Below, piece by piece: positions 1 through 64,000 of a DNA stretch of 64,000 nucleotides (the stretch's first letter is position 1; each line of letters begins with the position of its first letter). A program made the translations under genes and the position numbers. Origin of the DNA: Nocardioides kongjuensis (GTDB lineage Bacteria > Actinomycetota > Actinomycetes > Propionibacteriales > Nocardioidaceae); assembly GCF_013409625.1 (NCBI RefSeq), contig NZ_JACCBF010000001.1, forward strand, positions 124,001-188,000. The letters are read 5' to 3'. Below the pieces are notes generated by a model. The model was not told where the DNA came from, ran no database searches, and worked only from the letters and a program-made list of their open reading frames with translations.

Positions 1-79
1 GTGGCTGGGGATCGGGCTGGTCGTGGTGGTGCTGGGGGCGGCGGGCGCCGTACCCCTGATCCGTCGACGCAGGGCCTGA
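1..79 (+). CDS. C-terminal tail of a membrane-anchored protein (5' end outside window)
   Basis: Only the last 25 codons are present, in frame 2, ending TGA at 77-79. They encode a strongly hydrophobic stretch (LGIGLVVVVLGAAGAVPLI) followed by RRRR-A, the form of a single C-terminal membrane anchor with a positively charged cytoplasmic stop. The EcfT gene starts 7 bases later on the same strand, so this protein probably belongs to the same operon and may be an extracellular partner of the ECF importer. Its function cannot be judged from this fragment. Confidence 0.6.
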   Translation, partial: WLGIGLVVVVLGAAGAVPLIRRRRA

Positions 80-86
80 GCGGGTC

Positions 87-1193
87 ATGGGCGCAGGACG
101 GCTGGCACGGGACCTCCACCCGGTCGCGTGGTGGGTCTGGGCGGTGGGGCTGGCCGTGGCCGCCTCCTGCACGACCAACCCGTGGCTGCTGCTCGTCCTG
201 CTCGGCGTGGTCACCCTCGTCGTGCTCACCTGCCGCTCCGACCAGCCGTGGGCGCGCTCGTTCCGGCTCTACGTCTGGCTCGGCGTCGTGGTGCTCGTCG
301 TGCGGATCCTGTTCCGGGTGCTGCTCGGCGGCGACGTGCCGGGCCACGTCCTGTTCACGCTGCCGAGCATCCCCCTGCCCGACTGGGCGGCGGGCATCTC
401 GCTGCTCGGGCCGTTCACCCGCGAGGAGCTGCTCGCGGCGACGTACGAGGGACTGCGCCTGGCAACCCTGCTGATCGCGGTCGGCGCCGCCAACGCGCTG
501 GCCAACCCCAAGCGACTGATGAAGTCGCTGCCGCCGGCCCTCTACGAGATCGGTACGGCGATGACGGTGGCGATCAGCGTGGTCCCGCAGCTCGCCGACA
601 GCGCGCGGCGGGTGCGGGCTGCGCAGCAGCTGCGCGGGGGACCGGAGGGGCGGTTCCGCCGGGTCCGGGGCGTACGACGCCTGCTGGTCCCGATCCTCGA
701 GGACGCCTTCGACCGCTCGCTGGCACTGGCCGCCGGCATGGACGCCCGCGGCTACGGCCGCACCGGTGAGCTCACCGCCGTCCAGCGCCGCCGCACCGGA
801 GCGCTCATCATCGGCGGCCTGGTCGGGGTGTGCGTCGGCGTCTACGCCTTCCTCGACAGCACCGCGCCGCGCCTGCTGGCGTTGCCGATGCTGGTGCTCG
901 GGATGCTCCTCGCCCTCGGCGGCTTCGCGCTGGCGGGCCGGCGGGTGCAGCGCACGCGCTACCGCCCTGACCGCTGGCAGCTCCCGGAGCTCGTCGTCGC
1001 CGGGGCCGGGATCGCCGCAGGTGCAGGGATGTGGGCGCTCCAGCGGTGGGACACGGCCGTCGCGCACCCCGGCGTCCTGGTCCGCCCCGACGTCTCGCTG
1101 CTGGCCCTCGCGGCAGCGCTGGTCGCCGTGCTCCCGGTCTGGGCCGCGCCGCTGCCGGTCACCGCCCGACGGCGCGTGGAGGTGGTGGCCTGA
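87..1193 (+). CDS. ECF transporter transmembrane component T (EcfT/CbiQ family)
   Basis: 368 residues. This is the energy-coupling T subunit of an energy-coupling-factor importer; it transmits ATPase movement to the substrate-binding S subunit in the cytoplasmic membrane. Hydrophobic segments occur near residues 20-50, 60-85 and 125-145, then the long cytoplasmic helical region typical of CbiQ/EcfT proteins (about 160-215, including an arginine-rich AARRVRAAQQLRGG stretch close to the usual coupling motif), and further membrane segments about 240-365. The ATG at 87 follows a short gap after the previous stop. The stop overlaps the ATG of the ATPase gene by one base (TGATG), which indicates translational coupling. 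Family assignment is firm; the substrate is unknown. Confidence 0.85.
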   Translation: MGAGRLARDLHPVAWWVWAVGLAVAASCTTNPWLLLVLLGVVTLVVLTCRSDQPWARSFRLYVWLGVVVLVVRILFRVLLGGDVPGHVLFTLPSIPLPDWAAGISLLGPFTREELLAATYEGLRLATLLIAVGAANALANPKRLMKSLPPALYEIGTAMTVAISVVPQLADSARRVRAAQQLRGGPEGRFRRVRGVRRLLVPILEDAFDRSLALAAGMDARGYGRTGELTAVQRRRTGALIIGGLVGVCVGVYAFLDSTAPRLLALPMLVLGMLLALGGFALAGRRVQRTRYRPDRWQLPELVVAGAGIAAGAGMWALQRWDTAVAHPGVLVRPDVSLLALAAALVAVLPVWAAPLPVTARRRVEVVA

Positions 1194-2821
1194 TGCTCGA
1201 GCTGCGCGGGATCACGCTGACCTACGACGACCCGGAGACCACCGCCCGCACCACCGTCCTCGACCGGGTCGACCTGACCGTCACCGACGGCGAGCTGGTC
1301 GTCCTGGCCGGTCCGACCGGCGTCGGCAAGTCGACGCTGCTCGGCGTCGTGGCCGGCCTGGTGCCGTCGTACACCGGCGGCACGCTCGCCGGCGACGTCC
1401 TCCTCGACGGCGCCAGCATCGTCGAGCGGCCGGCCAGGGAGCGCGCCCACGCGATCGGGTACGTCGGCCAGAACCCCGCCGCGTGGTTCGTCACCGACAC
1501 GGTGGAGGAGGAGCTGGCGTTCGGGATGGAGCAGCTGGGGCTGCCCGCGCCGACGATGCGTCGCCGGGTCGAGGAGACCCTCGACCTGCTCGGCATCGCC
1601 GAGCTGCGCCACCGCGACCTGCGCACCCTCTCGGGCGGCCAGCAGCAACGCGTGGCGATCGGCGCCGTGCTCACCACCCACCCCCGGCTGCTGGTCCTCG
1701 ACGAGCCCACCTCGGCGCTCGACCCGACCGCGGCCGAGGACGTCCTCGCGACGCTCACGCGGCTGGTCCACGACCTCGGCGTCTCGGTGCTGGTCGCCGA
1801 GCACCGCCTCGAGCGCGTGGTGCCCTTCGCCGACCGGCTCTGCCTGCTCCACCGGGGTGGCCGGGTCGAGGTCGGCGAGCCTGCCGAGGTGCTCCGGGAC
1901 GCGCCGATCGCGCCGCCGCTGGTCGAGCTGGGCCGGCTCGCCGGGTGGCAGCCGTTGCCCCTCACCGTCCGCGAGGCCCGGCGCCGCGCGCCCGCGCTGA
2001 AGGAGCGGCTGGGGGAGCCGCCGCACCGCGAGCAGCCCGCCAGCGCCGAGCCCGTCGTCGACGTACGACGCCTCGTGCTCGCCCACGGCCGCACGCCGGT
2101 TCTCCGCGAGGTCGACCTCACCCTGCGGCCCGGGACGGTCACCGCCCTGATGGGTCGCAACGGCGCCGGGAAGTCGACGCTGCTCTGGGCGCTCCAGGGC
2201 CGTCACGCCGCGACCTCCGGCACCGTCCGCGTCGCCGGCCAGGACCCGGCCGAGCTCAGGCCCGAGCAGCGCCGGGGCACCACCGGCCTGGTGCCGCAGA
2301 GCCCTGCCGACCTGCTCTACCTCGAGACGGTCGCCGAGGAGTGTGCCGCCGCCGACCAGTCCGCCCGCGCCGACGCCGGGACCTGCCGAGCCGTCCTCGA
2401 CCGGCTCGCGCCCGGCATCGACCCCGACGGGCACCCCCGCGACCTCTCCGAGGGGCAGCGGCTCGCGCTGGCCGTGGCGATCGTGCTCACCGCCCGGCCC
2501 CCGGTGCTGCTGCTCGACGAGCCGACCCGTGGCCTCGACTACCCGGCCAAGCGCGCCCTCGCCGGCCTGCTCCGCGAGCTCGCCGCCGAGCCGGGTGCGG
2601 CCCGTGCCGTGCTGGTCGCCACGCACGACGTCGAGTTCGTCGCGCAGGTCGCCGACGACCTGGTGGTCCTCGCCGAGGGCGAGGTCGTCTCCGCCGGTCC
2701 CGTGGTCCCGACGGTCTCCGAGTCGCCCGCCTTCGCGCCGCAGGTCACCAAGGTGCTCGGCGCCGGCTGGCTGCGCGTCGACGACGTGGCGGCGAGCCTG
2801 GCGGCCGAGGTCGCCCGGTGA
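1193..2821 (+). CDS. ECF transporter ATPase, two fused ABC domains
   Basis: 542 residues from ATG 1193. It powers the ECF importer. Domain 1 has Walker A GPTGVGKST (residues 40-48), signature LSGGQQQRV and Walker B LLVLDEPTSALD. Domain 2 has Walker A GRNGAGKST, a changed signature LSEGQRLAL and Walker B VLLLDEPTRGLD. The two halves correspond to EcfA1 and EcfA2, which many bacteria encode separately. The start was chosen at 1193 because it overlaps the EcfT stop and removes an unrelated N-terminal extension. GTG of the next gene overlaps its stop by four bases. The altered LSEGQ signature suggests that the two sites are not equivalent, which is common in this group. Confidence 0.9.
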   Translation: MLELRGITLTYDDPETTARTTVLDRVDLTVTDGELVVLAGPTGVGKSTLLGVVAGLVPSYTGGTLAGDVLLDGASIVERPARERAHAIGYVGQNPAAWFVTDTVEEELAFGMEQLGLPAPTMRRRVEETLDLLGIAELRHRDLRTLSGGQQQRVAIGAVLTTHPRLLVLDEPTSALDPTAAEDVLATLTRLVHDLGVSVLVAEHRLERVVPFADRLCLLHRGGRVEVGEPAEVLRDAPIAPPLVELGRLAGWQPLPLTVREARRRAPALKERLGEPPHREQPASAEPVVDVRRLVLAHGRTPVLREVDLTLRPGTVTALMGRNGAGKSTLLWALQGRHAATSGTVRVAGQDPAELRPEQRRGTTGLVPQSPADLLYLETVAEECAAADQSARADAGTCRAVLDRLAPGIDPDGHPRDLSEGQRLALAVAIVLTARPPVLLLDEPTRGLDYPAKRALAGLLRELAAEPGAARAVLVATHDVEFVAQVADDLVVLAEGEVVSAGPVVPTVSESPAFAPQVTKVLGAGWLRVDDVAASLAAEVAR

Positions 2822-3660
2822 GCGCCACCGCGAGCGAGACCCGCTCGGTCGCCGTACCCCTGCGGCTGCGCTCCGGCGTCGTCCTCGCGATCACCTCGGT
2901 GATCGGCCTGCTGATGCTCGCCTGGCCGCTGCTCCTCGACGTGCCGGCCGACACCGAGCGGGTCGACCCGCCGTTCCTCTTCCTGCTCCTGCTGCCGGTG
3001 ATCCTGGGCGTGGTCCTCGCCGAGATGAGCGAGGGCGGCATGGACGCCCGTGTGCTCGCGATCCTCGGCGTGCTCAGCGCGGTCAACGCGGTGCTCCGCC
3101 TCGTCAGCGCCGGTACGGCGGGCCTGGAGCTCGTGTTCTTCCTGCTGATCCTCGGCGGCCGGGTGTTCGGGGCCGGGTTCGGCTTCGTGCTCGGCTGCAC
3201 CTCGCTGTTCGCCTCGGCCCTGATGACCGCCGGCGTCGGCCCGTGGCTGCCGTTCCAGATGCTCGTCGCCGCCTGGGTCGGCATGGGCGCCGGGCTGCTC
3301 CCGCGCCGGGTGCGCGGACGTGCGGAGGTCGCCCTGCTGGCGGCGTACGGCGTCGTCTCGGCCTATCTCTACGGCCTGCTGATGAACCTGCAGGGCTGGC
3401 CGTTCATGGCCGGCATCCAGGTGCCCGGGCAGGACTCCACCGAGATCTCCTACGTCCCGGGCGCGGGCGTGCTCGAGAACCTGCACCACTTCGTCGTCTA
3501 CACCCTGCTGACCTCGACCGGCGGCTGGGACACCGGTCGCGCGGTCACCAACGCGCTCGCGATCGTGCTGCTCGGCCCGGCGGTGCTGGTCACCCTGCGC
3601 CGTGCGGCCCGGAAGGCACGGATCGACCGGACCGGCCGGGGGACCGCTACGGCTCGATGA
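2818..3660 (+). CDS. ECF transporter substrate-capture component S
   Basis: 280 residues from GTG 2818, overlapping the ATPase stop by 4 bases. It is a hydrophobic integral membrane protein with a short polar N-terminus and about six to seven predicted membrane segments (for example around residues 20-40, 52-70, 78-98, 105-130 and 140-160), ending in a basic tail. Size, topology and position directly after EcfT and the double ATPase identify it as the S component that binds the substrate; no motif reveals which vitamin, metal or precursor it carries. Its 3' end overlaps the convergent sugar dehydrogenase gene by 14 bases. Confidence 0.8.
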   Translation: MSATASETRSVAVPLRLRSGVVLAITSVIGLLMLAWPLLLDVPADTERVDPPFLFLLLLPVILGVVLAEMSEGGMDARVLAILGVLSAVNAVLRLVSAGTAGLELVFFLLILGGRVFGAGFGFVLGCTSLFASALMTAGVGPWLPFQMLVAAWVGMGAGLLPRRVRGRAEVALLAAYGVVSAYLYGLLMNLQGWPFMAGIQVPGQDSTEISYVPGAGVLENLHHFVVYTLLTSTGGWDTGRAVTNALAIVLLGPAVLVTLRRAARKARIDRTGRGTATAR

Positions 3661-4828
3661 GCAGGATCCGGTCGTCGTCGGCACCCGGGGTGCCGCGACC
3701 GTCCTTGTTGCTCGTGCTCAGCCACAGCCTCCCGTCGGGTGCGCGGGCCACGGTCCGCAGCCGGCCGTACTCGCCGGCGGCGCCCTTCCCCTCCCCGGCG
3801 AAGTACGCCGTCGGGTCGCTCACCTGGCCGTCGGCCACCTTGATCCGCCACAGCCGCTCGCCGTTGAGCGCCGCCATCCACAGGTAGGTGCCGGCGTAGG
3901 CCAGGCCGGAGGGGGACGCCTCGTCGGGCGACCAGGTCAGCAGCGGCTGGGTGTACTTCGCCGGGCCGCCGGTGCCCTCGACGACCGGCCAGCCGTAGTC
4001 CTCGCCGGGCACGATCCGGTTCAGCTCGTCGGCCTTGGCGTCGCCGAACTCGGATGCCCACAGCAGGCCCTTGTCGTCCCAGGCGAGGCCCTGGACGTTG
4101 CGGTGTCCCCAGGACCACACGGCGTCGCCGAAGGGGTTGCCGGGGGCGGGCTGGCCGTCCGCGGTGATCCGCAGGATCTTGCCGGCGTACGACTTCCTGT
4201 CCCGCGCCAGCTGGTCGTCGCCCGTCTCGCCGGTGGAGACGTAGAGGAAGCCGTCGGGGCCGAACGCCAGCCGGCCGCCGTCGTGGATGCGGCCGTTGGG
4301 GATCCCGGTGAGGACCGGCTCGACCGGGCCGAGCTCGTCGCCGGTCAGCCTCGCGCGCACCACGCGGTTGTCGTCCTTGGTGCAGACGTAGAAGTAGACC
4401 AGGCCGTCGGAGGCGAAGCCGGGCGAGACGGCCACGCCGAGCAGGCCGGCCTCGCCGCCGGGCGCCGTCTCGGGGATGGTGCCGACCTCGACGACCTTGC
4501 CCTCGTCCTTCGTGGTCTTCCCGTTGCCGCCGACCTTGGGCGCGGTGACCACCAGGACCCGGCCGCTGTCGCGCTCGGTGACCACGCCACGGCCGTCGGG
4601 GAGGAAGTCGATGCCCCACGGCGTCGACAGCCCGCTCGCCACGGTGGCCACGACGTCGGGGACGCCGTCGATGGTGAAGATCACCTCGCCGTCGACGACC
4701 GACCCGGTGGGGGCCGCCGTCGCGGTGCCCATCACGTCGACCTCGCTCACGTTGCCGCCCTGGCCGCAGCCCGCAGCGAGCAGCGCGAGCGCGGCGAGGC
4801 CGGCTGCGCTGCGGGAGCGCCGCGTCAC
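3647..4828 (-). CDS. PQQ-dependent sugar (glucose/sorbosone) dehydrogenase-like lipoprotein
   Basis: 393 residues from GTG at 4828. The N-terminus is a lipoprotein signal (RRSRSAAG, hydrophobic core, lipobox LAAGC with Cys21). The mature part is a six-bladed beta-propeller of the soluble glucose dehydrogenase/Hhip family: STPWGIDFLPDG, GGEAGLLGVAVSP, the RIHDGGRLAFGPDG motif, then WSWGHRNVQGLAWD and EDYGWPVVEG. Family members oxidise aldose sugars with bound PQQ on the outer face of the membrane; the exact substrate is unknown. The start overlaps the stop of the upstream hydrolase gene by 4 bases (GTGA), so the two are likely co-transcribed. Confidence 0.88.
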   Translation of the reverse strand: MTRRSRSAAGLAALALLAAGCGQGGNVSEVDVMGTATAAPTGSVVDGEVIFTIDGVPDVVATVASGLSTPWGIDFLPDGRGVVTERDSGRVLVVTAPKVGGNGKTTKDEGKVVEVGTIPETAPGGEAGLLGVAVSPGFASDGLVYFYVCTKDDNRVVRARLTGDELGPVEPVLTGIPNGRIHDGGRLAFGPDGFLYVSTGETGDDQLARDRKSYAGKILRITADGQPAPGNPFGDAVWSWGHRNVQGLAWDDKGLLWASEFGDAKADELNRIVPGEDYGWPVVEGTGGPAKYTQPLLTWSPDEASPSGLAYAGTYLWMAALNGERLWRIKVADGQVSDPTAYFAGEGKGAAGEYGRLRTVARAPDGRLWLSTSNKDGRGTPGADDDRILLIEP

Positions 4829-5760
4829 GACAGCTGCTCCAGGAACTCGAGCAGCAGGTCGTGGACGCGCTCGGGCTGCTCGAGCTGGACGAAGTGGGAG
4901 CCGCGCAGCTCGACGTACGTGCTCTGCTTGCCGGTCTCGGCGAGCCGTCGGGAGGCGCTGGCCATGTCGCGGGCACCGGCCAGGACGTCCCACGTCGCGG
5001 AGACGAACATGGTGGGCACGTTGATCTGGCTCAGCCGCACGCGTGGGTGCCTCGAGGTGCTGATCGCGAGGTGGGCGTACCAGTCGACCGGGGTCGTGGC
5101 GAACTCCTGCAGGCCGATCGCGGCCGCCTCCGGGTCGGCCACCGGGAACATGAACCCGGTCCGGCCCAGCAGCCGCACCGTGCTCGCGTTGATCGGGAGG
5201 TGCCGGACCAGCGGGTTCACCGCCCAGCCGGCGTATTGCGCGACCCGGCAGGCGTTGACCGTCACCGCGCGGGCGACCAGTCGCGGCAGGTGCAGTGGCC
5301 CGAGCATGGTGGCGAAGGTGTCGCCGGGGACGCCGCACATCGCGAAGATCCCGCGGACCCGCTCCGGGTGCCGGTAGGTCAGCTCGAAGGCGGTGTTGAC
5401 GCCCATCGACCAGCCCATCAGCACGGCGCTGTCGATGCCGAAGTGGTCCATGACGGACAGTCCGTCCTGGACGAAGTGCTCGATCTCGACGTGCTTGGGG
5501 TCGGCCGGCCGTTCCGAGCCGCCGACACCGCGGTGGTTCCACGACACCACGCGTACGCCGCAGTCGGGCTCGAGCAGCCGCGGCCACAGGTAGGGGTTGG
5601 TGCCCAGCCCGTTGCAGAGCACGACGGTGGGCCCGTCGATCTCGCCGTCGGGGTCGTTGGTCCAGGCGCGGACGTGGGTCCCGTCGTCGGACAGGATGTC
5701 GCGGAAGGCGATCGACGCGGACCGGACGCGCTGTCCGGGCTGGGGAGCGGAGGTCGACAT
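4825..5760 (-). CDS. alpha/beta hydrolase
   Basis: 311 residues. Alpha/beta-hydrolase fold with the oxyanion region VVLCNGLGTN, the strand-turn motif VVSWNHRGVGGS and the nucleophile elbow GWSMG (catalytic Ser). The acid and histidine are expected near the C-terminus, where GSHFVQLEQPERV supplies the His. The family hydrolyses esters, lactones or related bonds; no specific substrate can be named. It is the first gene of a two-gene minus-strand unit with the sugar dehydrogenase, whose GTG overlaps its stop. The ATG at 5760 begins a short polar segment typical of cytosolic members. Confidence 0.85.
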   Translation of the reverse strand: MSTSAPQPGQRVRSASIAFRDILSDDGTHVRAWTNDPDGEIDGPTVVLCNGLGTNPYLWPRLLEPDCGVRVVSWNHRGVGGSERPADPKHVEIEHFVQDGLSVMDHFGIDSAVLMGWSMGVNTAFELTYRHPERVRGIFAMCGVPGDTFATMLGPLHLPRLVARAVTVNACRVAQYAGWAVNPLVRHLPINASTVRLLGRTGFMFPVADPEAAAIGLQEFATTPVDWYAHLAISTSRHPRVRLSQINVPTMFVSATWDVLAGARDMASASRRLAETGKQSTYVELRGSHFVQLEQPERVHDLLLEFLEQLS

Positions 5761-5801
5761 GGCGTCGATTCTGCCGGACCCGGCCCGGATCGGCGGGATG
5801 C

Positions 5802-6020
5802 TCAGGCGTGCAGCGAGACGGAGCCCTCGACGACAGGGCCACGGCGGGCGTCGGCGCGAGCGGCGAGGAAGGCCTCGACGTCCTCACGCTCGGCGCGGCG
5901 CTGGGTGCACGCGGTGAGCGCGACCATGGCGTTGCGGCGGGCCCGCTGCTGGAGGGCGACGGACCAGGTGTGGGCGATGCGGGTCACGGGCTGGGTGATC
6001 GAGGTGGCAGGCAGTGACAT
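5802..6020 (-). CDS. small basic protein of unknown function
   Basis: 72 residues. It begins MSLPATSITQPVTRIAHTWS and is arginine- and alanine-rich, with a likely amphipathic helix in the middle (QQRARRNAMVALTACTQRRAERED). It has no signal peptide or membrane segment, and no family is recognised. It stands alone between the hydrolase and the EamA gene on the same strand. Codon use matches the neighbours and the reading frame is clean, so it is probably real. Confidence 0.5.
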   Translation of the reverse strand: MSLPATSITQPVTRIAHTWSVALQQRARRNAMVALTACTQRRAEREDVEAFLAARADARRGPVVEGSVSLHA

Positions 6021-6087
6021 GGGGGTGTCGACTTCCGGAAGGGGAGTGGCGGAGTACCGACACTACGAGCGCGCAGCGCGTCCCGGG

Positions 6088-6969
6088 TCACGTCGGCGTG
6101 ACATCTGGGTGAACCTCGGCGCGCGTCGCCCGGGTCGCGCCCACGCTGGCGACCACGACGCAGCCGATCGCCACCCACTGCACGGGGGCGAGCGACTCGC
6201 CCACGACGACCAGGCCGGCCAGCGCCGCGGCGGCCGGCTCGAGGCTCATCAGCACGCCGAAGGTCGCCGCCGGGAGGGTCCGCAGCGCCGCCAGCTCGGC
6301 GCTGTAGGGCACCACCGAGCTGAGCAGGCCGACGGCCGCGCCGAGCAGGAGGACCCGCTGGTCGGCCAGGTCGGCGGTGTCGACGGTGAGCAGCAGCGGG
6401 GTCAGCAGGACGACGGCGACCATGCTCGCCACGCCCAGCCCGTCGATGCCCTCCCAGCGCCGGCCGGTCGCCGCGCTGGAGAGGATGTAGCCGGACCACG
6501 CCGCGCCGGCGAGGACGGCGTACATGATGCCGAGGGGGTCGAGGTGCCCGCGCTCGAAGCCGAGCAGCAGCACGCCGAGGCCCGCCAGGACGACCCAGCC
6601 GAGGTCACGCGGGCGACGGAAGCCGATCGCCGCGAGGACCAGGGGGCCGATGAACTCGATGGTGACCGCGACGCCGATGGGGATCCGCGAGAACGACTGG
6701 TAGATGCCCCAGTTCATCGCGCCGAGGCAGGCGCCGTACCGCGCCGCGACCAGCCAGTCCTCGCGACTGCGACCGCGCAGCCGGGGCCGGGCCCACAGCA
6801 TGAGGACCAGTGAGCTGGTCGCCAACCGCAGCCACACGACGCCGTTGGGAGCGATGTCGTCGAAGAGGAGCTTCGCGAACCCCGCGCCGAGCTGGACCGA
6901 GCCGATCCCGAGGAGGACCAACCCGATCGCCACGCCGAGGGGCGGGCCGTGGCGGGGCGTCGTGTGCAC
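6088..6969 (-). CDS. EamA-family (DMT superfamily) permease, RhtA-like
   Basis: 293 residues from GTG 6969. Ten hydrophobic segments fall into two EamA repeats, the layout of drug/metabolite transporters. Motifs include the N-terminal GLVLLGIGSVQLGAG helix, a central NWGIYQSFSRIPIGVAVTIE segment close to that of threonine/homoserine exporters of the RhtA type, and a second repeat with PYSAELAALRTLPAATFGV. It probably exports small metabolites or amino acids across the cytoplasmic membrane; the substrate is inferred only. It reads away from the tandem secreted-protein genes. Confidence 0.85.
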   Translation of the reverse strand: MHTTPRHGPPLGVAIGLVLLGIGSVQLGAGFAKLLFDDIAPNGVVWLRLATSSLVLMLWARPRLRGRSREDWLVAARYGACLGAMNWGIYQSFSRIPIGVAVTIEFIGPLVLAAIGFRRPRDLGWVVLAGLGVLLLGFERGHLDPLGIMYAVLAGAAWSGYILSSAATGRRWEGIDGLGVASMVAVVLLTPLLLTVDTADLADQRVLLLGAAVGLLSSVVPYSAELAALRTLPAATFGVLMSLEPAAAALAGLVVVGESLAPVQWVAIGCVVVASVGATRATRAEVHPDVTPT

Positions 6970-7000
6970 CCGAAGAAGGTAGGACGTCTCACCGCAAAGC

Positions 7001-7038
7001 GACGAACCGCCGATCCCCCATCGGACCGGCGGCTCGTC
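7001..7038 (-). terminator. rho-independent-type hairpin after the 7055-8986 gene
   Basis: Arms 7001-7016 and 7023-7038 pair along 16 positions. The imperfect positions become G-U pairs in the minus-strand RNA, which fits a terminator for the gene ending at 7055. There is no strong U tract, as is common in high-GC actinobacteria. A related hairpin sits after the paralogue (9113-9145). Confidence 0.6.
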
Positions 7039-7054
7039 GCCCCCTCGGCGGGGG

Positions 7055-7912
7055 CTACTTGGCGGCGACGATGCCGTCGATGGTGACCTTGCGGCCGTTC
7101 TTGCTGACGACCTTGATCTTGAGGGTGCCGGTCTGGACGCTGCCGAGGTCGAGGACGGGGACGGTGACCTGGCCGGTGCCCTTGAGGTTGATGGTCTTCA
7201 CGGCCGTGCCGTTCCAGTAGACCTTGACCTTGCCGCCCTTCGTGGCCTTGGTGAGGATCAGGTCGAGGTGGCGGGCCTGGATGCCGGTGAGGGTGAGCTT
7301 GCGGCCCTTCTTCTTGGTCATGGTGGCGGTGTTGTTGAAGGCGCCGGCCTTGGTGGTCCGCTTCCACTTGGTGCCGACGAGGGCGGTGTCGTCGAGGGGG
7401 ACGGTGGTGCACCGCTCGGGGGAGCGGAAGCCGAGGTTGCCTGCCTTGTCGGTGCCCTGGGCCTGGAAGCAGTGGGTGCTGCCGAAGGTGCCGGCGAAGG
7501 GCTGGGAGGTGGTGGTGGTGTTGTCGGCGATGACCTGCTGGGGGCCGAAGCCGCTGTTCCAGGCGGCGGTGCGGACCATGACGTCGGTGCTCTTCACGCC
7601 GGACAGGGAGTCGGTGACCTTCCACGCGACGTCGAAGCTCGGCGAGCCGACGACCGCACCCGGTGCGGTCACGGCTGCCGCCGGCCCGGCGATGTCGAGG
7701 AAGTCGGCCTGCACGTAGGAGTTGAAGGCGTTCTCGACGACGCCGACGGCGACCACGTTGCCCTCACGGTCCATGTCGGCGGCGAAGGCACCGTTGGTGG
7801 CGCCGGCGTCGTACTGGCTCCAGGGGAGCACCGGGTTGGTGTGGTGGCGCACGTTGAGCTGGTCGGCGTCGTTGTGGACGACGACCTGGTCGGCGCCGTC
7901 GGACACCAGGCT
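7055..7912. repeat. 858-bp direct repeat, copy 1 (3' halves of paralogue genes)
   Basis: Aligns without gaps to 9182-10039 (offset 2127). Direct comparison shows about nine mismatches, so roughly 99 percent identity, while similarity upstream of 7912 drops abruptly to clearly diverged paralogues. This is the mark of recent gene conversion or unequal recombination. Confidence 0.9.
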
Positions 7913-8986
7913 GCGGTGGTCCTGGCTGAGCGTGGTGCCGGGATCGGCGATGCCCGCGGTGCCGAAGGCCTGAGCGGGCTTGGCGACGGCCGCGCGGACG
8001 ACGTACCCACCGTTCTCGAACGCGCTCCAGGTGGCCTGCATCGTGCCGTTAGGGCTCATCGCCAGGTCGCGCCAGGTGGCGTTGACGCCGGCGGCCGACA
8101 GCGGCTGGGGGAAGCCGAGGGTCCCGGTCGGGGACACGCGGGTCACGACGGCACGGACCTTGCCGTCCTCCATCCCGCCCATCATCACGGCGCCTTCACC
8201 GTTGTCGGCCAGGACGGCGACGGTGTCGTCCATGACGTTCTCGATCCACGACAGCGACTTCGGGCCGAGCCACCCGACGCTCGCGTTGCGCCGGGTGGCC
8301 TTGACCTCGGTGCCGTTGGTGCTGTCGAAGTACGACATCAGGACGTCGCCGGCCTCGTTGACGTCGATCGACGGCTCGAAGCTGTCGTCGTCGAGGGCGG
8401 AGAGCTGCGGCGCGACGCCCGGGCTCCACATGGTCGTCTGCACGCGGTGCTCGCCGTTGTTCACCGCCTCGTAGGCGACGTGCACGCGACCAGCGCCGTC
8501 CATGCCGGCGTCGATGGAGTGCACGGTCTCGAGGTCGAACGCGGGGCTGAGCAGCGTGGAGCCGTCCCAGGTGCCGTTGGCGAGGTAGCGCGAGCCGCGC
8601 ACCTTCTCCTCGCCGCCGGTGGTCTGGTTCCACACCACGGCGAGGTCGCCGTTGGCGTTGGCCACGGCGTGGGCGTCGTGCGCGTCGGTGACCGGTGCGG
8701 CGGTGACCGTCTTCGCGGCTCCCCAGACGCCGTCGGTGGCGATGGCGGCGTAGACCTTGGTGCCACCGACCACCGGTCGGGTCCAGGTCGCCAGCGCGTC
8801 GCCGGAGCCGAAGGCCGTGACGTCGACCGAGGTCGGGACGTCGCCGTAGTTGCTGATGTTGCCGCCGTCGATGCCGCCCACCGCCTGGGCAGGGCTGCCC
8901 GTGAGGGCGAGGGTGCCGACGGTGAGAGCCGCGGCCGCCAGGCCGAGGACCTGGGTGCGGATCGAGGTGCTCCTCGTGGTGCTCAT
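7055..8986 (-). CDS. secreted beta-propeller-like protein, tandem paralogue A
   Basis: 643 residues with a Sec signal peptide (hydrophobic core about residues 13-30, cleavage near SPAQA-VGG). The mature N-terminal part (about 35-380) has repeated short beta-strand units with DALATWT, GDLAVVWNQ, GRVHVAYEAV and GDVLMSYFD, resembling a multi-bladed propeller. An Ig-like section follows (about 430-530, with CFQAQGTDKAGNLGFRSPERC, whose two Cys may pair), then a lysine-rich C-terminal beta domain of about 105 residues ending GIVAAK. No catalytic motif is recognised; a surface or extracellular binding role is inferred. The last 858 bases are nearly identical to the neighbour at 9182. Confidence 0.75.
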   Translation of the reverse strand: MSTTRSTSIRTQVLGLAAAALTVGTLALTGSPAQAVGGIDGGNISNYGDVPTSVDVTAFGSGDALATWTRPVVGGTKVYAAIATDGVWGAAKTVTAAPVTDAHDAHAVANANGDLAVVWNQTTGGEEKVRGSRYLANGTWDGSTLLSPAFDLETVHSIDAGMDGAGRVHVAYEAVNNGEHRVQTTMWSPGVAPQLSALDDDSFEPSIDVNEAGDVLMSYFDSTNGTEVKATRRNASVGWLGPKSLSWIENVMDDTVAVLADNGEGAVMMGGMEDGKVRAVVTRVSPTGTLGFPQPLSAAGVNATWRDLAMSPNGTMQATWSAFENGGYVVRAAVAKPAQAFGTAGIADPGTTLSQDHRSLVSDGADQVVVHNDADQLNVRHHTNPVLPWSQYDAGATNGAFAADMDREGNVVAVGVVENAFNSYVQADFLDIAGPAAAVTAPGAVVGSPSFDVAWKVTDSLSGVKSTDVMVRTAAWNSGFGPQQVIADNTTTTSQPFAGTFGSTHCFQAQGTDKAGNLGFRSPERCTTVPLDDTALVGTKWKRTTKAGAFNNTATMTKKKGRKLTLTGIQARHLDLILTKATKGGKVKVYWNGTAVKTINLKGTGQVTVPVLDLGSVQTGTLKIKVVSKNGRKVTIDGIVAAK

Positions 8987-9031
8987 GATGTTCTCCCTGT
9001 GCTGGTCGGGCGGGGCCCGGTTCGTTGTCGT

Positions 9032-9076
9032 CGGGAGTAGGAGCAGCCGGCGGGGGAGACCTTGCAGGTTTTCCGG
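9032..9076 (-). promoter_or_regulatory. conserved upstream block of paralogue A
   Basis: The segment contains GGGAGTAGGAGC, then a GC-rich spacer, then ACCTTGCAGGTTTTCCG on the plus strand. The same elements in the same order lie upstream of paralogue B (11129-11170), although the surrounding DNA differs. It lies 46-90 bases upstream of the start of the 7055-8986 gene, so it is probably its promoter or operator. No exact hexamers can be assigned with confidence. Confidence 0.4.
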
Positions 9077-9112
9077 AGAACTTCTCGGCCGGTTCTCCGT
9101 CGGGAAATGACA

Positions 9113-9145
9113 CGAACCGCCGGCCCCCCACGGGCCGGCGGTTCG
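9113..9145 (-). terminator. 14-bp perfect hairpin after paralogue B
   Basis: Arms 9113-9126 and 9132-9145 are perfectly complementary, with a 5-base loop. It lies 36 bases beyond the stop codon of the 9182-11098 gene and resembles the hairpin at 7001-7038. It most likely ends transcription before the promoter of paralogue A. Confidence 0.7.
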
Positions 9146-9181
9146 TCGCCCCAGGTGGGGCGTGTGGTGGAGCTGCTGGGG

Positions 9182-10039
9182 CTACTTGGCGGCGACGATG
9201 CCGTCGATGGTGACCTTGCGGCCGTTCTTGCTGACGACCTTGATCTTGAGGGTGCCGGTCTGGACGCTGCCGAGGTCGAGGACGGGGACGGTGACCTGGC
9301 CGGTGCCCTTGAGGTTGATGGTCTTCACGGCCGTGCCGTTCCAGTAGACCTTGACCTTGCCGCCCTTCTTGGCCTTGGTGAGGATCAGGTCGAGGTGGCG
9401 GGCCTGGACGCCGGTGAGGGTGAGCTTGCGGCCCTTCTTCTTGGTCACGGTGGCGGTGTTGTTGAAGGCGCCGGCCTTGGTGGTCCGCTTCCACTTGGTG
9501 CCGACGAGGGCGGTGTCGTCGAGGGGGACGGTGGTGCACCGCTCGGGGGAGCGGAAGCCGAGATTGCCTGCCTTGTCGGTGCCCTGGGCCTGGAAGCAGT
9601 GGGTGCTGCCGAAGGTGCCGGCGAAGGGCTGGGAGGTGGTGGTGGTGTTGTCGGCGATGACCTGCTGGGGGCCGAAGCCGCTGTTCCAGGCGGCGGTGCG
9701 GACCATGACGTCGGTGCTCTTCACGCCGGACAGGGAGTCGGTGACCTTCCACGCGACGTCGAAGCTCGGCGAGCCGACGACCGCACCCGGTGCGGTCACG
9801 GCTGCCGCCGGACCGGCGATGTCGAGGAAGTCGGCCTGCACGTAGGAGTTGAAGGCGTTCTCGACGACGCCGACGGCGACCACGTTGCCCTCACGGTCCA
9901 TGTCGGCGGCGAAGGCACCGTTGGTGGCGCCGGCGTCGTACTGGTCCCAGGGGAGCACCGGGTTGGTGTGGTGGCGCACGGTGAGCTGGTCGGCGTCGTT
10001 GTGCACGACGACCTGGTCGGCGCCGTCGGACACCAGGCT
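9182..10039. repeat. 858-bp direct repeat, copy 2
   Basis: Gapless partner of 7055-7912; see that entry. The boundary at 10039 is sharp: the sequence agrees up to CACCAGGCT and then diverges. Confidence 0.9.
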
Positions 10040-11098
10040 CACGTGCGGCTGGCTGGTGATCGTCTTGGGCTCGGCGAGGGCGGCCGTGCCGAATCCCTGG
10101 CCGGGCTTGGACACGGCGGCGCGGATCACGTAGGTGTTCCCGCCCTCGAACGCGGTCCACGTCGCCTGCATCGTCCCGTTGGGGCTGACGGCGAGGTCGC
10201 GGTACGACGTACCGACGCCGGTCGGCGAGACCAGCTCGATGTTGCCGAGCGTGCCGTTGGGGCTGACCCGGACGACGATGGCCCGGGTCTTGGCGGCCTC
10301 GACGCCGCCGAACATCACGGCTCCGCTGCCGTCGTCGGCCAGCTCCGCCTCGGTCTCGTTCTGGGTGTCGCCGAGCCACACGATCGGCTTCGGGCCGAGC
10401 CAGCCCAGCGACGCGTTGCGCCGGGTGACCATGATCGTGTCCTCGCCGCTCTCGTTGTCGTAGTACGACAGGAGGACGTCACCCGCCGCGTTCACGTCGA
10501 GCGACGGGTCGAAGGTGTGGTAGCCGAAGTTGTCGACGACAGGGGTGCCGCCCTTGGCCCACACCGAGGTCTGGATCCGGTCCGCCCCGCTGTGCTCGGT
10601 GTCGAAGGCGACGTGCACCCGGCCCGCCGCGTCCATGCCGGCGTCGATGGAGTCGACGGTCGAGATGTCCGTGCTCGCGCTGAGCAGCGTCGAGCCGTCC
10701 CAGGTCCCGTTGGCGAGGTAGCGCGAGCCACGCACCTTCTGCTCGCCGCCGATGGTCTGGTTCCACACGACCGCGAGGTCGCCGTTGGCGTTGGCCACGG
10801 CATGGGCGTCGTGGGCGTCGGTGACCGGCGCGGCGGTCACGGCCTGGGGGCTGCCCCAGACGCCGTCGGTGGCGATGGCGGCGTACACCTTCGTGCCACC
10901 GACCACGGGCTTGGTCCAGGTGGCCAGCGCGTCGCCGGCACCGAAGGCGGCGACGTCGACCGACGTGGGCACGTCGCCGGAGGTGCTGATGTTGCCGCCG
11001 TCGATGCCTCCGACGGCCTGGGCCGGAGCCGAGAGACCGAGGGCGAGGCTGCTGACGGCGAGAGCTGCAGTGGTCAGTCCGAGAAGCTGGGTACGCAT
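9182..11098 (-). CDS. secreted beta-propeller-like protein, tandem paralogue B
   Basis: 638 residues from ATG 11098, chosen because it begins a clean Sec signal peptide (MRTQLLGLTTAALAVSSLAL, cleavage near APAQA-VGG) and follows a GAAAGG-like ribosome site. Domain order equals paralogue A: repeated propeller-like units, an Ig-like section with CFQAQGTDKAGN, and a lysine-rich C-terminal beta domain. N-terminal halves share motifs (GGIDGGNIS, GDVPTSVDV, VGGTKVYAAIATDGVWG) but have diverged, whereas the C-terminal 286 codons are nearly identical. Function is unknown; export and probable surface display are inferred. It is divergent from the LuxR-type regulator at 11326. Confidence 0.75.
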   Translation of the reverse strand: MRTQLLGLTTAALAVSSLALGLSAPAQAVGGIDGGNISTSGDVPTSVDVAAFGAGDALATWTKPVVGGTKVYAAIATDGVWGSPQAVTAAPVTDAHDAHAVANANGDLAVVWNQTIGGEQKVRGSRYLANGTWDGSTLLSASTDISTVDSIDAGMDAAGRVHVAFDTEHSGADRIQTSVWAKGGTPVVDNFGYHTFDPSLDVNAAGDVLLSYYDNESGEDTIMVTRRNASLGWLGPKPIVWLGDTQNETEAELADDGSGAVMFGGVEAAKTRAIVVRVSPNGTLGNIELVSPTGVGTSYRDLAVSPNGTMQATWTAFEGGNTYVIRAAVSKPGQGFGTAALAEPKTITSQPHVSLVSDGADQVVVHNDADQLTVRHHTNPVLPWDQYDAGATNGAFAADMDREGNVVAVGVVENAFNSYVQADFLDIAGPAAAVTAPGAVVGSPSFDVAWKVTDSLSGVKSTDVMVRTAAWNSGFGPQQVIADNTTTTSQPFAGTFGSTHCFQAQGTDKAGNLGFRSPERCTTVPLDDTALVGTKWKRTTKAGAFNNTATVTKKKGRKLTLTGVQARHLDLILTKAKKGGKVKVYWNGTAVKTINLKGTGQVTVPVLDLGSVQTGTLKIKVVSKNGRKVTIDGIVAAK

Positions 11099-11128
11099 GG
11101 TGCTGCCTTTCGCAGAGGGGGTGATCGA

Positions 11129-11170
11129 CGGGAGTAGGAGCGGCCCGCCGGCAGGACCTTGCAGATTTCC
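11129..11170 (-). promoter_or_regulatory. conserved upstream block of paralogue B
   Basis: Holds CGGGAGTAGGAGC, a GC-rich spacer, then GGACCTTGCAGATTTCC, matching the block upstream of paralogue A. It lies 31-72 bases upstream of ATG 11098 and within the 227-base divergent intergenic region shared with the LuxR-type regulator gene. A shared promoter or operator is likely. Confidence 0.4.
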
Positions 11171-11313
11171 GACGACTCTCTCCTCGGAAGATCCGGTGTG
11201 GCCCGGTGACACCCACGTTCGTCCAGCCGGGGGGCCGGCCACATCCGCGCGCACCACGCAACCAACGCCGGGCGGTACGGACGCAACACGGAGCCAAGGC
11301 GTGCCGAACGCCC

Positions 11314-11319
11314 TACGAT
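11314..11319 (+). promoter_or_regulatory. -10 element TACGAT for leaderless transcription of the LuxR-type gene
   Basis: TACGAT is followed by six bases and GTG 11326, so the expected transcription start falls on the start codon. No ribosome binding site is present. The same hexamer-N6-start layout occurs at several other genes in this window. Confidence 0.55.
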
Positions 11320-11325
11320 GCCGAC

Positions 11326-14133
11326 GTGCGCTCCCCAGTGCTCGTCTCTCGGACCCTCGAACGTGCCCGCCTCCGGGGCGCCCTCGAGGCGCTCGGCAAG
11401 GGGCAGGGCGGGCTGTGGGTGCTGCGCGGCGACCCCGGGATCGGGAAGTCCCGGCTCGCGACCGCACTCGGTGCGGAGGCGACGGAGCTCGGGTTCGAGG
11501 TGCTGTCCGGGCGGGCCGTCCCCTCCGGTACGCCGACCCCGCTCCGCCCGCTCAGCGAGGCACTGCTCGGCTGGCTGCGCACCCATGACGTCCCGGACGA
11601 CCGGCTGCTGGCGCCGTACCTGCCCACGCTCGCGCGGCTCGCGCCCCAGCTCGGCCCGGTCGCACCCGACGGCGTCTCCTCGGTCATGCTGCTCGGGGAG
11701 GGGCTGCTGCGGCTGGCCCGGACGGTCCCGGCACCCGGCATGGTGCTCGTCGTCGAGGACCTGCACTGGGCCGACCCGGAGACCCTCGCGCTGGTGGAAT
11801 ACCTCGGCGACAACATGCGGGAGGTGCCCCTGCTGGTGGTGGTCACCAGCCGGCTGCACGAGTCACCGGCGGCCAACGAGCTGGTCACCGCACTCGAGTG
11901 GCGGCGCTCGGCCGAGACCGTCGACCTGCTGCCGATGGCCGACGACGACGTCGCCACCATGGCGCGCGCCTGCCTCGACGCGGAGCCGTCGGACGAGGTG
12001 GTCGCCTGGCTGCAGAGGTACAGCGCGGGCTACCCGCTCTTCGTCGAGGAGATGCTCGCCGACCTGCGTGACGCCGGCCTCCTCGAGGGCCCGTTGCCCG
12101 TGCTGGTGCCGCGTCCGTTCGCCCGCTCGGTCGAGGCCCGGCTCGGTGAGGTCGGTCCCGCTGCCCGTGAGGTCGCGATGGCGGCCGCGATGCTCGGGCC
12201 GGAGTTCGACTGGACCCTCGTGGCCCAGGCGCTCTCGCTCTCCGACACCGAGGTCGCCGGCGCGCTGCGGCAGCTGCGCGACCAGCGCCTGGTGGTGGCC
12301 GCGTCGGCCGACAGGTTCGTGTTCCGGCACGCGCTCACCCGGGAGGCGGTGCTCTCCGGCCTCCTGGCGCCGGAGCGATCACGCCTCGCCGGCCTGCTCG
12401 CCGCCGCGCTCGCGGGCCGGTCGGCCGAGTCCGCCGACGACCACCTCCAGCTCGCCGAGCTGTTCGAGGCCGCGGGCGACGACGAGCGGGCCGTCGAGCT
12501 GTGGCTGACGACCGCGCGCGACGCGATCGACCGGGGTGCACTGGCCAGCGCCCGCGAGGCGATCGGCCGCGCACTGCAGCGCAGCACGCCGGGCAGCGAC
12601 CTGGACAGCCGGGCGCGCGAGGCCGAGGTCGAGGTGCACGCGCTGGCGGGCGACGTGCCCCGGGCGCTGGAGGCGGGGGAGCGGCTGACCGCCGAGCTCA
12701 CCGGCGACCCGGGCCGGCTGGCCGCCGTACGGCTCCGGTTGGCGCGGGCCCTGCTGGCCGGTGGCCGGTGGGACGAGGCCGAGGCGATGCTCGAGGCGGC
12801 CGCGGGTCACGACCCGGTGCAGGAGCACGTGCTCGCGGCGCGGCTGGCGCTCGGCAGGGAGGACGACCTCGCCGCTGCGGAGCGGGCGTCGGCCGCGCTC
12901 GCCGGCGTGGGGGAGGACCGCCCCGAGATCGCCTGCGAGGCGTGGGAGGTGCTCGGTCGGGCGACCCGGGCGCGCGACCACGTCGCCGGCGAGGAGGCGT
13001 TCGAGGCCGGCTACCGGCTCGCCGACGCCGAGGACCTTCCGTTGTGGCGCTGCCGCCTGCTCGCGGCCCTCGGGGCGCTGGACCTGGCCGCTCGCCGCCC
13101 GACCGAGGACCGGCTGGTCGCCGCCCGTCAGGTCGCGCTCGACGTCGGCGCCATCGCCGTCGCCGCGCGGATCGAGATCGACCTCAACCTGGTGCGGATC
13201 CGCTACCTGGACCTCGACGACGCGATGGCCGCGATCGACAACGCCATCACGATGATGGGCCGGCTCCGGCTGCCCGAGCTGCCGACGGCGTACCTGCTGC
13301 GTGCGGCGACCCACGGCCTCGCCGGCCGCAGTGAAGCGATGGAGGCCGACGTCGCGACCGCCAGCGCGATGCCGATGGACGAGGCGCTGCGCCTGGTCGG
13401 GATCCCCGGGCACATCCGGGCGTTCGTCGCCCTCGGCCACGGTCGGTACGACGAGGCGCGGACCCAGCTCGCGACCGCGATGGAGTACCACCGCCGCTCG
13501 CCCAGCCTGCCGTTCTCCCTGCGTGGGTTCTGGGCGCTGCTCGAGACGGCGCTCGGTGACGGTGCCGCGGCGCGGGAGGAGGTCCGCACCGGTCCGCAGG
13601 CCAACAGCCCGCACAACGCCTTCGCACTGCGGTACGCCGACGCGATCGCCCTCGGGCGCAGTGGCGACACCGCCGAGGCGGAGCGGGTCTTCGCCGACGC
13701 CGAGTGGGGCCTGCCCGGACGGGAGCCGTGGCCCGACCTGCACGCCCGGTTGCTGGTCGCGACGGCGGCCGCACGGGACGGCTGGGGCACCCCCGAGCCG
13801 TGGTTCCGGCACTGCCTCGACGGGCTGGTGGGCTACGGCCTCACCGAGGCGGCATCGGGCTGTCGCGTCGCGATGCGCGAGGCCGGGTACGCCGTGCCGC
13901 GCAAGGCGGCGGGCGCCCAGCGGGTCCCCACCCACCTGCAGCGCCTCGGCGTCACCGCCCGCGAGCACGACGTGCTCGGGCTGGTGGCCGAGGGCCTGCA
14001 GAACAAGCAGATCGCGGACCGGCTCTACCTGTCGGTCCGGACCGTCGAGACCCACGTCGCGCGGCTGCTGCAGCGCACCGGCTGCGCCGACCGCAGCGAG
14101 CTCGCGGCACACCTGGAGGCACCTACAGCGTGA
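11326..14133 (+). CDS. LuxR-family transcriptional regulator with N-terminal AAA/STAND ATPase (LAL type)
   Basis: 935 residues from GTG 11326. Residues 35-42 (GDPGIGKS) form Walker A; VLVVEDLHWADPETL is the Walker B region with the DLHWAD signature of LAL regulators. The middle (about 330-850) is helical and alanine-rich, consistent with TPR-like sensor repeats. The C-terminal HTH (about 865-925) contains TAREHDVLGLVAEGLQNKQIA and SVRTVETHVARLL, which is typical of LuxR DNA-binding domains. Such proteins are ATP-dependent activators that respond to a ligand. GTG is preferred over upstream starts because the TACGAT hexamer lies six bases before it. It is divergent from paralogue B, which may be a target. 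Its 3' end overlaps the convergent 14123-14428 gene by 11 bases. Confidence 0.9.
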   Translation: MRSPVLVSRTLERARLRGALEALGKGQGGLWVLRGDPGIGKSRLATALGAEATELGFEVLSGRAVPSGTPTPLRPLSEALLGWLRTHDVPDDRLLAPYLPTLARLAPQLGPVAPDGVSSVMLLGEGLLRLARTVPAPGMVLVVEDLHWADPETLALVEYLGDNMREVPLLVVVTSRLHESPAANELVTALEWRRSAETVDLLPMADDDVATMARACLDAEPSDEVVAWLQRYSAGYPLFVEEMLADLRDAGLLEGPLPVLVPRPFARSVEARLGEVGPAAREVAMAAAMLGPEFDWTLVAQALSLSDTEVAGALRQLRDQRLVVAASADRFVFRHALTREAVLSGLLAPERSRLAGLLAAALAGRSAESADDHLQLAELFEAAGDDERAVELWLTTARDAIDRGALASAREAIGRALQRSTPGSDLDSRAREAEVEVHALAGDVPRALEAGERLTAELTGDPGRLAAVRLRLARALLAGGRWDEAEAMLEAAAGHDPVQEHVLAARLALGREDDLAAAERASAALAGVGEDRPEIACEAWEVLGRATRARDHVAGEEAFEAGYRLADAEDLPLWRCRLLAALGALDLAARRPTEDRLVAARQVALDVGAIAVAARIEIDLNLVRIRYLDLDDAMAAIDNAITMMGRLRLPELPTAYLLRAATHGLAGRSEAMEADVATASAMPMDEALRLVGIPGHIRAFVALGHGRYDEARTQLATAMEYHRRSPSLPFSLRGFWALLETALGDGAAAREEVRTGPQANSPHNAFALRYADAIALGRSGDTAEAERVFADAEWGLPGREPWPDLHARLLVATAAARDGWGTPEPWFRHCLDGLVGYGLTEAASGCRVAMREAGYAVPRKAAGAQRVPTHLQRLGVTAREHDVLGLVAEGLQNKQIADRLYLSVRTVETHVARLLQRTGCADRSELAAHLEAPTA

Positions 14134-14428
14134 TGCTCGGCCGGGCGGCCAGGCCCAGGTCCTCGACCGCCTCCAGCCGCTCGCACCACCACGACCGCGC
14201 GGTGTCGTGGGTGCCCGGCGCGAGCGCCGCCTCGAGGTCCGGTACGGCGACCGCGTCGGCCAGCTCGACCACGACGGTGCAACGGTCGTGGTCGGCGGCC
14301 AGCAGCCACCGGCTCGTCACGAACCCGGGCAGCCGGCGCAGCCATGGCGCCACCTCGCTGCGCAACCGGGTCAGCACCTCGTCGCTGCGGTCGGGCACGA
14401 GGACCAGGGTGGCCAGCAGCGTCGTCAT
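14123..14428 (-). CDS. small protein, possible ABM-like dimeric alpha/beta barrel
   Basis: 101 residues. The pattern (strand TTLLATLVLVPD, helix with LTRLRSEVAPWL, strand-loop LPGFVTSRWLLA, then TVVVELAD) resembles the ferredoxin-like fold of antibiotic-biosynthesis monooxygenase or stress-responsive ABM proteins, where a conserved Trp and Phe are usual. It could equally be a degraded relative. No substrate is suggested. It is convergent with, and overlaps by 11 bases, the LuxR-type regulator gene. Confidence 0.5.
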   Translation of the reverse strand: MTTLLATLVLVPDRSDEVLTRLRSEVAPWLRRLPGFVTSRWLLAADHDRCTVVVELADAVAVPDLEAALAPGTHDTARSWWCERLEAVEDLGLAARPSITL

Positions 14429-14576
14429 GGGTCCAGCGTGGCGGGCGGGCCGGCGGCGCTACATCCGTGGCGGGTACGGACTCAAGAAATGACCTCCGGC
14501 AGCGATGACTTCCGTCGGCGGTCGGGGTCACAGTGGGAGGACCAGGTCGGTCGGCGCAGACCAGCGAGGAGGAACG

Positions 14577-15656
14577 ATGACCACGATCCTGATGGTGGGC
14601 ACCCGCAAGGGACTCTGGGTGGGCCGGTCCGAGGACCGCGTCGACTGGGCGTTCACCGGACCCCACCACGACATGGAGGAGGTCTACTCCTGCCTGGTCG
14701 ACACCCGCGGGTCCACGCCGCGGCTGTTCGCGGGCGCCTCCTCGAGCTGGCTGGGCCCGCAGCTGCGCTGGTCCGACGACCTCGGCGCGACCTGGCAGGA
14801 GACCCCCAACGGCGCGATCCGGTTCCCCGAGGGCGCCGGCGCGACCGTCGAGCGGATCTGGCAGGTCGTCCCCGGCGTCGGCGACGGCGTCCTGCACGCC
14901 GGCACCGAGCCCGGCGCCGTCTTCACCTCCCGCGACGGCGGCGCCAGCTTCGCGCTCGAGGAGGGGCTGTGGAACCACCCCCACCGCGAGCAGTGGGACG
15001 CGGGCTTCGGTGGTCAGGCCTTCCACACCGTGCTCCCGCACCCGAGCGACCCGGCGTCGATGACCGTCGCCATCTCCACGGGCGGCGTCTACCGCACCAC
15101 CGACGGCGGCTCCTCGTGGGAGCCGCGCAACCAGGGCATCCGCGCCGACTTCCTCCCTGAGGACCAGCGCTACCCCGAGTTCGGCCAGTGCGTCCACAAG
15201 GTCACCCGCCACCCCTCGCGTCCCGAGCGCCTCTACGCCCAGAACCACGGCGGTGTCTACCGCTCCGACGACGAGGGCGGCACCTGGACCTCGATCGGCG
15301 ACGACCTGCCCAGCGACTTCGGCTTCCCGATCGTCGTCCACCCCCACCGTCCCGACACGATCTGGGTGTTCCCACTCGGCGGCGGCGACCGCCGCTACCC
15401 GCCCGACGCCCGGCCGCGGGTGTGGCGCTCCGACGACGCGGGCGAGTCCTGGACGCCGTACGGCACCGGTCTGCCGGACGCCTTCTACGTCGGCGTCATG
15501 CGCGACGCGATGTGCGCCGACTCCCACGACCCCGCCGGCCTCTACCTCGGTGCCCGCAACGGCACGGTCTGGGCCTCCGCCGACGACGGCGAGACCTGGC
15601 GCCAGATCGCCGCCGACCTGCCCGACGTCATGTCGGTCAAGGTCGGCGTGGCCTAG
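14577..15656 (+). CDS. BNR/Asp-box repeat beta-propeller protein (sialidase- or WD40/YVTN-like)
   Basis: 359 residues from ATG 14577, preceded by the ribosome site GAGGAGG; upstream in-frame starts lack a site. Several Asp-box motifs are visible: SRDGGASF, TTDGGSSW, SDDEGGTW, SDDAGESW and SADDGETW, spaced as in six- or seven-bladed propellers of the BNR/VPS10 group. It has no signal peptide, so it is probably cytosolic. Sialidase catalytic residues are not evident, and many homologues are annotated only as glycosyl-hydrolase-like. A binding or scaffold role is as likely as an enzyme. It reads in the same direction as the SRPBCC gene 9 bases downstream. Confidence 0.75.
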   Translation: MTTILMVGTRKGLWVGRSEDRVDWAFTGPHHDMEEVYSCLVDTRGSTPRLFAGASSSWLGPQLRWSDDLGATWQETPNGAIRFPEGAGATVERIWQVVPGVGDGVLHAGTEPGAVFTSRDGGASFALEEGLWNHPHREQWDAGFGGQAFHTVLPHPSDPASMTVAISTGGVYRTTDGGSSWEPRNQGIRADFLPEDQRYPEFGQCVHKVTRHPSRPERLYAQNHGGVYRSDDEGGTWTSIGDDLPSDFGFPIVVHPHRPDTIWVFPLGGGDRRYPPDARPRVWRSDDAGESWTPYGTGLPDAFYVGVMRDAMCADSHDPAGLYLGARNGTVWASADDGETWRQIAADLPDVMSVKVGVA

Positions 15657-15659
15657 GGT
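15654..15659 (+). promoter_or_regulatory. -10 element TAGGGT for leaderless SRPBCC gene
   Basis: TAGGGT, six bases, then GTG 15666. The hexamer begins within the last codon and stop of the upstream gene. There is no ribosome site. Confidence 0.5.
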
Positions 15660-15665
15660 CGCGCC

Positions 15666-16115
15666 GTGCCTGCCTTCTCCCAGACCCACGAGACGACGAT
15701 CGCCGCGCCCGCCGCGACCGTCCACGCACTGATCGCCTCCTTCCCCGAGTGGGTCCGGTGGTCCCCGTGGGAGGGCCTCGACCCCGACCTCTCCCGGACG
15801 TACGACGGCGCCGGCGTCGGGGCGTCGTACGCCTGGTCGGGCAACAAGAAGGCCGGCGAGGGCCGGATGACCTTCACCTCGATCACCCCGGCCCAGGTCG
15901 TCGTCGACCTCGAGTTCCTCAAGCCGTTCAAGGCCCGCAACGTCGTCACCTTCGACCTCACGCCGGTCGGCGACGGCACCCGGGTGGCCTGGACGATGAG
16001 CGGGCAGCGCAACCTCGCGTTCGCGGTGATGGGCAGGCTGTTCTTCGACAAGGCGATCGCCAAGGACTTCCAGCGGGGGCTGGCGTCGCTGAAGGCGGCG
16101 GCCGAGTCGACGTGA
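15666..16115 (+). CDS. SRPBCC family protein (polyketide cyclase/dehydrase-like)
   Basis: 149 residues from GTG 15666. START-like SRPBCC fold: HETTIAAPAATVHALIASFPEWVRWSPWEGLDPD is the typical first strand, helix and Trp-rich loop, followed by strands with GEGRMTFTSITPAQVVVDLEF and a C-terminal long helix (FFDKAIAKDFQRGLASLKA). These proteins bind hydrophobic ligands or modify small molecules; no specific ligand can be deduced. The TGA stop shares its last base with the first palindromic repeat of the 16115-16227 cluster, which probably acts as its terminator. Confidence 0.75.
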   Translation: MPAFSQTHETTIAAPAATVHALIASFPEWVRWSPWEGLDPDLSRTYDGAGVGASYAWSGNKKAGEGRMTFTSITPAQVVVDLEFLKPFKARNVVTFDLTPVGDGTRVAWTMSGQRNLAFAVMGRLFFDKAIAKDFQRGLASLKAAAEST

Positions 16116-16140
16116 GTTTCACCGGCCGGCCGGTGAAACT
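16115..16140. repeat. 26-bp perfect palindrome, repeat family copy 1
   Basis: AGTTTCACCGGCC followed by its exact reverse complement. The same 26 bases occur at 56843-56868, and a close variant at 16192-16227. It directly follows a stop codon, as REP-type elements or terminators do. Confidence 0.85.
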
Positions 16141-16143
16141 CGT

Positions 16144-16173
16144 GCTTGGACGAGGAAGCATCCTCGTCCAAGC
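16144..16173. repeat. 13-bp-stem hairpin between the two palindromes
   Basis: Arms 16144-16156 and 16161-16173 (GCTTGGACGAGGA and its complement) flank a four-base loop. The arm sequence CTCGTCCAAGCGCCAGTTT also occurs next to the palindrome at 56829-56847, so it is part of the same repeat module. Confidence 0.75.
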
Positions 16174-16191
16174 GCCAGTTTCGTCGTCCAA

Positions 16192-16227
16192 CCGTCAGTT
16201 TCACCGGTCGGCCGGTGAAACTGACGG
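16192..16227. repeat. 36-bp hairpin, repeat family copy 2
   Basis: Arms 16192-16207 and 16212-16227 (CCGTCAGTTTCACCGG and its complement) surround TCGG. It is a variant of the 16115-16140 palindrome extended by CCGTC. It ends 14 bases before the -10 element of ilvD. Confidence 0.8.
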
Positions 16228-16241
16228 CTGGCCCACAGGCG

Positions 16242-16247
16242 TAGCCT
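16242..16247 (+). promoter_or_regulatory. -10 element TAGCCT for leaderless ilvD
   Basis: TAGCCT, six bases, then ATG 16254. No ribosome site is visible, so ilvD is probably transcribed from its start codon. Confidence 0.55.
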
Positions 16248-16253
16248 TGCGGC

Positions 16254-18101
16254 ATGCCCACCCTTCGTTCCGCGACGTCCACCTCGGGCCGCAACATGGC
16301 CGGCGCGCGTGCCCTGTGGCGCGCCACTGGCATGACCGACTCGGACTTCGGCAAGCCGATCATCGCCATCGCGAACTCGTTCACCGAGTTCGTCCCCGGT
16401 CACGTCCACCTGCGTGACCTCGGCAAGATCGTCGCGGAGTCGGTCGTAGCGGCCGGCGGTGTCGCGAAGGAGTTCAACACGATCGCCGTCGACGACGGCA
16501 TCGCGATGGGCCACGGCGGCATGCTCTACTCCCTGCCGAGCCGTGAGCTGATCGCGGACGCCGTGGAGTACATGGTCAATGCCCACTGCGCCGACGCGAT
16601 CGTCTGCATCTCCAACTGCGACAAGATCACCCCCGGCATGCTGCTGGCGAGCCTGCGCCTCAACATCCCCGTGGTCTTCGTGTCCGGCGGCCCGATGGAG
16701 GCCGGCAAGACCACCGCCATCGAGGGCATCGTCCACAGCAAGCTCGACCTGGTCGACGCGATGGTGGCCTCGGCCAACGAGGCGGTCACCGACGAGCAGC
16801 TCGACACCATCGAGCGCTCGGCGTGCCCGACCTGCGGCTCCTGCTCGGGCATGTTCACCGCCAACTCGATGAACTGCCTGACCGAGGCGATCGGCCTGTC
16901 CCTGCCGGGCAACGGCTCGACCCTGGCCACCCACGCCAAGCGCCGGGCGCTGTTCGAGGAGGCCGGCCGGGTCGTCATGGACCTGTGCCGCCGCTACTAC
17001 GAGGACGACGACGAGTCCGTCCTGCCGCGCAACATCGCCAACCGGGAGGCGTTCGAGAACGCCGTGGCGCTCGATGTCGCGATGGGCGGCTCGACCAACA
17101 CAGTCCTTCACCTGCTCGCCGCGGCCCGCGAGGCCGAGCTCGACTTCGACGTCCACGACATCGACGCGATCTCCCGCCGCGTGCCGTGCCTCAGCAAGGT
17201 CGCCCCCAACTCCCCGAAGTTCCACATGGAGGACGTCCACCGCGCCGGCGGCATCCCCGCCCTGCTCGGCGAGCTGCGCCGCGGCGGCGCGCTCAAGGAG
17301 GGCGTCCACTCCGTGCACGCGCCGAACCTCGACGAGTGGCTCGACAAGTGGGACATCCGCGGCAAGAACCCCTCGCCGGAGGCGCTGGAGCTGTTCCAGG
17401 CCGCTCCCGGCGGCGTTCGTACGACGGAGCCGTTCTCGACCGAGAACCGCTGGGGCACGCTCGACACCGACGCGGCCGAGGGCTGCATCCGCGACTTCGA
17501 GCACGCCTACTCCGCCGACGGCGGACTGGCCATCCTCACCGGCAACATCGCGGTCGACGGCTGCGTCGTGAAGACCGCGGGCGTCCCGGACGACTGCCTG
17601 GTCTTCCACGGCACGGCGATCGTCTTCGAGTCCCAGGACGCCGCCGTGGAGGGCATCTTGGGCAAGAAGGTCGAGGAGGGCCACGTCGTGGTCATCCGCT
17701 ACGAGGGCCCCAAGGGCGGCCCCGGCATGCAGGAGATGCTCTACCCGACCGCCTTCCTCAAGGGTCGCGGCCTGGGCCAGAAGTGCGCGCTGATCACCGA
17801 CGGCCGGTTCTCGGGCGGCACCAGCGGCCTGTCCATCGGGCACATCTCGCCCGAGGCGGCCGGCGGCGGCCTGATCGCGCTGATCGAGGACGGCGACCCG
17901 ATCTCGATCGACATCCCCAACCGGACCATCCACCTCGACGTCGACGACCACACGCTGTTCGAGCGCAAGATCCTGCAGGAGAAGCGGGACAAGCCCTACA
18001 CCCCGCTCGACCGTCAGCGTCCGGTCTCGGCCGCGCTGCGGGCCTACGCGTCGATGGCCACCGCGGCCTCCGACGGCGCGTACCGCCGCGTCCCCGAGTG
18101 A
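16254..18101 (+). CDS. ilvD: dihydroxy-acid dehydratase
   Basis: 615 residues, the usual length. It dehydrates 2,3-dihydroxy-isovalerate or -3-methylvalerate to the 2-keto acids, the third common step of valine, leucine and isoleucine synthesis, in the cytosol. Iron-sulfur and magnesium ligands are visible: [12 protein letters not shown] (Cys122 in SNCDK), the [17 protein letters not shown] block (from Cys191), [10 protein letters not shown], and the C-terminal [22 protein letters not shown] 16254 is chosen because a TAGCCT -10 lies six bases ahead. No attenuator-type leader peptide is seen here, unlike ilvB, leuB and the 63557 gene. The PNPOx-like gene follows after 3 bases. Confidence 0.97.
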
Positions 18102-18104
18102 GCG

Positions 18105-19070
18105 ATGGGGAAGGTCCACGCCAGGGTCGACGGACGGCTCCGGGAGTTCGTCGACGCGCAGCAGGTGTTCTTCGTCGCGACCGCGCCGCTCGCCGGTGAC
18201 GGCCACCTGAACCTGTCGCCGCGCGGCATCCCGGGGACCTTCGGCATGCTCGACGAGACCACGTTCGCGTGGCTCGACGGCACCGGCAGTGGCAGCGAGA
18301 CGATCGCCCACCTGCGCGAGAACGGCCGGATCACGGTGATGTTCTGCGCCTTCGGGGGTGCCCCCAACATCGTCCGCTTCCACGGCCGCGGCCGGGTGGC
18401 GACGGTCTACGACGAGGAGTACGCCGGCCTCGCGGCCCGCTTCACCGACCTGCCCGGGGCGCGGGCGGTGGTCGTGGTCGACATCGAGCGGATCTCCGAC
18501 TCGTGCGGCTGGACGGTCCCGCTGATGGAGTACGCCGGTGAGCGGGACCTGCTGGCGCCGTACTTCGAGCGCAAGGGCGTCGACGGCTCCGCCGACTACC
18601 GCCGGCGCAAGAACCGCACCAGCATCGACGGCCTGCCCGCCTTCGACTTCGACCCGCTCGACGAGTGGTCGACGCTCGCGGGCCTGGGCAGGATCCGGGA
18701 GCGGCTCGCGGCGCAGATCGACGGCTGGACCTACCCGGTGTCCTACGCCCTCGCGCTGGACGGCGAGATCGGCCACGTCAACCTGCCGGGCGGGCAGCAC
18801 CGGTTGCCGGGCGTCGTGCTCGCCACCGTGCTCAAGCACGACGGCTCCACCGCGACCCTCGACGTGAGCCGCCAGCAGCTCGACGAGGCGATCACCACCC
18901 TCGCCCCCGCGACCGCCTGCACCGAGGTCGAGCACCCCAACCTCGCCGCCTGGCGGGCGCTGCGCGACGCGCACGACGAGCGCGGCGGCACGATCACGGC
19001 GGTCTTCGTCCGCGACGCGGCCGACCCCGCGTCCTCCACGACCGACGCGACCCTGCGCTCGCTCTGGTGA
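18105..19070 (+). CDS. pyridoxamine 5'-phosphate oxidase-fold family protein
   Basis: 321 residues. The N-terminal half (about 1-145) has the FMN-binding split-barrel pattern of PNPOx-like proteins: FVDAQQVFFVATAPL, GHLNLSPRG, FAWLDGTGSGSETIAHL and RITVMFCAF, followed by RFHGRGRVATVYDEEY. The C-terminal half has no recognised domain. True PNPOx function is unlikely; flavin, F420 or heme binding is possible. It starts 3 bases after ilvD and its stop overlaps the GTG of the next gene, so it may be read through from ilvD. Confidence 0.8.
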   Translation: MGKVHARVDGRLREFVDAQQVFFVATAPLAGDGHLNLSPRGIPGTFGMLDETTFAWLDGTGSGSETIAHLRENGRITVMFCAFGGAPNIVRFHGRGRVATVYDEEYAGLAARFTDLPGARAVVVVDIERISDSCGWTVPLMEYAGERDLLAPYFERKGVDGSADYRRRKNRTSIDGLPAFDFDPLDEWSTLAGLGRIRERLAAQIDGWTYPVSYALALDGEIGHVNLPGGQHRLPGVVLATVLKHDGSTATLDVSRQQLDEAITTLAPATACTEVEHPNLAAWRALRDAHDERGGTITAVFVRDAADPASSTTDATLRSLW

Positions 19071-20035
19071 CCGGGCCGCACCGCGTCGCCGCCGTCCTCA
19101 TCCTGGGGCTGGCGCTGCTGCTCGCCGCGTTCACGGACCCGGGACACACCAACCGGGACCGCGACCGCGCCCCCGCGGCCGCCGTACCTCCGGTGGGACC
19201 GGCCGCCGAGCCCACGCCCGGCACGCCCGCGCCCCCGAACCTGCCCACCGGCACCCCGCGCTGGCGCAGCGAGCGGGTCCTGCCGGACCGCGGCATGCTC
19301 GTCGCCTACTACGGCACGCCCGGCACCGGCTCCCTCGGCGTGCTGGGGGAGACCTCGCCGAGGAAGGCCTTCCGCCGCCTGCAGCGCGCCGCTGCGCCCT
19401 TCGAGCGCCCCGGGCGCCCGGTGCGCCCGGTTTTCGAGCTGATCGTCAGCGTCGCCGACGGCCACCCCGGCAAGGACCGTGACTTCAGCCACGACGTCGG
19501 CCGCGCCGCCGTCCAGGAGTACGTCGACGCGGCCCGCGACCTCGGCGCCCTCCTCGTGCTCGACCTCCAGCCCGGCCGTACCGACTTCCTCGAGGTCGCA
19601 AAGCGCTGGGAGTGGGCCCTGGTGCAGCCCCACGTCAGCCTGGCCATCGACCCCGAGTGGCGCGTACGCCGCGGGCAGCGCCCGGCCCGGGTCATCGGCA
19701 GCGTGGGCGCGGGCGAGGTCAACCGCACCAGCGCCTGGCTCTCGCGGCTCGTCGTCGAGCACGACCTGCCCGAGAAGCTGTTCGTCGTCCACCAGTTCCG
19801 CACCTCGATGGTGCGCCACATCGGCCGGGTCAAGGCGCGCGACGGCCTCCAGCTCCTCCAGCACGTCGACGGCTTCGGCAACCGCGGCCAGAAGCTGGCC
19901 ACCTACCGTGCCGTCGCACGCCCCGACATCTTCGCGATGGGCTTCAAGCTCTTCTACGACGAGGACTACAACCGGATGGGCGCGAAGGCGGTCCACCGGA
20001 TCCGCCCACGGGTCCGGTTCGTCTCGTACCAGTGA
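19067..20035 (+). CDS. secreted protein of unknown function
   Basis: 322 residues from GTG 19067, which overlaps the previous stop by 4 bases. A signal peptide or N-terminal anchor covers about residues 6-22 (VAAVLILGLALLLAAF) without a lipobox Cys, then a proline-rich linker (about 30-62). The remainder contains GMLVAYYGTPGTGSLGVLGE, LLVLDLQPGRTDFLEVA, VSLAIDPEWRV and FAMGFKLFYDED, which read like strand ends of a TIM-type barrel. That fold call is inference. No catalytic signature is recognised. The GNAT gene follows 14 bases downstream. Confidence 0.7.
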   Translation: MTGPHRVAAVLILGLALLLAAFTDPGHTNRDRDRAPAAAVPPVGPAAEPTPGTPAPPNLPTGTPRWRSERVLPDRGMLVAYYGTPGTGSLGVLGETSPRKAFRRLQRAAAPFERPGRPVRPVFELIVSVADGHPGKDRDFSHDVGRAAVQEYVDAARDLGALLVLDLQPGRTDFLEVAKRWEWALVQPHVSLAIDPEWRVRRGQRPARVIGSVGAGEVNRTSAWLSRLVVEHDLPEKLFVVHQFRTSMVRHIGRVKARDGLQLLQHVDGFGNRGQKLATYRAVARPDIFAMGFKLFYDEDYNRMGAKAVHRIRPRVRFVSYQ

Positions 20036-20049
20036 GCGGGAGGGCGTCG

Positions 20050-20757
20050 ATGCAGACCAACGAGCACGGCCAGCGGATCGGTGACCCGGTTCCGGACTGG
20101 GAGCCCCGGCCGTGGCCCGAGCCGGTGCTCCTGCAGGGTCGGTACGTCGCCGTCGAGCCCCTCGGCTCGGCCCGCTACGCCGAGCTGTTCGCGGCGACCT
20201 GCGGCGACGACGACGCCGGCCTGTGGACCTACCGGCCGATCCCCAGGCCGCGGAGCCTGCCCCAGCTGTGGATGCACCTGGCCGCCCACCTCGACGACCC
20301 CGCCATGGTGACCTTCGCCCTCGTCCCGCTGGAGGGCGAGGCCGCGGGTACGGCGGCCGGCATCGCGTCCTACATGCGGATCGATCCCCACCACGGCCAG
20401 GTCGAGGTCGCGGGCGTCCTCCTCGGCCGCGCCCTGCAGCGCACCCGGGCCGCGACCGAGGCGATCCACCTGCTGATGCGCAACGCCTTCGACCTCGGCT
20501 ACCGGCGCTTCGAGTGGAAGTGCGACAGCCTCAACGAGCCGTCACGTCGCGCCGCGCTGCGGCTCGGCTTCGTCGAGGAGGGCCGGTTCCGCAACCACAT
20601 GGTCACCCAGGGTCGCAACCGCGACACCGACTGGTTCTCGCTCACCGACGGCGAGTGGCCCGCCGTCCGCACCGCCCACGAGCGGTGGCTGGACCCGGCC
20701 AACTTCGACGACGAGGGGCGGCAGCGGGTCGCCCTCGCCGCCATGCGAGCCGGGTAG
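20050..20757 (+). CDS. GNAT family N-acetyltransferase
   Basis: 235 residues from ATG 20050, with GGGAGG a few bases upstream. RimL-like GNAT layout: an N-terminal polar segment, then GTAAGIASYMRIDPHHGQVEVAGVLLG, the acetyl-CoA pocket region and ATEAIHLLMRNAFDLGYRRFEWKCDSLNEPSRRAALRLGF, which is diagnostic of the C-terminal half of this family. It probably acetylates an amine on a small molecule or protein; the acceptor is unknown. Confidence 0.88.
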   Translation: MQTNEHGQRIGDPVPDWEPRPWPEPVLLQGRYVAVEPLGSARYAELFAATCGDDDAGLWTYRPIPRPRSLPQLWMHLAAHLDDPAMVTFALVPLEGEAAGTAAGIASYMRIDPHHGQVEVAGVLLGRALQRTRAATEAIHLLMRNAFDLGYRRFEWKCDSLNEPSRRAALRLGFVEEGRFRNHMVTQGRNRDTDWFSLTDGEWPAVRTAHERWLDPANFDDEGRQRVALAAMRAG

Positions 20758-20835
20758 GACCTGGTCCGCCGCTCCGGCCGGCCCGTCCCGCCGCCCCGGG
20801 CGGCGATGTCCTCGCCGAGTGCTTGAGTGGCAGGC

Positions 20836-21252
20836 ATGGACCAGCGGATCAGCTTCATCACCCTCGCGACCGACGACCTCGACGCCACGCGGCGCTTCTA
20901 CCGCGACGGCCTCGGGTGGGTGCCCGAGCTCGACGTGCCGGGCGAGGTGCTCATGTTCAAGGCGGGCCAGCTGCTCGTCCTGTCCTTCTGGGAGCGCGGC
21001 CACTTCGAGGCCGAGGTGGGTGCGACCATGCGCGGCCCGGGCGTCGCCCCGATCACGATCTCCCACAACATGCCCACACCGGCGGGCGTCGACGAGGTGC
21101 TGGAGGCAGCGCGGGCGGCCGGTGCACCGGAGGTGCACGCGGCCGTGGAACGCGACTGGGGCGGCTACTCCGGCTACTTCGCCGATCCCGACGGCTACCG
21201 GTGGGAGGTCGCCCACAACCCGGGACCGGTGGGGGAGGTGGTGCTGCCCTGA
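20836..21252 (+). CDS. VOC family protein (glyoxalase-like)
   Basis: 138 residues from ATG 20836. Two beta-alpha-beta-beta-beta modules: RISFITLATDDLDATRRFYRDGLGW at the start and YSGYFADPDGYRWEVAHNP near the end are classic VOC motifs. The Glu of WEVAHNP is in the metal-ligand position. Substrates in this superfamily vary widely. An alternative GTG lies nine bases upstream. TTGAGT lies 7 bases before the ATG and may be a -10 element. Confidence 0.88.
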   Translation: MDQRISFITLATDDLDATRRFYRDGLGWVPELDVPGEVLMFKAGQLLVLSFWERGHFEAEVGATMRGPGVAPITISHNMPTPAGVDEVLEAARAAGAPEVHAAVERDWGGYSGYFADPDGYRWEVAHNPGPVGEVVLP

Positions 21253-21292
21253 CCGACCGGCCGCAGCTCGACAGCGGGGCGGGCCGGCGGCC

Positions 21293-22165
21293 TCAGGCCA
21301 CCAGCTCGCCGACCTGGCGCAGCACGTCGAGCAGCAGCCGCGACGCCGCGCGCTCGTCGTCGGGGCGGTGCACGGCGAGCAGGGTGCGGTGCATCGGCGG
21401 GTCGAAGCCGCGCGACACCACGCCGGGCAGGGGCGCGCGTCGTGGGTCGAGGCTGTGCCACAGGCAGGAGGCGACGCCGCTGCTGACGGCCGCCAGCCAG
21501 GCGTGCCGCTCGTCGGTCTCGACCGCGACCTCGGGCGCGATCCCGCAGCCCTCGAAGAACGCGTCGAGCGTCGCGCGGCGGTCGGAGCCGGCCGTCGGCA
21601 GCACGAGCGGGACGCTCGCCAGGTCGGCGAAGGTCACGCGTTCGGGCAGGTCGAGGCCCGCGGGGGAGTAGAGCCGCACCTCGGCCCGGCCGATCACGAC
21701 CTGGGGCAGGTCCGCCGGGACCGCGCTGTCGCACAGGCCCAGGTCTGCCCGGCCCGCGGCGACGAGCTCGGCGACCTCGGCCGAGCTGCCGGCGCCGAGC
21801 AGGCGGGCGTGCAGTCGTGCGCCGTGCTCGCGCAGCCCGGCGATGATCGGGATGGCGAGGGCCGCCTGCAGCGTGGGCGAGGCGGCGATGACGAGCGGTG
21901 CCGAGCCCTGGTCGGCGGCGACGGTGGTGCCCAGCCGGTCGATGCTGTGCAGCACGGCACGCGCCCGGTGCACGAAGGTCTGGCCTGCCGGGGTGAGGAT
22001 GACGCCGCGTCCGTCGCGGGCGAACAGCGGCAGGTCCAGCTCGCGCTCGAGCTGCCGGACGGCACGGCTGAGCGCCGGCTGGGCCACGAACAGGGCCGCG
22101 GCGGCGGCCGTCATGCTGCCGCGCTCGGCAGTCGCGACGACGTACCGCAGCTGCTGGATGTTCAT
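21293..22165 (-). CDS. LysR family transcriptional regulator
   Basis: 290 residues from ATG 22165, preceded by GGAGAAGAG. The N-terminal winged HTH (about 1-60) reads MNIQQLRYVVATAERGSMTA, AQPALSRAVRQLERELDLPLF and VILTPAGQTF. The C-terminal periplasmic-binding-like effector domain spans about 90-290. LysR proteins usually control a divergent neighbour, here the secreted SurE-like gene at 22274, through sites in the 108-base gap. The effector is unknown. Confidence 0.92.
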   Translation of the reverse strand: MNIQQLRYVVATAERGSMTAAAAALFVAQPALSRAVRQLERELDLPLFARDGRGVILTPAGQTFVHRARAVLHSIDRLGTTVAADQGSAPLVIAASPTLQAALAIPIIAGLREHGARLHARLLGAGSSAEVAELVAAGRADLGLCDSAVPADLPQVVIGRAEVRLYSPAGLDLPERVTFADLASVPLVLPTAGSDRRATLDAFFEGCGIAPEVAVETDERHAWLAAVSSGVASCLWHSLDPRRAPLPGVVSRGFDPPMHRTLLAVHRPDDERAASRLLLDVLRQVGELVA

Positions 22166-22230
22166 CTCTTCTCCGGGCGGTGCCATGCCGAACAGGTCTT
22201 GGACGCGTGCACGTCCGGGCCCTGAATGTA

Positions 22231-22240
22231 GAACGCGTTC
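22231..22240. promoter_or_regulatory. GAACGCGTTC palindrome in the LysR/SurE divergent gap
   Basis: A 10-bp perfect palindrome 66 bases upstream of the LysR start and 34 bases upstream of the SurE-like start. A second near-palindrome (GGACGCGTGCACGTCC) lies at 22201-22216. Either could be a LysR binding site; the position is the only support. Confidence 0.3.
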
Positions 22241-22273
22241 CACTCGGGTACCACCCTCCACGAGGAGTTCGTG

Positions 22274-23335
22274 ATGCGTCCTGTTCCCTCCCGCCCCCTG
22301 CTCCCGCGCCTGCTGGCCGTCGGCGTCGGCCTCGCTGCCGGTGTCGCCGGCATCGTCGCCGCGTCGCCCGTGACCGCGGCGCCGTCCGAGACGGTGACCG
22401 CCGGGACGACCGCACCGCCCTTGGCCGGCCTCGAGATCCTGCTCACCAACGACGACAGCGCCCGCGGTGCCGACGCCGGGTTCGGCACCGACGGCAAGGG
22501 TCTCTACGTCCTGCGCCGGGCGCTGTGCAACGCCGGAGCCGACGTCCTGGTGGTGGCGCCCTGGTCGCAGCAGAGCGGCGCCGGGGCGCGGATGACCTCG
22601 CCGGGCTTCGCGCCGGTGCCGCTGACCGTCCAGGCGGTGACGGTGCCGGCGGCGTACGCCGGTGACTGCGCCGGTACGTCGACCGGCGGCGCCGTGTTCG
22701 GGGTCTGCGCGTCGGCCGGGCCCTGCTCCTCGACCACGCCGTCGGCCTCGCCCGCCGACGCGGTCAACGTCGGCCTGAGCCGGTTCGCGAAGAACTACTG
22801 GAGCGGCGGCCCGGACGTGGTTCTGTCCGGCACCAACTTCGGCCAGAACATCGGCGCCACGCTCAACCACTCGGGCACGGTCGGCGCGGCGGTCACCGCG
22901 CACGAGTACGCGGTCCCCGCCGTCGCGGTGAGCGCGGAGGTGCCTCGCGAACTGGCGCAGATCCCCAACGTCGCGTTCACGGGCGCGGCCGACTTCACGG
23001 TCAAGCTGCTCGGCGGCCTGGTGAAGCGCAACCTGCTGGCCGACGACCTCGTGCTCAACGTGAACTTCCCGTTCGTCGGGCCCGGAGAGACCCTCGGCCG
23101 CGCGGTCAAGGCCGACGTGGGCCGCAGCAGCGACCTGGGCCTGACCTACGCCGGTGACGTGCCGGCCACGGGCGGCACCTACCTCCTCTCGGCGGGCGCT
23201 CCTGCGACCGAGACCCGGCCCAACGCCGACACGACGGCGCTGGCGGCCAACAACATCCCGGTGACCGCGCTCGACGGCGACTGGGGACGGCCGATGCCGG
23301 TCGGGATCTGGCTGCTGCTGGGCTCGCTGCGCTGA
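22274..23335 (+). CDS. exported SurE-like 5'/3'-nucleotidase
   Basis: 353 residues from ATG 22274, six bases after GAGGAG (a GTG lies 3 bases earlier). Residues 1-36 form a Sec signal peptide (RPLLPRLLAVGVGLAAGVAG, cleavage near TAA-PSE). SurE metal and phosphate motifs follow: EILLTNDDS (Asn59, Asp60, Asp61), VVAPWSQQSGAG, DVVLSGTNFGQNIG and LNHSGTVGAA, then the usual C-terminal VNVNFP. SurE removes phosphate from nucleoside monophosphates and is normally cytosolic, so an exported form suggests scavenging. A cysteine-bearing insert (CAGTSTGGAVFGVCASAGPC) is extra. Confidence 0.88.
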   Translation: MRPVPSRPLLPRLLAVGVGLAAGVAGIVAASPVTAAPSETVTAGTTAPPLAGLEILLTNDDSARGADAGFGTDGKGLYVLRRALCNAGADVLVVAPWSQQSGAGARMTSPGFAPVPLTVQAVTVPAAYAGDCAGTSTGGAVFGVCASAGPCSSTTPSASPADAVNVGLSRFAKNYWSGGPDVVLSGTNFGQNIGATLNHSGTVGAAVTAHEYAVPAVAVSAEVPRELAQIPNVAFTGAADFTVKLLGGLVKRNLLADDLVLNVNFPFVGPGETLGRAVKADVGRSSDLGLTYAGDVPATGGTYLLSAGAPATETRPNADTTALAANNIPVTALDGDWGRPMPVGIWLLLGSLR

Positions 23336-23358
23336 TCCCGCCCTGCCGGGGCGTCCGC

Positions 23359-23364
23359 CAGAAT
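23359..23364 (+). promoter_or_regulatory. -10 element CAGAAT for the CHAD gene
   Basis: CAGAAT is followed by seven bases and GTG 23372. This spacing argues for leaderless transcription and for the GTG rather than the ATG at 23363, which overlaps the hexamer. Confidence 0.4.
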
Positions 23365-23371
23365 GGGAGGT

Positions 23372-24199
23372 GTGGCGGACTCCCCGGCAGGCGACCTGCT
23401 CTCCACGGTGATCGGCGACCTGGTCGCCGACGTCCTCACCGGGCGGGAGCCGGCCCTCGCCGACGAGCCCGACGCGGTCCACCAGCTCCGCACGTCGGTA
23501 CGCCGGCTGCGCAACGTGCTGGCCGGCTTCGGGCGGTACGTCGAGAAGCGGCCGGCGCGGGAGATGCGCGCTCGCCTGGCGTCGTACGGCGCCCTGCTGG
23601 GGGCCGGCCGGGACCTGGAGGTCCGGGCCGAGGACTGTCGACGGGTGCTGGCCGAGCTGGGCCGCACCGACCTCGGGCACGCACTCGTCGATCCGCTGCT
23701 CGCCGCCCACAGCGGGGCGCACGCGGCCCTCGTCGCGTGGCACGCCTCCCCGGACGCGGCGGCCCTGGCTCACCTCCTCGGCATGTGGGGCGAGGAGGTC
23801 CCGCTGGCCGACCGGGCCCGGCGGCACGCCGACCGGGTGACGGATGCGGTGCTGCGCCACGAGGTGCACCGGGTTCTGGACCGGGCCGCCGAGGGCGAGA
23901 CCTCCCACGAGGTCCGCAAGGCCGCGCGCCGGCTGCGCCACGTCGCCGACGCCGTCGGGGACAGGGAGCGGGCAGCCGCGGGCAAGGACATCCAGGGCCG
24001 GCTCGGCGACCACCGGGACGCGCTCCTGCTCGCCGGCCACCTGTGGTCCGCCGGCGCCCCGGCCGTCGTGGTCGCTCATGTCGAGACCGCTGCGAGCCGC
24101 GCCCTGGACGGCCTCCCCGAGGCGATCGCCGCGCTCCGCTCGCTGGCCGGGGGACAGACGAATCCTGAGACTGCAGTCTTGCCATCTGAGACGATGTGA
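23372..24199 (+). CDS. CHAD domain-containing protein
   Basis: 275 residues from GTG 23372. The protein is almost all helix with conserved His and Arg characteristic of CHAD domains: AVHQLRTSVRRLRNVLAGF (His37, Arg40, Arg44, Arg45, Arg47) and, in the second half, THEVRKAARRLRHVADA-type residues (SHEVRKAARRLRH). CHAD domains bind inorganic polyphosphate and often localise to granules. There is no CYTH partner domain in this protein. The last codons contain two of three TGAGAC repeats thought to belong to the ilvB promoter. Confidence 0.88.
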   Translation: MADSPAGDLLSTVIGDLVADVLTGREPALADEPDAVHQLRTSVRRLRNVLAGFGRYVEKRPAREMRARLASYGALLGAGRDLEVRAEDCRRVLAELGRTDLGHALVDPLLAAHSGAHAALVAWHASPDAAALAHLLGMWGEEVPLADRARRHADRVTDAVLRHEVHRVLDRAAEGETSHEVRKAARRLRHVADAVGDRERAAAGKDIQGRLGDHRDALLLAGHLWSAGAPAVVVAHVETAASRALDGLPEAIAALRSLAGGQTNPETAVLPSETM

Positions 24200-24202
24200 G
24201 AC
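24166..24202 (+). promoter_or_regulatory. three phased TGAGAC repeats upstream of ilvBNC
   Basis: TGAGAC occurs at 24166-24171, 24187-24192 and 24197-24202. Start-to-start distances are 21 and 10 bases, so all three lie on the same face of the helix, and they end 29 bases before the -10 hexamer. Two overlap the end of the CHAD gene. This fits an activator or repressor site for the ilvB promoter; a regulator of branched-chain amino acid genes is inferred. Confidence 0.45.
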
Positions 24203-24207
24203 ACTGG

Positions 24208-24237
24208 TTCGACGGCACGACGTGCGGCGGCTACGGT
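24208..24237 (+). promoter_or_regulatory. ilvB leader promoter: -35 TTCGAC, -10 TACGGT
   Basis: TTCGAC (24208-24213), 18-base spacer, TACGGT (24232-24237), then six bases to the ATG of the leader peptide at 24244. Transcription should start at or next to that ATG. Confidence 0.55.
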
Positions 24238-24243
24238 GATTCC

Positions 24244-24285
24244 ATGCATGACCTGCTTCTCGTACGCACCGGACGCGCCGGCTGA
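24244..24285 (+). CDS. ilvB leader (attenuator) peptide, MHDLLLVRTGRAG
   Basis: A 13-residue peptide with four consecutive regulatory codons, Leu-Leu-Leu-Val (CTG CTT CTC GTA), including codons that are rare in this GC-rich genome. It is probably translated from a leaderless message (TACGGT six bases upstream). Ribosome stalling at these codons when leucyl- or valyl-tRNA is scarce would favour an antiterminator over the terminator hairpin at 24327-24359. This is the classical attenuation arrangement described for actinobacterial ilvB operons. The peptide itself needs no other function. Confidence 0.85.
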   Translation: MHDLLLVRTGRAG

Positions 24286-24326
24286 TCCTGACCAGGACAA
24301 TCCGTCAGTCAATCGCCAGCGCGTCC

Positions 24327-24359
24327 ACCCCTCGTTGCCCAGCAACCGAGGGGTTTTTT
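24327..24359 (+). terminator. ilvBNC attenuator terminator
   Basis: The strand ACCCCTCGTTG (24327-24337) pairs with CAA-C-CGAGGGGT (24343-24354, one bulged C) and runs into six T residues (24354-24359). It lies 42 bases after the leader peptide stop and 54 bases before ilvB. It is one of only two hairpins with a clear U tract noticed in this window. Confidence 0.88.
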
Positions 24360-24412
24360 GTTGAGTTACGACCAGCAGATCAGCCCACCACAGCAGACAA
24401 GGAACGACTCGG

Positions 24413-26188
24413 ATGAGTGAGCAGCAGGGCTCGGGCGCCAACTCCCAGCAACACGGCATCACCGGGGCGCAGAGCCTGGTCCGGTCCCTCGAGGCGGCGG
24501 GTGTCACCGACATCTTCGGCATCCCCGGCGGAGCGATCCTCCCGGCGTACGACCCGCTGATGGACAGCAGCATCCGGCACATCCTCGTGCGCCACGAGCA
24601 GGGTGCCGGCCACGCCGCGCAGGGGTACGCCGCCGCGTCCGGCAAGGTCGGCGTCTGCATGGCGACGTCCGGCCCCGGTGCGACCAACCTGGTCACCCCG
24701 CTCGCGGACGCCCACATGGACTCGCTGCCGATGGTCGCGATCACCGGCCAGGTCGGCGCCTCGCTGATCGGCACGGACGCCTTCCAGGAGGCGGACATCC
24801 GCGGCATCACGATGCCGATCACCAAGCACAGCTTCCTGGTGACCGACCCCGCGGAGATCCCCACCAAGATCGCCGAGGCCTTCCACATCGCCTCGACCGG
24901 CCGCCCCGGCCCGGTCCTGGTCGACGTGACGAAGTCCGCGCTGCAGTCCAGCACCACCTTCCAGTGGCCCACCGAGCTGAACCTGCCCGGCTACCGACCG
25001 GTGACCCGGCCGCACGCCAAGCAGATCCGCGAGGCCGCGCGCCTCATGCTCGAGTCGCGCAAGCCGGTCCTGTACGTCGGCGGCGGCACCATCCGGTCCG
25101 GCGCCTCCAAGGAGCTGCTGGCCCTCGCCGAGCTCACCGGCATCCCGGTGGTCACCACGCTGATGGCGCGCGGCGCGTTCCCCGACAGCCACCCGCAGCA
25201 CCTCGGCATGCCCGGCATGCACGGCACCGTGGCGGCCGTCGCGGCGCTGCAGAAGAGCGACCTGATCATCAGCCTCGGTGCCCGCTTCGACGACCGCGTC
25301 ACCGGCAACCTCGACTCGTTCGCGCCCGGTGCGAAGGTCATCCACGCCGACATCGACCCGGCCGAGATCGGCAAGAACCGCTACGCCGACGTCCCGATCG
25401 TGGGCGACGTGCGCGAGGTGCTGGTCGACCTGATCACCACCCTGCGCACCGAGCAGGAGGCCGGCAACACGGGTGACTACGAGGGCTGGGTCGCGTTCTG
25501 CGCCGGGGTGAAGAAGAAGTACCCGCTCGGCTACGACCGTCCCACCGACGGCGGCCTCGCGCCGCAGTACGTCCTCGAGCGACTCGGCGTCATCTCCGGC
25601 CCCGACACGATCTACACCGCGGGCGTCGGCCAGCACCAGATGTGGGCCGCGCACTTCGTCGGCTACGAGCGCCCCAACACCTGGATCAACTCCGGCGGTC
25701 TCGGCACCATGGGCTTCTCGGTCCCGGCCGCGATGGGTGCCAAGGTCGCCATGCCCGACCAGACCGTGTGGTCGGTCGACGGCGACGGCTGCTTCCAGAT
25801 GACCAACCAGGAGCTCGCCACCTGCGCGATCAACAACATCCCGATCAAGGTCGCGGTCATCAACAACGAGTCGCTCGGCATGGTGCGCCAGTGGCAGACG
25901 CTGTTCTACAACTCGCGCTACTCCAACACCGACCTGCACTCGAAGCGGATCCCGGACTTCGTCAAGCTGGCCGACGCCTACGGCTGCGTGGGCCTGGCCT
26001 GCGAGTCGCCCGACGACGTCGACGCGACCATCCAGAAGGCGATGGAGATCAACGACGTGCCCGTCGTCGTCGACTTCCGGGTGCACCGCGACGCCATGGT
26101 GTGGCCGATGGTGGCCGCCGGCACCAGCAACGACGACATCAAGTACGCGCGGGACCTCGCGCCCCAGTTCGACGAGGACGACCTCTGA
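24413..26188 (+). CDS. ilvB: acetolactate synthase, large catalytic subunit
   Basis: 591 residues. A thiamine-diphosphate enzyme that condenses two pyruvates, or pyruvate with 2-ketobutyrate, in the first common step of branched-chain amino acid synthesis. Visible are the N-terminal [17 protein letters not shown] and [13 protein letters not shown], the catalytic Glu in [14 protein letters not shown], the FAD-region [10 protein letters not shown], and the ThDP motif [15 protein letters not shown] with a downstream [17 protein letters not shown] (24399-24403) stands nine bases before ATG. The ilvN ATG overlaps the stop by one base, which couples the two subunits. It is regulated by the leader peptide and attenuator upstream. 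Confidence 0.97.
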
Positions 26189-26727
26189 TGGCCAAGCACA
26201 CCCTGTCCGTCCTCGTCGAGGACAAGCCCGGAGTCCTGGCGCGCATCTCCGCGCTGTTCAGCCGCCGCGGCTTCAACATCGAGTCGCTGGCGGTCGGCCC
26301 GACCGAGCACGACGAGATCTCGCGGATGACGATCGTGGTCAACGTCGACTCCTCGCCGCTCGAGCAGGTCACCAAGCAGCTCAACAAGCTGGTCGAGGTC
26401 ATCAAGATCGTCGAGCTCGACCCGACGGCCTCGGTCAACCGGGAGCTGGTGCTGGTCAAGGTCGCCGCCACGGCGGAGAACCGCGGCGAGGTCCTCGACA
26501 TCGTCCAGCTGTTCAAGGCGAAGGTCATCGACGTCGCCTCGGACGCCATCACCATGCAGATCGTCGGCAACGACGGCAAGATCTCCGACTTCCTGCGCGT
26601 GCTGGAGCCCTTCGGGATCCGCGAGCTCGTGCAGTCCGGCATGGTGGCCATCGGCCGCGGGCCGCGCTCCATCTCGGAGCGCAGCAAGCCCGTCGCCGTA
26701 CCGGTGCCGCCCGCCGCCAACGCCTGA
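26188..26727 (+). CDS. ilvN: acetolactate synthase, small regulatory subunit
   Basis: 179 residues from ATG 26188. The N-terminal ACT domain (about 4-80: TLSVLVEDKPGVLARISALFSRRGFNIESL) binds valine for feedback inhibition, and the C-terminal ALS-ss domain (about 85-160: LVKVAATAENRGEVLDIVQLF, EPFGIRELVQSG) contacts IlvB. Length is standard for actinobacteria. It is translationally coupled to ilvB and lies 74 bases ahead of ilvC with a small hairpin between. Confidence 0.96.
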   Translation: MAKHTLSVLVEDKPGVLARISALFSRRGFNIESLAVGPTEHDEISRMTIVVNVDSSPLEQVTKQLNKLVEVIKIVELDPTASVNRELVLVKVAATAENRGEVLDIVQLFKAKVIDVASDAITMQIVGNDGKISDFLRVLEPFGIRELVQSGMVAIGRGPRSISERSKPVAVPVPPAANA

Positions 26728-26741
26728 AAACACCCCACCCC

Positions 26742-26773
26742 TGAGGTTCGAGGCTCGCTGCCCTCGCACCTCA
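26742..26773 (+). other. intercistronic hairpin between ilvN and ilvC
   Basis: TGAGGT / ACCTCA outer stem (26742-26747 with 26768-26773) and CGAGG / CCTCG inner stem. There is no U tract. It may tune ilvC expression by partial termination, processing or mRNA stability. Confidence 0.4.
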
Positions 26774-26801
26774 ACCACCGAGATACAAGGAGAAGCCCGA
26801 C

Positions 26802-27827
26802 GTGGCTGAGATCTACTACGACGACGACGCCGACCTGTCCCTGATCCAGGGCAAGCACGTCGCCGTCATCGGTTACGGCAGCCAGGGCCACGCGCACGCG
26901 CTGAACCTGCGCGACTCCGGCGTCGACGTCCGCGTCGGCCTCAAGGAGGGCTCGAAGAGCCGCGCCAAGGCGGAGGAGGAGGGCCTGCGCGTCCTGACCC
27001 CCCGCGAGGCCGCGGAGGAGGCCGACGTCATCGTCATCCTCGCCCCCGACCAGGTGCAGCGTCACCTGTACGCCGACGACATCGCGCCGGCGCTCGCCGA
27101 GGGCGACACCCTGGTCTTCGGCCACGGATTCAACATCCGCTTCGGCTACATCCAGCCGCCGGCCGGCGTCGACGTCATCCTCGTCGCGCCGAAGGCCCCG
27201 GGCCACACCGTGCGCCGCGAGTACGTCGCCGGGCGCGGCATCCCGGACATCATCGCCGTCGAGCAGGACGCCTCGGGCAAGGCCTGGGACCTCGCGAAGT
27301 CCTACGCGAAGGGCATCGGCGGCACCCGCGCCGGCGTCATCAAGACCACCTTCACCGAGGAGACCGAGACCGACCTGTTCGGTGAGCAGTCGGTCCTGTG
27401 CGGTGGTGTCTCGCAGCTGATCCAGTACGGCTACGAGACCCTCACCGAGGCCGGCTACCAGGGCGAGATCGCCTACTTCGAGGTCCTTCACGAGCTCAAG
27501 CTCATCGTCGACCTGATGTGGGAGGGCGGCATCGCCAAGCAGCGCTGGTCGGTCTCCGACACCGCTGAGTACGGCGACTACGTCTCCGGCCCGCGCGTCA
27601 TCGACCCGCACGTGAAGGAGAACATGCAGGCCGTCCTCGCCGACATCCAGAGCGGCGCGTTCGCCGAGCGCTTCATCGCCGACCAGGACGCCGGCGCGCC
27701 GGAGTTCAAGGCGCTGCGTGAGAAGGGTGCCCAGCACCCGATCGAGGCCGTCGGCAAGACCCTGCGCTCGCACTTCTCGTGGGCGCACACCGACGACGAC
27801 TACACCGAGGGCTCGGCCGCGCGCTGA
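26802..27827 (+). CDS. ilvC: ketol-acid reductoisomerase, class I
   Basis: 341 residues from GTG 26802 with AAGGAG nine bases upstream. It isomerises and reduces acetolactate or acetohydroxybutyrate with NADPH and Mg2+. The Rossmann motif [17 protein letters not shown] is near residue 24; [13 protein letters not shown], the metal-binding [15 protein letters not shown] and [17 protein letters not shown] of the C-terminal knotted domain are present. The short length marks the class I enzyme. It is the last gene of ilvBNC; a strong hairpin follows. Confidence 0.97.
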
Positions 27828-27844
27828 CCTCGCGTCGTACGCAC

Positions 27845-27877
27845 GACACCCCCGGACCCGTCAGGGCCGGGGGTGTC
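27845..27877 (+). terminator. terminator of ilvBNC
   Basis: An 11-bp perfect stem (GACACCCCCGG, 27845-27855, with 27867-27877) 18 bases after the ilvC stop. GC-rich with no U run, the usual form in this genome. Confidence 0.7.
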
Positions 27878-27902
27878 GGCGTCTCGTGGCAGGGTTGCGG
27901 AC

Positions 27903-28295
27903 ATGGGCTACCCGCGGCTGCGCAGCACCGTCCTCGACACCACCGACGTCCCCCTGCTGGCGGAGTTCTACCGCCGGCTCCTCGGCTGGTCCTACCCCGA
28001 GGGCTTCGACATCGACGAGTTCACCGACTGGCGCTCGATCGTCGGGCCCTCCGGCGAGCGGCTGTCCTTCCAGCAGGTCGACGAGCTCGCTGCGACGACC
28101 TGGCCGGACGCCGAGGTGCCGCAGCAGCTGCACCTCGACTTCCAGGTCGAGGACCGCACCGACCTCGAGGTGAACCACCAGCGCGCCCTCGAGCTGGGCG
28201 CCGTCGTCCGCTCCGACCAGTCCGACGACCCCGAGGAGCCGTTGCGCGTGTACGCCGACCCGGCGGGCCACACCTTCTGCCTGTTCACCCGCTGA
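27903..28295 (+). CDS. VOC family protein
   Basis: 130 residues from ATG 27903. Motifs: RLRSTVLDTTDVPLLAEFYRRLLGW opens the first module and RVYADPAGHTFCLF closes the second, typical of glyoxalase/bleomycin-resistance-fold proteins of actinobacteria; the metal-ligand Glu expected before the end is replaced in CLF. Function is therefore uncertain. CAGGGT seven bases upstream may be a leaderless -10. The last 11 bases overlap the convergent gene. Confidence 0.85.
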   Translation: MGYPRLRSTVLDTTDVPLLAEFYRRLLGWSYPEGFDIDEFTDWRSIVGPSGERLSFQQVDELAATTWPDAEVPQQLHLDFQVEDRTDLEVNHQRALELGAVVRSDQSDDPEEPLRVYADPAGHTFCLFTR

Positions 28296-28749
28296 GGGGC
28301 CCGAGGACCTCGGCCAGCCGGCCGTCGAGGGCGTGCGAGCCTCCGGCGAGCGAGAGCCGCCTGATCCCGCCGGCGGTCACCAGCTCGATGGCCGTCGAGC
28401 GGCCGTCGGCCCCGGTCGACACCGACACCGCCGTGATGGAGGAGCGCGGGACCAGGACCGTCTCCACGTGGTGCCGGCGTTGCCGGTGGGCGACGACGAC
28501 GGTCGTCGGCGTGACGACGATCAGCCCGTCGACGGGCCTGCCGTCCAGGTCCTGCACGACAGCCGCGAGGTCGACCACGTCGTCCGAGGCGACGACAGGC
28601 CCGATCGTCGCGGCGAGCCGGCGGTGCAGCCGCCGAGCACGGCGTGCGACCCGCCTGTCCCCGACGAGGAGACCGGTCTCCTCGAGCCCCACGTCAACCG
28701 CCGAGCCCGCACCTCCAGCCCCGGCAGATCGAGGTGACCGGTCGTCCAT
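28285..28749 (-). CDS. PH-domain-like protein of unknown function
   Basis: 154 residues from ATG 28749. The N-terminal region is helical and arginine-rich (RRVARRARRLHRRLAATIG); the C-terminal two thirds alternate short strands (GLIVVTPTTVVVAHRQ, HHVETVLVPRSSITAVSV, AIELVTAGGIRRLSL), the pattern of bacterial PH-like domains. There is no signal peptide. The call rests on pattern only. The upstream in-frame ATG was rejected because it adds 32 residues with no ribosome site. Convergent overlap with the VOC gene is 11 bases. Confidence 0.5.
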   Translation of the reverse strand: MDDRSPRSAGAGGAGSAVDVGLEETGLLVGDRRVARRARRLHRRLAATIGPVVASDDVVDLAAVVQDLDGRPVDGLIVVTPTTVVVAHRQRRHHVETVLVPRSSITAVSVSTGADGRSTAIELVTAGGIRRLSLAGGSHALDGRLAEVLGPLSG

Positions 28750-28816
28750 GGGCAGGACGCTAGGGCTTGCCACGAGAGGGCGTCGATGGGGAGAACTCCC
28801 CACCAGGAAAGGGAAT

Positions 28817-29251
28817 TCACCCGCTGACCACCAGCAGAACGGCACCCGCGCCCACCAGCGCGACCCCGCCCCACTGCAGGAGCGAGAGCCGCTCGCCGAG
28901 CAGGGTCACGCCGAAGACGGCCACGAGCACGACGCTGAGCTTGTCGACCGGTGCGACCAGTGAGGCGTCGCCGAGCTTGAGGGCGCGGAAGTAGCAGATC
29001 CAGGACGCACCGGTGGCGAGCCCGGACAGGACGAGGAACACCCAGGTCCGGGTGCCGACCTCGCCGGGGGAGTGGAACTTGCCGAGCGCCAGCAGGATCA
29101 GGCCGAGCGTGACCAGGATGACGACGGTGCGGACGAAGGTCGCGACGTCGGAGTCGATCTGCTTCACGCCCACCTTCGCGAAGATCGCCGTCAGGGCTGC
29201 GAAGGCGGCCGACAGCAGGGCCCAGAACCACCAGGTCGAGGTCAGCTCCAT
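28817..29251 (-). CDS. EamA/DMT-type half permease
   Basis: 144 residues with five hydrophobic segments (about 8-28, 36-55, 68-88, 95-115, 122-143). This is a single EamA repeat, whereas the gene at 6088 carries two; single-repeat members work as dimers, like small multidrug-resistance proteins. Motifs ALLSAAFAALTAIFAKVGV and ASLVAPVDKLSVVLVAVFGV with a GERLSLLQWGGVALVGAG end are typical. The substrate is unknown. Confidence 0.82.
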   Translation of the reverse strand: MELTSTWWFWALLSAAFAALTAIFAKVGVKQIDSDVATFVRTVVILVTLGLILLALGKFHSPGEVGTRTWVFLVLSGLATGASWICYFRALKLGDASLVAPVDKLSVVLVAVFGVTLLGERLSLLQWGGVALVGAGAVLLVVSG

Positions 29252-29313
29252 GCCCGGATCCTCGCACGGCCGCGCCCGGTGTGGGCGCGGCCTGCGCGGT
29301 CGTGCGGGCCGGG

Positions 29314-32190
29314 TCAGTGCAGGGCGATCGTGACGCTGGTTCCCTTCGCCGCGGAGTCGGCGGTGGCGACCTGGTCGCCGTACTGGCCCGCGGCGACGGG
29401 ACCGCCGGTGTCGGCGACGAGCTGGTCGGCGTGGGCGCCGCCGGTGCCGATCAGGCGTTGCCGCACGGTCGATCCGGCGGGCTCGGTGAAGGCCGTCGTC
29501 GCGGAGGACCGGTCGGCCCACACGGTGACCACCCAGTTGCCGGGCGTGCTGACCAGCGGACTGTGGTGCGTGGTCGTCGCGGTCGTCTCGCCGAGGCCGG
29601 CGACCGCGGCCACGGGACCACCGGGGTCGGTGCCGGAGTAGGCCAACACGGTCAGCGTCGCCTTCACCGCCGTGGCGCCGAAGCTGACGGTCACGTTGCG
29701 GCCGGCGTCGTCGGCCGCGGCCACCTTCTGCCAGACCACGGTCGTCATCGCGTCGGTGGCGGCGGGGGAACCGACCTGGGTCCAGCCCGCCGGTGCCGCG
29801 GGTACGGCGGTAGTGGCCGCCGAGACGACGGCGACCAGGCCGTCGCCGGCCTGCGCGGTCGCCGGGATCGGCGAGACGATGCTGGTCGCGTTGGTGACCT
29901 TGCCCGTGGAGTCCCGGTAGCCGATCTGGCTGGTGCCGCCCTGGATCACGACGGGCTGCGTCGTGGTGCCCGTGCCGCCGTTCTCGTCGGTCACGGTGAG
30001 CGTCACCTGGTAGGTGCCCGGCGCGGCGTACACGTGGCTGGGCTGGGCGCCCGTCGCCGTACCGCCGTCGCCGAAGCTCCACGCCCACGAGGTGACCGTG
30101 CCGTCGGCATCGGTCGACGCGGTGCCGTCGAAGGAGCAGGACTGCCCGGCGCAGGTCGGCGTGAACGCCGCGGTCGGCAGCTGGTTGGCGAGCGGGCCGA
30201 GGAACATGGTGCCGCTCGACCACACCGGGCTGGTGTCGATGCCGTTGCCGGTCACCCGGGTCCAGGTGCCGCTGGTGACGCCGTCCGCGACGGGCAGGCG
30301 CCACAGCTGGTTCGTCGACATGCCGGCCCACAGCTGGCCGTCGGCGTACACGAGGTTGCGGACGTCCTGCAGCAGCGGGAAGTTCGACGACGCGACCGTG
30401 AACTCGGCCGCTCCGACGATCAGGCTCTGCGGCGAGAACCAGCGCCAGAACACCTTCCCCTGCAGGCTGCGGGTGTAGTAGAGCCGACCGTCGGCGTACG
30501 CCATGCCGGTCACGTTGGACAGCTGCCCGTAGAGGTTGGGCACCCGGCCGCGATAGGTCTGCGTGCCACCACTGGTGGTGACGCTGCTCCAGTAGGGGTC
30601 GTTGTAGGGGTCGATGACGTTGTCCGGCCCGAACGCCGTGCCGTCGAAGGTCCGGTAGTGCAGCTTGTTGTCGGTCGCCCCGTAGACCAGCTTGGAGCCG
30701 ATCATGAACGCGCCGCGCACGTTGTTCCAGTTGGCTCCGCCCGTGGTGGGCACCGTGGTCGGGGTCGTGATCGAGGTGCCGGAGAACTGTCGCGTGGTGA
30801 CCGTGTTGGCGGAGAGCCGGTAGAGGCTGCGCGGCAGCACCGGGTCGGCCTGGGTGACCGGGGCCGTCCCGCCTTCCACAGGGAAGAAGGCGAGGCGGGC
30901 CCGGCGGTACTCACCGTTGCCGATGTACTCGGTGTCGCTGCCGACGTACACGCCGTTGTCGGTCGCCAGCAGCTCCTCGGCGCCGATGCCGCGCGGGTGC
31001 CGGCCCGGGTTCCAGGTCAACGGGATGCCGTTCTGCGGGTCGAGAGCGGCCAGGCCGGGCCGCGGCACCTGCCCGGCCTGCTCGTCGGAGCCGCTCTGGA
31101 TGGCGTTCATCCACTTCTGGTGGCCGCCGACGTAGACGACGTTGTCGGCGATCGCGACCGAGAGCAGCGAGTCCTGGCCGGTCGCGGCCTGCCAGGTCGG
31201 CTGCACGTCCTGGCCGGTGACCGCGGTGTCGAAGCGGGCCGCGGAGTCGCACAGCGTTCCGTTGTAGCCGGCGCCGCTGGAGGCGACCACGAAGTAGGAG
31301 CTGTCGGGGGAGTAGTCGACGTCGCGCACGTAGGAGTCGAAGGAGTTCTTGCTGCACGCGGGCGTGTAGCGCGTCGTCTTCCAGTCGGGGTCGACGTAGG
31401 CGTTGTCGGTGCCGAGCCGGATCAGCACGACCTGGTCGCGGTCGAGGCCGTCGGCGTGCTTGAAGTTGCCGATCCCGACCAGTCGGGAGCCGTCGGGGCT
31501 GGCGGCCAGCTTCCCGACGCCCACCGGCGCCTTCGCCGTACCGGAGGGCCAGTTGTGGTTCGTGTCGACGGCGACCTTGAGGTACTCGTCCACCTCGCCG
31601 GTGGTCGCGCTCAGCGAGGCCAGCCCGGCCCGCGGCAGGGTGGCGACCGTGGTGAAGGTTCCTGCGAGGAACAGCCGGCTGCCGACGAGGGCGAGGTCGA
31701 GCACGCTGCCGTTGGGGCTGGGGTTCTTGAACCCCGGGACCAGGGCCCCGGTGGTCGTGTTGATCTTGATGACGTTGCGGACCTTCGTCGTACCGGCGAG
31801 CTTGAAGGTGCCGGCGACGTACAGCGCGCTGCCGTCCGGCGACGCCACGATCGCGGTCACCTGGCCGTCGAGCGCCGGCGCGAAGACCGGGTCGATGACG
31901 CCGGTGCCACGGTCGTAGGCGAACAGGTACGGCGTCGGCAGCTGCGCGCTCGTGTCCGGGTTCTGCGCCAGGGTGAAGGTGCCACCCACGAAGACCTTGC
32001 TGCCGACCTCGGCGATCGCCAGCGTCCGACCGTCCAGGATGTTCGGTGTCGTCGCCGGCACTGCCGACGGGATCAGCCGATGGTGCGCCGGTTGCGCGTG
32101 CGCGGGTGACTGTCCCGCGCCGGCGGCGCCGAGGAGGGCAGCCACCATGGCCGCGACGAGCAGGATGATGCGGACAGGACGACTGCGCAC
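29314..32190 (-). CDS. large secreted protein with N-terminal propeller and PKD domain
   Basis: 958 residues from GTG 32190, chosen because it starts a proper signal peptide (RSRPVRIILLVAAMVAALLG, cleavage near AHA-QPA). Residues about 35-620 carry repeats such as VFVGGTFTLAQN, LYVAGTFKLAGT, LFLAGTFTTVAT and VYVGGHQKWMN, the form of delta-60 or propeller-type repeats. A PKD domain (about 665-745) has the diagnostic SWAWSFGDGGTATGAQPSHVYAAPGTYQVTLTVTD spread. The C-terminal about 190 residues form another beta domain. Likely a cell-surface or extracellular adhesion or binding protein; no enzyme motif is seen. No sortase signal or final membrane anchor is present. Confidence 0.8.
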   Translation of the reverse strand: MRSRPVRIILLVAAMVAALLGAAGAGQSPAHAQPAHHRLIPSAVPATTPNILDGRTLAIAEVGSKVFVGGTFTLAQNPDTSAQLPTPYLFAYDRGTGVIDPVFAPALDGQVTAIVASPDGSALYVAGTFKLAGTTKVRNVIKINTTTGALVPGFKNPSPNGSVLDLALVGSRLFLAGTFTTVATLPRAGLASLSATTGEVDEYLKVAVDTNHNWPSGTAKAPVGVGKLAASPDGSRLVGIGNFKHADGLDRDQVVLIRLGTDNAYVDPDWKTTRYTPACSKNSFDSYVRDVDYSPDSSYFVVASSGAGYNGTLCDSAARFDTAVTGQDVQPTWQAATGQDSLLSVAIADNVVYVGGHQKWMNAIQSGSDEQAGQVPRPGLAALDPQNGIPLTWNPGRHPRGIGAEELLATDNGVYVGSDTEYIGNGEYRRARLAFFPVEGGTAPVTQADPVLPRSLYRLSANTVTTRQFSGTSITTPTTVPTTGGANWNNVRGAFMIGSKLVYGATDNKLHYRTFDGTAFGPDNVIDPYNDPYWSSVTTSGGTQTYRGRVPNLYGQLSNVTGMAYADGRLYYTRSLQGKVFWRWFSPQSLIVGAAEFTVASSNFPLLQDVRNLVYADGQLWAGMSTNQLWRLPVADGVTSGTWTRVTGNGIDTSPVWSSGTMFLGPLANQLPTAAFTPTCAGQSCSFDGTASTDADGTVTSWAWSFGDGGTATGAQPSHVYAAPGTYQVTLTVTDENGGTGTTTQPVVIQGGTSQIGYRDSTGKVTNATSIVSPIPATAQAGDGLVAVVSAATTAVPAAPAGWTQVGSPAATDAMTTVVWQKVAAADDAGRNVTVSFGATAVKATLTVLAYSGTDPGGPVAAVAGLGETTATTTHHSPLVSTPGNWVVTVWADRSSATTAFTEPAGSTVRQRLIGTGGAHADQLVADTGGPVAAGQYGDQVATADSAAKGTSVTIALH

Positions 32191-32313
32191 GGTTGGCCCC
32201 CAGGTGAGTCTGTCGAGACCACACGACGCTCGCATGTTCCCGCCCCGGGCGACTCACCCATGTTGGGCATCTGCATGCACGCCGACCCGGCAGGAACTGG
32301 CTCGGGAAATGCC

Positions 32314-32362
32314 CCGACCCGGCAGAAGATGACATCGGGGGAGTCATCTTCTGCCGGGTCGG
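32314..32362 (-). terminator. 20-bp perfect-stem hairpin after the ABC exporter
   Basis: Arms 32314-32333 and 32343-32362 are exact complements with a 9-base loop. It lies 32 bases beyond the stop of the ABC permease gene (32394) and about 125 bases upstream of the secreted-protein gene on the same strand. A partial third copy of the arm (GCCGACCCGGCAG) occurs at 32281-32293. Confidence 0.65.
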
Positions 32363-32393
32363 CGCTGATGGCGAGCTGCTTCGAGCCGGGTCG

Positions 32394-33272
32394 CTACTTC
32401 ACCTCGGAGCGGAGCACCAGCCGGGTGCCGATGAGGAGCGGCAGCGCGATCCACAGGAGCGAGGTGACGCCGAGCTGGGCCCACTCCTGGCCGGTGAGGC
32501 TGCTGTCGAAGAGCAGGAAGCGGGTCTGGTTGAGGTCGAACCAGCCGGCGTTGTCGGCCCACCACTCCTGGGCGGAGGCCAGGGCGCCGGACAGGCCGGG
32601 GAGCACGAGGTTGACCACGAAGTAGCCGACGATCGCGGCGGGCGAGCTGCGGAACAGCAGGCCGAGCGCGAAGCCGAGCAGCATGCCGAGCTCGTTGGCG
32701 AGCACGATCTGCGCGAAGGTGCCGAACGAGATGTCCCAGACCGGGTCGACGCCGGTGATCATCGAGGTGACCAGGTTGCCGAGGGCGCCCACGCCGAGCG
32801 CGATGAGCATGCCGGCGAAGCCGATGGCCAACGTGTTGAGCAGCTTGGCCGCCAGCACCCGGGAGCGGCCCGGCACCAGGGTGAACGTGGTCAGCGTGGT
32901 GCGCTGGCTCCACTCGCTGGTCACCGCGAGCACGCCGATCACCGGGAGGATGATCGACATCGGGCTGCCGATCGCCGCGGCGAACGAGTCGAAGGTGAGG
33001 TCGTCGCGATCGCCGACCAGCAGCGTGATCACCGTGGCGATGGCGGAGGTGATGACGATGCTCGCCATCAGCCAGAAGCCGGAGCGGGTGTCGAACATCT
33101 TGCGCAGCTCGACGCGCTGCACCCGGCTGAACGGGGTCCGGGCGGGCACGGGACGCGTCCGCTCGGGTACGACGCCCGGTGCGGCGTCGAGGGTGGTGGC
33201 TCTCGGATCGGGGTCCCCGCTGAGTTGTTCGGGGGAGCGAAGCGGAGGAGAAGAACTCAGTGGGGTGATCAT
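32394..33272 (-). CDS. ABC-2 type transporter permease
   Basis: 292 residues. A polar N-terminal segment (about 1-55) precedes six membrane segments (about 65-85, 100-118, 145-170, 188-210, 215-238, 262-282). FSRVQRVELRKMFDTRSGFWLM is the cytoplasmic lead-in typical of ABC-2 exporters of the NatB or ABC2_membrane_5 type. It partners the ATPase encoded just upstream, whose stop overlaps this ATG by 4 bases. Probable export of a lipid, peptide or drug; the substrate is unknown. Confidence 0.85.
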   Translation of the reverse strand: MITPLSSSPPLRSPEQLSGDPDPRATTLDAAPGVVPERTRPVPARTPFSRVQRVELRKMFDTRSGFWLMASIVITSAIATVITLLVGDRDDLTFDSFAAAIGSPMSIILPVIGVLAVTSEWSQRTTLTTFTLVPGRSRVLAAKLLNTLAIGFAGMLIALGVGALGNLVTSMITGVDPVWDISFGTFAQIVLANELGMLLGFALGLLFRSSPAAIVGYFVVNLVLPGLSGALASAQEWWADNAGWFDLNQTRFLLFDSSLTGQEWAQLGVTSLLWIALPLLIGTRLVLRSEVK

Positions 33273-34201
33273 GCCGCTGCTCCTTGGGTGGTGGTGGTCT
33301 GGGTGGTGGTGACGGTCTCGCGCTGGCTCTCGGCGGTGAGCGCCAGGAACATCTCCTCGAGGCCGGCGCCGTCGGCGGCGCGCAGCTCGGTGACGGCGAT
33401 GCCGGCCGCGAAGGCGGCCTGGCCGACGCGGGTGAGGTCGGCCTCGGCGAGGACGGCGCCACCGGAGGTGGGCCGCGCGGTGATCCCGGCGGCGGCCAGC
33501 GCGGCGGCGAGCGTCGTGCCGTCGGCGGCGCGGACCAGGGTGCCGGCGCCGGCGAGCAGCTCCTCCTTGGTGCCCTGGGCGACGATCCGGCCGTTGCCGA
33601 TGACGACGAGGTCGTCGGCGATGACCTCGATCTCGTGCAGCAGGTGGCTGGAGAGCAGGACGGTGCCGCCCTGGTCGGCGAAGTCGCGCAGCAGGTCGCG
33701 CATCCAGCGGATGCCGGCCGGGTCCAGGCCGTTGGCGGGCTCGTCGAGGATCAGCACCTCGGGGTTGCCGAGCAGCGCCGTACCGATGCCCAGGCGCTGC
33801 CGCATGCCCAGCGAGTAGTTGCGGACCCGGCGGCTGGCCTCGTCCGGCGTCAGGCTGACCCGCTCGAGCATCTCGTCGACACGGGTGCGCGGCAGGCCCA
33901 TGGTCAGGGCGGCGATCGTGAGGATCTCGCGCCCGGTCCGCCCGGCGTGCTGGGCCGACGCGTCCAGGAGCACGCCGACCTCGCGGCCCGGGTCGGGCAG
34001 GTCGGCGAAACGGCGCCCGAGGACGCGGACCTCACCGCTGCCGGGCGCCGTCAGGCCGACCATCACCCGCATGGTGGTGGACTTGCCGGCACCGTTGGGT
34101 CCGAGGAACCCGGTGACGCGGCCCGGTGCGGCGGTGAACGACACGTCGTCGACGGCGGTGAAGCTCCCGTACGACTTGCTGAGGGACTCGACTGTGATCA
34201 T
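33269..34201 (-). CDS. ABC transporter ATP-binding protein
   Basis: 310 residues. Walker A GPNGAGKST (residues 34-42), Q-loop region, signature YSLGMRQRLGIG, Walker B VLILDEPANGLDP and switch His in LLSSHLLHEIE. The C-terminal extension (about 220-310) is the kind seen in exporter ATPases of the DrrA/CcmA group. First gene of a two-gene exporter operon; the stop overlaps the permease start. Confidence 0.93.
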   Translation of the reverse strand: MITVESLSKSYGSFTAVDDVSFTAAPGRVTGFLGPNGAGKSTTMRVMVGLTAPGSGEVRVLGRRFADLPDPGREVGVLLDASAQHAGRTGREILTIAALTMGLPRTRVDEMLERVSLTPDEASRRVRNYSLGMRQRLGIGTALLGNPEVLILDEPANGLDPAGIRWMRDLLRDFADQGGTVLLSSHLLHEIEVIADDLVVIGNGRIVAQGTKEELLAGAGTLVRAADGTTLAAALAAAGITARPTSGGAVLAEADLTRVGQAAFAAGIAVTELRAADGAGLEEMFLALTAESQRETVTTTQTTTTQGAAA

Positions 34202-34332
34202 GTCCCGAAGCCTGTCGCCCGGAGGGGGCCGCTCGCTTCGGGCAGATCCCTTGACCCGTCCCTGACCTCGCCCCCGCGGCCCCTAGGGGTTCGCCGGGGA
34301 AGCAATCAGGGGTACGACGCGTTGCACCCCTC

Positions 34333-34986
34333 GTGCGTATCGAGATCTGGGCTGACGTCGTGTGTCCGTGGTGCTACATCGGCAAGCGCCGACTGGAGAA
34401 GGCGCTCGCCTCGTTCGAGCACCGCGACGAGGTGGAGGTCGTCTACCGCTCCTACGAGCTGGACCCGTTCGCGCCCGAGGTCGGCACCGAGACCACCGTG
34501 CAGGTGCTGGGTCGCAAGTTCGGTGCCGACGAGGCCGGCACCCGGGAGATGATGGCCCGCGCCGACGAGGTCGCCGCGGGGGAGGGCCTGGAGTTCGCCC
34601 ACGCCGACGCGCTCCACGCGCGCACGCTGACCGCGCACCGCCTGCTCCACCTGGCCGCGGCCGAGGGTCGTCAGCACCAGCTGATGGAGCAGGTCCTGGC
34701 GGCGTACTTCACCCGCGGTGAGTCGCTCGGCGACCACGACGTGCTCCGCCGGGCGGCGGCCGCGGCCGGGCTCGACGCCGGCCGGGTCGAGGACGTGCTC
34801 GGCAGCGACGAGTTCCGCGACGAGGTGATGGCCGACGTCGCGCAGGCGCGGGCCTACGGCTCGAGCGGCGTCCCGTTCTTCGTCCTCGACGGCCGCTTCG
34901 GCATCTCCGGCGCGCAGCCGACCGAGCTGTTCGAGCAGGCGCTCACGCAGGCCTGGGACAGCCGCGAGGCCGAGCTCGTCGAGTAG
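34333..34986 (+). CDS. DsbA-family oxidoreductase, FrnE-like
   Basis: 217 residues from GTG 34333. Thioredoxin fold with the active-site CPWC (residues 11-14) directly after the first strand MRIEIWADVV, a large helical insert (about 60-150), and the cis-Pro loop GSSGVPFFVLDGRFGISGAQP. FrnE-type proteins are cytosolic 2-hydroxychromene-isomerase-like thiol oxidoreductases; no signal peptide is present here. It is divergent from the ABC exporter operon. Confidence 0.92.
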   Translation: MRIEIWADVVCPWCYIGKRRLEKALASFEHRDEVEVVYRSYELDPFAPEVGTETTVQVLGRKFGADEAGTREMMARADEVAAGEGLEFAHADALHARTLTAHRLLHLAAAEGRQHQLMEQVLAAYFTRGESLGDHDVLRRAAAAAGLDAGRVEDVLGSDEFRDEVMADVAQARAYGSSGVPFFVLDGRFGISGAQPTELFEQALTQAWDSREAELVE

Positions 34987-35018
34987 TCCGTCTCGGGCCA
35001 CAGCTCGACGAGCTCGGT

Positions 35019-35471
35019 TCAGGGCAGCAGCAGGACGACCGTCTCGGCGACGCAGGCCGGCTTGGCCTCGTCCTCGATCTCGATCGTGTGGTGCACGGTG
35101 AGCTGCTTGCCGCTGGGGATGTCGACGACGTCACCCATCGTGACGTGCAGCCGGATCCGCTTGCCGACGAGCAGCGGCGCGGGGAAGCGGACCTTGTTGA
35201 CGCCGTAGTTGAGCTTGGCGCCCGGGGTGCGCAGCGTGAACACCTGGCTGCCGAGCCACGGCACCAGCGACAGGGTCAGGTAGCCGTGGGCGATGGTGCC
35301 GCCGAACGGTCCCTCCTTGGCGCGCTCCAGGTCGACGTGGATCCACTGGTGGTCGCCGGTCGCGTCCGCGAACTGGTTGACCCGGCGCTGGTCGATGGTG
35401 ACCCAGTCACTGGTCCCCAGCTCGGTCCCGGCGGCCTCGGTGAGCTCCTCGAACGTCGTGAAAACGCGCAT
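35019..35471 (-). CDS. MaoC family (R)-hydratase-like protein
   Basis: 150 residues from ATG 35471, chosen because AAGGAG precedes it. Hot-dog fold with the hydratase-2 motif ATGDHQWIHVD...AHGYLTLSL, which supplies the catalytic Asp and His. The family hydrates enoyl-CoA or takes part in fatty-acid metabolism; many actinobacterial members are unassigned. It is convergent with the FrnE gene and divergent from efeUOB. Confidence 0.9.
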   Translation of the reverse strand: MRVFTTFEELTEAAGTELGTSDWVTIDQRRVNQFADATGDHQWIHVDLERAKEGPFGGTIAHGYLTLSLVPWLGSQVFTLRTPGAKLNYGVNKVRFPAPLLVGKRIRLHVTMGDVVDIPSGKQLTVHHTIEIEDEAKPACVAETVVLLLP

Positions 35472-35613
35472 GGCCTGACTCCTTCGTCGACGGCGAATCC
35501 CTGGTGCCTCGACCTTAGGACTCCCGGGTACGACGGTCAGCAACCGCCGCGCCCCGTCTCACGTCCCGGGGCGCCACCGGGCGCGCGGGACAGGTAGGTG
35601 AGGGCACCCTCCA

Positions 35614-35632
35614 TTAGGCAAGGCTAACCATG
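35614..35632 (+). promoter_or_regulatory. IdeR/DtxR-type iron box upstream of efeUOB
   Basis: TTAGGCAAGGCTAACCATG matches the 19-base IdeR/DtxR consensus TTAGGTTAGGCTAACCTAA at 14 of 19 positions, including the whole AGGCTAACC half. It lies 20 bases before efeU. Iron-loaded repressor would shut off the operon; this follows from knowledge of the family and the match seen here. Confidence 0.75.
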
Positions 35633-35651
35633 GGGAGTAACCTCGACGTTC

Positions 35652-36515
35652 GTGCTCGCCAACTTGCTGATCGGACTGCGCGAAGGCCTCGAGGCCGCGC
35701 TGGTCGTCAGCATCCTGGTGGCCTACCTCGTCAAGACCGAGCGCCGTGAGCTGCTGCCCAGGATCTGGCTGGGCGTCGGCATCGCGGTCGCGGTCGCGCT
35801 CGGGTTCGGCGCCGCCCTGACCTTCGGGCCCCGTGGCCTGACCTTCGAGGCCCAGGAGGCGATCGGCGGCAGCCTGTCGATCGTCGCCGTCGCGTTCGTG
35901 ACCTGGATGATCTTCTGGATGTCGACCGCGGCCCGCGGGCTGGGTGCCGAGCTGCGCGGCCAGATCGACCGGGCCGCCGACGGTGGGCGCTGGTCGCTGG
36001 TGGTCGTCGCGGTCCTGGCGGTCGGCCGCGAGGGCCTCGAGACCGCGCTCTTCCTGTGGGCGGCCACCCAGGCCGGGACCCGCGACACGATCGGGTCGGT
36101 GACCCCGACCTGGGAGCCGTTGGTCGGCGCGCTGCTCGGCATCCTGGTCGCCGTCGCACTCGGCCACCTGATCTACCGGGGCGCGATCCGCCTCGACCTG
36201 TCGGCCTTCTTCACCTGGACCGGCGCCTTCCTCATCCTGGTCGCCGCCGGCGTCCTCGCCTACGGCATCCACGACCTGCAGGAGGCAGGGATCCTGCCGG
36301 GCCTGCACGCCCTGGCCTTCGACGTCTCCGACGCGATCGCGCCGTCGTCCTGGTACGGCACCCTGCTCAAGGGCGTCTTCAACTTCTCGCCCGCCACGAC
36401 CTGGCTCGAGGCCACCGCCTGGGTGCTGTACGTCGTCCCCGTCGGCGGACTCTTCCTCCTCCGGACCCGCAGCAAGCGTCCGACCCCTCCCTCCCCGCAG
36501 CTCCAGGAGCACTGA
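35652..36515 (+). CDS. efeU: ferrous/ferric iron permease EfeU (FTR1 family)
   Basis: 287 residues from GTG 35652. Seven membrane segments with the two REGLE iron-binding motifs of the FTR1 family (Arg10-Glu14 and Arg126-Glu130). It is the membrane channel of the EfeUOB iron uptake system. efeO begins three bases after its stop. Expression is probably iron-repressed through the box at 35614. Confidence 0.93.
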   Translation: MLANLLIGLREGLEAALVVSILVAYLVKTERRELLPRIWLGVGIAVAVALGFGAALTFGPRGLTFEAQEAIGGSLSIVAVAFVTWMIFWMSTAARGLGAELRGQIDRAADGGRWSLVVVAVLAVGREGLETALFLWAATQAGTRDTIGSVTPTWEPLVGALLGILVAVALGHLIYRGAIRLDLSAFFTWTGAFLILVAAGVLAYGIHDLQEAGILPGLHALAFDVSDAIAPSSWYGTLLKGVFNFSPATTWLEATAWVLYVVPVGGLFLLRTRSKRPTPPSPQLQEH

Positions 36516-36518
36516 TCC

Positions 36519-37718
36519 ATGCGCACCAAGACCCTGCTCGCGTCCGTGGCCGCGCTGGCCGTCGCACCGATGCTCGCCGCCTGCACCGAGAACGCCTCCT
36601 CCGGCGACGACGGGGGCAAGGGCGCCGACGCCCGCGCCCTGACCGTCGGCTCGAGCGCCGACGGCTGCGAGCTCTCGGCGACCAAGGCGCCCGCCGGCAC
36701 GCTGAGCTTCGACGTCACCAACACCGGCTCGGACGTCACCGAGTTCTACCTGCTCGGCAGCGACGGGCTGCGGATCGTCGGCGAGGTCGAGAACATCGGC
36801 CCGAACCTCACGAAGAAGCTCACCGTCAACGTGCCCGAGGGTGACTACTTCACCGCCTGCAAGCCGGGCATGGTCGGCGAGGGCATCCGGGCGCCGTTCA
36901 CCGTCACCCACTCCGACGACGAGCAGCAGGTCAGCGCGTCCGACCAGGAGCTGATCGACCAGGCCCAGGCCAACTACCGCAGCTACGTGCAGGACCAGTC
37001 CGGCCAGCTGCTGGAGAAGACCAAGCAGTTCGTCGAGCTCTACGAGGCCGGCAAGGACGACGAGGCCCGAGCGCTCTACCCGGTCGCCCGCGAGCACTGG
37101 GAGCGGATCGAGACCGTCGCGGAGTCCTTCGGCGACCTCGACCCCAAGACCGACGCCCGCGAGGCCGACGTCGACCTCGCCGCCGGCGAGAAGTGGACCG
37201 GATGGCACCGCATCGAGAAGGACCTGTGGCCCCAGGACGCGAAGGGCTACACCGCGCTGACGCCCGCCGAGCGCACGACGTACGGCGACGACCTGCTGGC
37301 CAACGTCACCGAGCTCGACGGGCGGATCCGGGCCACGGGCGCCGACGCACTGACCTACCCGATCGACGCGATCGCCAACGGCTCGATCGGCCTGCTCGAG
37401 GAGGTCGCCAACGGCAAGATCACCGGCGAGGAGGAGGCCTGGTCGCACACCGACCTGTGGGACTTCCAGGCCAACGTCGACGGCGCCCGGGTGGCCTACG
37501 AGGGGGTCCAGGGCCTGCTCGAGGGCAAGGACCCGGCGCTGGCGAAGGAGCTGACCGCGAAGTTCGACGCGCTGCAGGCGGTGCTCGACGAGTACCGCGA
37601 CGGTGACGGCTTCGTGCTCTACACCGCGCTCGAGCCGGCGGACACGAAGAAGATGACCGACGCGGTCAACGCGCTGTCCGAGCCGCTCTCCAGGCTCACC
37701 GCGGCGGTGACCTCCTGA
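36519..37718 (+). CDS. efeO: EfeO iron-binding lipoprotein (cupredoxin plus M75 imelysin-like)
   Basis: 399 residues. A signal with lipobox MLAAC (Cys22) anchors it outside the membrane. The N-terminal cupredoxin-like domain (about 40-140) has LSFDVTNTGSDVTEFYLL; the C-terminal M75 domain (about 150-395) has YVARREHWERIE-type residues (YPVAREHWERIETVAESFGDLDP) and the HxxE-like WHRIEKDLW. In the known system it binds iron and passes it to EfeU. Confidence 0.92.
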   Translation: MRTKTLLASVAALAVAPMLAACTENASSGDDGGKGADARALTVGSSADGCELSATKAPAGTLSFDVTNTGSDVTEFYLLGSDGLRIVGEVENIGPNLTKKLTVNVPEGDYFTACKPGMVGEGIRAPFTVTHSDDEQQVSASDQELIDQAQANYRSYVQDQSGQLLEKTKQFVELYEAGKDDEARALYPVAREHWERIETVAESFGDLDPKTDAREADVDLAAGEKWTGWHRIEKDLWPQDAKGYTALTPAERTTYGDDLLANVTELDGRIRATGADALTYPIDAIANGSIGLLEEVANGKITGEEEAWSHTDLWDFQANVDGARVAYEGVQGLLEGKDPALAKELTAKFDALQAVLDEYRDGDGFVLYTALEPADTKKMTDAVNALSEPLSRLTAAVTS

Positions 37719-38983
37719 CCGGCAACGGCCGCGTCAGCAGGCGCGGGCTCCTCGGCGGTGGCGCGGCTGCGGCCGGGGTCGCCGGCGCCTTCGCGGCCGG
37801 CCGGTTCGCTGCTCCCGAGACCGCGAAGGTCGCGGCCGCGGCGGCGTCGTACCCGTTCCACGGGGAGCGCCAGGCGGGCATCGTCACGCCCGCCCAGGAC
37901 CGGCTGCACTTCGTCGCGCTCGACGTGACGACCGAGGACCGCGACGAGCTGGTCGCACTGCTGAAGGCGTGGACCGAGGCGGCGGCGCGGATGACCGAGG
38001 GCGGGTCCGCCGGCCCGGTCGGCGCTGTCGACGGTCCGGGCAACGCGCCGCCCGACGACACCGGCGAGGCGCTCGACCTGCCGCCGAGCAGGCTCACGAT
38101 CACCTTCGGCTTCGGCCCCGGCCTGTTCGTCGACGCCGACGGCAAGGACCGCTTCGGTCTCGCCGAGCGCCGTCCGGAGGCGCTCGAGCAGCTGCCCCGG
38201 TTCTCCGCCGACGTGCTCGACCCCGCCCGCAGCGACGGCGACATCTGCATCCAGGCCTGCGCCGACGACCCGCAGGTCGCGGTCCACGCGATCCGCAACC
38301 TGGTCCGGATCGGGTTCGGCACGACGGCGGTGCGCTGGTCCCAGCTCGGCTTCGGGCGCACCTCGACCACCTCGACCACCCAGTCCACGCCGCGCAACCT
38401 GTTCGGCTTCAAGGACGGCACCGCCAACATCAAGGCGGAGGAGACGAAGGCGCTCGACCAGCACGTCTGGGTCGGGGCCGGCGACGACCCGAAGGCTGCC
38501 TGGCTGACGGGCGGCTCGTACCTCGTCACCCGCCGGATCAACATGACCATCGAGGTCTGGGACCGGCAGTCGCTGGAGTCCCAGGAGCAGTTCATCGGCC
38601 GCACGAAGGGCATTGGCGCGCCGCTGTCGGGCGGCGAGGAGATGACCGAGCCGGACTTCGACATGAAGGGAAGCGCCGGGCCGGTCATCCCGGTCGACTC
38701 ACACGTCCGCGTCGTGCACCCCGACACCAACGACGGGGTGCGGATCCTGCGCCGCGGCTACAACTTCGTCGACGGCAGCAACGACGTCGGCGGCCTCGAC
38801 GCCGGCCTGTTCTTCATCGCCTACCTCCGTGACCCGCGCACCCACTTCATCCCGCTCCAACGGGCGATGTCGAAGTCCGACGCGCTGATGGAGTACCTCC
38901 GCTTCACCGGCCAGGCGCTGTTCGCCGTACCTCCCGGGGTCGGCAGGGGCGAGTACGTCGGTCAGGCGCTCTTCGAGGCCTGA
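37715..38983 (+). CDS. efeB: EfeB heme-containing DyP-type peroxidase (Tat exported), probable CTG start
   Basis: About 422 residues if started at CTG 37715, which overlaps the efeO stop by four bases. This frame has no ATG or GTG before GTG 37925, yet it encodes a clear Tat signal, VSRRGLLGGGAAAAGVAGAF, that any later start would lose. The mature part has the DyP motif NLFGFKDGTANI (the catalytic Asp of GxxDG) and FFIAYLRDPRTHFIPLQRAMS near the C-terminus. EfeB oxidises ferrous iron or removes iron from heme outside the membrane. TTG is not available nearby, so a non-standard CTG start is the simplest reading. Confidence 0.85.
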   Translation: MTGNGRVSRRGLLGGGAAAAGVAGAFAAGRFAAPETAKVAAAAASYPFHGERQAGIVTPAQDRLHFVALDVTTEDRDELVALLKAWTEAAARMTEGGSAGPVGAVDGPGNAPPDDTGEALDLPPSRLTITFGFGPGLFVDADGKDRFGLAERRPEALEQLPRFSADVLDPARSDGDICIQACADDPQVAVHAIRNLVRIGFGTTAVRWSQLGFGRTSTTSTTQSTPRNLFGFKDGTANIKAEETKALDQHVWVGAGDDPKAAWLTGGSYLVTRRINMTIEVWDRQSLESQEQFIGRTKGIGAPLSGGEEMTEPDFDMKGSAGPVIPVDSHVRVVHPDTNDGVRILRRGYNFVDGSNDVGGLDAGLFFIAYLRDPRTHFIPLQRAMSKSDALMEYLRFTGQALFAVPPGVGRGEYVGQALFEA

Positions 38984-39038
38984 GCACCCCCTCCTGCGCC
39001 CGCTTCGGACTTGCCTGCGGGCGCGCGGAGCGGGCGAG

Positions 39039-39044
39039 TAGGCT
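39039..39044 (+). promoter_or_regulatory. -10 element TAGGCT for serA
   Basis: TAGGCT stands about 60 bases before GTG 39105, which predicts a short leader. The leader contains the ribosome site AAGGA seen before the GTG. Confidence 0.35.
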
Positions 39045-39104
39045 GGCGGCACCCCGCACAGCGCCGTGCACCCCTTCTCGAACCGCACCTTCGAAGGACC
39101 CGCT

Positions 39105-40712
39105 GTGACCGATCCGACCGCGCGCCCCGCCGTCCCCGTCGTCCTGATCGCCGAAGAGCTGAGCCCGGCCACCGTCGACGCGCTCGGCCCGGACTTCGAG
39201 GTCCGGTACTGCAACGGCGCGGACCGCGGCGAGCTGCTGGCGGCGATCGCGGACGTCGACGCGATCCTGGTGCGCTCCGCCACCAAGGTCGACGCCGAGG
39301 CGCTGGCCGCCGCCGGCCGGCTCAAGGTCGTCGCGCGCGCCGGGGTCGGCCTCGACAACGTCGACGTGAAGGCCGCGACCCAGTCCGGCGTGATGGTCGT
39401 GAACGCCCCGACCTCCAACATCGTCTCCGCGGCCGAGCTCGCCGTCGCGCTGATGCTCGCCGCGGCCCGCCACGTCTCGCCCGCGCACGCCGCGCTGCGC
39501 AACGGCGAGTGGAAGCGGTCGAAGTACACCGGCATCGAGCTGTTCGAGAAGACCGTCGGCATCGTCGGCCTCGGTCGGATCGGCGTCCTGGTCGCCCAGC
39601 GCCTCGCGGCGTTCGGCATGAACGTCATCGCCTACGACCCCTACGTCCAGGCCGGCCGCGCCGCCCAGGTCGGCGTCCGCCTCGTCGACCTCGACACCCT
39701 CCTGGCCGAGTCCGACTTCATGTCGGTGCACCTGCCCAAGACCGCCGAGACGACCGGCCTGATCGACGCCGAGGCCCTCGCGAAGGCCAAGCCGTCGCTG
39801 GTCCTGGTCAACGCCGCACGCGGCGGCATCGTCGACGAGGGTGCGCTGTACGACGCCCTGAAGACCGGCCGGATCGCGGCCGCCGGCCTCGACGTCTTCA
39901 CCCAGGAGCCCTGCACCGACAGCCCGCTCTTCGAGCTGGAGAACGTCGTCGCCACGCCGCACCTCGGCGCCTCCACCGACGAGGCCCAGGAGAAAGCCGG
40001 CCTGGCCGTCGCCAGGTCCGTCCGGCTCGCCCTGTCCGGCGAGCTGGTCCCCGACGCGGTCAACGTCCAGGGCGGTGTGATCGCCGAGGACGTCCGGCCC
40101 GGCATCCCGCTCACGGAGAAGCTCGGCCAGATCTTCACCGCCGTCGCCGGCGAGGTCGCCCAGCAGCTCGACGTCGAGGTCCGCGGCGAGATCGCGGACC
40201 ACGACGTCAAGGTGCTCGAGCTGGCCGCCCTCAAGGGTGTCTTCGCCCACGTCGTCGAGGAGCAGGTCTCCTTCGTCAACGCCCCGCTGCTCGCGGCCGA
40301 GCGCGGGATCGTCGTACGCCTGGTGATGGACAGCGAGAGTGCTGACCACCGCAACCTGATCACCCTGCGCGGCACCCTCGCCGACGGCACCCAGGTCTCC
40401 GTCAGCGGCACCCTGGTCGGCATCGCCCAGAAGGAGCGGCTGGTCGAGGTCAACGGCTACCTCGTCGACATCGAGCCGACCGACCACCTCGCGTTCTTCA
40501 CCTACGTCGACCGGCCCGGCATGGTCGGAACCGTCGGTCAGATCCTCGGCGACGCGATGGTCAACATCGCCGGCATGCAGGTCTCCCGCGAGACCAAGGG
40601 CGGCGAGGCACTGGTCGCGCTGTCCGTCGACTCCGCCATCCCGGCCGACGCGCTGGCGCAGATCGAGACCGCCATCGAGGCCACCTCGATCCACGCGGTC
40701 GACCTGGTCTGA
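39105..40712 (+). CDS. serA: phosphoglycerate dehydrogenase
   Basis: 535 residues from GTG 39105, selected because AAGGA lies just upstream. It catalyses the first step of serine synthesis. Domains: NAD-binding D-isomer dehydrogenase region (about 8-320) with GIVGLGRIG, RGGIVDEGALYDAL and the catalytic His in TPHLGASTDEAQ; an ASB intervening domain (about 325-450); and a C-terminal ACT domain (about 460-535: FFTYVDRPGMVGTVGQILGD) for serine feedback. The length is that of the long type I enzyme of actinobacteria. Confidence 0.96.
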   Translation: MTDPTARPAVPVVLIAEELSPATVDALGPDFEVRYCNGADRGELLAAIADVDAILVRSATKVDAEALAAAGRLKVVARAGVGLDNVDVKAATQSGVMVVNAPTSNIVSAAELAVALMLAAARHVSPAHAALRNGEWKRSKYTGIELFEKTVGIVGLGRIGVLVAQRLAAFGMNVIAYDPYVQAGRAAQVGVRLVDLDTLLAESDFMSVHLPKTAETTGLIDAEALAKAKPSLVLVNAARGGIVDEGALYDALKTGRIAAAGLDVFTQEPCTDSPLFELENVVATPHLGASTDEAQEKAGLAVARSVRLALSGELVPDAVNVQGGVIAEDVRPGIPLTEKLGQIFTAVAGEVAQQLDVEVRGEIADHDVKVLELAALKGVFAHVVEEQVSFVNAPLLAAERGIVVRLVMDSESADHRNLITLRGTLADGTQVSVSGTLVGIAQKERLVEVNGYLVDIEPTDHLAFFTYVDRPGMVGTVGQILGDAMVNIAGMQVSRETKGGEALVALSVDSAIPADALAQIETAIEATSIHAVDLV

Positions 40713-40714
40713 TC

Positions 40715-40754
40715 CATGCCCTTGTCAGGGGTTGCAACGCCTGACAAGCGCATG
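40715..40754. terminator. 40-bp near-palindrome between serA and the convergent MocR gene
   Basis: CATGC-C-CTTGTCAGG-G-GTTGC pairs with its mirror across the centre with only two mismatched positions. It starts directly after the serA stop and lies 22 bases beyond the stop of the convergent gene, so it can end transcription from both sides. Confidence 0.65.
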
Positions 40755-40776
40755 AACTCCCTGACACGTACGCCGC

Positions 40777-42231
40777 TCAGGCCACCAGGACCGGCTCGGA
40801 TCCCGACGGCGGGGTCGGTGCGCCCAGCCGGCCGGAGGTGACGACCGCCCAGGCGTCCGCGATCCGTCGTACCGCCTCGACCAGCTGGGGCGCGGCGATC
40901 GCGTAGGGGAGCCGGACGTAGCGGTCCAGACCGCCCTCCGGTGCGAACGACGGGCCCGGTGCGAGCAGCACGCCGTGCCGTTCGGCCTCGGTCGACAGTG
41001 CGGTCGCACCCGCGACGGGCAGGTGGCACCACAGCGCCATCCCGCCACCCGGCGGCCGGAACTCCCAGTCGGGCAGGTGCTCGGCGAGCGCGCCGGCCAT
41101 CGCGTCGCGCTGCTCGCGCAGCCGCGCCCGCTGCCCGCGCAGCAGCGGCTCGAGGTCGCCGGTCAGCAGGCGGGTCAGCACCAGCTGCTCGAGCACGGGC
41201 ACGCCGAGGTCGAGCCCGACCCGGGCCCGGGTGAGCCGGTCGACGAGGGCGTGCGGCGCCCGGATCCAGCCCAGTCGCAGTCCGCCCCAGATGCTCTTGC
41301 TCGCGCTGCCCACGCAGACCGCGTCCTTCGCGAGCGACGCGAACGGTGTGCCGGCGCGCGCGTCGTCGTCGAGCGCCAGCAGGTGGTGTGCCTCGTCGAC
41401 GACGGGGACGGCGTCGTGGCGGGCGAGCAGGCCGGCGTAACGCTCCCGGTCGGCCTCCGACATCACCAGCCCGGTCGGGTTGTGGAAGTCCGGCATCAGG
41501 TGGACGAGCCGCGGCTTGTGCCGGGTCACGGTCGCGGTCACGGCGTCCAGGTCCCACCCGGACGGGTCCAGGGCGATCGTGGTCAGGCGGCCGCCGCCGG
41601 TGCGCAGCGCCCGCACGGCGTTGGGGTACGTCGGTGACTCCACCAGCACCCGCTCGCGCGCGCCCGCGAGCGCGCTGCCGACCACCGCGGTCGCCGCGAG
41701 CGCGCCCGGGGTGACGATGACCTGCTCGGGCGCGGTCGGCAGCCCGCGGGCGTCGTACGTCGCCGCGATGGCGGCCTGCAGGTCGGGCATCCCGGCCGGG
41801 AAGTACCCGTGCCCGCCGAGGTGGGCAGGCAGGTCGGCGGCGGCCTCGGCGTACACCGCGGCGATGCCCGGGGGAGCGGTGGCCGCCGCGCAGACCAGGT
41901 CGATCACGCCGTTGCCGACGTCGCTGGGCCACAGCGCGCGGTCGAGCGCGCGGGTGCGCCCGCCGGGCAGCCGGGTGAAGGTGCCCGCGCCCTGGCGGGC
42001 CTCGGCGTAGTGGGACTCGCGCAGCACGGCGTACGCCCGGGTCACCGTCGTCCGCGAGACGCCGAGCGCGTCGGTGAGGTCGCGCTCGCTGGGCAGGCGG
42101 GTGCCGTAGCCGATCCGGCCGTCGCCGATCAGCTCGCGCAGGGCGTCGGCCAGGCCGACGTACGCCGGCGACCGGTCGAAGCCCGCGACGAGGGTCGCGA
42201 GGCGCGCCGCCGTCAGAGTGGACTGCGTCAT
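40777..42231 (-). CDS. MocR/PdxR-type regulator (GntR HTH fused to PLP aminotransferase)
   Basis: 484 residues from ATG 42231. The N-terminal GntR winged HTH (about 18-90) includes LPSERDLTDALGVSRTTVTRAYAVLRE; the C-terminal fold-type I aminotransferase domain (about 110-470) includes the PLP lysine motif SASKSIWGGLRLGWI and LMPDFHNPTGLVMS. MocR proteins are PLP-sensing regulators; the YczE-type membrane gene on the other strand is the usual partner and target. An upstream ATG (42294) was rejected because it would overlap the likely operator. Confidence 0.9.
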   Translation of the reverse strand: MTQSTLTAARLATLVAGFDRSPAYVGLADALRELIGDGRIGYGTRLPSERDLTDALGVSRTTVTRAYAVLRESHYAEARQGAGTFTRLPGGRTRALDRALWPSDVGNGVIDLVCAAATAPPGIAAVYAEAAADLPAHLGGHGYFPAGMPDLQAAIAATYDARGLPTAPEQVIVTPGALAATAVVGSALAGARERVLVESPTYPNAVRALRTGGGRLTTIALDPSGWDLDAVTATVTRHKPRLVHLMPDFHNPTGLVMSEADRERYAGLLARHDAVPVVDEAHHLLALDDDARAGTPFASLAKDAVCVGSASKSIWGGLRLGWIRAPHALVDRLTRARVGLDLGVPVLEQLVLTRLLTGDLEPLLRGQRARLREQRDAMAGALAEHLPDWEFRPPGGGMALWCHLPVAGATALSTEAERHGVLLAPGPSFAPEGGLDRYVRLPYAIAAPQLVEAVRRIADAWAVVTSGRLGAPTPPSGSEPVLVA

Positions 42232-42249
42232 GCAGGCCACTGTCTCACG

Positions 42250-42274
42250 ATTGGCTATTTCAGAACAGTCCAAT
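42250..42274. promoter_or_regulatory. candidate MocR operator between mocR and yczE genes
   Basis: ATTGGCT-N10-AGTCCAAT: arms ATTGG(A)CT in inverted orientation about 10 bases apart. It lies 18 bases before each start in the 61-base divergent gap, so a dimeric regulator bound here could control both genes. Confidence 0.55.
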
Positions 42275-42292
42275 CGCCGGCACGCTGGTGTC

Positions 42293-42955
42293 ATGTCGAT
42301 CGCCGCCCCTGCCCCTCGGGTCGCCGTCCAGCTCGCCGACCTCGGCCCCGTCGCCCAGCTCCGCGCCGGCCGGCTGCCCCGCCGCCTCGTCCAGCTGTAC
42401 GTCGGGCTCTACCTCTACGGCGTCAGCCTGGCCCTGATGGTCCTCGGCGACATCGGCCTGGCGCCGTGGGACGTGCTGCACTCCGGCTTCATCCGCCACG
42501 TCCCGATCACCCTCGGGCAGGCCGTCGTGCTGTTCAGCTTCGTGGTGCTCGTGCTGTGGATCCCGCTGCGCGAGAAGCCCGGCCTCGGCACCATCTCCAA
42601 CGCGATCGTCGTCGGCATGTCCGCCGACCTCACCCTCGCCATGTTCGACGCGCCCGACAACCTGGCTGCCCGGATCGCCCTCATGGTCGGTGGCATCGTG
42701 CTGTGCGGCCTCGCCACCGCGCTCTACATCGGCGCCCAGCTCGGCCGCGGTCCCCGAGACGGCCTGATGACCGGCCTGCACCGTCGTACGGGACTCTCGA
42801 TCCGGCTGGTCCGCACCGGCATCGAGGTCGCGGTGGTCGCCATCGGCCTGGCCCTCGGCGGCACGCTCGGCCTCGGCACGGTCGTGTTCGCGCTGACCAT
42901 CGGCCCGATCACGCAGTGGATGATGCCGTGGTTCCTGGTGGACCTGGAGTCCTGA
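42293..42955 (+). CDS. YczE/YyaS/YitT-family integral membrane protein
   Basis: 220 residues from ATG 42293. Five hydrophobic segments (about 33-55, 65-90, 98-118, 124-145, 178-205) and the family motifs GLYLYGVSLALMVLGDIGLAPWDVLH and GAQLGRGPRDGLMTGLHRRTG. YczE proteins are commonly found beside MocR-type regulators. Transport of a vitamin B6-related or other small molecule has been suggested for such pairs but is not established. Confidence 0.85.
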   Translation: MSIAAPAPRVAVQLADLGPVAQLRAGRLPRRLVQLYVGLYLYGVSLALMVLGDIGLAPWDVLHSGFIRHVPITLGQAVVLFSFVVLVLWIPLREKPGLGTISNAIVVGMSADLTLAMFDAPDNLAARIALMVGGIVLCGLATALYIGAQLGRGPRDGLMTGLHRRTGLSIRLVRTGIEVAVVAIGLALGGTLGLGTVVFALTIGPITQWMMPWFLVDLES

Positions 42956-43037
42956 CGGAACCCGCGGGGTCGGTGGGATCCCTGAACCGGACCCTGATTT
43001 GCACTCGCGACCCTGCATGAGGAGAGGGTTCGCTGGA

Positions 43038-43043
43038 TAGGCT
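43038..43043 (+). promoter_or_regulatory. -10 element TAGGCT for the TelA-to-FHA operon
   Basis: TAGGCT, six bases, ATG 43050. Leaderless layout. No other promoter is obvious within the 12.4 kb, where genes overlap or nearly touch. Confidence 0.55.
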
Positions 43044-43049
43044 CGGGCC

Positions 43050-44279
43050 ATGACCACCGACGGTTCCCCGGCCGCTGCCCCCGAACCCGCCCCGCTCGCC
43101 CCTCCCGAGCCCGTCATCCAGCTGACGGCACCGGAGGCGCCGGCGCCGGTCGTGGAGACCCAGGCGCCCAAGATGGCGCCGCAGGTCGAGGCCGCGATGG
43201 TGCCCGAGCTCGACGCGAAGGTCGACAACTTCATCACCGCGCTGACCTCCACCAAGGCGGGCAGCCCGGAGTTCGCCGCGCAGGCCGAGAACGTGCGCAC
43301 CATGGGCGACGCCGACATCCGCAAGGCGGCAGAGACGTCCAACCGGATGCTCGACAAGCCGGTCAACGCGCTCAAGACCGGCGGCATCGCGCAGGGCTCC
43401 AACGTCGGCAAGACGTTGCTGGAGCTGCGCCGCACGGTCGAGGACCTCGACCCGGGCCAGGCCACCGGCGTGAAGAAGTGGTGGGACAAGCTGCCCTTCA
43501 ACGACAAGATCGAGGACTACTTCCGCAAGTACCAGTCCTCGCAGAGCCAGCTCAACGGGATCCTCCACTCGCTGCGCAGCGGGCAGGACGAGCTGACCCG
43601 CGACAACGTCGCGCTCAACCTGGAGAAGACCAACCTCTGGGGCGTGATGGGCCGGCTCAACCAGTACATCTACGTCGCCGAGAAGCTCGACGCGCGGCTG
43701 TCGGCCAAGATCGCCGAGCTCGAGCTGAGCGACCCCGAGACGGCGAAGACGCTGTCGCAGGACGTTCTGTTCTACGTGCGCCAGAAGCACCAGGACCTGC
43801 TCACGCAGCTCGCGGTGTCGATCCAGGCGTACCTCGCGATCGACATCATCATCAAGAACAACATCGAGCTCATCAAGGGCGTCGACCGGGCGACCACGAC
43901 GACCATCTCCGCCCTGCGGACGGCGGTCATCGTCGCGCAGGCGCTGAGCAACCAGAAGCTGGTGCTCGACCAGATCACGGCGCTCAACACCACGACGTCC
44001 ACGATGATCCAGCGCACCTCGGAGATGCTCAAGGAGAACTCCGCGGCGATCCAGGAGCAGGCGGCGTCCTCGACGATCGGGATCGAGCAGCTGCAGGCCG
44101 CGTTCGCCAACATCTACGCGACGATGGACTCGATCGACGAGTTCAAGCTCAAGGCGCTCGACAACATGTCGACCACGATCGGCGTCCTCGAGAACGAGGT
44201 GCAGAAGTCGAAGGCCTACCTCGAGCGCGTCCAGCAGCACGACGCCCGCAACGCCGCCGGCACGCTGGATCTGGGCTAG
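43050..44279 (+). CDS. TelA-family toxic anion resistance-like protein
   Basis: 409 residues. A proline- and alanine-rich N-terminus (about 1-50) is followed by the long alpha-helical TelA domain: MGDADIRKAAETSNRMLDKP, GQDELTRDNVALNLEKTNLWG and TTTISALRTAVIVAQAL-type helices, with TSTMIQRTSEMLKENSAAIQEQA near the end. TelA proteins are associated with tellurite and other stress resistance, and their biochemical function is unclear. First gene of the cluster; 33 bases to the next start. Its grouping with AAA, vWA, PP2C and kinase genes matches the company TelA keeps in Ter-type systems. Confidence 0.9.
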   Translation: MTTDGSPAAAPEPAPLAPPEPVIQLTAPEAPAPVVETQAPKMAPQVEAAMVPELDAKVDNFITALTSTKAGSPEFAAQAENVRTMGDADIRKAAETSNRMLDKPVNALKTGGIAQGSNVGKTLLELRRTVEDLDPGQATGVKKWWDKLPFNDKIEDYFRKYQSSQSQLNGILHSLRSGQDELTRDNVALNLEKTNLWGVMGRLNQYIYVAEKLDARLSAKIAELELSDPETAKTLSQDVLFYVRQKHQDLLTQLAVSIQAYLAIDIIIKNNIELIKGVDRATTTTISALRTAVIVAQALSNQKLVLDQITALNTTTSTMIQRTSEMLKENSAAIQEQAASSTIGIEQLQAAFANIYATMDSIDEFKLKALDNMSTTIGVLENEVQKSKAYLERVQQHDARNAAGTLDLG

Positions 44280-44312
44280 GCCGGAGAGTACAGGGGACAG
44301 GACAGATTTCGG

Positions 44313-44828
44313 GTGGGGCTGAAGTCGTGGTGGCGCCGGTCTCGGAGCGCCACGGAGCAGCCGGCGTACGTCGTACCGCCGGCGCCGACCGAGCAGGACA
44401 TCCGGGCTGCGCTCAACCAGGTGGCCGCGATGCTCACCGAGAACAACGCGCCGCCGGTGGTCGTCTCGCGCGTGCAGCGGATCGCGCGCACGATCAACCA
44501 GACGCTGCCGCGCCTGAGCCAGCTCGGGCTCGGCAGCGAGGAGAGCTACTCGGTCGTCGCGACGGCGACCGACTACCTCCCTGAGGCGCTGCAGTCCTAC
44601 CTCCGGCTGCCCCGCGACTGGGCCGACACCCGGCCGATCGACGGCCCGAAGACCGCGCTGCTGGTGCTCATCGAGGCGCTCGAGCTGCTCGGCGTGACGA
44701 TGGACCAGATCCTCGACGCCGCCAACCGCGCCGACGCGCAGGCGCTCATCGCCCACAGCCGCTTCCTCGACGCCAAGTTCGGCCACTCCTCCTCGGGCGG
44801 CCCCGACCTCACCCTGGGAACCCCATGA
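44313..44828 (+). CDS. unknown protein between TelA and AAA ATPase
   Basis: 171 residues from GTG 44313. A basic N-terminus (GLKSWWRRSRS) is followed by mostly helical sequence with TEQDIRAALNQVAAMLTENN, VVSRVQRIARTINQTLPRLSQ, LPEALQSYLRLP and ALLVLIEALELLGVTMDQ. It has no signal or membrane segment. No family is recognised with certainty; the helical pattern resembles partners of TelA of the XpaC type, which is inference. The next ATG overlaps its stop by 4 bases. Confidence 0.7.
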   Translation: MGLKSWWRRSRSATEQPAYVVPPAPTEQDIRAALNQVAAMLTENNAPPVVVSRVQRIARTINQTLPRLSQLGLGSEESYSVVATATDYLPEALQSYLRLPRDWADTRPIDGPKTALLVLIEALELLGVTMDQILDAANRADAQALIAHSRFLDAKFGHSSSGGPDLTLGTP

Positions 44829-46450
44829 CGACGCTCACCGAAGCCCTCGACGCCCTCGTCGCCGCGGCCCGCGCGGCCGGGCTCGACGAGGCGGCCGCCC
44901 GCGCCGAGGGCGAGGCGGTCGCCGCGACCGTCTCCGAGCGCTCCCGCGGCGCCTTCGTCGACTGGTGCGCGCAGACCGGGCGCGAGCGCTCCGCCGAGGA
45001 GCACATGCTCGCCGCCAAGCGAGGCAACCGCTTCCGCGCCGGCCCGACCCCGCTGATGGCCCAGCTGCTGCTGGAGAAGTCCGCCGCCTCGGCCGACTAC
45101 GCCGGCGCCCTGGCCGACGTCGCCCTCGCCGGCTCGGCGCTCGGCGAGCCCGGTCCCGACGCGGTCGGCGCCGCCACCACGGTCACGACCGCCCAGCTCG
45201 GTGGGGGAGCGACCGGCCTGACCCCGTCCGCGAGCGCCCCCGGCGCCTTCGACCTGCCCACCCGGCAGCCCGTCCCGGGCCTGGGCGACCAGGTGCTCGA
45301 CCAGGTACGCCGCGTGGGCGAGCAGGTGCGACGCCAGCTCGGTGCGCTCAACGACGCAGCCCCGCCGCTGCCGAGCCCCACGCTCACCTCGGACGCGCCG
45401 ACGCCCGTGGACGCGTCGCAGCCCGCGGACGGCGTACAGACCCAGGCGGCGCAGCCGGAGACCCCGCCGGCCGAGGAGCCGAAGCCCGAGGAGCCCACGA
45501 AGACGGTCGAGGAGCTGCTCGCCGAGCTCGACGGCCTGATCGGCCTGGCCAACGTCAAGGGCGAGATCCACCGCCAGGCAGCGGTGCTGCGGGTCGAGGG
45601 CCTGCGCAAGAAGGCCGGCCTGGAGAGCCCGACGATCACCCGGCACCTCGTCTTCAACGGCAACCCCGGCACCGGCAAGACCACGGTCGCCCGCCTGGTC
45701 GCCGGGATCTACCGCGCGCTCGGCCTGCTCACCAAGGGCCAGCTGGTCGAGGTGGACCGCTCCGAGCTGGTGGCCGGATACCTCGGCCAGACCGCCGCCA
45801 AGACCGCCGAGGTGGTGAAGTCCGCCGAGGGCGGCGTGCTGTTCATCGACGAGGCCTACTCCCTCTCCGGCGACCAGTACGGCAAGGAAGCGATCGACAC
45901 CCTGGTCAAGGAGATGGAGGACAAGCGCGAGGACCTCGTGGTCATCGTCGCCGGCTACCCGCTCCCCATGGCCATCTTCATCTCCGAGAACCCGGGCCTG
46001 GAGAGCCGGTTCCGGACCACGATCGACTTCGCCGACTACACCGACGACGAGCTGGCCGCGATCTTCGAGTCGATGGTCAAGGGCGCCGACTACGACGCCG
46101 GCGAGCCGGTGCTGGCGCGGCTGCGCGAGATCCTGGGCGCGGCCGAGCGCGGGCCGTCGTTCGGCAACGCGCGGTTCGTGCGCAACCTGATGGAGGCCGC
46201 GATCGGACGCCACGCCTGGCGCCTGCGCGACGTCGCCGAGCCCACGCTCGAGCAGCTGCGCGCCCTCGAGCCCGAGGACCTCGTGGTCGACCCGAACGAC
46301 GAGGCCCCTGCCGAACCCGCGGCCGAGGGCGAGGTCGTCGCGCCCGCCGACGCTCCGCCCGCCGAGCCGGTCGACCCGTTCGGCGACGACGCCACGGTCG
46401 CCCGCAAGCCGAAGGACCCCCAGGCCGAGACCCCCGAGGAGGAGTCGTGA
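44825..46450 (+). CDS. AAA+ ATPase of the CbxX/CfqX (SpoVK-like) type
   Basis: 541 residues. The N-terminal about 190 residues are Ala-rich and helical, then a Pro/Ala/Glu linker (about 180-230). The single AAA+ domain has Walker A GNPGTGKTT (279-287), Walker B VLFIDEAYSL (about 338-347), a sensor region VVIVAGYPLPM and arginine finger in GLESRFRTTIDFADYT. CbxX-type proteins remodel protein complexes (Rubisco activation in autotrophs) and in other bacteria are linked to secretion or signalling. In this setting it may act on the kinase, TelA or vWA protein. The acidic tail ends PEEES. Confidence 0.88.
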   Translation: MTTLTEALDALVAAARAAGLDEAAARAEGEAVAATVSERSRGAFVDWCAQTGRERSAEEHMLAAKRGNRFRAGPTPLMAQLLLEKSAASADYAGALADVALAGSALGEPGPDAVGAATTVTTAQLGGGATGLTPSASAPGAFDLPTRQPVPGLGDQVLDQVRRVGEQVRRQLGALNDAAPPLPSPTLTSDAPTPVDASQPADGVQTQAAQPETPPAEEPKPEEPTKTVEELLAELDGLIGLANVKGEIHRQAAVLRVEGLRKKAGLESPTITRHLVFNGNPGTGKTTVARLVAGIYRALGLLTKGQLVEVDRSELVAGYLGQTAAKTAEVVKSAEGGVLFIDEAYSLSGDQYGKEAIDTLVKEMEDKREDLVVIVAGYPLPMAIFISENPGLESRFRTTIDFADYTDDELAAIFESMVKGADYDAGEPVLARLREILGAAERGPSFGNARFVRNLMEAAIGRHAWRLRDVAEPTLEQLRALEPEDLVVDPNDEAPAEPAAEGEVVAPADAPPAEPVDPFGDDATVARKPKDPQAETPEEES

Positions 46451-47712
46451 GCCAGACCGCCACCCCCGCGGCCGCCCCGCCGCCCGCCGCCGCACCCGTG
46501 CCGGCTGCGGCGGCGCCCGCCGTCGCGGGCCAGCCCGCGCCGTCGTACGTCGACACGCCGGCCCTCCTCAACCGCTGGCAGCTGATCGGCATGAGCGTGG
46601 CTGTCGTGTTCGGCATCGTCAGCGCGCTCGTGCAGTTCGTCGGCTGGCAGTCCGACGGGCGCGCTGCCGACGACACCGAGCAGCTGCTGCGGGTGCAGGA
46701 GGTCAAGACCTCGCTGCTGCGCGCCGACGCGCTCGCGACCAACGCCTTCCTCAAGGGCGGCCTCGAGGACCCCGCCCAACGCAAGGAGTACGACGCCGCG
46801 ATCGACGGCGTGCTCCAGGACATCGCCGACGCGGCCGAGGCCCAGCCTGCCGACCGCAAGGCGCTCGCGGCGCTCAACGTCGAGGTCACCGACTACACCA
46901 CCGGTGTCGCGCAGGGGCGCGACAACAACCGGCAGAACTTCCCGATCGGAGCGGAGTACCTCAACACGGCCAGCACCGAGCTGCGCGCGTCCGCCCTGCC
47001 GATCCTGGACGAGCTGATCAAGGCGAACCAGCAGCGCGCCGAGGACGCCATGAACGGTCAGCACCCGATCTGGCTGCTCCTCTTCGGTGTCGTGATCCTG
47101 GTGGCGCTGGTGTGGCTCAACCGCGAGCTCGCCCGGCACTTCCGACGGCGGATCAACAAGGGCCTCGCCGTCGCCGCTGTCATCGTCCTCGCGGTCACCC
47201 TCGTGACGGTGGCCGGCGCCTGGATCCGGGACAGCTCCAACGACAGCCTGCGCGACGGCGAGTTCGCGACCGCGGTCCACGAGGCCAACGCCCGCACCGC
47301 AGGCAACGACGCGAAGGCGTTCGAGAGCCTGCGGCTGATCAAGCGAGGCTCGGGCGCGATCAACGAGCCCAGGTGGGAGCTCGCCGCGAAGGCCGTGACT
47401 TCGTCAGGCACCCGCGAGTCGGGCGCCTGGGACGCCTACACCAAGGTGCACGAGGAGATCGTCAAGCTCGACGACGCCGGCGGTTGGGACAAGGCCCGCC
47501 AGCTGGCGATCGAGCAGAGTGGCAAGGCCTTCGAGCCGTTCGACACCGGGACGCGCGCGGCCGTCGAGAAGAACGGCACCACCGCGACCGACGACCTGCG
47601 CAGCGGCCGCTGGTTCGCCCTTCTGATGAGCGGGCTGACCCTGCTCCTCGGAGTGGCCGCCGCGCTGTCCGTGGCCCGAGGTATCGGCGAACGACGGAGG
47701 GAGTTCTCCTGA
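46447..47712 (+). CDS. GlnX-like four-helix transmembrane sensor protein
   Basis: 421 residues from GTG 46447, overlapping the previous stop by 4 bases. A Pro/Ala-rich cytoplasmic head (1-43) is followed by TM1 (about 46-66), an extracellular helical domain (67-205), TM2 (about 207-225), a short basic loop (RHFRRRINKG), TM3 (238-260), a second extracellular helical domain (261-388) and TM4 (about 390-410). This double four-helix-bundle ectodomain layout and the position before a GlnH-like lipoprotein and PknG-like kinase fit GlnX, which in mycobacteria relays ligand binding by GlnH to PknG. The identification rests on context and topology. Confidence 0.75.
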   Translation: MSQTATPAAAPPPAAAPVPAAAAPAVAGQPAPSYVDTPALLNRWQLIGMSVAVVFGIVSALVQFVGWQSDGRAADDTEQLLRVQEVKTSLLRADALATNAFLKGGLEDPAQRKEYDAAIDGVLQDIADAAEAQPADRKALAALNVEVTDYTTGVAQGRDNNRQNFPIGAEYLNTASTELRASALPILDELIKANQQRAEDAMNGQHPIWLLLFGVVILVALVWLNRELARHFRRRINKGLAVAAVIVLAVTLVTVAGAWIRDSSNDSLRDGEFATAVHEANARTAGNDAKAFESLRLIKRGSGAINEPRWELAAKAVTSSGTRESGAWDAYTKVHEEIVKLDDAGGWDKARQLAIEQSGKAFEPFDTGTRAAVEKNGTTATDDLRSGRWFALLMSGLTLLLGVAAALSVARGIGERRREFS

Positions 47713-48635
47713 TGAGGATTCGAGTCCTGGCGGCGACGTTCGCCGCGACGGCGGCTCTCCTGGCCGGCTGCGGCTACGACGCGACGCCGCTGCCGAAGCC
47801 GGAGGAGGCGGCGTCGTCGCCGACGCAGGCCGCGACGCCGGTCGAGTGCGACAACGCCACGCAGTCCTACGCGCCCAGCAACGACAAGGGCGCGGCTCTC
47901 AAGCAGCTGATCAACAAGGGGCGGCTGGTCGTCGGGGTGTCGGGTGACACCTACAAGATGGGGTTCACCGATCCGACAGACGGCGAGCTCAAGGGCTTCG
48001 ACATCGCGTTCGCGCAGGAGATCGCCAAGGCGCTCGGGGTCGACCTCGAGCTCCGCGTCATCCTCGCCTCCGACCGGATCACGATGCTCGATGAGGGCAA
48101 GATCGACATGGTGGCGCGCAACATGACGGTCAACTGCGATCGCTGGACGCAGGTCGCCTTCTCCTCCGTCTACTACAACGCCACCCAGAAGGTCCTGGTC
48201 GGCAGCGACGAGGCCGACAAGTACACCGGTCCGGCGAGCCTGGCCGGCAAGCGGGTCTGCGCCCCGACGGCCACGACGAGCGTCGCCAACATCAAGAAGA
48301 TCGAGCCCGACGTGATCGCGGTCGAGGCCGCCAACCACACCGGCTGCCTGATCAAGTTCCAAAACAGCGAGGTCGACGCCATCACCGGCGACGACACCGT
48401 CCTCGCGGGACTGGCCGCCCAGGATCCCTACACCGCTGTTCCGAAGCAGGAGAAGCTGACCGACGAGCCGTACGGCCTGGCGTTCAACAAGGACGACGTT
48501 GCTCTCGTGAGGTTCGCCAACTCCGTGCTCGACCAGATGCGCGCCGACGGCCGCTGGACCGGGATCTACGACGAGTGGCTCAAGCCCACCCTCAAGGTCG
48601 ACGCCACGCCACCCGCCCCCGCCTACGGCCGGTGA
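47712..48635 (+). CDS. GlnH-like amino-acid-binding lipoprotein (SBP family 3)
   Basis: 307 residues. Lipoprotein signal with LLAGC (Cys20). The solute-binding fold has GRLVVGVSGDTYKMGFTD, GFDIAFAQEIAKALGV, KIDMVARNMTVNCDRW and LAGKRVCAPTATTSVANI, typical of polar amino acid binding proteins. No ABC permease or ATPase lies nearby, so it is a sensor rather than a transport component. In mycobacteria the equivalent protein binds aspartate/glutamate and controls PknG. Start ATG overlaps the GlnX stop by one base; the next GTG overlaps its stop by 4. Confidence 0.88.
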   Translation: MRIRVLAATFAATAALLAGCGYDATPLPKPEEAASSPTQAATPVECDNATQSYAPSNDKGAALKQLINKGRLVVGVSGDTYKMGFTDPTDGELKGFDIAFAQEIAKALGVDLELRVILASDRITMLDEGKIDMVARNMTVNCDRWTQVAFSSVYYNATQKVLVGSDEADKYTGPASLAGKRVCAPTATTSVANIKKIEPDVIAVEAANHTGCLIKFQNSEVDAITGDDTVLAGLAAQDPYTAVPKQEKLTDEPYGLAFNKDDVALVRFANSVLDQMRADGRWTGIYDEWLKPTLKVDATPPAPAYGR

Positions 48636-49762
48636 GCGTGCAGGCCACCATGACCACCACGGCGCCCGTCGCCCCCGGCAAGCTGGGGGACGCGCTGGAG
48701 CCTGCCGCAATCCAGACCTACCTGGGCGAGCTCGACACCTGGTTGCGCGTACGACGCTCCGAGCTCGACGAGCTCGACCGAGCCGCCCTGGCCGTGGGTC
48801 GTGGGGGAGAGCTGGCGGGCGACATGTCGTTGGCGCTGGCGCTGTGGAAGGCGACGTCCGACCGTTACCAGCTGGTCTTCGCGACCTGGGACGGCGGGCG
48901 GGTGCTCCAGCAGGAGCGCGAGCGGATCTCGGCACTGATCTGGGGCCGGCTCGACGGAGCGACCGAGCTGCCCGGTGGGCTGGCGGTGTCGCTGCCCGAG
49001 GCCGGGCGGCTGTGCGACGCACTGACCGGTCAGCTGCGCAGCCGGCTGGCGCTGGTGCCGGGTGCCGACGAGCAGGCGGCGCGGATCCGGGAGCTGCGGG
49101 CGCAGCTGGAGCGGATCCGCGACCAGGTGGGGCTCGAGCCGGCGCTGACCCGCGACGCGGCCGTCAACCGGCTGGCCGAGCTGATGTCGCGGCTGGAGGG
49201 GATCACCGCGAAGGCCGAGCGCGGCGGCGACGCCGGGGGGATGCTCGGTCCGCTGGAGGTCGAGGCGACCACGTTCGAGCGCGACCTCATCGTCGGCAAC
49301 GCCCGGCGCCGTGACGCCCGCGACCAGGTGATCTCCGCGCGCGAGCTGCGCACCGACCTCGAGGCGCGGGAGGCCGCGCTGCAGAAGCTGGCCGAGACCT
49401 GTGTGGCGACGGTCGACCCCGCGCCGAGGTACGCCGTCCCCGACGTCGACCTGCTCGGCCCGGTCCCGGTCACGCCCGACGCGATCGGGCCGTACCTCGA
49501 ACGCCTCGACCGCGTCTCGCAGGCGCTCGAGGTCGCCCAGCACGCCTATGCGGCAGCACTCGACGAGCACACCCAGCTGGTCGCCCTGCTCGACGCGTAC
49601 GTCGCCAAGGCGCGCGCGTCCGCGGTCGCCGACCACCCCGACCTCGTCGCGAGCGAGAAGTCCGCCCGCGACCTCCTCGAGCGCCGCCCGACCCCGATGG
49701 CGGTCGCGAAGCAGCTCGTCACGACGTACCAGACCTGGCTGATCAAGGAGACGAGCACATGA
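48632..49762 (+). CDS. coiled-coil protein of unknown function in the PknG cluster
   Basis: 376 residues from GTG 48632. Soluble and mostly helical with probable coiled-coil stretches (ARIRELRAQLERIRDQVGL, NRLAELMSRLEGITAKAERGG, ISARELRTDLEAREAALQKLAE). There is no signal peptide and no recognised domain. It is locked into the cluster by 4-bp overlaps at both ends. A scaffold or adaptor role between the GlnX/GlnH sensor and PknG is possible but unproven. Confidence 0.75.
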   Translation: MSVQATMTTTAPVAPGKLGDALEPAAIQTYLGELDTWLRVRRSELDELDRAALAVGRGGELAGDMSLALALWKATSDRYQLVFATWDGGRVLQQERERISALIWGRLDGATELPGGLAVSLPEAGRLCDALTGQLRSRLALVPGADEQAARIRELRAQLERIRDQVGLEPALTRDAAVNRLAELMSRLEGITAKAERGGDAGGMLGPLEVEATTFERDLIVGNARRRDARDQVISARELRTDLEAREAALQKLAETCVATVDPAPRYAVPDVDLLGPVPVTPDAIGPYLERLDRVSQALEVAQHAYAAALDEHTQLVALLDAYVAKARASAVADHPDLVASEKSARDLLERRPTPMAVAKQLVTTYQTWLIKETST

Positions 49763-52188
49763 GCGCAGGCGCCTGCACCCAACCCGGTTGCACGGGCAAC
49801 ATCGTCGACGGCTACTGCGACGTGTGCGGCATGCCGGGGGCCTCGACCGGCTCGACCGCCGTGTCGTCGACGCCCGCCGCCGCCACGCCCATCGGGGACT
49901 CCGGCACGGTCAAGGCCCCGATCGCCGCAGCCGTGGCGGGCAACCCGGCCAGCGTCGCGGCGTCCACCTGCCAGCAGCCCGGCTGCACCGGCACCATCCT
50001 CGACGGCTACTGCGACGTCTGCGGCTCGCCCGCGGTCCCGGGCGCGAAGGTCGCGGAGGCGACCGCGCTGGCCGAGTCCCAGCCGCTCTCCGGACGCGAG
50101 GGCACCTCCGCCACCGCGGCCAGCCGGGTCCAGTCCGCGGCCATCGGCTCGAAGCGTGCCGGCGCGACGGGAAGCACGTCCACCCGACGCACGCGCACCG
50201 GCTCGCAGCGGATGCGTGCCGCGCGCATCGGCGCCGGGCTGACCGTCGTACCTCCCGCGCCGCCGGTCGACGCAGCCAAGGCGATCATGGCCAACCCGCA
50301 GGTGCCCGAGGACAAGCGCAGCTGCGCCAAGTGCGGCAACGCCGTCGGCCGCAGCATCGACGGAGCGCCCGGACGCAGCGAGGGCTTCTGCCCCAACTGC
50401 GGCCAGCAGTTCTCGTTCACGCCGAAGCTGAAGCAGGGCGACCTCGTCGCCGGCCAGTACGAGGTCGCGGGTGCGCTCGCCCACGGTGGCCTCGGGTGGA
50501 TCTACCTCGCCCGCGACCGCAACGTCTCCAACAGGTGGGTCGTGCTCAAGGGCCTGCTCAACTCCGGCGACCCCGACGCGCTCGCCGCGGCGATCGCCGA
50601 GCAGCAGTTCCTCGCCCAGGTCGAGCACCCGCTGATCGTCGAGATCTACAACTTCGTCACGCACGAGGGTGCGGGCTACATCGTGATGGAGTACGTCGGC
50701 GGCAAGTCGCTCAAGCAGATCCTCAAGCAGCGCATGGTCGCCAACAACGGCGCCTACGACCCGCTGCCGGTCGACCAGGCCTTGGCCTACATCCTCGAGC
50801 TGCTGCCGGCGTTCCAGTACCTCCACGACCTCGGCCTGGTCTACTGCGACTTCAAGCCCGACAACATGATCCAGGTCGGCGACGCGATGAAGCTGATCGA
50901 CCTCGGCGGCGTGCGACGCATCGACGACGAGGAGTCCGCGATCTACGGCACCGTCGGCTACCAGGCGCCGGAGGTGGCCGAGGTCGGGCCGTCGGTCGCG
51001 TCCGACATCTACACGATCGGCCGCACGCTCGTGGTGCTGTGCATGGAGTTCCGCGGCTACCAGGGCACCTACCTGCACAGCCTGCCGCCGGTCGACACGA
51101 CACCGCTGTTCCAGGAGTACGACTCGCTCTACCAGCTGATCGCCAAGTGCTGCGCGCCCGACCCCGCCGACCGGTTCGCCTCGGTCGACGAGATGCGCAC
51201 CCAGGTGCTGGGCGTGCTGCGCGAGGTGGTGGCCCGCACGCGGCAGGGCACGGCGACCACCTCGGCCGCATCCGTGCTCTTCGAGTCGCCCGCGACCGCC
51301 CGCCCGATCACCGAGTGGAGCCAGCTGCCGGACCTGCGCACCGACACCACCGACCCGCAGTACGGCTGGCTCAGCACGATCGGCGACGACGACCCGAAGC
51401 AGCGGCTCAAGGACCTCGAGTCCGCGCCGGAGGACACCGCGGAGGTGTGGCTGGCCCGCGCCCACGCGGCGCTCGCGCTGGGCGACCCGGTGCTGGCCCG
51501 GAACCACGCGCAGAGGCTGCTCACCGACGACCCGTGGGAGTGGCGGGCACTGTGGATCGAGGGGCTCGCCTCGGTGCAGGCCGGCGACTGGGAGACCGCG
51601 AAGGCGTCGTTCAACGCCGTCTACCAGCAGGTCCCCGGTGAGCTCGCGCCCAAGCTGGCGCTGGCGTTCGCCTGCGAGCGGGGTGGCCTGCCCGAGGTGG
51701 CCGAGGGCCTCTACCTCGTGTGCGCGTCGACCGACGCGGCCTACGTCCCTCCGGCGGCATTCGGGATGGCCCGGGTCCGTGCCGACCGGCACGACGTCCC
51801 CGCTGCCGTGGCCGCGCTCGACCTGGTGCCGACGACCAGCCGGGGCTACACGGAGAGCCGCCAGCAGCGGGCCGAGGTGCTGCTGTCGGGCAGCGCGCAG
51901 GACATCACCGTGCTCGACCAGGCGATGCGCACCATCGACTCCTCGAGCGTCGACCAGGCCACCCGGCAGCGGTTCACGGTGCGGATCCTCAACGAGGCGC
52001 TGCCCGTGGTCTCGGCCGGCAAGGTGCCCGCGGGCGCGCGGATCGGGGCCGTCGAGGCGACCGAGGCCGGCGTGCGCGACGGGATCGAGAACGCCCTGCG
52101 GCTGCTCGCCCGCGACGCCGTCGACCTCAAGGAGCGGGTCACCCTGGTCAACCAGGCCAACGCCGTCCGGAACTGGAGCCTCACGTGA
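49759..52188 (+). CDS. pknG: PknG-like Ser/Thr protein kinase with zinc ribbons and TPR region
   Basis: 809 residues. Two near-identical N-terminal zinc-ribbon units (CTQPGCTGNIVDGYCDVCG from Cys6 and CQQPGCTGTILDGYCDVCG from Cys71) precede the PknG-type rubredoxin-like pair CAKC (189-192) and CPNC (211-214). The kinase domain (about 234-500) has Lys264 (VVLK), the catalytic loop YCDFKPDNM (Asp364, Lys366, Asn369) and DLG (Asp381) in place of DFG, as in PknG. The C-terminal 300 residues are TPR-like helices (AEVWLARAHAALALGDPVLA and similar). PknG controls central nitrogen and carbon flux by phosphorylating small FHA proteins (GarA/OdhI). The two extra N-terminal ribbons are not a feature of the mycobacterial protein. 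Confidence 0.92.
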   Translation: MSAGACTQPGCTGNIVDGYCDVCGMPGASTGSTAVSSTPAAATPIGDSGTVKAPIAAAVAGNPASVAASTCQQPGCTGTILDGYCDVCGSPAVPGAKVAEATALAESQPLSGREGTSATAASRVQSAAIGSKRAGATGSTSTRRTRTGSQRMRAARIGAGLTVVPPAPPVDAAKAIMANPQVPEDKRSCAKCGNAVGRSIDGAPGRSEGFCPNCGQQFSFTPKLKQGDLVAGQYEVAGALAHGGLGWIYLARDRNVSNRWVVLKGLLNSGDPDALAAAIAEQQFLAQVEHPLIVEIYNFVTHEGAGYIVMEYVGGKSLKQILKQRMVANNGAYDPLPVDQALAYILELLPAFQYLHDLGLVYCDFKPDNMIQVGDAMKLIDLGGVRRIDDEESAIYGTVGYQAPEVAEVGPSVASDIYTIGRTLVVLCMEFRGYQGTYLHSLPPVDTTPLFQEYDSLYQLIAKCCAPDPADRFASVDEMRTQVLGVLREVVARTRQGTATTSAASVLFESPATARPITEWSQLPDLRTDTTDPQYGWLSTIGDDDPKQRLKDLESAPEDTAEVWLARAHAALALGDPVLARNHAQRLLTDDPWEWRALWIEGLASVQAGDWETAKASFNAVYQQVPGELAPKLALAFACERGGLPEVAEGLYLVCASTDAAYVPPAAFGMARVRADRHDVPAAVAALDLVPTTSRGYTESRQQRAEVLLSGSAQDITVLDQAMRTIDSSSVDQATRQRFTVRILNEALPVVSAGKVPAGARIGAVEATEAGVRDGIENALRLLARDAVDLKERVTLVNQANAVRNWSLT

Positions 52189-53372
52189 ACTGCCCCTCCT
52201 GCCAGGCAGCGCTGGCTCCCGGTGCCCGCTTCTGCGAGAACTGCGGTGCGCAGGTCGGTACGCCGGCCGCCGCCCCCGTTCCCGCCGCAGCGGCTGCGGT
52301 GGACCACCCGCTCGGGGACGCCCCGATCAGCGCCCCCACCCGCAAGCCGGCGGCCGCGCTGCCCGACCCGCCGGCCCCGGCCGGCCGGCGCCCCTGCACC
52401 GAGTGCGGGGGAGAGGTCGGCCCCGACCTCTACTGCCTCGAGTGCGGCACCAAGGCCCCCAGCGAGCGCGATCACTTCCAGGAGCAGCCGGCCCCCTGGG
52501 TCGCCGGCGTGTGCGACAAGGCGATCGGCAAGAACCGCAACGAGGACGCGATGGCGCTGCTGGCCGGCGCGCAGCCCGGTGGTCAGCCGGGCTCACGGGC
52601 GGTGCTGATCGTGATGGACGGGGTCTCGAACTCGATCGACTCCGACGTCGCGTCGCTGGCCGGAGCGCGGGCGGCTCGCGAGGTGCTGCGGATGCCGCTG
52701 CCGGCGGGGATGGGTACGCCGGAGAGCCGCGACGCCGCCGTACGCAAGGTCTTCACCGATGCCGCGGCCGCCGCCAACACCGCGATCGTGGCCGTCACCG
52801 ACCCCGACTCGCCCAACCCCGCGTCGGCGACCTTCACGACCGCCGTCCTCGAAGGCCGGCGGATCACGTGGGCCAACATCGGCGACTCGCGCTCGTACTG
52901 GCTGCCCGACGACGGCACCCCCGTCCAGCTCACCGTCGACGACTCCGTCGCCCAGGCCCAGATCGCCTCCGGCGTGGCCCGTGAGGTCGCCGAGACCGGA
53001 CCGCAGGCGCACGCCATCACCAAGTGGCTCGGCCGCGACTCGGAGGACCAGGTGCCCACCGTCGGCTCGCTCGAGGTCGACCGGAGCGGCTGGCTGCTGG
53101 CGTGCTCCGACGGCCTGTGGAATTACGCCTCCGAGCCGGAGGCGCTGGCCGCGCAGGTCCGAGCCGCCGCCACCAGTGACCCGCTGTCCCTCGCGCTCGC
53201 GCTGGTCGCGTTCGCGAACGGCGCCGGCGGGCACGACAACATCACCGCCGCGGTGGCCCGGGTCGACCTGACCCCGCCGCCCCCGCCGCCCCCGCCGCCC
53301 CCGCCGCCGCCACCGGCGGTCGGGCAGAATGACCAGACGCCGACCCCAGGAGGAGAGCCGAGCGATGGCTGA
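52185..53372 (+). CDS. PP2C-family protein phosphatase with two zinc ribbons and poly-proline tail
   Basis: 395 residues from GTG 52185. Zinc ribbons at Cys3/6/17/20 and Cys71/74/84/87 precede a PP2C domain (about 105-365) with GKNRNEDAMAL, VLIVMDGVSNS (Asp145), WANIGDSRSYWL, LLACSDGLWNY and GGHDNITAAV, which are the metal-binding and catalytic motifs. It ends in fourteen consecutive prolines and a short tail. It probably reverses phosphorylation by the PknG-like kinase encoded immediately upstream, with a 4-bp overlap. The vWA gene start lies inside its last codons. Confidence 0.9.
   Translation: MNCPSCQAALAPGARFCENCGAQVGTPAAAPVPAAAAAVDHPLGDAPISAPTRKPAAALPDPPAPAGRRPCTECGGEVGPDLYCLECGTKAPSERDHFQEQPAPWVAGVCDKAIGKNRNEDAMALLAGAQPGGQPGSRAVLIVMDGVSNSIDSDVASLAGARAAREVLRMPLPAGMGTPESRDAAVRKVFTDAAAAANTAIVAVTDPDSPNPASATFTTAVLEGRRITWANIGDSRSYWLPDDGTPVQLTVDDSVAQAQIASGVAREVAETGPQAHAITKWLGRDSEDQVPTVGSLEVDRSGWLLACSDGLWNYASEPEALAAQVRAAATSDPLSLALALVAFANGAGGHDNITAAVARVDLTPPPPPPPPPPPPPPAVGQNDQTPTPGGEPSDG
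53274..53315 (+). repeat. 14-codon proline microsatellite in the PP2C gene
   Basis: A run of CCG/CCC codons in a CCGCCGCCC nine-base pattern encodes 14 prolines. It is prone to slippage by three or nine bases, so its length may vary between strains. It ends 50 bases before the vWA start. Confidence 0.85.
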
Positions 53373-54654
53373 GTTCAGCGCCGCCGTCTACCAGAACGAG
53401 TTCCTGCCCGACGGCGGGACCGACGTCAACGCGATCGTGACGATCACCTGCAAGGGCGCCGGCACCGCCGGTCAGTCCGGAGCGGGCAGCGCGGGCGAGA
53501 TCATCATCGTCGACACGTCCGGCTCGATGGGCCCGGCGACGATGGCCGCCGCCAAGGAGGGCGCCCAGGCCGCGCTCGCCGAGATCGTCGACGGCACCTA
53601 CTTCGCCGTGATCGCCGGCGCCGACCGTGCGATGCTCGCCTACCCCCAGGTCTCCAGCGGACCGGGCATGGTCCCCATGGATGCGCGCACCCGCCACGAG
53701 GCGTCGCTCGCGATCGACCGCTTCGTGGGCAGCGGCGGTACGGCGATCAGCACCTGGCTCGACCTCGCCGGCCAGCTCTTCTCCTCGGTCAGCGCGGTCA
53801 CCCAGCGCCACGTCCTTCTGCTCACCGACGGTGAGAACCGCGAGCGTCCCGGCCGCCTCGACGACGCGATCAACCGCGCCACCGGCTACTTCCAGGCCGA
53901 CTGCCGCGGTGCCGGCACCGACTGGCAGGTCGCCGAGATCCGCCGGATCGCGCAGGCCCTGCTCGGCACCGTCGACATCATCCCGAGCCCGGCCGAGATG
54001 AAGGCCCAGTTCGAGGAGATCATGCGCAACGCCATGGCCCGCGGTGTCGCCGACGCGTCGCTGCGGGTGTGGACGCCGCAGGGCGCCGAGGTGCTGTTCG
54101 TGCGCCAGGTGTCGCCGACCGTCGAGGACCTGACCAGCCGTCGTACGCCGGTCAACCCCCTCACCGGCGACTACCCGACCGGCGCGTGGGCCGACGAGTC
54201 CCGCGACTACCACGTCGCGGTCCGGGTGCCGGCCAAGGCGATCGGCCAGGAGCAGCTCGCCGCCCGCGTCCAGCTCGCGATCGGCAGCGACGTCGTCGCC
54301 CAGGGACTGGTCAAGGCGACCTGGTCCAACAACTCCGAGCTGACCACCCGGATCGACCAGCAAGTCGCCCACTACACCGGCCAGGCCGAGCTCGCCCAAG
54401 CGATCCAGGAGGGCCTCGCGGCCAAGGCCGCCGGCGACGAGGCGACCGCGACCACCAAGCTCGGTCGTGCCGTGCAGCTCGCCGCCGAGACCGGCAACGA
54501 CGAGGCCACCTCCAAGCTGCGCAAGGTCGTCGACGTCGACAACGAGGAGACCGGCACCGTCCGTCTCAAGCGCTCGGTCGAGAAGGCCGACGAGATGGCC
54601 CTCGACACCGCGTCCACCAAGACCACGCGGATCCGCAAGGAGCCGACAGCATGA
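53365..54654 (+). CDS. vWA domain protein (TerY-like)
   Basis: 429 residues from ATG 53365, with AGGAGGAG upstream; overlaps the PP2C stop by 8 bases. The vWA MIDAS motif DTSGSMG (Asp50, Ser52, Ser54) follows a short beta lead-in; the GGTAISTWLDLAG segment supplies the second MIDAS Thr and LLTDGENRERP the third. The C-terminal half is a mixed beta domain and a charged helical tail with many Thr (ATATTKLGRAVQLAAETGND, TKTTRIRKEPTA). vWA proteins next to a PP2C phosphatase and a kinase form the TerY-P triad described in Ter stress systems. The Thr-rich tail could be a kinase target, which is inference. Confidence 0.88.
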   Translation: MAEFSAAVYQNEFLPDGGTDVNAIVTITCKGAGTAGQSGAGSAGEIIIVDTSGSMGPATMAAAKEGAQAALAEIVDGTYFAVIAGADRAMLAYPQVSSGPGMVPMDARTRHEASLAIDRFVGSGGTAISTWLDLAGQLFSSVSAVTQRHVLLLTDGENRERPGRLDDAINRATGYFQADCRGAGTDWQVAEIRRIAQALLGTVDIIPSPAEMKAQFEEIMRNAMARGVADASLRVWTPQGAEVLFVRQVSPTVEDLTSRRTPVNPLTGDYPTGAWADESRDYHVAVRVPAKAIGQEQLAARVQLAIGSDVVAQGLVKATWSNNSELTTRIDQQVAHYTGQAELAQAIQEGLAAKAAGDEATATTKLGRAVQLAAETGNDEATSKLRKVVDVDNEETGTVRLKRSVEKADEMALDTASTKTTRIRKEPTA

Positions 54655-55433
54655 GCACCTGCCCGTCCGGGCACGAGTCGACGTCGGACGACTACTGCGA
54701 CGTCTGCGGCCTGCCGATCCCGGCGGGCGGTGGTACGCCGGCCCCGGACGGGGCGGGGGCGCCGGCCGCGGTCGAGGAGCCGACCCCTCCGGCGGCTCCT
54801 GCCGCTCCCTCGACCGCCGAGTGTCCCAACTGCCAGGCGGCCAACCCGCCGAACGCGCTGTTCTGCGAGGCCTGCGGCTACGACTTCACCACCGGCTCGA
54901 TGCCGCGCCCGGTCACGCCCTCCGTGCTCGACCTCGGCGTGCCCACGCCGGCCGCCGGCACCGACGACGCCGGCACGGCAGACGCCAGGAAGCCCGCCAC
55001 CCCGGACGCCTCGATCGCGCCGCCGCTCGCCGACGCGTGGGTGGCCGAGGTCTGGATCGACCCCGACTGGTACGCCGACCAGGAGTCGACCGACCCGCTC
55101 CCGTCCGCGGGCGTGCCGACCGTCGTACCCCTCAAGACGACGTCGATCCTCGTCGGCCGCACGTCCCGCAGCCGAGGGATCCATCCCGACATCGACCTCG
55201 CCACCGACAACGGCATCAGCCGGCGACACTGCCAGCTCACCACCGACGGCAGCCGCTGGTGGGTCGAGGACCTCGGCTCCTCCAACGGCACCTACCTCGG
55301 CTCGGCCGTCGGCCCCCTGCCCAAGGACCCGGTGCCGGCGGGGGAGAAGCGCGAGATCGCCCCGGACGCACGGGTCTACCTCGGCGCCTGGACCCGGATC
55401 GTGATCCGGCGGGCCCAGCCCGGCGAGGTGTGA
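54651..55433 (+). CDS. FHA domain protein with two zinc ribbons
   Basis: 260 residues, ATG overlapping the previous stop by 4 bases. Zinc ribbons: Cys4/His8/Cys16/Cys19 (CDVCGLP unit like those of the kinase) and Cys58/61/72/75. A Pro/Ala linker leads to the FHA domain (about 162-255) with the phosphothreonine-binding residues Gly169-Arg170, Ser190-Arg-Arg-His193 and Ser211-Asn212-Gly213. It probably reads phospho-Thr made by the kinase. It is not a close GarA/OdhI copy: that family lacks zinc ribbons, so whether it plays the GarA part is open. Last gene of the operon. Confidence 0.9.
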   Translation: MSTCPSGHESTSDDYCDVCGLPIPAGGGTPAPDGAGAPAAVEEPTPPAAPAAPSTAECPNCQAANPPNALFCEACGYDFTTGSMPRPVTPSVLDLGVPTPAAGTDDAGTADARKPATPDASIAPPLADAWVAEVWIDPDWYADQESTDPLPSAGVPTVVPLKTTSILVGRTSRSRGIHPDIDLATDNGISRRHCQLTTDGSRWWVEDLGSSNGTYLGSAVGPLPKDPVPAGEKREIAPDARVYLGAWTRIVIRRAQPGEV

Positions 55434-55468
55434 GTCCTTCACCCGGTAGGTTCGGCGCCAGCATCGCG

Positions 55469-55493
55469 TGCGGGTGACGGACTGCGTCACGCA
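55469..55493 (+). terminator. weak hairpin after the FHA gene
   Basis: TGC..GTGAC pairs with GTCACGCA around a 7-base loop, 36 bases after the stop. The stem is bulged and has no U tract, so this is a tentative operon terminator. Confidence 0.3.
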
Positions 55494-55557
55494 TGGAGGT
55501 GCCGGACCAGGAAGGCGATGATCATGACGATCACGTCGACTTCCTCGTTCCTCGCCG

Positions 55558-55863
55558 ATGGCTGAGGCACGAGAGCACGCCAGGCTGGTCGCCTGGCACC
55601 GCGAGATGGAGAGCGCGCACGCCCGGCTGCGGCGTGCGCTCGAGGTCACCCGGTAGGCACTCGCCGCGGGTGTCGAGGTACCCGCGGCCGAGCAGGGCCT
55701 GCTGCTGTACTGCCACGGCTTGTGCACGGCGCTCGACGGCCACCACCGGGCCGAGGACGACGGCCTGTTCCCGGCCCTGCTCGCCCAGCGGCCCGAGCTG
55801 GTCGAGGTCCTCGCCGGCCTCGACCTGCCGCTCGACGTACCCGAGGGACTGGGTCCCCTGTGA
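55558..55863 (+). pseudogene. hemerythrin (HHE) domain protein gene with in-frame TAG
   Basis: From ATG 55558 the frame encodes a 101-codon protein (HARLVAWHREMESAHARLRR, then ALDGHHRAEDDGLFPALLAQ) of the hemerythrin cation-binding type, with His and Glu iron ligands in both halves. Codon 33 is TAG (55654-55656), where a GAG Glu codon would continue the helix, so a single G-to-T change has broken the gene. No further damage is seen, so it is recent. A sequencing error cannot be excluded. Hemerythrin proteins bind di-iron and sense or carry oxygen or nitric oxide. Confidence 0.75.
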
Positions 55864-55888
55864 GCCCGGATTCTGCGAGCATGCGTCC

Positions 55889-56782
55889 ATGGCGATCAAG
55901 GACCAGGTCATCCTCATCACCGGCGGCGCGCGTGGCATCGGGTTCGAGACCGCGAAGGCGCTGGCGGCCAAGGGCGCCCGGCTGGCCCTGACCGACCTGG
56001 ACGCACCGGCGCTGGCCGACGCGGTCACCGCGATCGGCGCGGATCGGTGCGAGGGGATCGTGGCCGACGTGTGCGACCTGGCCGCCATGGAGGCAGCGGT
56101 CGCGACCACGCTGGAGCGGTTCGGCCGGATCGACACCGTGCTCGCCAACGCCGGCATCGCCAGCTACGGCTCGGTGATGGCGATCGACCCGGCCGCGTTC
56201 CAGCGCACGATCGACATCAACATCGTCGGCGTCTTCAACACCGCCCGCGCCTCGGTGCCGGCGCTCGCGGAGACCAAGGGCTACCTGCTGGTGGTCTCGT
56301 CGCTGGCCGCCTTCGCCGCGGCGCCCGGCCTGGCGGCGTACAACGCCAGCAAGGCCGGGGTGGAGCACTTCGCCAACGCGCTGCGGCTCGAGGTCGCGCA
56401 CCAGGGGATCGCGGTCGGCTCGGCGCACATGTCGTGGATCGACACCCCGCTGGTGCAGGACGCCAAGAGCGACCTGCCGACCTTCCAGGAGCTGTTGAGC
56501 AAGCTGCCGCCGCCGCTGAACCGGACCACCGGTGTCGAGGCCTGCGTCAAGGCGTTCGTCAAGGGCGTCGAGAAGCGCTCGCGGCACGTCTACTGCCCGG
56601 GCTGGGTGCGCGGTGCCGGACTGAACCGCAACGTGATCAACTCCGCCGCCGGCAACCGGCCGATCCTCAAGCTGGTTCCGGACCTGCTGCCGCGGATGGA
56701 CGCCGAGGTGCGGGCGCTCGGTCGCTCGACCAGCGCGCGCAACATCGCCAACGACGAGCGCAGGGCCCGCGAGGAGGGTTGA
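55889..56782 (+). CDS. short-chain dehydrogenase/reductase
   Basis: 297 residues from ATG 55889. Classical SDR: cofactor motif TGGARGIGFETA (about residues 10-21), ANAGIASYG, the catalytic Ser in LLVVSSLAAFAAAPGLAAYNASKAG and the YxxxK pair in YNASK. A C-terminal extension (about 245-297) is longer than usual. The family reduces ketones or oxidises alcohols with NAD(P); the substrate is unknown. The palindromic repeat at 56841 follows its stop. Confidence 0.93.
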   Translation: MAIKDQVILITGGARGIGFETAKALAAKGARLALTDLDAPALADAVTAIGADRCEGIVADVCDLAAMEAAVATTLERFGRIDTVLANAGIASYGSVMAIDPAAFQRTIDINIVGVFNTARASVPALAETKGYLLVVSSLAAFAAAPGLAAYNASKAGVEHFANALRLEVAHQGIAVGSAHMSWIDTPLVQDAKSDLPTFQELLSKLPPPLNRTTGVEACVKAFVKGVEKRSRHVYCPGWVRGAGLNRNVINSAAGNRPILKLVPDLLPRMDAEVRALGRSTSARNIANDERRAREEG

Positions 56783-56840
56783 GCAGCGGAGGGGGCGCGG
56801 GGATCGGACGCTCGGGTGAGTCAGTTTTCTCGTCCAAGCG

Positions 56841-56870
56841 CCAGTTTCACCGGCCGGCCGGTGAAACTGG
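56841..56870. repeat. 30-bp perfect palindrome, repeat family copy 3
   Basis: CCAGTTTCACCGGCC followed by its exact complement; the core 26 bases equal 16115-16140. It is preceded by CTCGTCCAAGCG, the arm sequence of the 16144 hairpin. It lies between the convergent SDR and methyltransferase genes and may terminate both. Confidence 0.85.
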
Positions 56871-56871
56871 C

Positions 56872-57441
56872 TCAGCGGCGGGTCGCGATCAGCGCCGACG
56901 CGTCCGGCGCGACCATCACCTCGACGGTGGTGAACCGCTCGTCGGTCAGCCACTCCTCGCGCAGCGTGTCGACCCGGCCTCCGGTGATCGGCGGCCACAT
57001 CTCGCACGGGACGAAGTCGTCGAGCACCACGATGCCGCCCGGCTCGACCAGGTCGGCGATCTTGTCGACCCCGACGGCCGACGGGTCGCCGGAGTCGAGG
57101 AACAGCAGCGAGAACGGCCCCTTGTCCATCAGCGTGGACCAGTCCGCCTCGAGGACGTCGACCAGCGGGTCGTCGTCGAAGATCTCGATCGCGGCCGCCG
57201 CCAGCTTGGGGTTCAGCTCGGCGGTGAGGATCCGCGCCTTGTCGTTGCGTACGCCGGAGCGCAGCCAGGCGGTGCCGACGCCGCAACCGGTGCCGAACTC
57301 GGCCATCGTCCCCTCGCGGGTCGCGGCGAGCGCCGCGAGCAGTCGGCCGGTCTCGTTGCGGCAGAACGAGACGTAGCCCGCACGCCGGGACACGTCGAAC
57401 GCGCGGTGGACCACGTCAGGAAGCTCGGGGGGCGCGCTCAT
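56872..57441 (-). CDS. class I SAM-dependent methyltransferase, O-methyltransferase-like
   Basis: 189 residues. Rossmann-type motif I MAEFGTGCGVGTAWL (about 46-60), acidic residue after strand 2 in ILTAELNPKLA, and LLFLDSGDPSAVG followed by EPGGIVVLDDFVPCEMWPP, the pattern of small O-methyltransferases (catechol- and caffeoyl-CoA-type), which use SAM and a metal. It is convergent with the SDR gene. Confidence 0.85.
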   Translation of the reverse strand: MSAPPELPDVVHRAFDVSRRAGYVSFCRNETGRLLAALAATREGTMAEFGTGCGVGTAWLRSGVRNDKARILTAELNPKLAAAAIEIFDDDPLVDVLEADWSTLMDKGPFSLLFLDSGDPSAVGVDKIADLVEPGGIVVLDDFVPCEMWPPITGGRVDTLREEWLTDERFTTVEVMVAPDASALIATRR

Positions 57442-57621
57442 GTCTTGAGTTTCACCCCTGCGATCAAGGAGCGGGACGCCGGTCTCGGATCGTGGTCCGG
57501 GCTGCCGCCGTTGCTGCGGGCCGTCCCATCGGCATCACCTGTATCCCCGGATGTCCGGCGATCCATGCAGCAGACCGCCCGCATGCTGGACGAAACAGGG
57601 ACAGCGGCGGTCCGGCTCCTC

Positions 57622-57627
57622 TACAGT
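57622..57627 (+). promoter_or_regulatory. -10 element TACAGT for the leuB leader peptide
   Basis: TACAGT stands nine bases before ATG 57637; transcription would begin within three bases of the start codon. The layout resembles that of the ilvB leader. Confidence 0.45.
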
Positions 57628-57636
57628 CGTCCCATC

Positions 57637-57681
57637 ATGCGGAGCGCTCTTCTCGTAATCGTGCGCCGCGGCGAGGCCTGA
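57637..57681 (+). CDS. branched-chain leader peptide MRSALLVIVRRGEA upstream of leuB
   Basis: 14 residues with the run Leu-Leu-Val-Ile-Val (CTT CTC GTA ATC GTG). The nine bases CTTCTCGTA are identical to those in the ilvB leader peptide. Its stop codon lies inside the 5' side of an 11-bp hairpin (57666-57701), so ribosome stalling on the regulatory codons would change folding. It is 478 bases upstream of leuB, with a 53-codon ORF between, so the mechanism may differ from simple attenuation. Confidence 0.7.
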   Translation: MRSALLVIVRRGEA

Positions 57682-57701
57682 GAGAGGCCACCTCGCCGCG
57701 G
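57666..57701 (+). other. leader RNA hairpin overlapping the peptide stop
   Basis: CCGCGGCGAGG (57666-57676) pairs perfectly with CCTCGCCGCGG (57691-57701). No U tract follows, so it is probably an anti- or pause structure rather than a terminator. Confidence 0.6.
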
Positions 57702-57941
57702 TGATTGCGGCGTTCCCGATACCGCGTCGGGCTTCTCGATCAAACCGAAGAAGTCCTGACGCGTCTCCGATCCGCACCGCGGCGGGGCCACCGGCCGGCA
57801 ACGCGTGATCCGTACCCCCGTCGTAGTCGAGCTCCCGTGAGACCCACGAGCTGACGCCCCACCCGCCGTGGTGGGAGACGCGCAGGACAGCACTCGTCCA
57901 GCACCGTCCTCAGCACCTTCAGCTCTCACGGAGACCCAGCG
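57702..57941 (+). other. 240-base leader region between leader peptide and the 53-residue ORF
   Basis: No gene was found here. It is GC-rich with several short complementary stretches (for example CACCGCGGCGGGG and CGTGGTGGGAG) but no clear U-run terminator and no match to the T-box AGGGTGGNACCGCG signature. It may form the conserved leader structure that has been described ahead of leucine genes in some actinobacteria; the sequence alone does not prove this. Confidence 0.4.
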
Positions 57942-58103
57942 ATGTTCACCACCTCGACCCGCCCCGGCGCCCAGTACCGCGACTCCCGCGAGTGGGGCCC
58001 CGCCAAGCACGACCCGGAGCACCCCTTCCACCTCGCCCAGCTCGACACGCCCGCGGGGACTGACCTGCGAGACGGTGACGCCGGGCTCCCCGACGACAAC
58101 TAG
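57942..58103 (+). CDS. small 53-residue protein upstream of leuB
   Basis: ATG 57942 with GGAG ten bases upstream, TAG at 58101, 11 bases before leuB. The protein starts [19 protein letters not shown] and is polar and acidic toward the end ([13 protein letters not shown]), with no membrane segment. Since leuB itself has no ribosome site, translation of this ORF could deliver ribosomes to leuB. Family unknown; it may be purely regulatory. Confidence 0.5.
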
Positions 58104-58114
58104 GTTTTCCTCCC

Positions 58115-59221
58115 ATGACCGACTCCTCCGCTGCAGCCCCCGTCACCACCGGCCAGGTCGCCCTGGGCGTCATCCCCGGTGACGGGATCGGCCCCGAGGT
58201 GACCGCCGAGGCCCTCAAGGTCCTCGAGGTCGCGGCGCCGGCCGACCTGAAGTTCGCGCAGACCCAGTACGACCTCGGTGCCGAGCGCTACCTGCGCACC
58301 GGCGAGGTGCTGCCCGACAGCGTGCTCGAGGAGATCCGCAACCAGGACGCCCTGCTGCTGGGCGCGGTCGGCGGCAAGCCCAACGACCCGAACCTGCCCC
58401 CGGGCATCCTCGAGCGCGGCCTGCTGCTCAAGCTGCGCTTCGAGCTCGACCACTACGTCAACCTGCGCCCCTCGCGCATCTACCCGGGCGCTGCTCGACT
58501 TGGCTCCCCGCTGTCCGACGAGGTGCTGGGCAAGGGCGAGGTCGACTTCGTGGTCGTCCGCGAGGGCACCGAGGGCCCCTACACCGGCAACGGCGGCGCC
58601 CTGCGCGTCGGTACGCCGGCCGAGGTCGCCACCGAGGTGTCGGTCAACACGGCCTACGGCGTCGAGCGGGTCATCCGCGACGCCTTCGAGCGCGCCCGAA
58701 AGCGGCCCCGCAAGAAGCTCACCCTCGTCCACAAGACCAACGTGCTCGTCCACGCGGGCCAGGTCTGGTGGCGGCTGTTCCAGCAGGTGGCCGAGGAGTA
58801 CCCGGACGTCACCACCGACTACAGCCACATCGACGCGGTGATGATCTACCTGACCACCGACCCGCAGCGCTTCGACGTCATCGTCACCGACAACCTGTTC
58901 GGCGACATCGTCACCGACCTCGCCGCCGCGATCAGCGGAGGCATCGGCCTGGCCGCGTCCGGCAACGTGAACCCGGATCGCACCTCGCCCTCCATGTTCG
59001 AGCCCGTGCACGGCTCGGCACCCGACATCGCGGGGCAGCTGATCGCCGACCCCACCGCCGCGATCCTCTCCGGCGCGCTCCTGCTCGACCACCTCGGCCA
59101 CCCCGAGGCGGCGGCCCGCATCGAGGCGGCGGTGCTCGCCGACCTCGAGGCGCGCGAGCCGGGCCAGCAGCGTCGTACGCCCGAGGTGGGCGACGCGATC
59201 GCGGCGCGAGTAGCCGGCTGA
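58115..59221 (+). CDS. leuB: 3-isopropylmalate dehydrogenase
   Basis: 368 residues. It oxidises and decarboxylates 3-isopropylmalate to 2-ketoisocaproate in leucine synthesis, using NAD+ and Mg2+. Motifs: [13 protein letters not shown], the substrate loop [33 protein letters not shown], and the metal/NAD region [25 protein letters not shown] with [16 protein letters not shown] 58115 has no clear Shine-Dalgarno. ilvE follows 75 bases downstream. Confidence 0.96.
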
Positions 59222-59296
59222 GTCCGCGCCGGGGCACATCGCCCCAGACGCGGGCAGACGGCCCACTCCCGACCCGCGTTAACGAGGACTAACCTG

Positions 59297-60391
59297 ATGA
59301 CCATGCAGATCACCACCACGCTCTCTGCGACCCCGACCGACGACGCCCGCCTGGCCGAGATCCTGGCCAACCCGGGCTTCGGGGTGCACTTCTCCGACCA
59401 CATGTTCACCGTCGAGTGGACGCCGGAGCAGGGCTGGTACGACGCCCGCATCACGCCGTACGGCCCGATCACGCTCGACCCCGCGGCCGCCGTCCTGCAC
59501 TACGCGCAGGAGACGTTCGAGGGGATGAAGGCCTACCGCCACCACGGTGCCGACGGGGACTCGCTGTGGCTGTTCCGGCCCGAGGCCAACGCCGAGCGGA
59601 TGAAGCGCTCCAGCCACCGCCTCGCGCTGCCGGTGCTCGAGGTGCCGGACTTCATCCAGGCCGTCGAGGAGCTGGTGAAGGTCGACGCGCGGTGGGTGCC
59701 GGGGAACCCCGACGGCGGCGAGAAGAGCCTCTACCTGCGCCCGTTCATGTTCGCCTCGGAGAAGTTCCTCGGCGTGCGCCCGGCCCAGCACGTCACCTTC
59801 ATGGTGATCGCGAGCCCGGCCGGTGCCTACTTCAAGGGCGGCATCAAGCCGGTCACCCTGTGGCTGACCGAGGAGTACACCCGCGCCGGCCGTGGCGGCA
59901 TGGGCGCGGCCAAGACCGGCGGCAACTACGCCTCGTCGCTGGTCGCGCAGCAGGAGGCCTACGCCCAGGGCTGCGACCAGGTCGTCTTCCTCGACGCCCA
60001 GGAGGGCAGGTACGTCGAGGAGCTCGGCGGGATGAACATGTACTTCGTCTTCGACGACGGCTCGATCGTCACCCCGGAGACCGGCACCATCCTCGAGGGC
60101 ATCACCCGCTCCTCGATCATCGAGCTGGCCGGCAAGATGGGCCACCAGGTCACCGAGCGCAAGTTCGGCATCGACGAGTGGCGCGAGGGCGTCGCCAGCG
60201 GCCGGATCACCGAGATCTTCGCCTGCGGCACCGCCGCCGTGGTCACCCCCGTCGGCTCGCTGAAGTACACCGGCGGCGAGACCCCGGCACCCGCCAGCCA
60301 GGACCTGACCATGCGGATCCGCGAGGCGCTCGTCGGCGTCCAGCTCGGCCGAGCCGAGGACACCTTCGGCTGGATGCGCCGCATCGACTGA
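59297..60391 (+). CDS. ilvE: branched-chain amino acid aminotransferase
   Basis: 364 residues. It performs the last step of valine, leucine and isoleucine synthesis using PLP and glutamate. Fold-type IV motifs: GMKAYRHH, YLRPFMFASEKFLGV, the PLP Lys206 in MGAAKTGGNYASS, and EELGGMNMYFVFDDG with ITRSSIIELA. GAGGA lies eight bases before ATG 59297. A second ATG (59303), seven bases after TAACCT, could serve a leaderless transcript, so this gene may have its own promoter besides read-through from leuB. Confidence 0.96.
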   Translation: MTMQITTTLSATPTDDARLAEILANPGFGVHFSDHMFTVEWTPEQGWYDARITPYGPITLDPAAAVLHYAQETFEGMKAYRHHGADGDSLWLFRPEANAERMKRSSHRLALPVLEVPDFIQAVEELVKVDARWVPGNPDGGEKSLYLRPFMFASEKFLGVRPAQHVTFMVIASPAGAYFKGGIKPVTLWLTEEYTRAGRGGMGAAKTGGNYASSLVAQQEAYAQGCDQVVFLDAQEGRYVEELGGMNMYFVFDDGSIVTPETGTILEGITRSSIIELAGKMGHQVTERKFGIDEWREGVASGRITEIFACGTAAVVTPVGSLKYTGGETPAPASQDLTMRIREALVGVQLGRAEDTFGWMRRID

Positions 60392-60430
60392 GGTTCGCCG
60401 CGAGCCGGGTGGGTGCGGGCGACCTGCCGG

Positions 60431-61222
60431 TCACTGCCCGCCACCCGGCTCGCGGAGGAAGCGCCCGACCGCTGCGGCCACGGCGGCGGCGTGACTGACC
60501 GCGAGGCCGTGGTCGGCCCCGGCGACCACCACGTCGGCAGCGTCCGGGAACCACGCGAGCACCTGGCGTCGTACGGCGGCCCACCAGGGGCCGCTCGCGT
60601 CGCCACCGACGTGCAGGACCGGGCAGCGGACCCGGGCCGCGTCGACGGCGGTGAACGTCCACGCGAGCAGGGCGGGCAGGTCGGCGCCGAGGAAGGTCGC
60701 TGCGTCTCGACGCACCTGGGCGCGGGCGTCCGGGACGACCGGCTCCAGCGCTGCCCACCACTCCGGCGGCGCCTGCATCGCGAGGAAGGCGTCGAGCGCG
60801 GCCTCCACCCCCTGCTCCCGGCGGAGCTCGAGCAGGTCCGAGACCACCTCCAGGAACGCGGCCCGGTGCTCGCTCACGCTCGGTGGCGGCTCGAGCAGCA
60901 CCAGGCTCGCGACCCGGTCCGGGTGGGCCGCCGCGAGATCGAGCGCGACGGCGGCGGAGTAGGAGTAGCCCAGCACGTGCGCCCGGTCGAGGCCGAGCTC
61001 GTCGAGCAGGACCACGCAGTCGTCGGCATCGGTCGCGATCGACGGCACGGGGTGCGGCGGCGGACTGCCGGCGTACCCCCGTCGGTGCAGGACCAGGCGG
61101 CGGTGGCCGGCGAGGTCGGGCTGCAGCGCGAGCGGGAGCAGCTCGTCGGCGGTCAGCCCCGTCTGGACCATCAGCAGCGGGACGCCGTCACCGAGGTCGT
61201 GCACCTCCAGCGAGGGAGCCAT
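60431..61222 (-). CDS. alpha/beta hydrolase with GYSYS nucleophile elbow
   Basis: 263 residues from ATG 61222. Motifs: oxyanion strand VPLLMVQTGLTADELLP, LVLHRRGYAGS, the elbow VLGYSYSAAVAL and a C-terminal HGL. The usual GxSxG is GYSYS here, so the last Gly of the elbow is Ser; this is uncommon but tolerated in some families. Substrate unknown. It is divergent from the broken MmcQ gene with a 30-base gap. Confidence 0.82.
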   Translation of the reverse strand: MAPSLEVHDLGDGVPLLMVQTGLTADELLPLALQPDLAGHRRLVLHRRGYAGSPPPHPVPSIATDADDCVVLLDELGLDRAHVLGYSYSAAVALDLAAAHPDRVASLVLLEPPPSVSEHRAAFLEVVSDLLELRREQGVEAALDAFLAMQAPPEWWAALEPVVPDARAQVRRDAATFLGADLPALLAWTFTAVDAARVRCPVLHVGGDASGPWWAAVRRQVLAWFPDAADVVVAGADHGLAVSHAAAVAAAVGRFLREPGGGQ

Positions 61223-61252
61223 GGCCCATGGTGGCACGCGATACTGGCTGGC

Positions 61253-61659
61253 ATGGCCCACCCGATCATGTTCCGCGACGACGATCCCGGCCTGGTCGAG
61301 CTGCGTGCCATCTGTCTCGCGCTGCCGGGCGCCGAGGAGCGGGTCAGCCACGGCCGGCCGACCTTCCGGGCCGGCAGGATCTTCGCCGCCTTCGGAGGCA
61401 GCGAGAAGATCAGGCGGGGGAGCACCGGATGGTGCCGAGCGCCTTCATCTTCACCCCCGACGCCGTCGACCTGCCGGCCCTCGACGAGGACCCGAGGTTC
61501 TTCGTGCCTGCCTACTACGGCCCGTACGGCGGCCGGGCGATCGACCTCGCCGACCCCGACGTGGACTGGGCCGAGATCGCCGAGCTGGCCGACGCGTCGT
61601 ACCGCCGCGTCGCCCCGAAGCGCCTGGTCGCGGAGCTCGACGCCCGTGGTCGGGCGTAG
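61253..61659 (+). pseudogene. MmcQ/YjbR family protein gene with a frameshift in a G run
   Basis: From ATG 61253 the first frame gives MAHPIMFRDDDPGLVELRAI through FAAFGGSEKI; after the five-G run at 61416-61420 the continuation GEHRMVPSAFIFTPD, AYYGPYGGRAIDL and WAEIAELADASYRRVAPKRL lies in another frame. Inserting one G restores one continuous protein of about 135 residues of the MmcQ/YjbR fold. Either a one-base deletion in the homopolymer or a sequencing error explains it. GATACT seven bases before the ATG may be its promoter. Known members are thought to bind DNA, though their role is uncertain. Confidence 0.8.
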
Positions 61660-61698
61660 CGACCGGTGTGCCCGGGCCTGATCCGGTGCCCGGCTGGG

Positions 61699-61704
61699 TA
61701 GCCT
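61699..61704 (+). promoter_or_regulatory. -10 element TAGCCT for the Ser/Thr kinase gene
   Basis: TAGCCT, six bases, GTG 61711; leaderless layout without ribosome site, identical in hexamer and spacing to ilvD. Confidence 0.55.
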
Positions 61705-61710
61705 CTGGCT

Positions 61711-63390
61711 GTGACCCTCCGCCCGGACAGCAGCGCGCCCACGCACGTGGGGCGCTACACGCTGCTCACCAAGCTCGGCGAGGGTGGGATGGGCATCGTG
61801 CACCTGGCGCAGGGTCCCGACGGGCAGCGCGTCGCGCTCAAGGTGCTGCGCCCGCAGGTCGTGGGTGACCAGGAGGCTCGCAACCGGCTGGCGCGCGAGG
61901 TCGGCTCGCTGACCCGGGTGCGCAGCCCCTGGGTCGCGGAGATGCTCGACGCCGACCCGTGGGCCGAGGTGCCCTACGTCGTCACCCGCTACGTCCCGGG
62001 ATTCTCCCTGCACGAGCACGTCGCGACCGAGGGCCCGGTCGCCGGCCGCGACCTGCTCTGGCTCGCCGGCTGCCTCGCGGAGGGGATCGCCGCGGTGCAC
62101 GGGTCAGGCGTCCTGCACCGTGACGTGAAGCCGGGCAACGTGCTGATGGAGGGCCGCACCCCGATCCTCATCGACTTCGGGCTCGCGCGCGTCGCCGACG
62201 ACGTCCGGCTGACCCAGACCGGCTGGCTGCTGGGCACGCCCGGGTACCTCGCTCCCGAGATCCTGTACGGGGACGAGGCGACCCCGGCCGCCGACGTGCA
62301 CGCGTGGGCGGCCACGGTCGCCTACGCCGCGAGCGGGCGCCCGCCGTACGGACGCGGTCCCTCGATGGCCGTCATGGATCGCACCCGTCGTGGCCAGCAC
62401 GACCTCGCAGGCATCGAGAGCCCGCTGGCCGAGGTGCTCGCCGCCGCCCTCGACCCCGACCCGCTCGAGCGGCCGCTGCTCGAGGAGCTGCTCGCCTGGC
62501 TGCGCCCGCTCAGCACCCGGCCCGAGCTGCCTCCCGCGCCCCCGCCCGGCGCGTTGTTCACCCCGTCGGGCCCCGTCCCCGACGACTTCACGCTCCCGTT
62601 GGCGCTCGCCGCGCACGGCGGCGCACCCGTGCCGCCCGGGCCGGACACCCCGCCCACGGTGCCGGAGCCGGCCGCGCCCGGCACCCAGGTCCTGCCCACC
62701 CAGGCGGCACCGGCCGCCGCGCCCGTACCTCCGCCCGCGCCGCCGCCGCCGGCCGCGGCGATGGCGCGGATGGAGGAGCAGTTCGACCAGGCCTGGGACC
62801 TCGAGCAGGCGTTCGTCGCACAGCCGAAGCCCCCGCTCGCCGAGCGACTGCGCCGCTGGACGGCGGTCGGGCTCGGTGCCGTCGCGCTCGGGGCAGGCTT
62901 CGCCGCCGCACCGTGGGTCGCCACCGCCGTGGTCGTGCTCGCCGTGTGGCTGCTGCGCGCCGGCTCCCTGGCGGCGTCGGCGGTCGCCAGTCGTCGTACG
63001 GTCCGCGGCGTCAAGTGGTACGACGGCCTGCGCTGGGTCACGACCAGTCCGTGGCACCTCCTGCGGGCCGTGACCGGCACGGTCGTGCTCGTGTCCTGGA
63101 GCGCCGGGCTCGGCGTGGCCGCGGGCCTGCTGGCCTACGCGCTGGCGCTCGACGTACCGACCACGTTGCTGGCCGGCGGCGCGACCCTCGGCGTCGCGCT
63201 GTGGTCCGGGCCGGGCAGCAGCAGGTTCCGTTCGCCGCTCTCGCGGGTGCTCGCCCCGCTCGCGCGCCGGCCGGTGCCGTGGTTGCTGACCTGCGCGCTG
63301 GTGCTCGCTGTCGCGGCCGGCCTGGGCGTGCTCGTCGCCGGCAACGGAGTCGCGTGGTTCCCCTGGACCACGGGCCCCTTCGACCTGTGA
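61711..63390 (+). CDS. membrane-bound Ser/Thr protein kinase
   Basis: 559 residues from GTG 61711. A Hanks-type kinase domain (about 14-270) has the glycine loop LGEGGMGIV, Lys44, the catalytic HRDVKPGNV (Asp138, Lys140, Asn143), DFG (155-157), a TQTGWLLGTPGYLAPE activation segment and DVHAWAATVAYA. A Pro/Ala-rich linker (about 275-360) leads to four or more membrane segments (about 390-555), with no extracellular PASTA sensor. It reads alone and is followed by the citramalate-synthase leader. Substrates unknown. Confidence 0.93.
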   Translation: MTLRPDSSAPTHVGRYTLLTKLGEGGMGIVHLAQGPDGQRVALKVLRPQVVGDQEARNRLAREVGSLTRVRSPWVAEMLDADPWAEVPYVVTRYVPGFSLHEHVATEGPVAGRDLLWLAGCLAEGIAAVHGSGVLHRDVKPGNVLMEGRTPILIDFGLARVADDVRLTQTGWLLGTPGYLAPEILYGDEATPAADVHAWAATVAYAASGRPPYGRGPSMAVMDRTRRGQHDLAGIESPLAEVLAAALDPDPLERPLLEELLAWLRPLSTRPELPPAPPPGALFTPSGPVPDDFTLPLALAAHGGAPVPPGPDTPPTVPEPAAPGTQVLPTQAAPAAAPVPPPAPPPPAAAMARMEEQFDQAWDLEQAFVAQPKPPLAERLRRWTAVGLGAVALGAGFAAAPWVATAVVVLAVWLLRAGSLAASAVASRRTVRGVKWYDGLRWVTTSPWHLLRAVTGTVVLVSWSAGLGVAAGLLAYALALDVPTTLLAGGATLGVALWSGPGSSRFRSPLSRVLAPLARRPVPWLLTCALVLAVAAGLGVLVAGNGVAWFPWTTGPFDL

Positions 63391-63428
63391 GCCCGTGGAC
63401 TCCGAGCCGGGCGAGCGGGCATCCGTGG

Positions 63429-63434
63429 CACACT
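63429..63434 (+). promoter_or_regulatory. -10-like CACACT for the 63441 leader peptide
   Basis: CACACT, six bases, GTG 63441. The hexamer is weaker than the other examples, but the spacing is the same. Confidence 0.4.
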
Positions 63435-63440
63435 GACCTC

Positions 63441-63470
63441 GTGAGCACCATCACCACGATCATTAGTTAG
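63441..63470 (+). CDS. Thr/Ile leader peptide MSTITTIIS of the citramalate synthase gene
   Basis: A nine-residue ORF (GTG start, TAG stop) with three Ile and three Thr codons (ACC ATC ACC ACG ATC ATT). Thr is the precursor and Ile the product of the pathway in which citramalate synthase offers a bypass, so these codons are suited to sensing both charged tRNAs. It is followed at once by two hairpins, the second a terminator with a U-rich tail. Confidence 0.8.
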   Translation: MSTITTIIS

Positions 63471-63526
63471 CGCGTCCGACGCCCGTCGGACGCGCCAGCC
63501 TCTCGTTGTCGGGAGGCTTTTGTTTT
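63470..63526 (+). terminator. attenuator of the citramalate synthase gene
   Basis: Hairpin 1: 63470-63480 with 63485-63495 (11 bp, four-base loop) starts at the leader stop codon. Hairpin 2: 63497-63505 with 63510-63518 (nine pairs including one G-U) runs into TTTTGTTTT (63518-63526). Spacing to the ATG at 63557 is 30 bases. The arrangement equals a classical attenuator downstream of a leader peptide. Confidence 0.82.
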
Positions 63527-63556
63527 GCCCAGGTGACACCCAGCGAGAGATCCCCG

Positions 63557-64000
63557 ATGAACCAGCAGCTCGACCTCCACGGCTCGTTCCACGTCTACGA
63601 CACCACCCTGCGCGACGGCATGCAGCAGGAGGGGCTCAACCCCACGGTGGCCGACAAGCTCGCCATCGCGCGGCACCTGGACGGGCTCGGCGTCGGCTAC
63701 ATCGAGGGCGGCTGGCCGGGTGCGAACCCCAAGGACACCGAGTTCTTCCGGCGCGCAGCCGTCGAGCTGGACCTCGAGCACGCCCGGCTCGCGGCGTTCG
63801 GCTCGACCCGACGCGCCGGCCTGCTCGCCGCCGACGACCCGCAGGTCGCGGCGCTGCGTGAGAGTGGGGCAGGCGTCGTCACCCTGGTCGCGAAGTCCCA
63901 CGTCGGGCACGTCGAGAAGGCGCTGCGGACCACGCTCGAGGAGAACCTCGCGATGATCCGCGACACCGTCTCCCACCTGCGGGCCGAGGGACAGCAGGTG
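63557..64000 (+). CDS. cimA: citramalate synthase-like (2-isopropylmalate synthase family), 5' part
   Basis: 148 residues, cut by the window end. LeuA-superfamily TIM barrel start: VYDTTLRDGMQQEGLNPTVADK with the metal and catalytic RDG(MQQ)E, GVGYIEGGWPGANPKD and FGSTRRAGLLAADDP. The GGWPGANPKD form and the DGMQQEG variant point to the citramalate synthase/unassigned homocitrate-like branch rather than LeuA. Citramalate synthase makes (R)-citramalate from pyruvate and acetyl-CoA, giving 2-ketobutyrate for isoleucine without threonine; the Ile/Thr leader peptide supports this call. Confidence 0.82.
   Translation, partial: MNQQLDLHGSFHVYDTTLRDGMQQEGLNPTVADKLAIARHLDGLGVGYIEGGWPGANPKDTEFFRRAAVELDLEHARLAAFGSTRRAGLLAADDPQVAALRESGAGVVTLVAKSHVGHVEKALRTTLEENLAMIRDTVSHLRAEGQQV

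Follow-up and report, generated by a model that had tools for sequence, protein, structure and literature searches.

The window analysed here is a 64,000 nt stretch of the Nocardioides kongjuensis genome, and positions 43050 to 55433 of it are occupied by ten + strand ORFs in the order telA-g2-AAA-glnX-glnH-g6-pknG-PP2C-vWA-FHA (Table 1). The original prediction that these are ten genes read in one direction, with eight of the nine junctions overlapping by 1, 4 or 8 bases, agrees with the coordinates: telA and g2 are 33 bases apart, and the overlaps are of 4 (g2-AAA), 4 (AAA-glnX), 1 (glnX-glnH), 4 (glnH-g6), 4 (g6-pknG), 4 (pknG-PP2C), 8 (PP2C-vWA) and 4 (vWA-FHA) bases, the PP2C-vWA value assuming the vWA start at 53365 rather than the alternative at 53329. 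Elsewhere in the window, a crude gene caller gives 15 further pairs of neighbours sharing a strand, and 1/15 overlaps in this way. A scan for promoter-like sites (0 found, 0.2 expected) and terminator-like sites (1 found, 2.9 expected) is uninformative because the genome is so GC-rich. The genes fall into two modules, a core consisting of glnX-glnH-g6-pknG-PP2C-vWA-FHA and an extension consisting of telA-g2-AAA.

Table 1. Genes and features of the N. kongjuensis pknG operon (window positions)
Feature	Position	Strand	Basis
telA, TelA-family protein, 409 aa, first gene	43050..44279	+	PF05816, E 1e-91
g2, mostly helical protein, 171 aa, beside telA	44313..44828	+	AF2; linkage
AAA, CbxX/SpoVK/EccA-type AAA+ ATPase, 541 aa, long N-terminal part	44825..46450	+	AAA PF00004, AAA_lid_6 PF17866
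glnX, membrane sensor	46447..47712	+	NF058618 GlnX family, E 1.1e-67; hydropathy
glnH, solute-binding lipoprotein	47712..48635	+	SBP_bac_3 (SBP family 3), E 5e-30
g6, all-helical protein, 376 aa, directly 5' of pknG	48632..49762	+	AF2; linkage
pknG, Ser/Thr kinase, 809 aa	49759..52188	+	PF16919, PF00069, PF16918
PP2C phosphatase, two N-terminal zinc-ribbon motifs	52185..53372	+	PF13672, DZR
vWA protein with VWA_3_C domain and Thr-rich C-terminal tail	53365..54654	+	PF13768; PF18571, E 6e-20
vWA tail, residues 409-420 (DEMALDTASTKT), candidate PknG phospho-acceptor	54589..54624	+	Conservation; peptide likeness
FHA protein, two N-terminal zinc-ribbon motifs	54651..55433	+	PF00498, DZR

The sensor end of the core recalls the characterized GlnX-GlnH-PknG-GarA/OdhI chain (PMC6069109, PMC9769921; these and the other papers named here are cited from excerpts). 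The published GlnX-GlnH-PknG operon of Mycobacterium and Corynebacterium contains three genes (PMC6069109, PMC9769921, PMC8546545), and the same three families are neighbours here in the same order, with g6 inserted ahead of pknG as the one interruption; the catalytic residues are kept. Beyond those three genes the unit contains g6, PP2C, vWA and FHA, to which telA-g2-AAA is added in the Nocardioides lineage. The predicted GlnX-like, GlnH-like and PknG genes are all present by family match, although the glnX product, with four transmembrane segments predicted from hydropathy, scores 229 bits against the NCBIfam GlnX family, below its cut-off of 250. The best PDB match of GlnH is M. tuberculosis GlnH (6h2t, 191 bits), its lipobox Cys is conserved in 60/60 aligned relatives, and the unit has no ABC transporter genes beside glnH. 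Of the three side-chain specificity contacts of M. tuberculosis GlnH, R147, T162 and W232 (PMC6069109), the first is kept here, while the second is replaced by N and the third by H; since two of the three differ, and since GlnH is missing from some relatives' operons, aspartate/glutamate as the sensed signal is unproven. The g6 product has no Pfam match above cut-off; its AF2 model (pLDDT 89.7) matches no PDB structure at E<=0.001, and the best hit of its profile among PDB sequences has an E-value of only 0.23. Class-wide, 76/88 g6 matches have a listed PknG no more than 6 kb away, and we propose that g6 may be an adaptor in the PknG pathway.

PknG itself consists of two N-terminal four-Cys motifs, which are extra relative to the Mycobacterium/Corynebacterium operon and conserved in 75/76 sequences or better, followed by rubredoxin, kinase and TPR domains. 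Its active site is intact, and the catalytic Lys and Asp and the rubredoxin Cys residues are found in 77/77 aligned sequences. The PP2C protein similarly retains Asp121 and Asp145 (76/76), Asp309 and Asp351 (75/75) and, in 71/76 sequences, Arg118. In the FHA protein, a proposed reader of phosphothreonine (pThr), residues G169, R170, S190, R191, N212 and G213 are present in 64/64 sequences and H193 in 59/64. We note also a conserved segment of the AEVWIDPDWY type ahead of its FHA domain.

The vWA protein, the sole match to VWA_3_C in its genome, retains its MIDAS residues in 69/69 aligned sequences, and its most conserved part is the C-terminal tail: the 12-residue window from residue 409 ranks first of 418 (mean conservation 0.979), and within the motif LDTxSTKTxR every specified residue is invariant (68/68 sequences each). 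The tail, whose Streptomyces-like form is DEMTLETRSTK, resembles the core DEVTVETTSVF of a published PknG substrate peptide (PMC8546545). When 18557 windows are scored against this 11-residue core, the 11-mer starting at residue 409 shares first place with two unrelated proteins of the window, although the peptide was cut to 11 residues only after the likeness had been noticed; scored against the uncut 17-mer, it falls outside the window's top eight. Among relatives, no other sequence matches the 11-residue core better than the tail in 9/10 loci of Streptomyces-like type, and in 8/12 other core loci the tail is first or shares first place; it ranks second in L115 and L120 and lower than second in L109, L110 and L083, the gene caller having missed the L083 tail. 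The shorter motif [DE]TxS is present in 20/28 tails, because Ala replaces the residue at the PknG target Thr position in L109-L111 and the tails of the five loci that have just pknG and vWA are devoid of it. A putative reading is that this tail is phosphorylated by PknG, read by the FHA protein and reset by PP2C.

In the extension, TelA matches PF05816 over its full length (307.9 bits, profile positions 3-332 of 332) and is the only TelA match in the genome. Its neighbour g2 has no Pfam match above cut-off, its AF2 model (pLDDT 82.4) matches no PDB structure at E<=0.001, and the best 120 of 1163 protein matches are all unnamed, hypothetical or uncharacterized. A possible identity of g2 as an XpaC-type TelA partner found no Pfam support among 31 members. 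The AAA protein has its Walker A and B residues in 65/65 sequences and scores below each equivalog cut-off (SpoVK, 275.1 bits against 422.95; CbbX, 230.4 against 459.25; EccA, 213.9 against 466.65); a candidate phospho-motif at its C-terminus proved not to be conserved. The telA-g2 pair occurs also without PknG, a g2-like gene being found near TelA in 13/20 TelA loci away from PknG (one of the 13 weak), so that a g2-like neighbour is common to this operon and the TelA pairs of other actinobacteria. Unlike those pairs, telA-g2 here continues in one run into the gene for a CbxX-type AAA ATPase and the PknG core, and the telA-g2-AAA set is an addition seen in Nocardioides and some relatives.

All ten genes are present in the same order and strand in 47/57 relatives' loci with enough flank, and the seven core genes occur together in 22/40 hand-picked wider loci, other families included. 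Over the stretch covered, 18/22 of these core loci have no telA, g2 or AAA. The glnX-glnH pair is shifted to the opposite end in four loci of one family (f90) and lies on the opposite strand in L096; small paralogous sets retain g6-pknG-vWA in 4/40 wider loci, and, as evidence against a circuit centred on PknG, 4/6 VWA_3_C loci away from PknG show PP2C-vWA-FHA with no PknG match adjoining. The genes that this unit has beyond the published three-gene operon were detected in 0/5 Mycobacteriales-like loci (f4). Across 345 genomes of the class, with shared ancestry ignored, PknG is found in 77/80 genomes with g6 versus 41/265 without it, and in 78/80 with VWA_3_C versus 40/265 without. Because the same arrangement is met again in other genera and families, it is more than chance, and the scattering that would speak against a linked kinase, phosphatase, FHA reader, vWA protein and AAA ATPase is absent. 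The two unknown genes, g2 and g6, which had been assigned to the same unit, are kept with the other eight in relatives. The idea of a single unit stands for the linkage of all ten, although telA, g2 and AAA form a part of their own that is less widely distributed.

Inherited synteny alone, holding unrelated genes together, has in its favour the 24/47 full loci that keep at least one of five flanking genes; we find it scarcely credible, as the ten genes are kept with 0/5 flanking genes in 23/47 (sequence covered), and the core genes recur rearranged and in the smaller paralogous sets. The operon had also been likened to Ter-type stress systems, and its domain kinds (vWA, PP2C, kinase, zinc ribbons and TelA) do match those of a Ter-type stress or anti-phage system formed by a TerY-P triad with TelA. 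A TerD-family protein is the defining member of the Ter-dependent stress system. The genome, which is 100% complete, has 0 TerD matches (controls positive in 2/14), and because of this the Ter reading fails; we regard it as very improbable. The vWA, PP2C and kinase genes are adjacent as in the TerY-P triad, with the same domain trio, zinc ribbons and phospho-switch logic, but the zinc ribbon of the TerY-P kinase is C-terminal (PMC11090510), whereas the kinase here is PknG, with rubredoxin and TPR domains, Cys motifs at its N-terminus and PknG_TPR in place of a C-terminal zinc ribbon or OB fold. The sensor genes, and a vWA protein bearing VWA_3_C and a Thr-rich tail, are further departures from the triad. 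PADLOC reports no specific system, only the AAA and kinase proteins matching via shared domains, and the extension is absent from most core loci, as noted above. In favour of the Ter reading, telA-g2 in one locus (L136) is near TerD/TerC lookalikes, judged by reading the sequences rather than by family search.

Two other readings stay closer to the known chain. The unit might tune central metabolism only, through PknG and GarA/OdhI as in mycobacteria, with the other genes as accessory regulators; the chain is well characterized, and the genome does encode a GarA relative (E 7.6e-49, 167 bits, under the OdhI equivalog cut-off of 200), a known PknG substrate whose presence also counts against a circuit built on the vWA tail. 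However, GarA is found in 58/59 genomes of the genus and PknG in 20/59, and therefore GarA is not tied to PknG. The ETTS motif is absent from the GarA relative of this genome and found in 0/39 GarA sequences, although a TxTI stretch, its possible counterpart, is present in 38/39; we consider the metabolic reading improbable. Loss of ETTS does not track the presence of PknG (0/11 sequences from genomes with PknG and 0/28 from those without). Less improbable, though still unlikely, is that the FHA protein is the PknG substrate in the manner of GarA/OdhI, docking on autophosphorylated PknG, being modified and acting on a metabolic or envelope target, with the vWA protein a mere scaffold. PknG does recruit its known FHA substrate via phosphorylated Thr at the N-terminal end of the kinase itself (PMC8546545), and the invariant pThr-binding residues and the conserved segment before the FHA domain fit such a role. 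Nevertheless, an alignment of 21 FHA proteins shows no conserved Thr motif in their N-terminal half except TTG after the second zinc-ribbon motif; such a motif sits in the vWA tail instead, and no FHA protein is detected in the five loci that have just pknG and vWA.

What we observe is the set of genes and their linkage, the conservation of catalytic residues, and a conserved tail that resembles the PknG peptide core. From these we infer a PknG-centred phosphothreonine circuit, including the kinase-substrate and reader-target pairs, what g6 and zinc do in it, and its output; we put its probability at about 45 %. GlnX, usually with GlnH, would report a small molecule outside the cell, probably a ligand of amino-acid type. 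PknG, anchored via its TPR domain and the helical g6 protein, would then phosphorylate the vWA tail (LDTASTKT), the phosphorylated tail would be bound by the FHA protein, and PP2C would take the phosphate off. The zinc-binding N-termini of PknG, PP2C and FHA could help the three to meet, or confer redox or metal sensitivity. The output in the Nocardioides lineage would be TelA-g2-AAA, in the form of ATP-driven remodelling acting on TelA-bound targets. Such a circuit would share with the GarA/OdhI switch an FHA domain in a PknG pathway and an acceptor like the core of the GarA peptide, and would differ from it in having tail and FHA domain on two proteins, with a separate GarA gene elsewhere in the genome. 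A broader and rather doubtful extrapolation is that the operon vWA tail, FHA-read and PP2C-reset and with g6 as an obligate adaptor, is the main PknG substrate across much of its range, mycobacterial and corynebacterial GarA/OdhI control being a remnant after gene loss in which acceptor and FHA reader are on one chain.

We found no description of this wider PknG unit in the open-access literature searched, preprints apart. PknG has been much studied in mycobacteria and industrial corynebacteria, where the operon described in the excerpts has three genes. The wider unit supplies a candidate phosphatase, reader, adaptor and substrate for PknG, testable in harmless strains of Streptomyces or Nocardioides, and offers a likely pathway for two unannotated families (g2 and g6) and for the VWA_3_C domain.

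The ten genes listed in the table follow one another on a single strand and overlap by 1, 4 or 8 bases at eight of the nine junctions, the ninth (telA-g2) being a 33-base gap; by crude gene calls, an overlap of 1-8 bases occurs in only one of 15 other same-strand neighbour pairs of the window. The original prediction of such a run is thereby confirmed, with a wider spread than it could tell. Together the genes form an extended PknG operon, whose architecture is near certain.

Positions of the operon genes and of other features discussed (window coordinates unless another source is named)
Feature	Position	Strand	Description
Ten-gene unit	43050-55433	+	genes in the order below
telA		+	TelA
g2	44313	+	171 aa, no Pfam match above cut-off
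AAA		+	CbxX-type AAA+
glnX		+	GlnX-like membrane sensor
glnH		+	GlnH-like lipoprotein
g6	48632	+	376 aa, no Pfam match above cut-off
pknG		+	PknG
PP2C		+	PP2C
vWA		+	429 aa, with VWA_3_C
FHA		+	FHA
LeuB-like and IlvE-like genes	58115-60391	+	3' of the operon; named by reading the sequence; each with a relative in 26 of 80 PknG loci
Second Ser/Thr kinase-like ORF	61711-63390	+	about 6 kb downstream of the operon; identified by reading LGEGGMGIVHLA...; relative in 11 of 80 PknG loci
GarA/OdhI relative	C1:1335218 (own genome)
GarA, genus example	L146:1563-2081
telA and AAA pair	L135 8549-11583

When GTDB species genomes were scanned with the PknG protein, 223 places were confirmed, the closest being those of Nocardioides sp. 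SLBN-35 (97 %) and a Pimelobacter simplex strain (95 %). The best 80 of the 223 were used, and in 57 of these the flank was long enough to show the whole unit. The predicted linkage stood in this comparison of pknG neighbourhoods: the complete set of ten genes, collinear and on a single strand, is kept in 47 of the 57 eligible loci, mostly from Nocardioides and from what we take to be Intrasporangiaceae-type genomes, with one from Kineosporia (L072). Seven others lack glnH and three lack more (L043, L051 and L076). In the seven without glnH, glnX is absent or weak by tblastn: GlnX was confirmed by profile in L065 and L068, L047 and L070 gave weak tblastn matches, and no GlnX was shown in L059, L060 and L071. 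A four-TM GlnX relative was profile-confirmed in 7 of 13 loci examined that have no glnH match, and a GlnH profile matched none of the ORFs it was run against there. In L047, L048 and L050, PP2C and vWA are separated by roughly 4 to 5 kb of additional DNA.

In the 48 loci that were complete before filtering by flank, neighbouring genes overlap at g2-AAA in 24/48, AAA-glnX in 41/48, glnX-glnH in 34/47, glnH-g6 in 30/48, g6-pknG in 44/47, pknG-PP2C in 35/48, PP2C-vWA in 41/48 and vWA-FHA in 34/45, and at telA-g2 in 0/48. As a control, at a cut-off of 50 % identity and 40 % coverage, within the flank sequence available (little on one side in some loci), 23 of the 47 full loci keep none of the window's five flanking genes and 24 keep at least one.

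Forty further PknG loci were hand-picked for family spread; their taxon names are inferred (family f3, for example, as Streptomyces-like), and below-threshold scores were counted as absence. The unit falls into two modules: all seven genes of the core, glnX to FHA, are present in 22 of these loci, four of which also carry the other module, telA-g2-AAA. Eight have glnX-glnH-pknG alone, five of them from the Mycobacteriales-like family f4, and five have only pknG and vWA, with g6 in four of those. All g6 calls in the forty come from a profile iterated on the same loci, where drift is possible, but the matches adjoin pknG on its upstream side. The remaining five comprise L092 (pknG alone), L103 (without vWA and g6), L113 (without glnX and glnH), and L108 and L116, which end at contig ends. 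Since glnX and glnH have been relocated after FHA, rather than before g6, in four loci of family f90 (L102, L104, L106 and L107), and lie on the opposite strand in L096, from outside the class, the linkage outlasts rearrangement. In L112 and L114 (family f91) a further PknG paralogue adjoins glnH-glnX genes, partly on the opposite strand, and PP2C, vWA and FHA were not detected. Small paralogous g6-pknG-vWA sets occur in L093, L094, L095 and L118; the vWA proteins of L093-L095 end in a zinc-ribbon-like motif preceded by an LDST[KR]T stretch.

Across 345 genomes of the class, PknG was found in 118, g6 in 80 and VWA_3_C in 80. PknG is present in 78 of the 80 genomes with VWA_3_C vs 40 of 265 without (Fisher p about 2e-44), and in 77 of the 80 with g6 vs 41 of 265 without (p about 3e-42), shared ancestry being ignored in both tests. 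Neighbour counts are lower bounds, because PknG positions came from the best 150 places: at least 76 of 88 g6 matches are no more than 6 kb from a listed PknG (77 with G369, a genome whose weak PknG match shares the g6 site), and at least 68 of 94 VWA_3_C matches lie within 7 kb, six of the other 26 being near a g6 match. Of the 17 genomes of the genus in this class-wide sample, eight have PknG, TelA, g6 and VWA_3_C together and nine have none of the four. All six VWA_3_C loci examined at a distance from PknG keep PP2C-vWA-FHA, and in four no PknG match adjoins the trio, so this is the tightest part of the unit and can occur without an adjacent PknG. These four (L188, L190, L192 and L193) are from f91, with g6 upstream in L190 and L192; of the other two, L191 gave a 218-bit match to the PknG profile and L189 ends at a contig end.

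TelA lies mostly apart from PknG, at least 9 of 70 matches in the same genomes being no farther than 12 kb from a listed PknG. Among 20 loci around distant TelA matches, a g2-like gene accompanies TelA in 13, next to it in seven and roughly 1-2 kb away in six (the match in L133 is weak, 19 bits), one (L135) has an AAA gene in its place and six have neither; the PknG core was found in none within the stretch examined. In L135 telA is followed directly by a CbxX-type AAA gene, and g2 and PknG are not in the stretch examined.

Protein searches returned at least 1797 relatives of g6 and at least 1163 of g2; of the 120 matches listed per protein, those that carry a name are mostly called 'hypothetical protein', and g6 also drew isolated labels such as DUF3375, tetratricopeptide repeat and SbcCD subunit. 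The g6 product is predicted with good confidence to be all-helical (pLDDT 89.7, pTM 0.72) and that of g2 mostly helical (pLDDT 82.4, pTM 0.69), and neither model matched a solved structure at E<=0.001.

The best match of the window's GlnH among solved structures is Mycobacterium tuberculosis GlnH, in which, according to the accessible part of PMC6069109, R147, T162 and W232 contact the ligand side chain and S164, R169 and D250 the amine and carboxyl groups. The window's protein has R, N and H at the former and T, R and D at the latter; ten Streptomyces-like loci have R, T and Q at 147, 162 and 232, and W232 is found in five f4 loci and L117. The ligand is likely to be of amino-acid type, and the protein may or may not be specific for aspartate or glutamate. 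The suggested assignment to a Ter-type stress system failed a test, no TerD match being found in the complete genome, a single 5.67 Mb contig. The accessible part of PMC6069109 describes the pknG operon arrangement as widely conserved, from STRING; we found no description of the wider unit in searches of an open-access library, and Fig. 2B of that partly accessible paper may show more genes.

PknG targets Thr21 of GarA, the counterpart of OdhI Thr14 (PMC8546545, in part), and ETTS is a conserved two-threonine motif (PMC12321487, in part). The GarA/OdhI relative of this genome has an N-terminal zinc-ribbon-like CxxC pair and no ETTS. GarA was matched in 58 of 59 genomes of the genus and PknG in 20; among 41 stretches examined, ETTS is in 0 of 39 readable GarA sequences and a TxTI stretch in 38. 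At its N-terminus GarA of the genus carries a zinc-ribbon-like motif, and TxTI-type stretches take the place of ETTS. Several kinases phosphorylate OdhI (PMC2784874, in part), and therefore PknG may be dispensable for GarA control here.

With 60 to 77 homologues compared for each gene, the kinase, PP2C, MIDAS, Walker and FHA residues vary little or not at all; conservation is lowest at PP2C Arg118 (71/76) and FHA His193 (59/64). The most conserved 12-residue window of vWA (mean 0.979, rank 1 of 418) starts at residue 409, DEMALDTASTKT, in its Thr-rich C-terminal tail, where L413, D414, T415, S417, T418, K419, T420 and R422 are each 68/68. The ten Streptomyces-like loci share the tail sequence DEMTLETRSTKTVRV, except that L082 has Q in place of K; the tail resembles the core of the published PknG test peptide SDEVTVETTSVFRADFL (PMC8546545, in part). 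With the 11-residue core DEVTVETTSVF, picked after the likeness had been seen, the tail ranks first of 4623 to 5918 windows in nine of these ten loci, having been missed by the gene caller in the tenth (L083); among the 12 remaining core loci it ranks first, alone or tied, in eight, second in two (L115 and L120) and outside the top two in two (L109 and L110). Within the window two unrelated proteins score as high as the tail, which shares first rank of 18557 with them, and with the full 17-mer the tail is not among the top eight. The [DE]TxS pattern is missing from 8 of 28 tails (L093, L094, L095, L105, L118 and L109-L111), Ala replacing the Thr in the last three, from f91. The apparent likeness is a good lead, short of demonstration. 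PknG would phosphorylate the vWA tail, FHA would read it and PP2C would reset it, a mechanism whose phosphorylation steps we infer and to which we give slightly less than an even chance (about 0.45).
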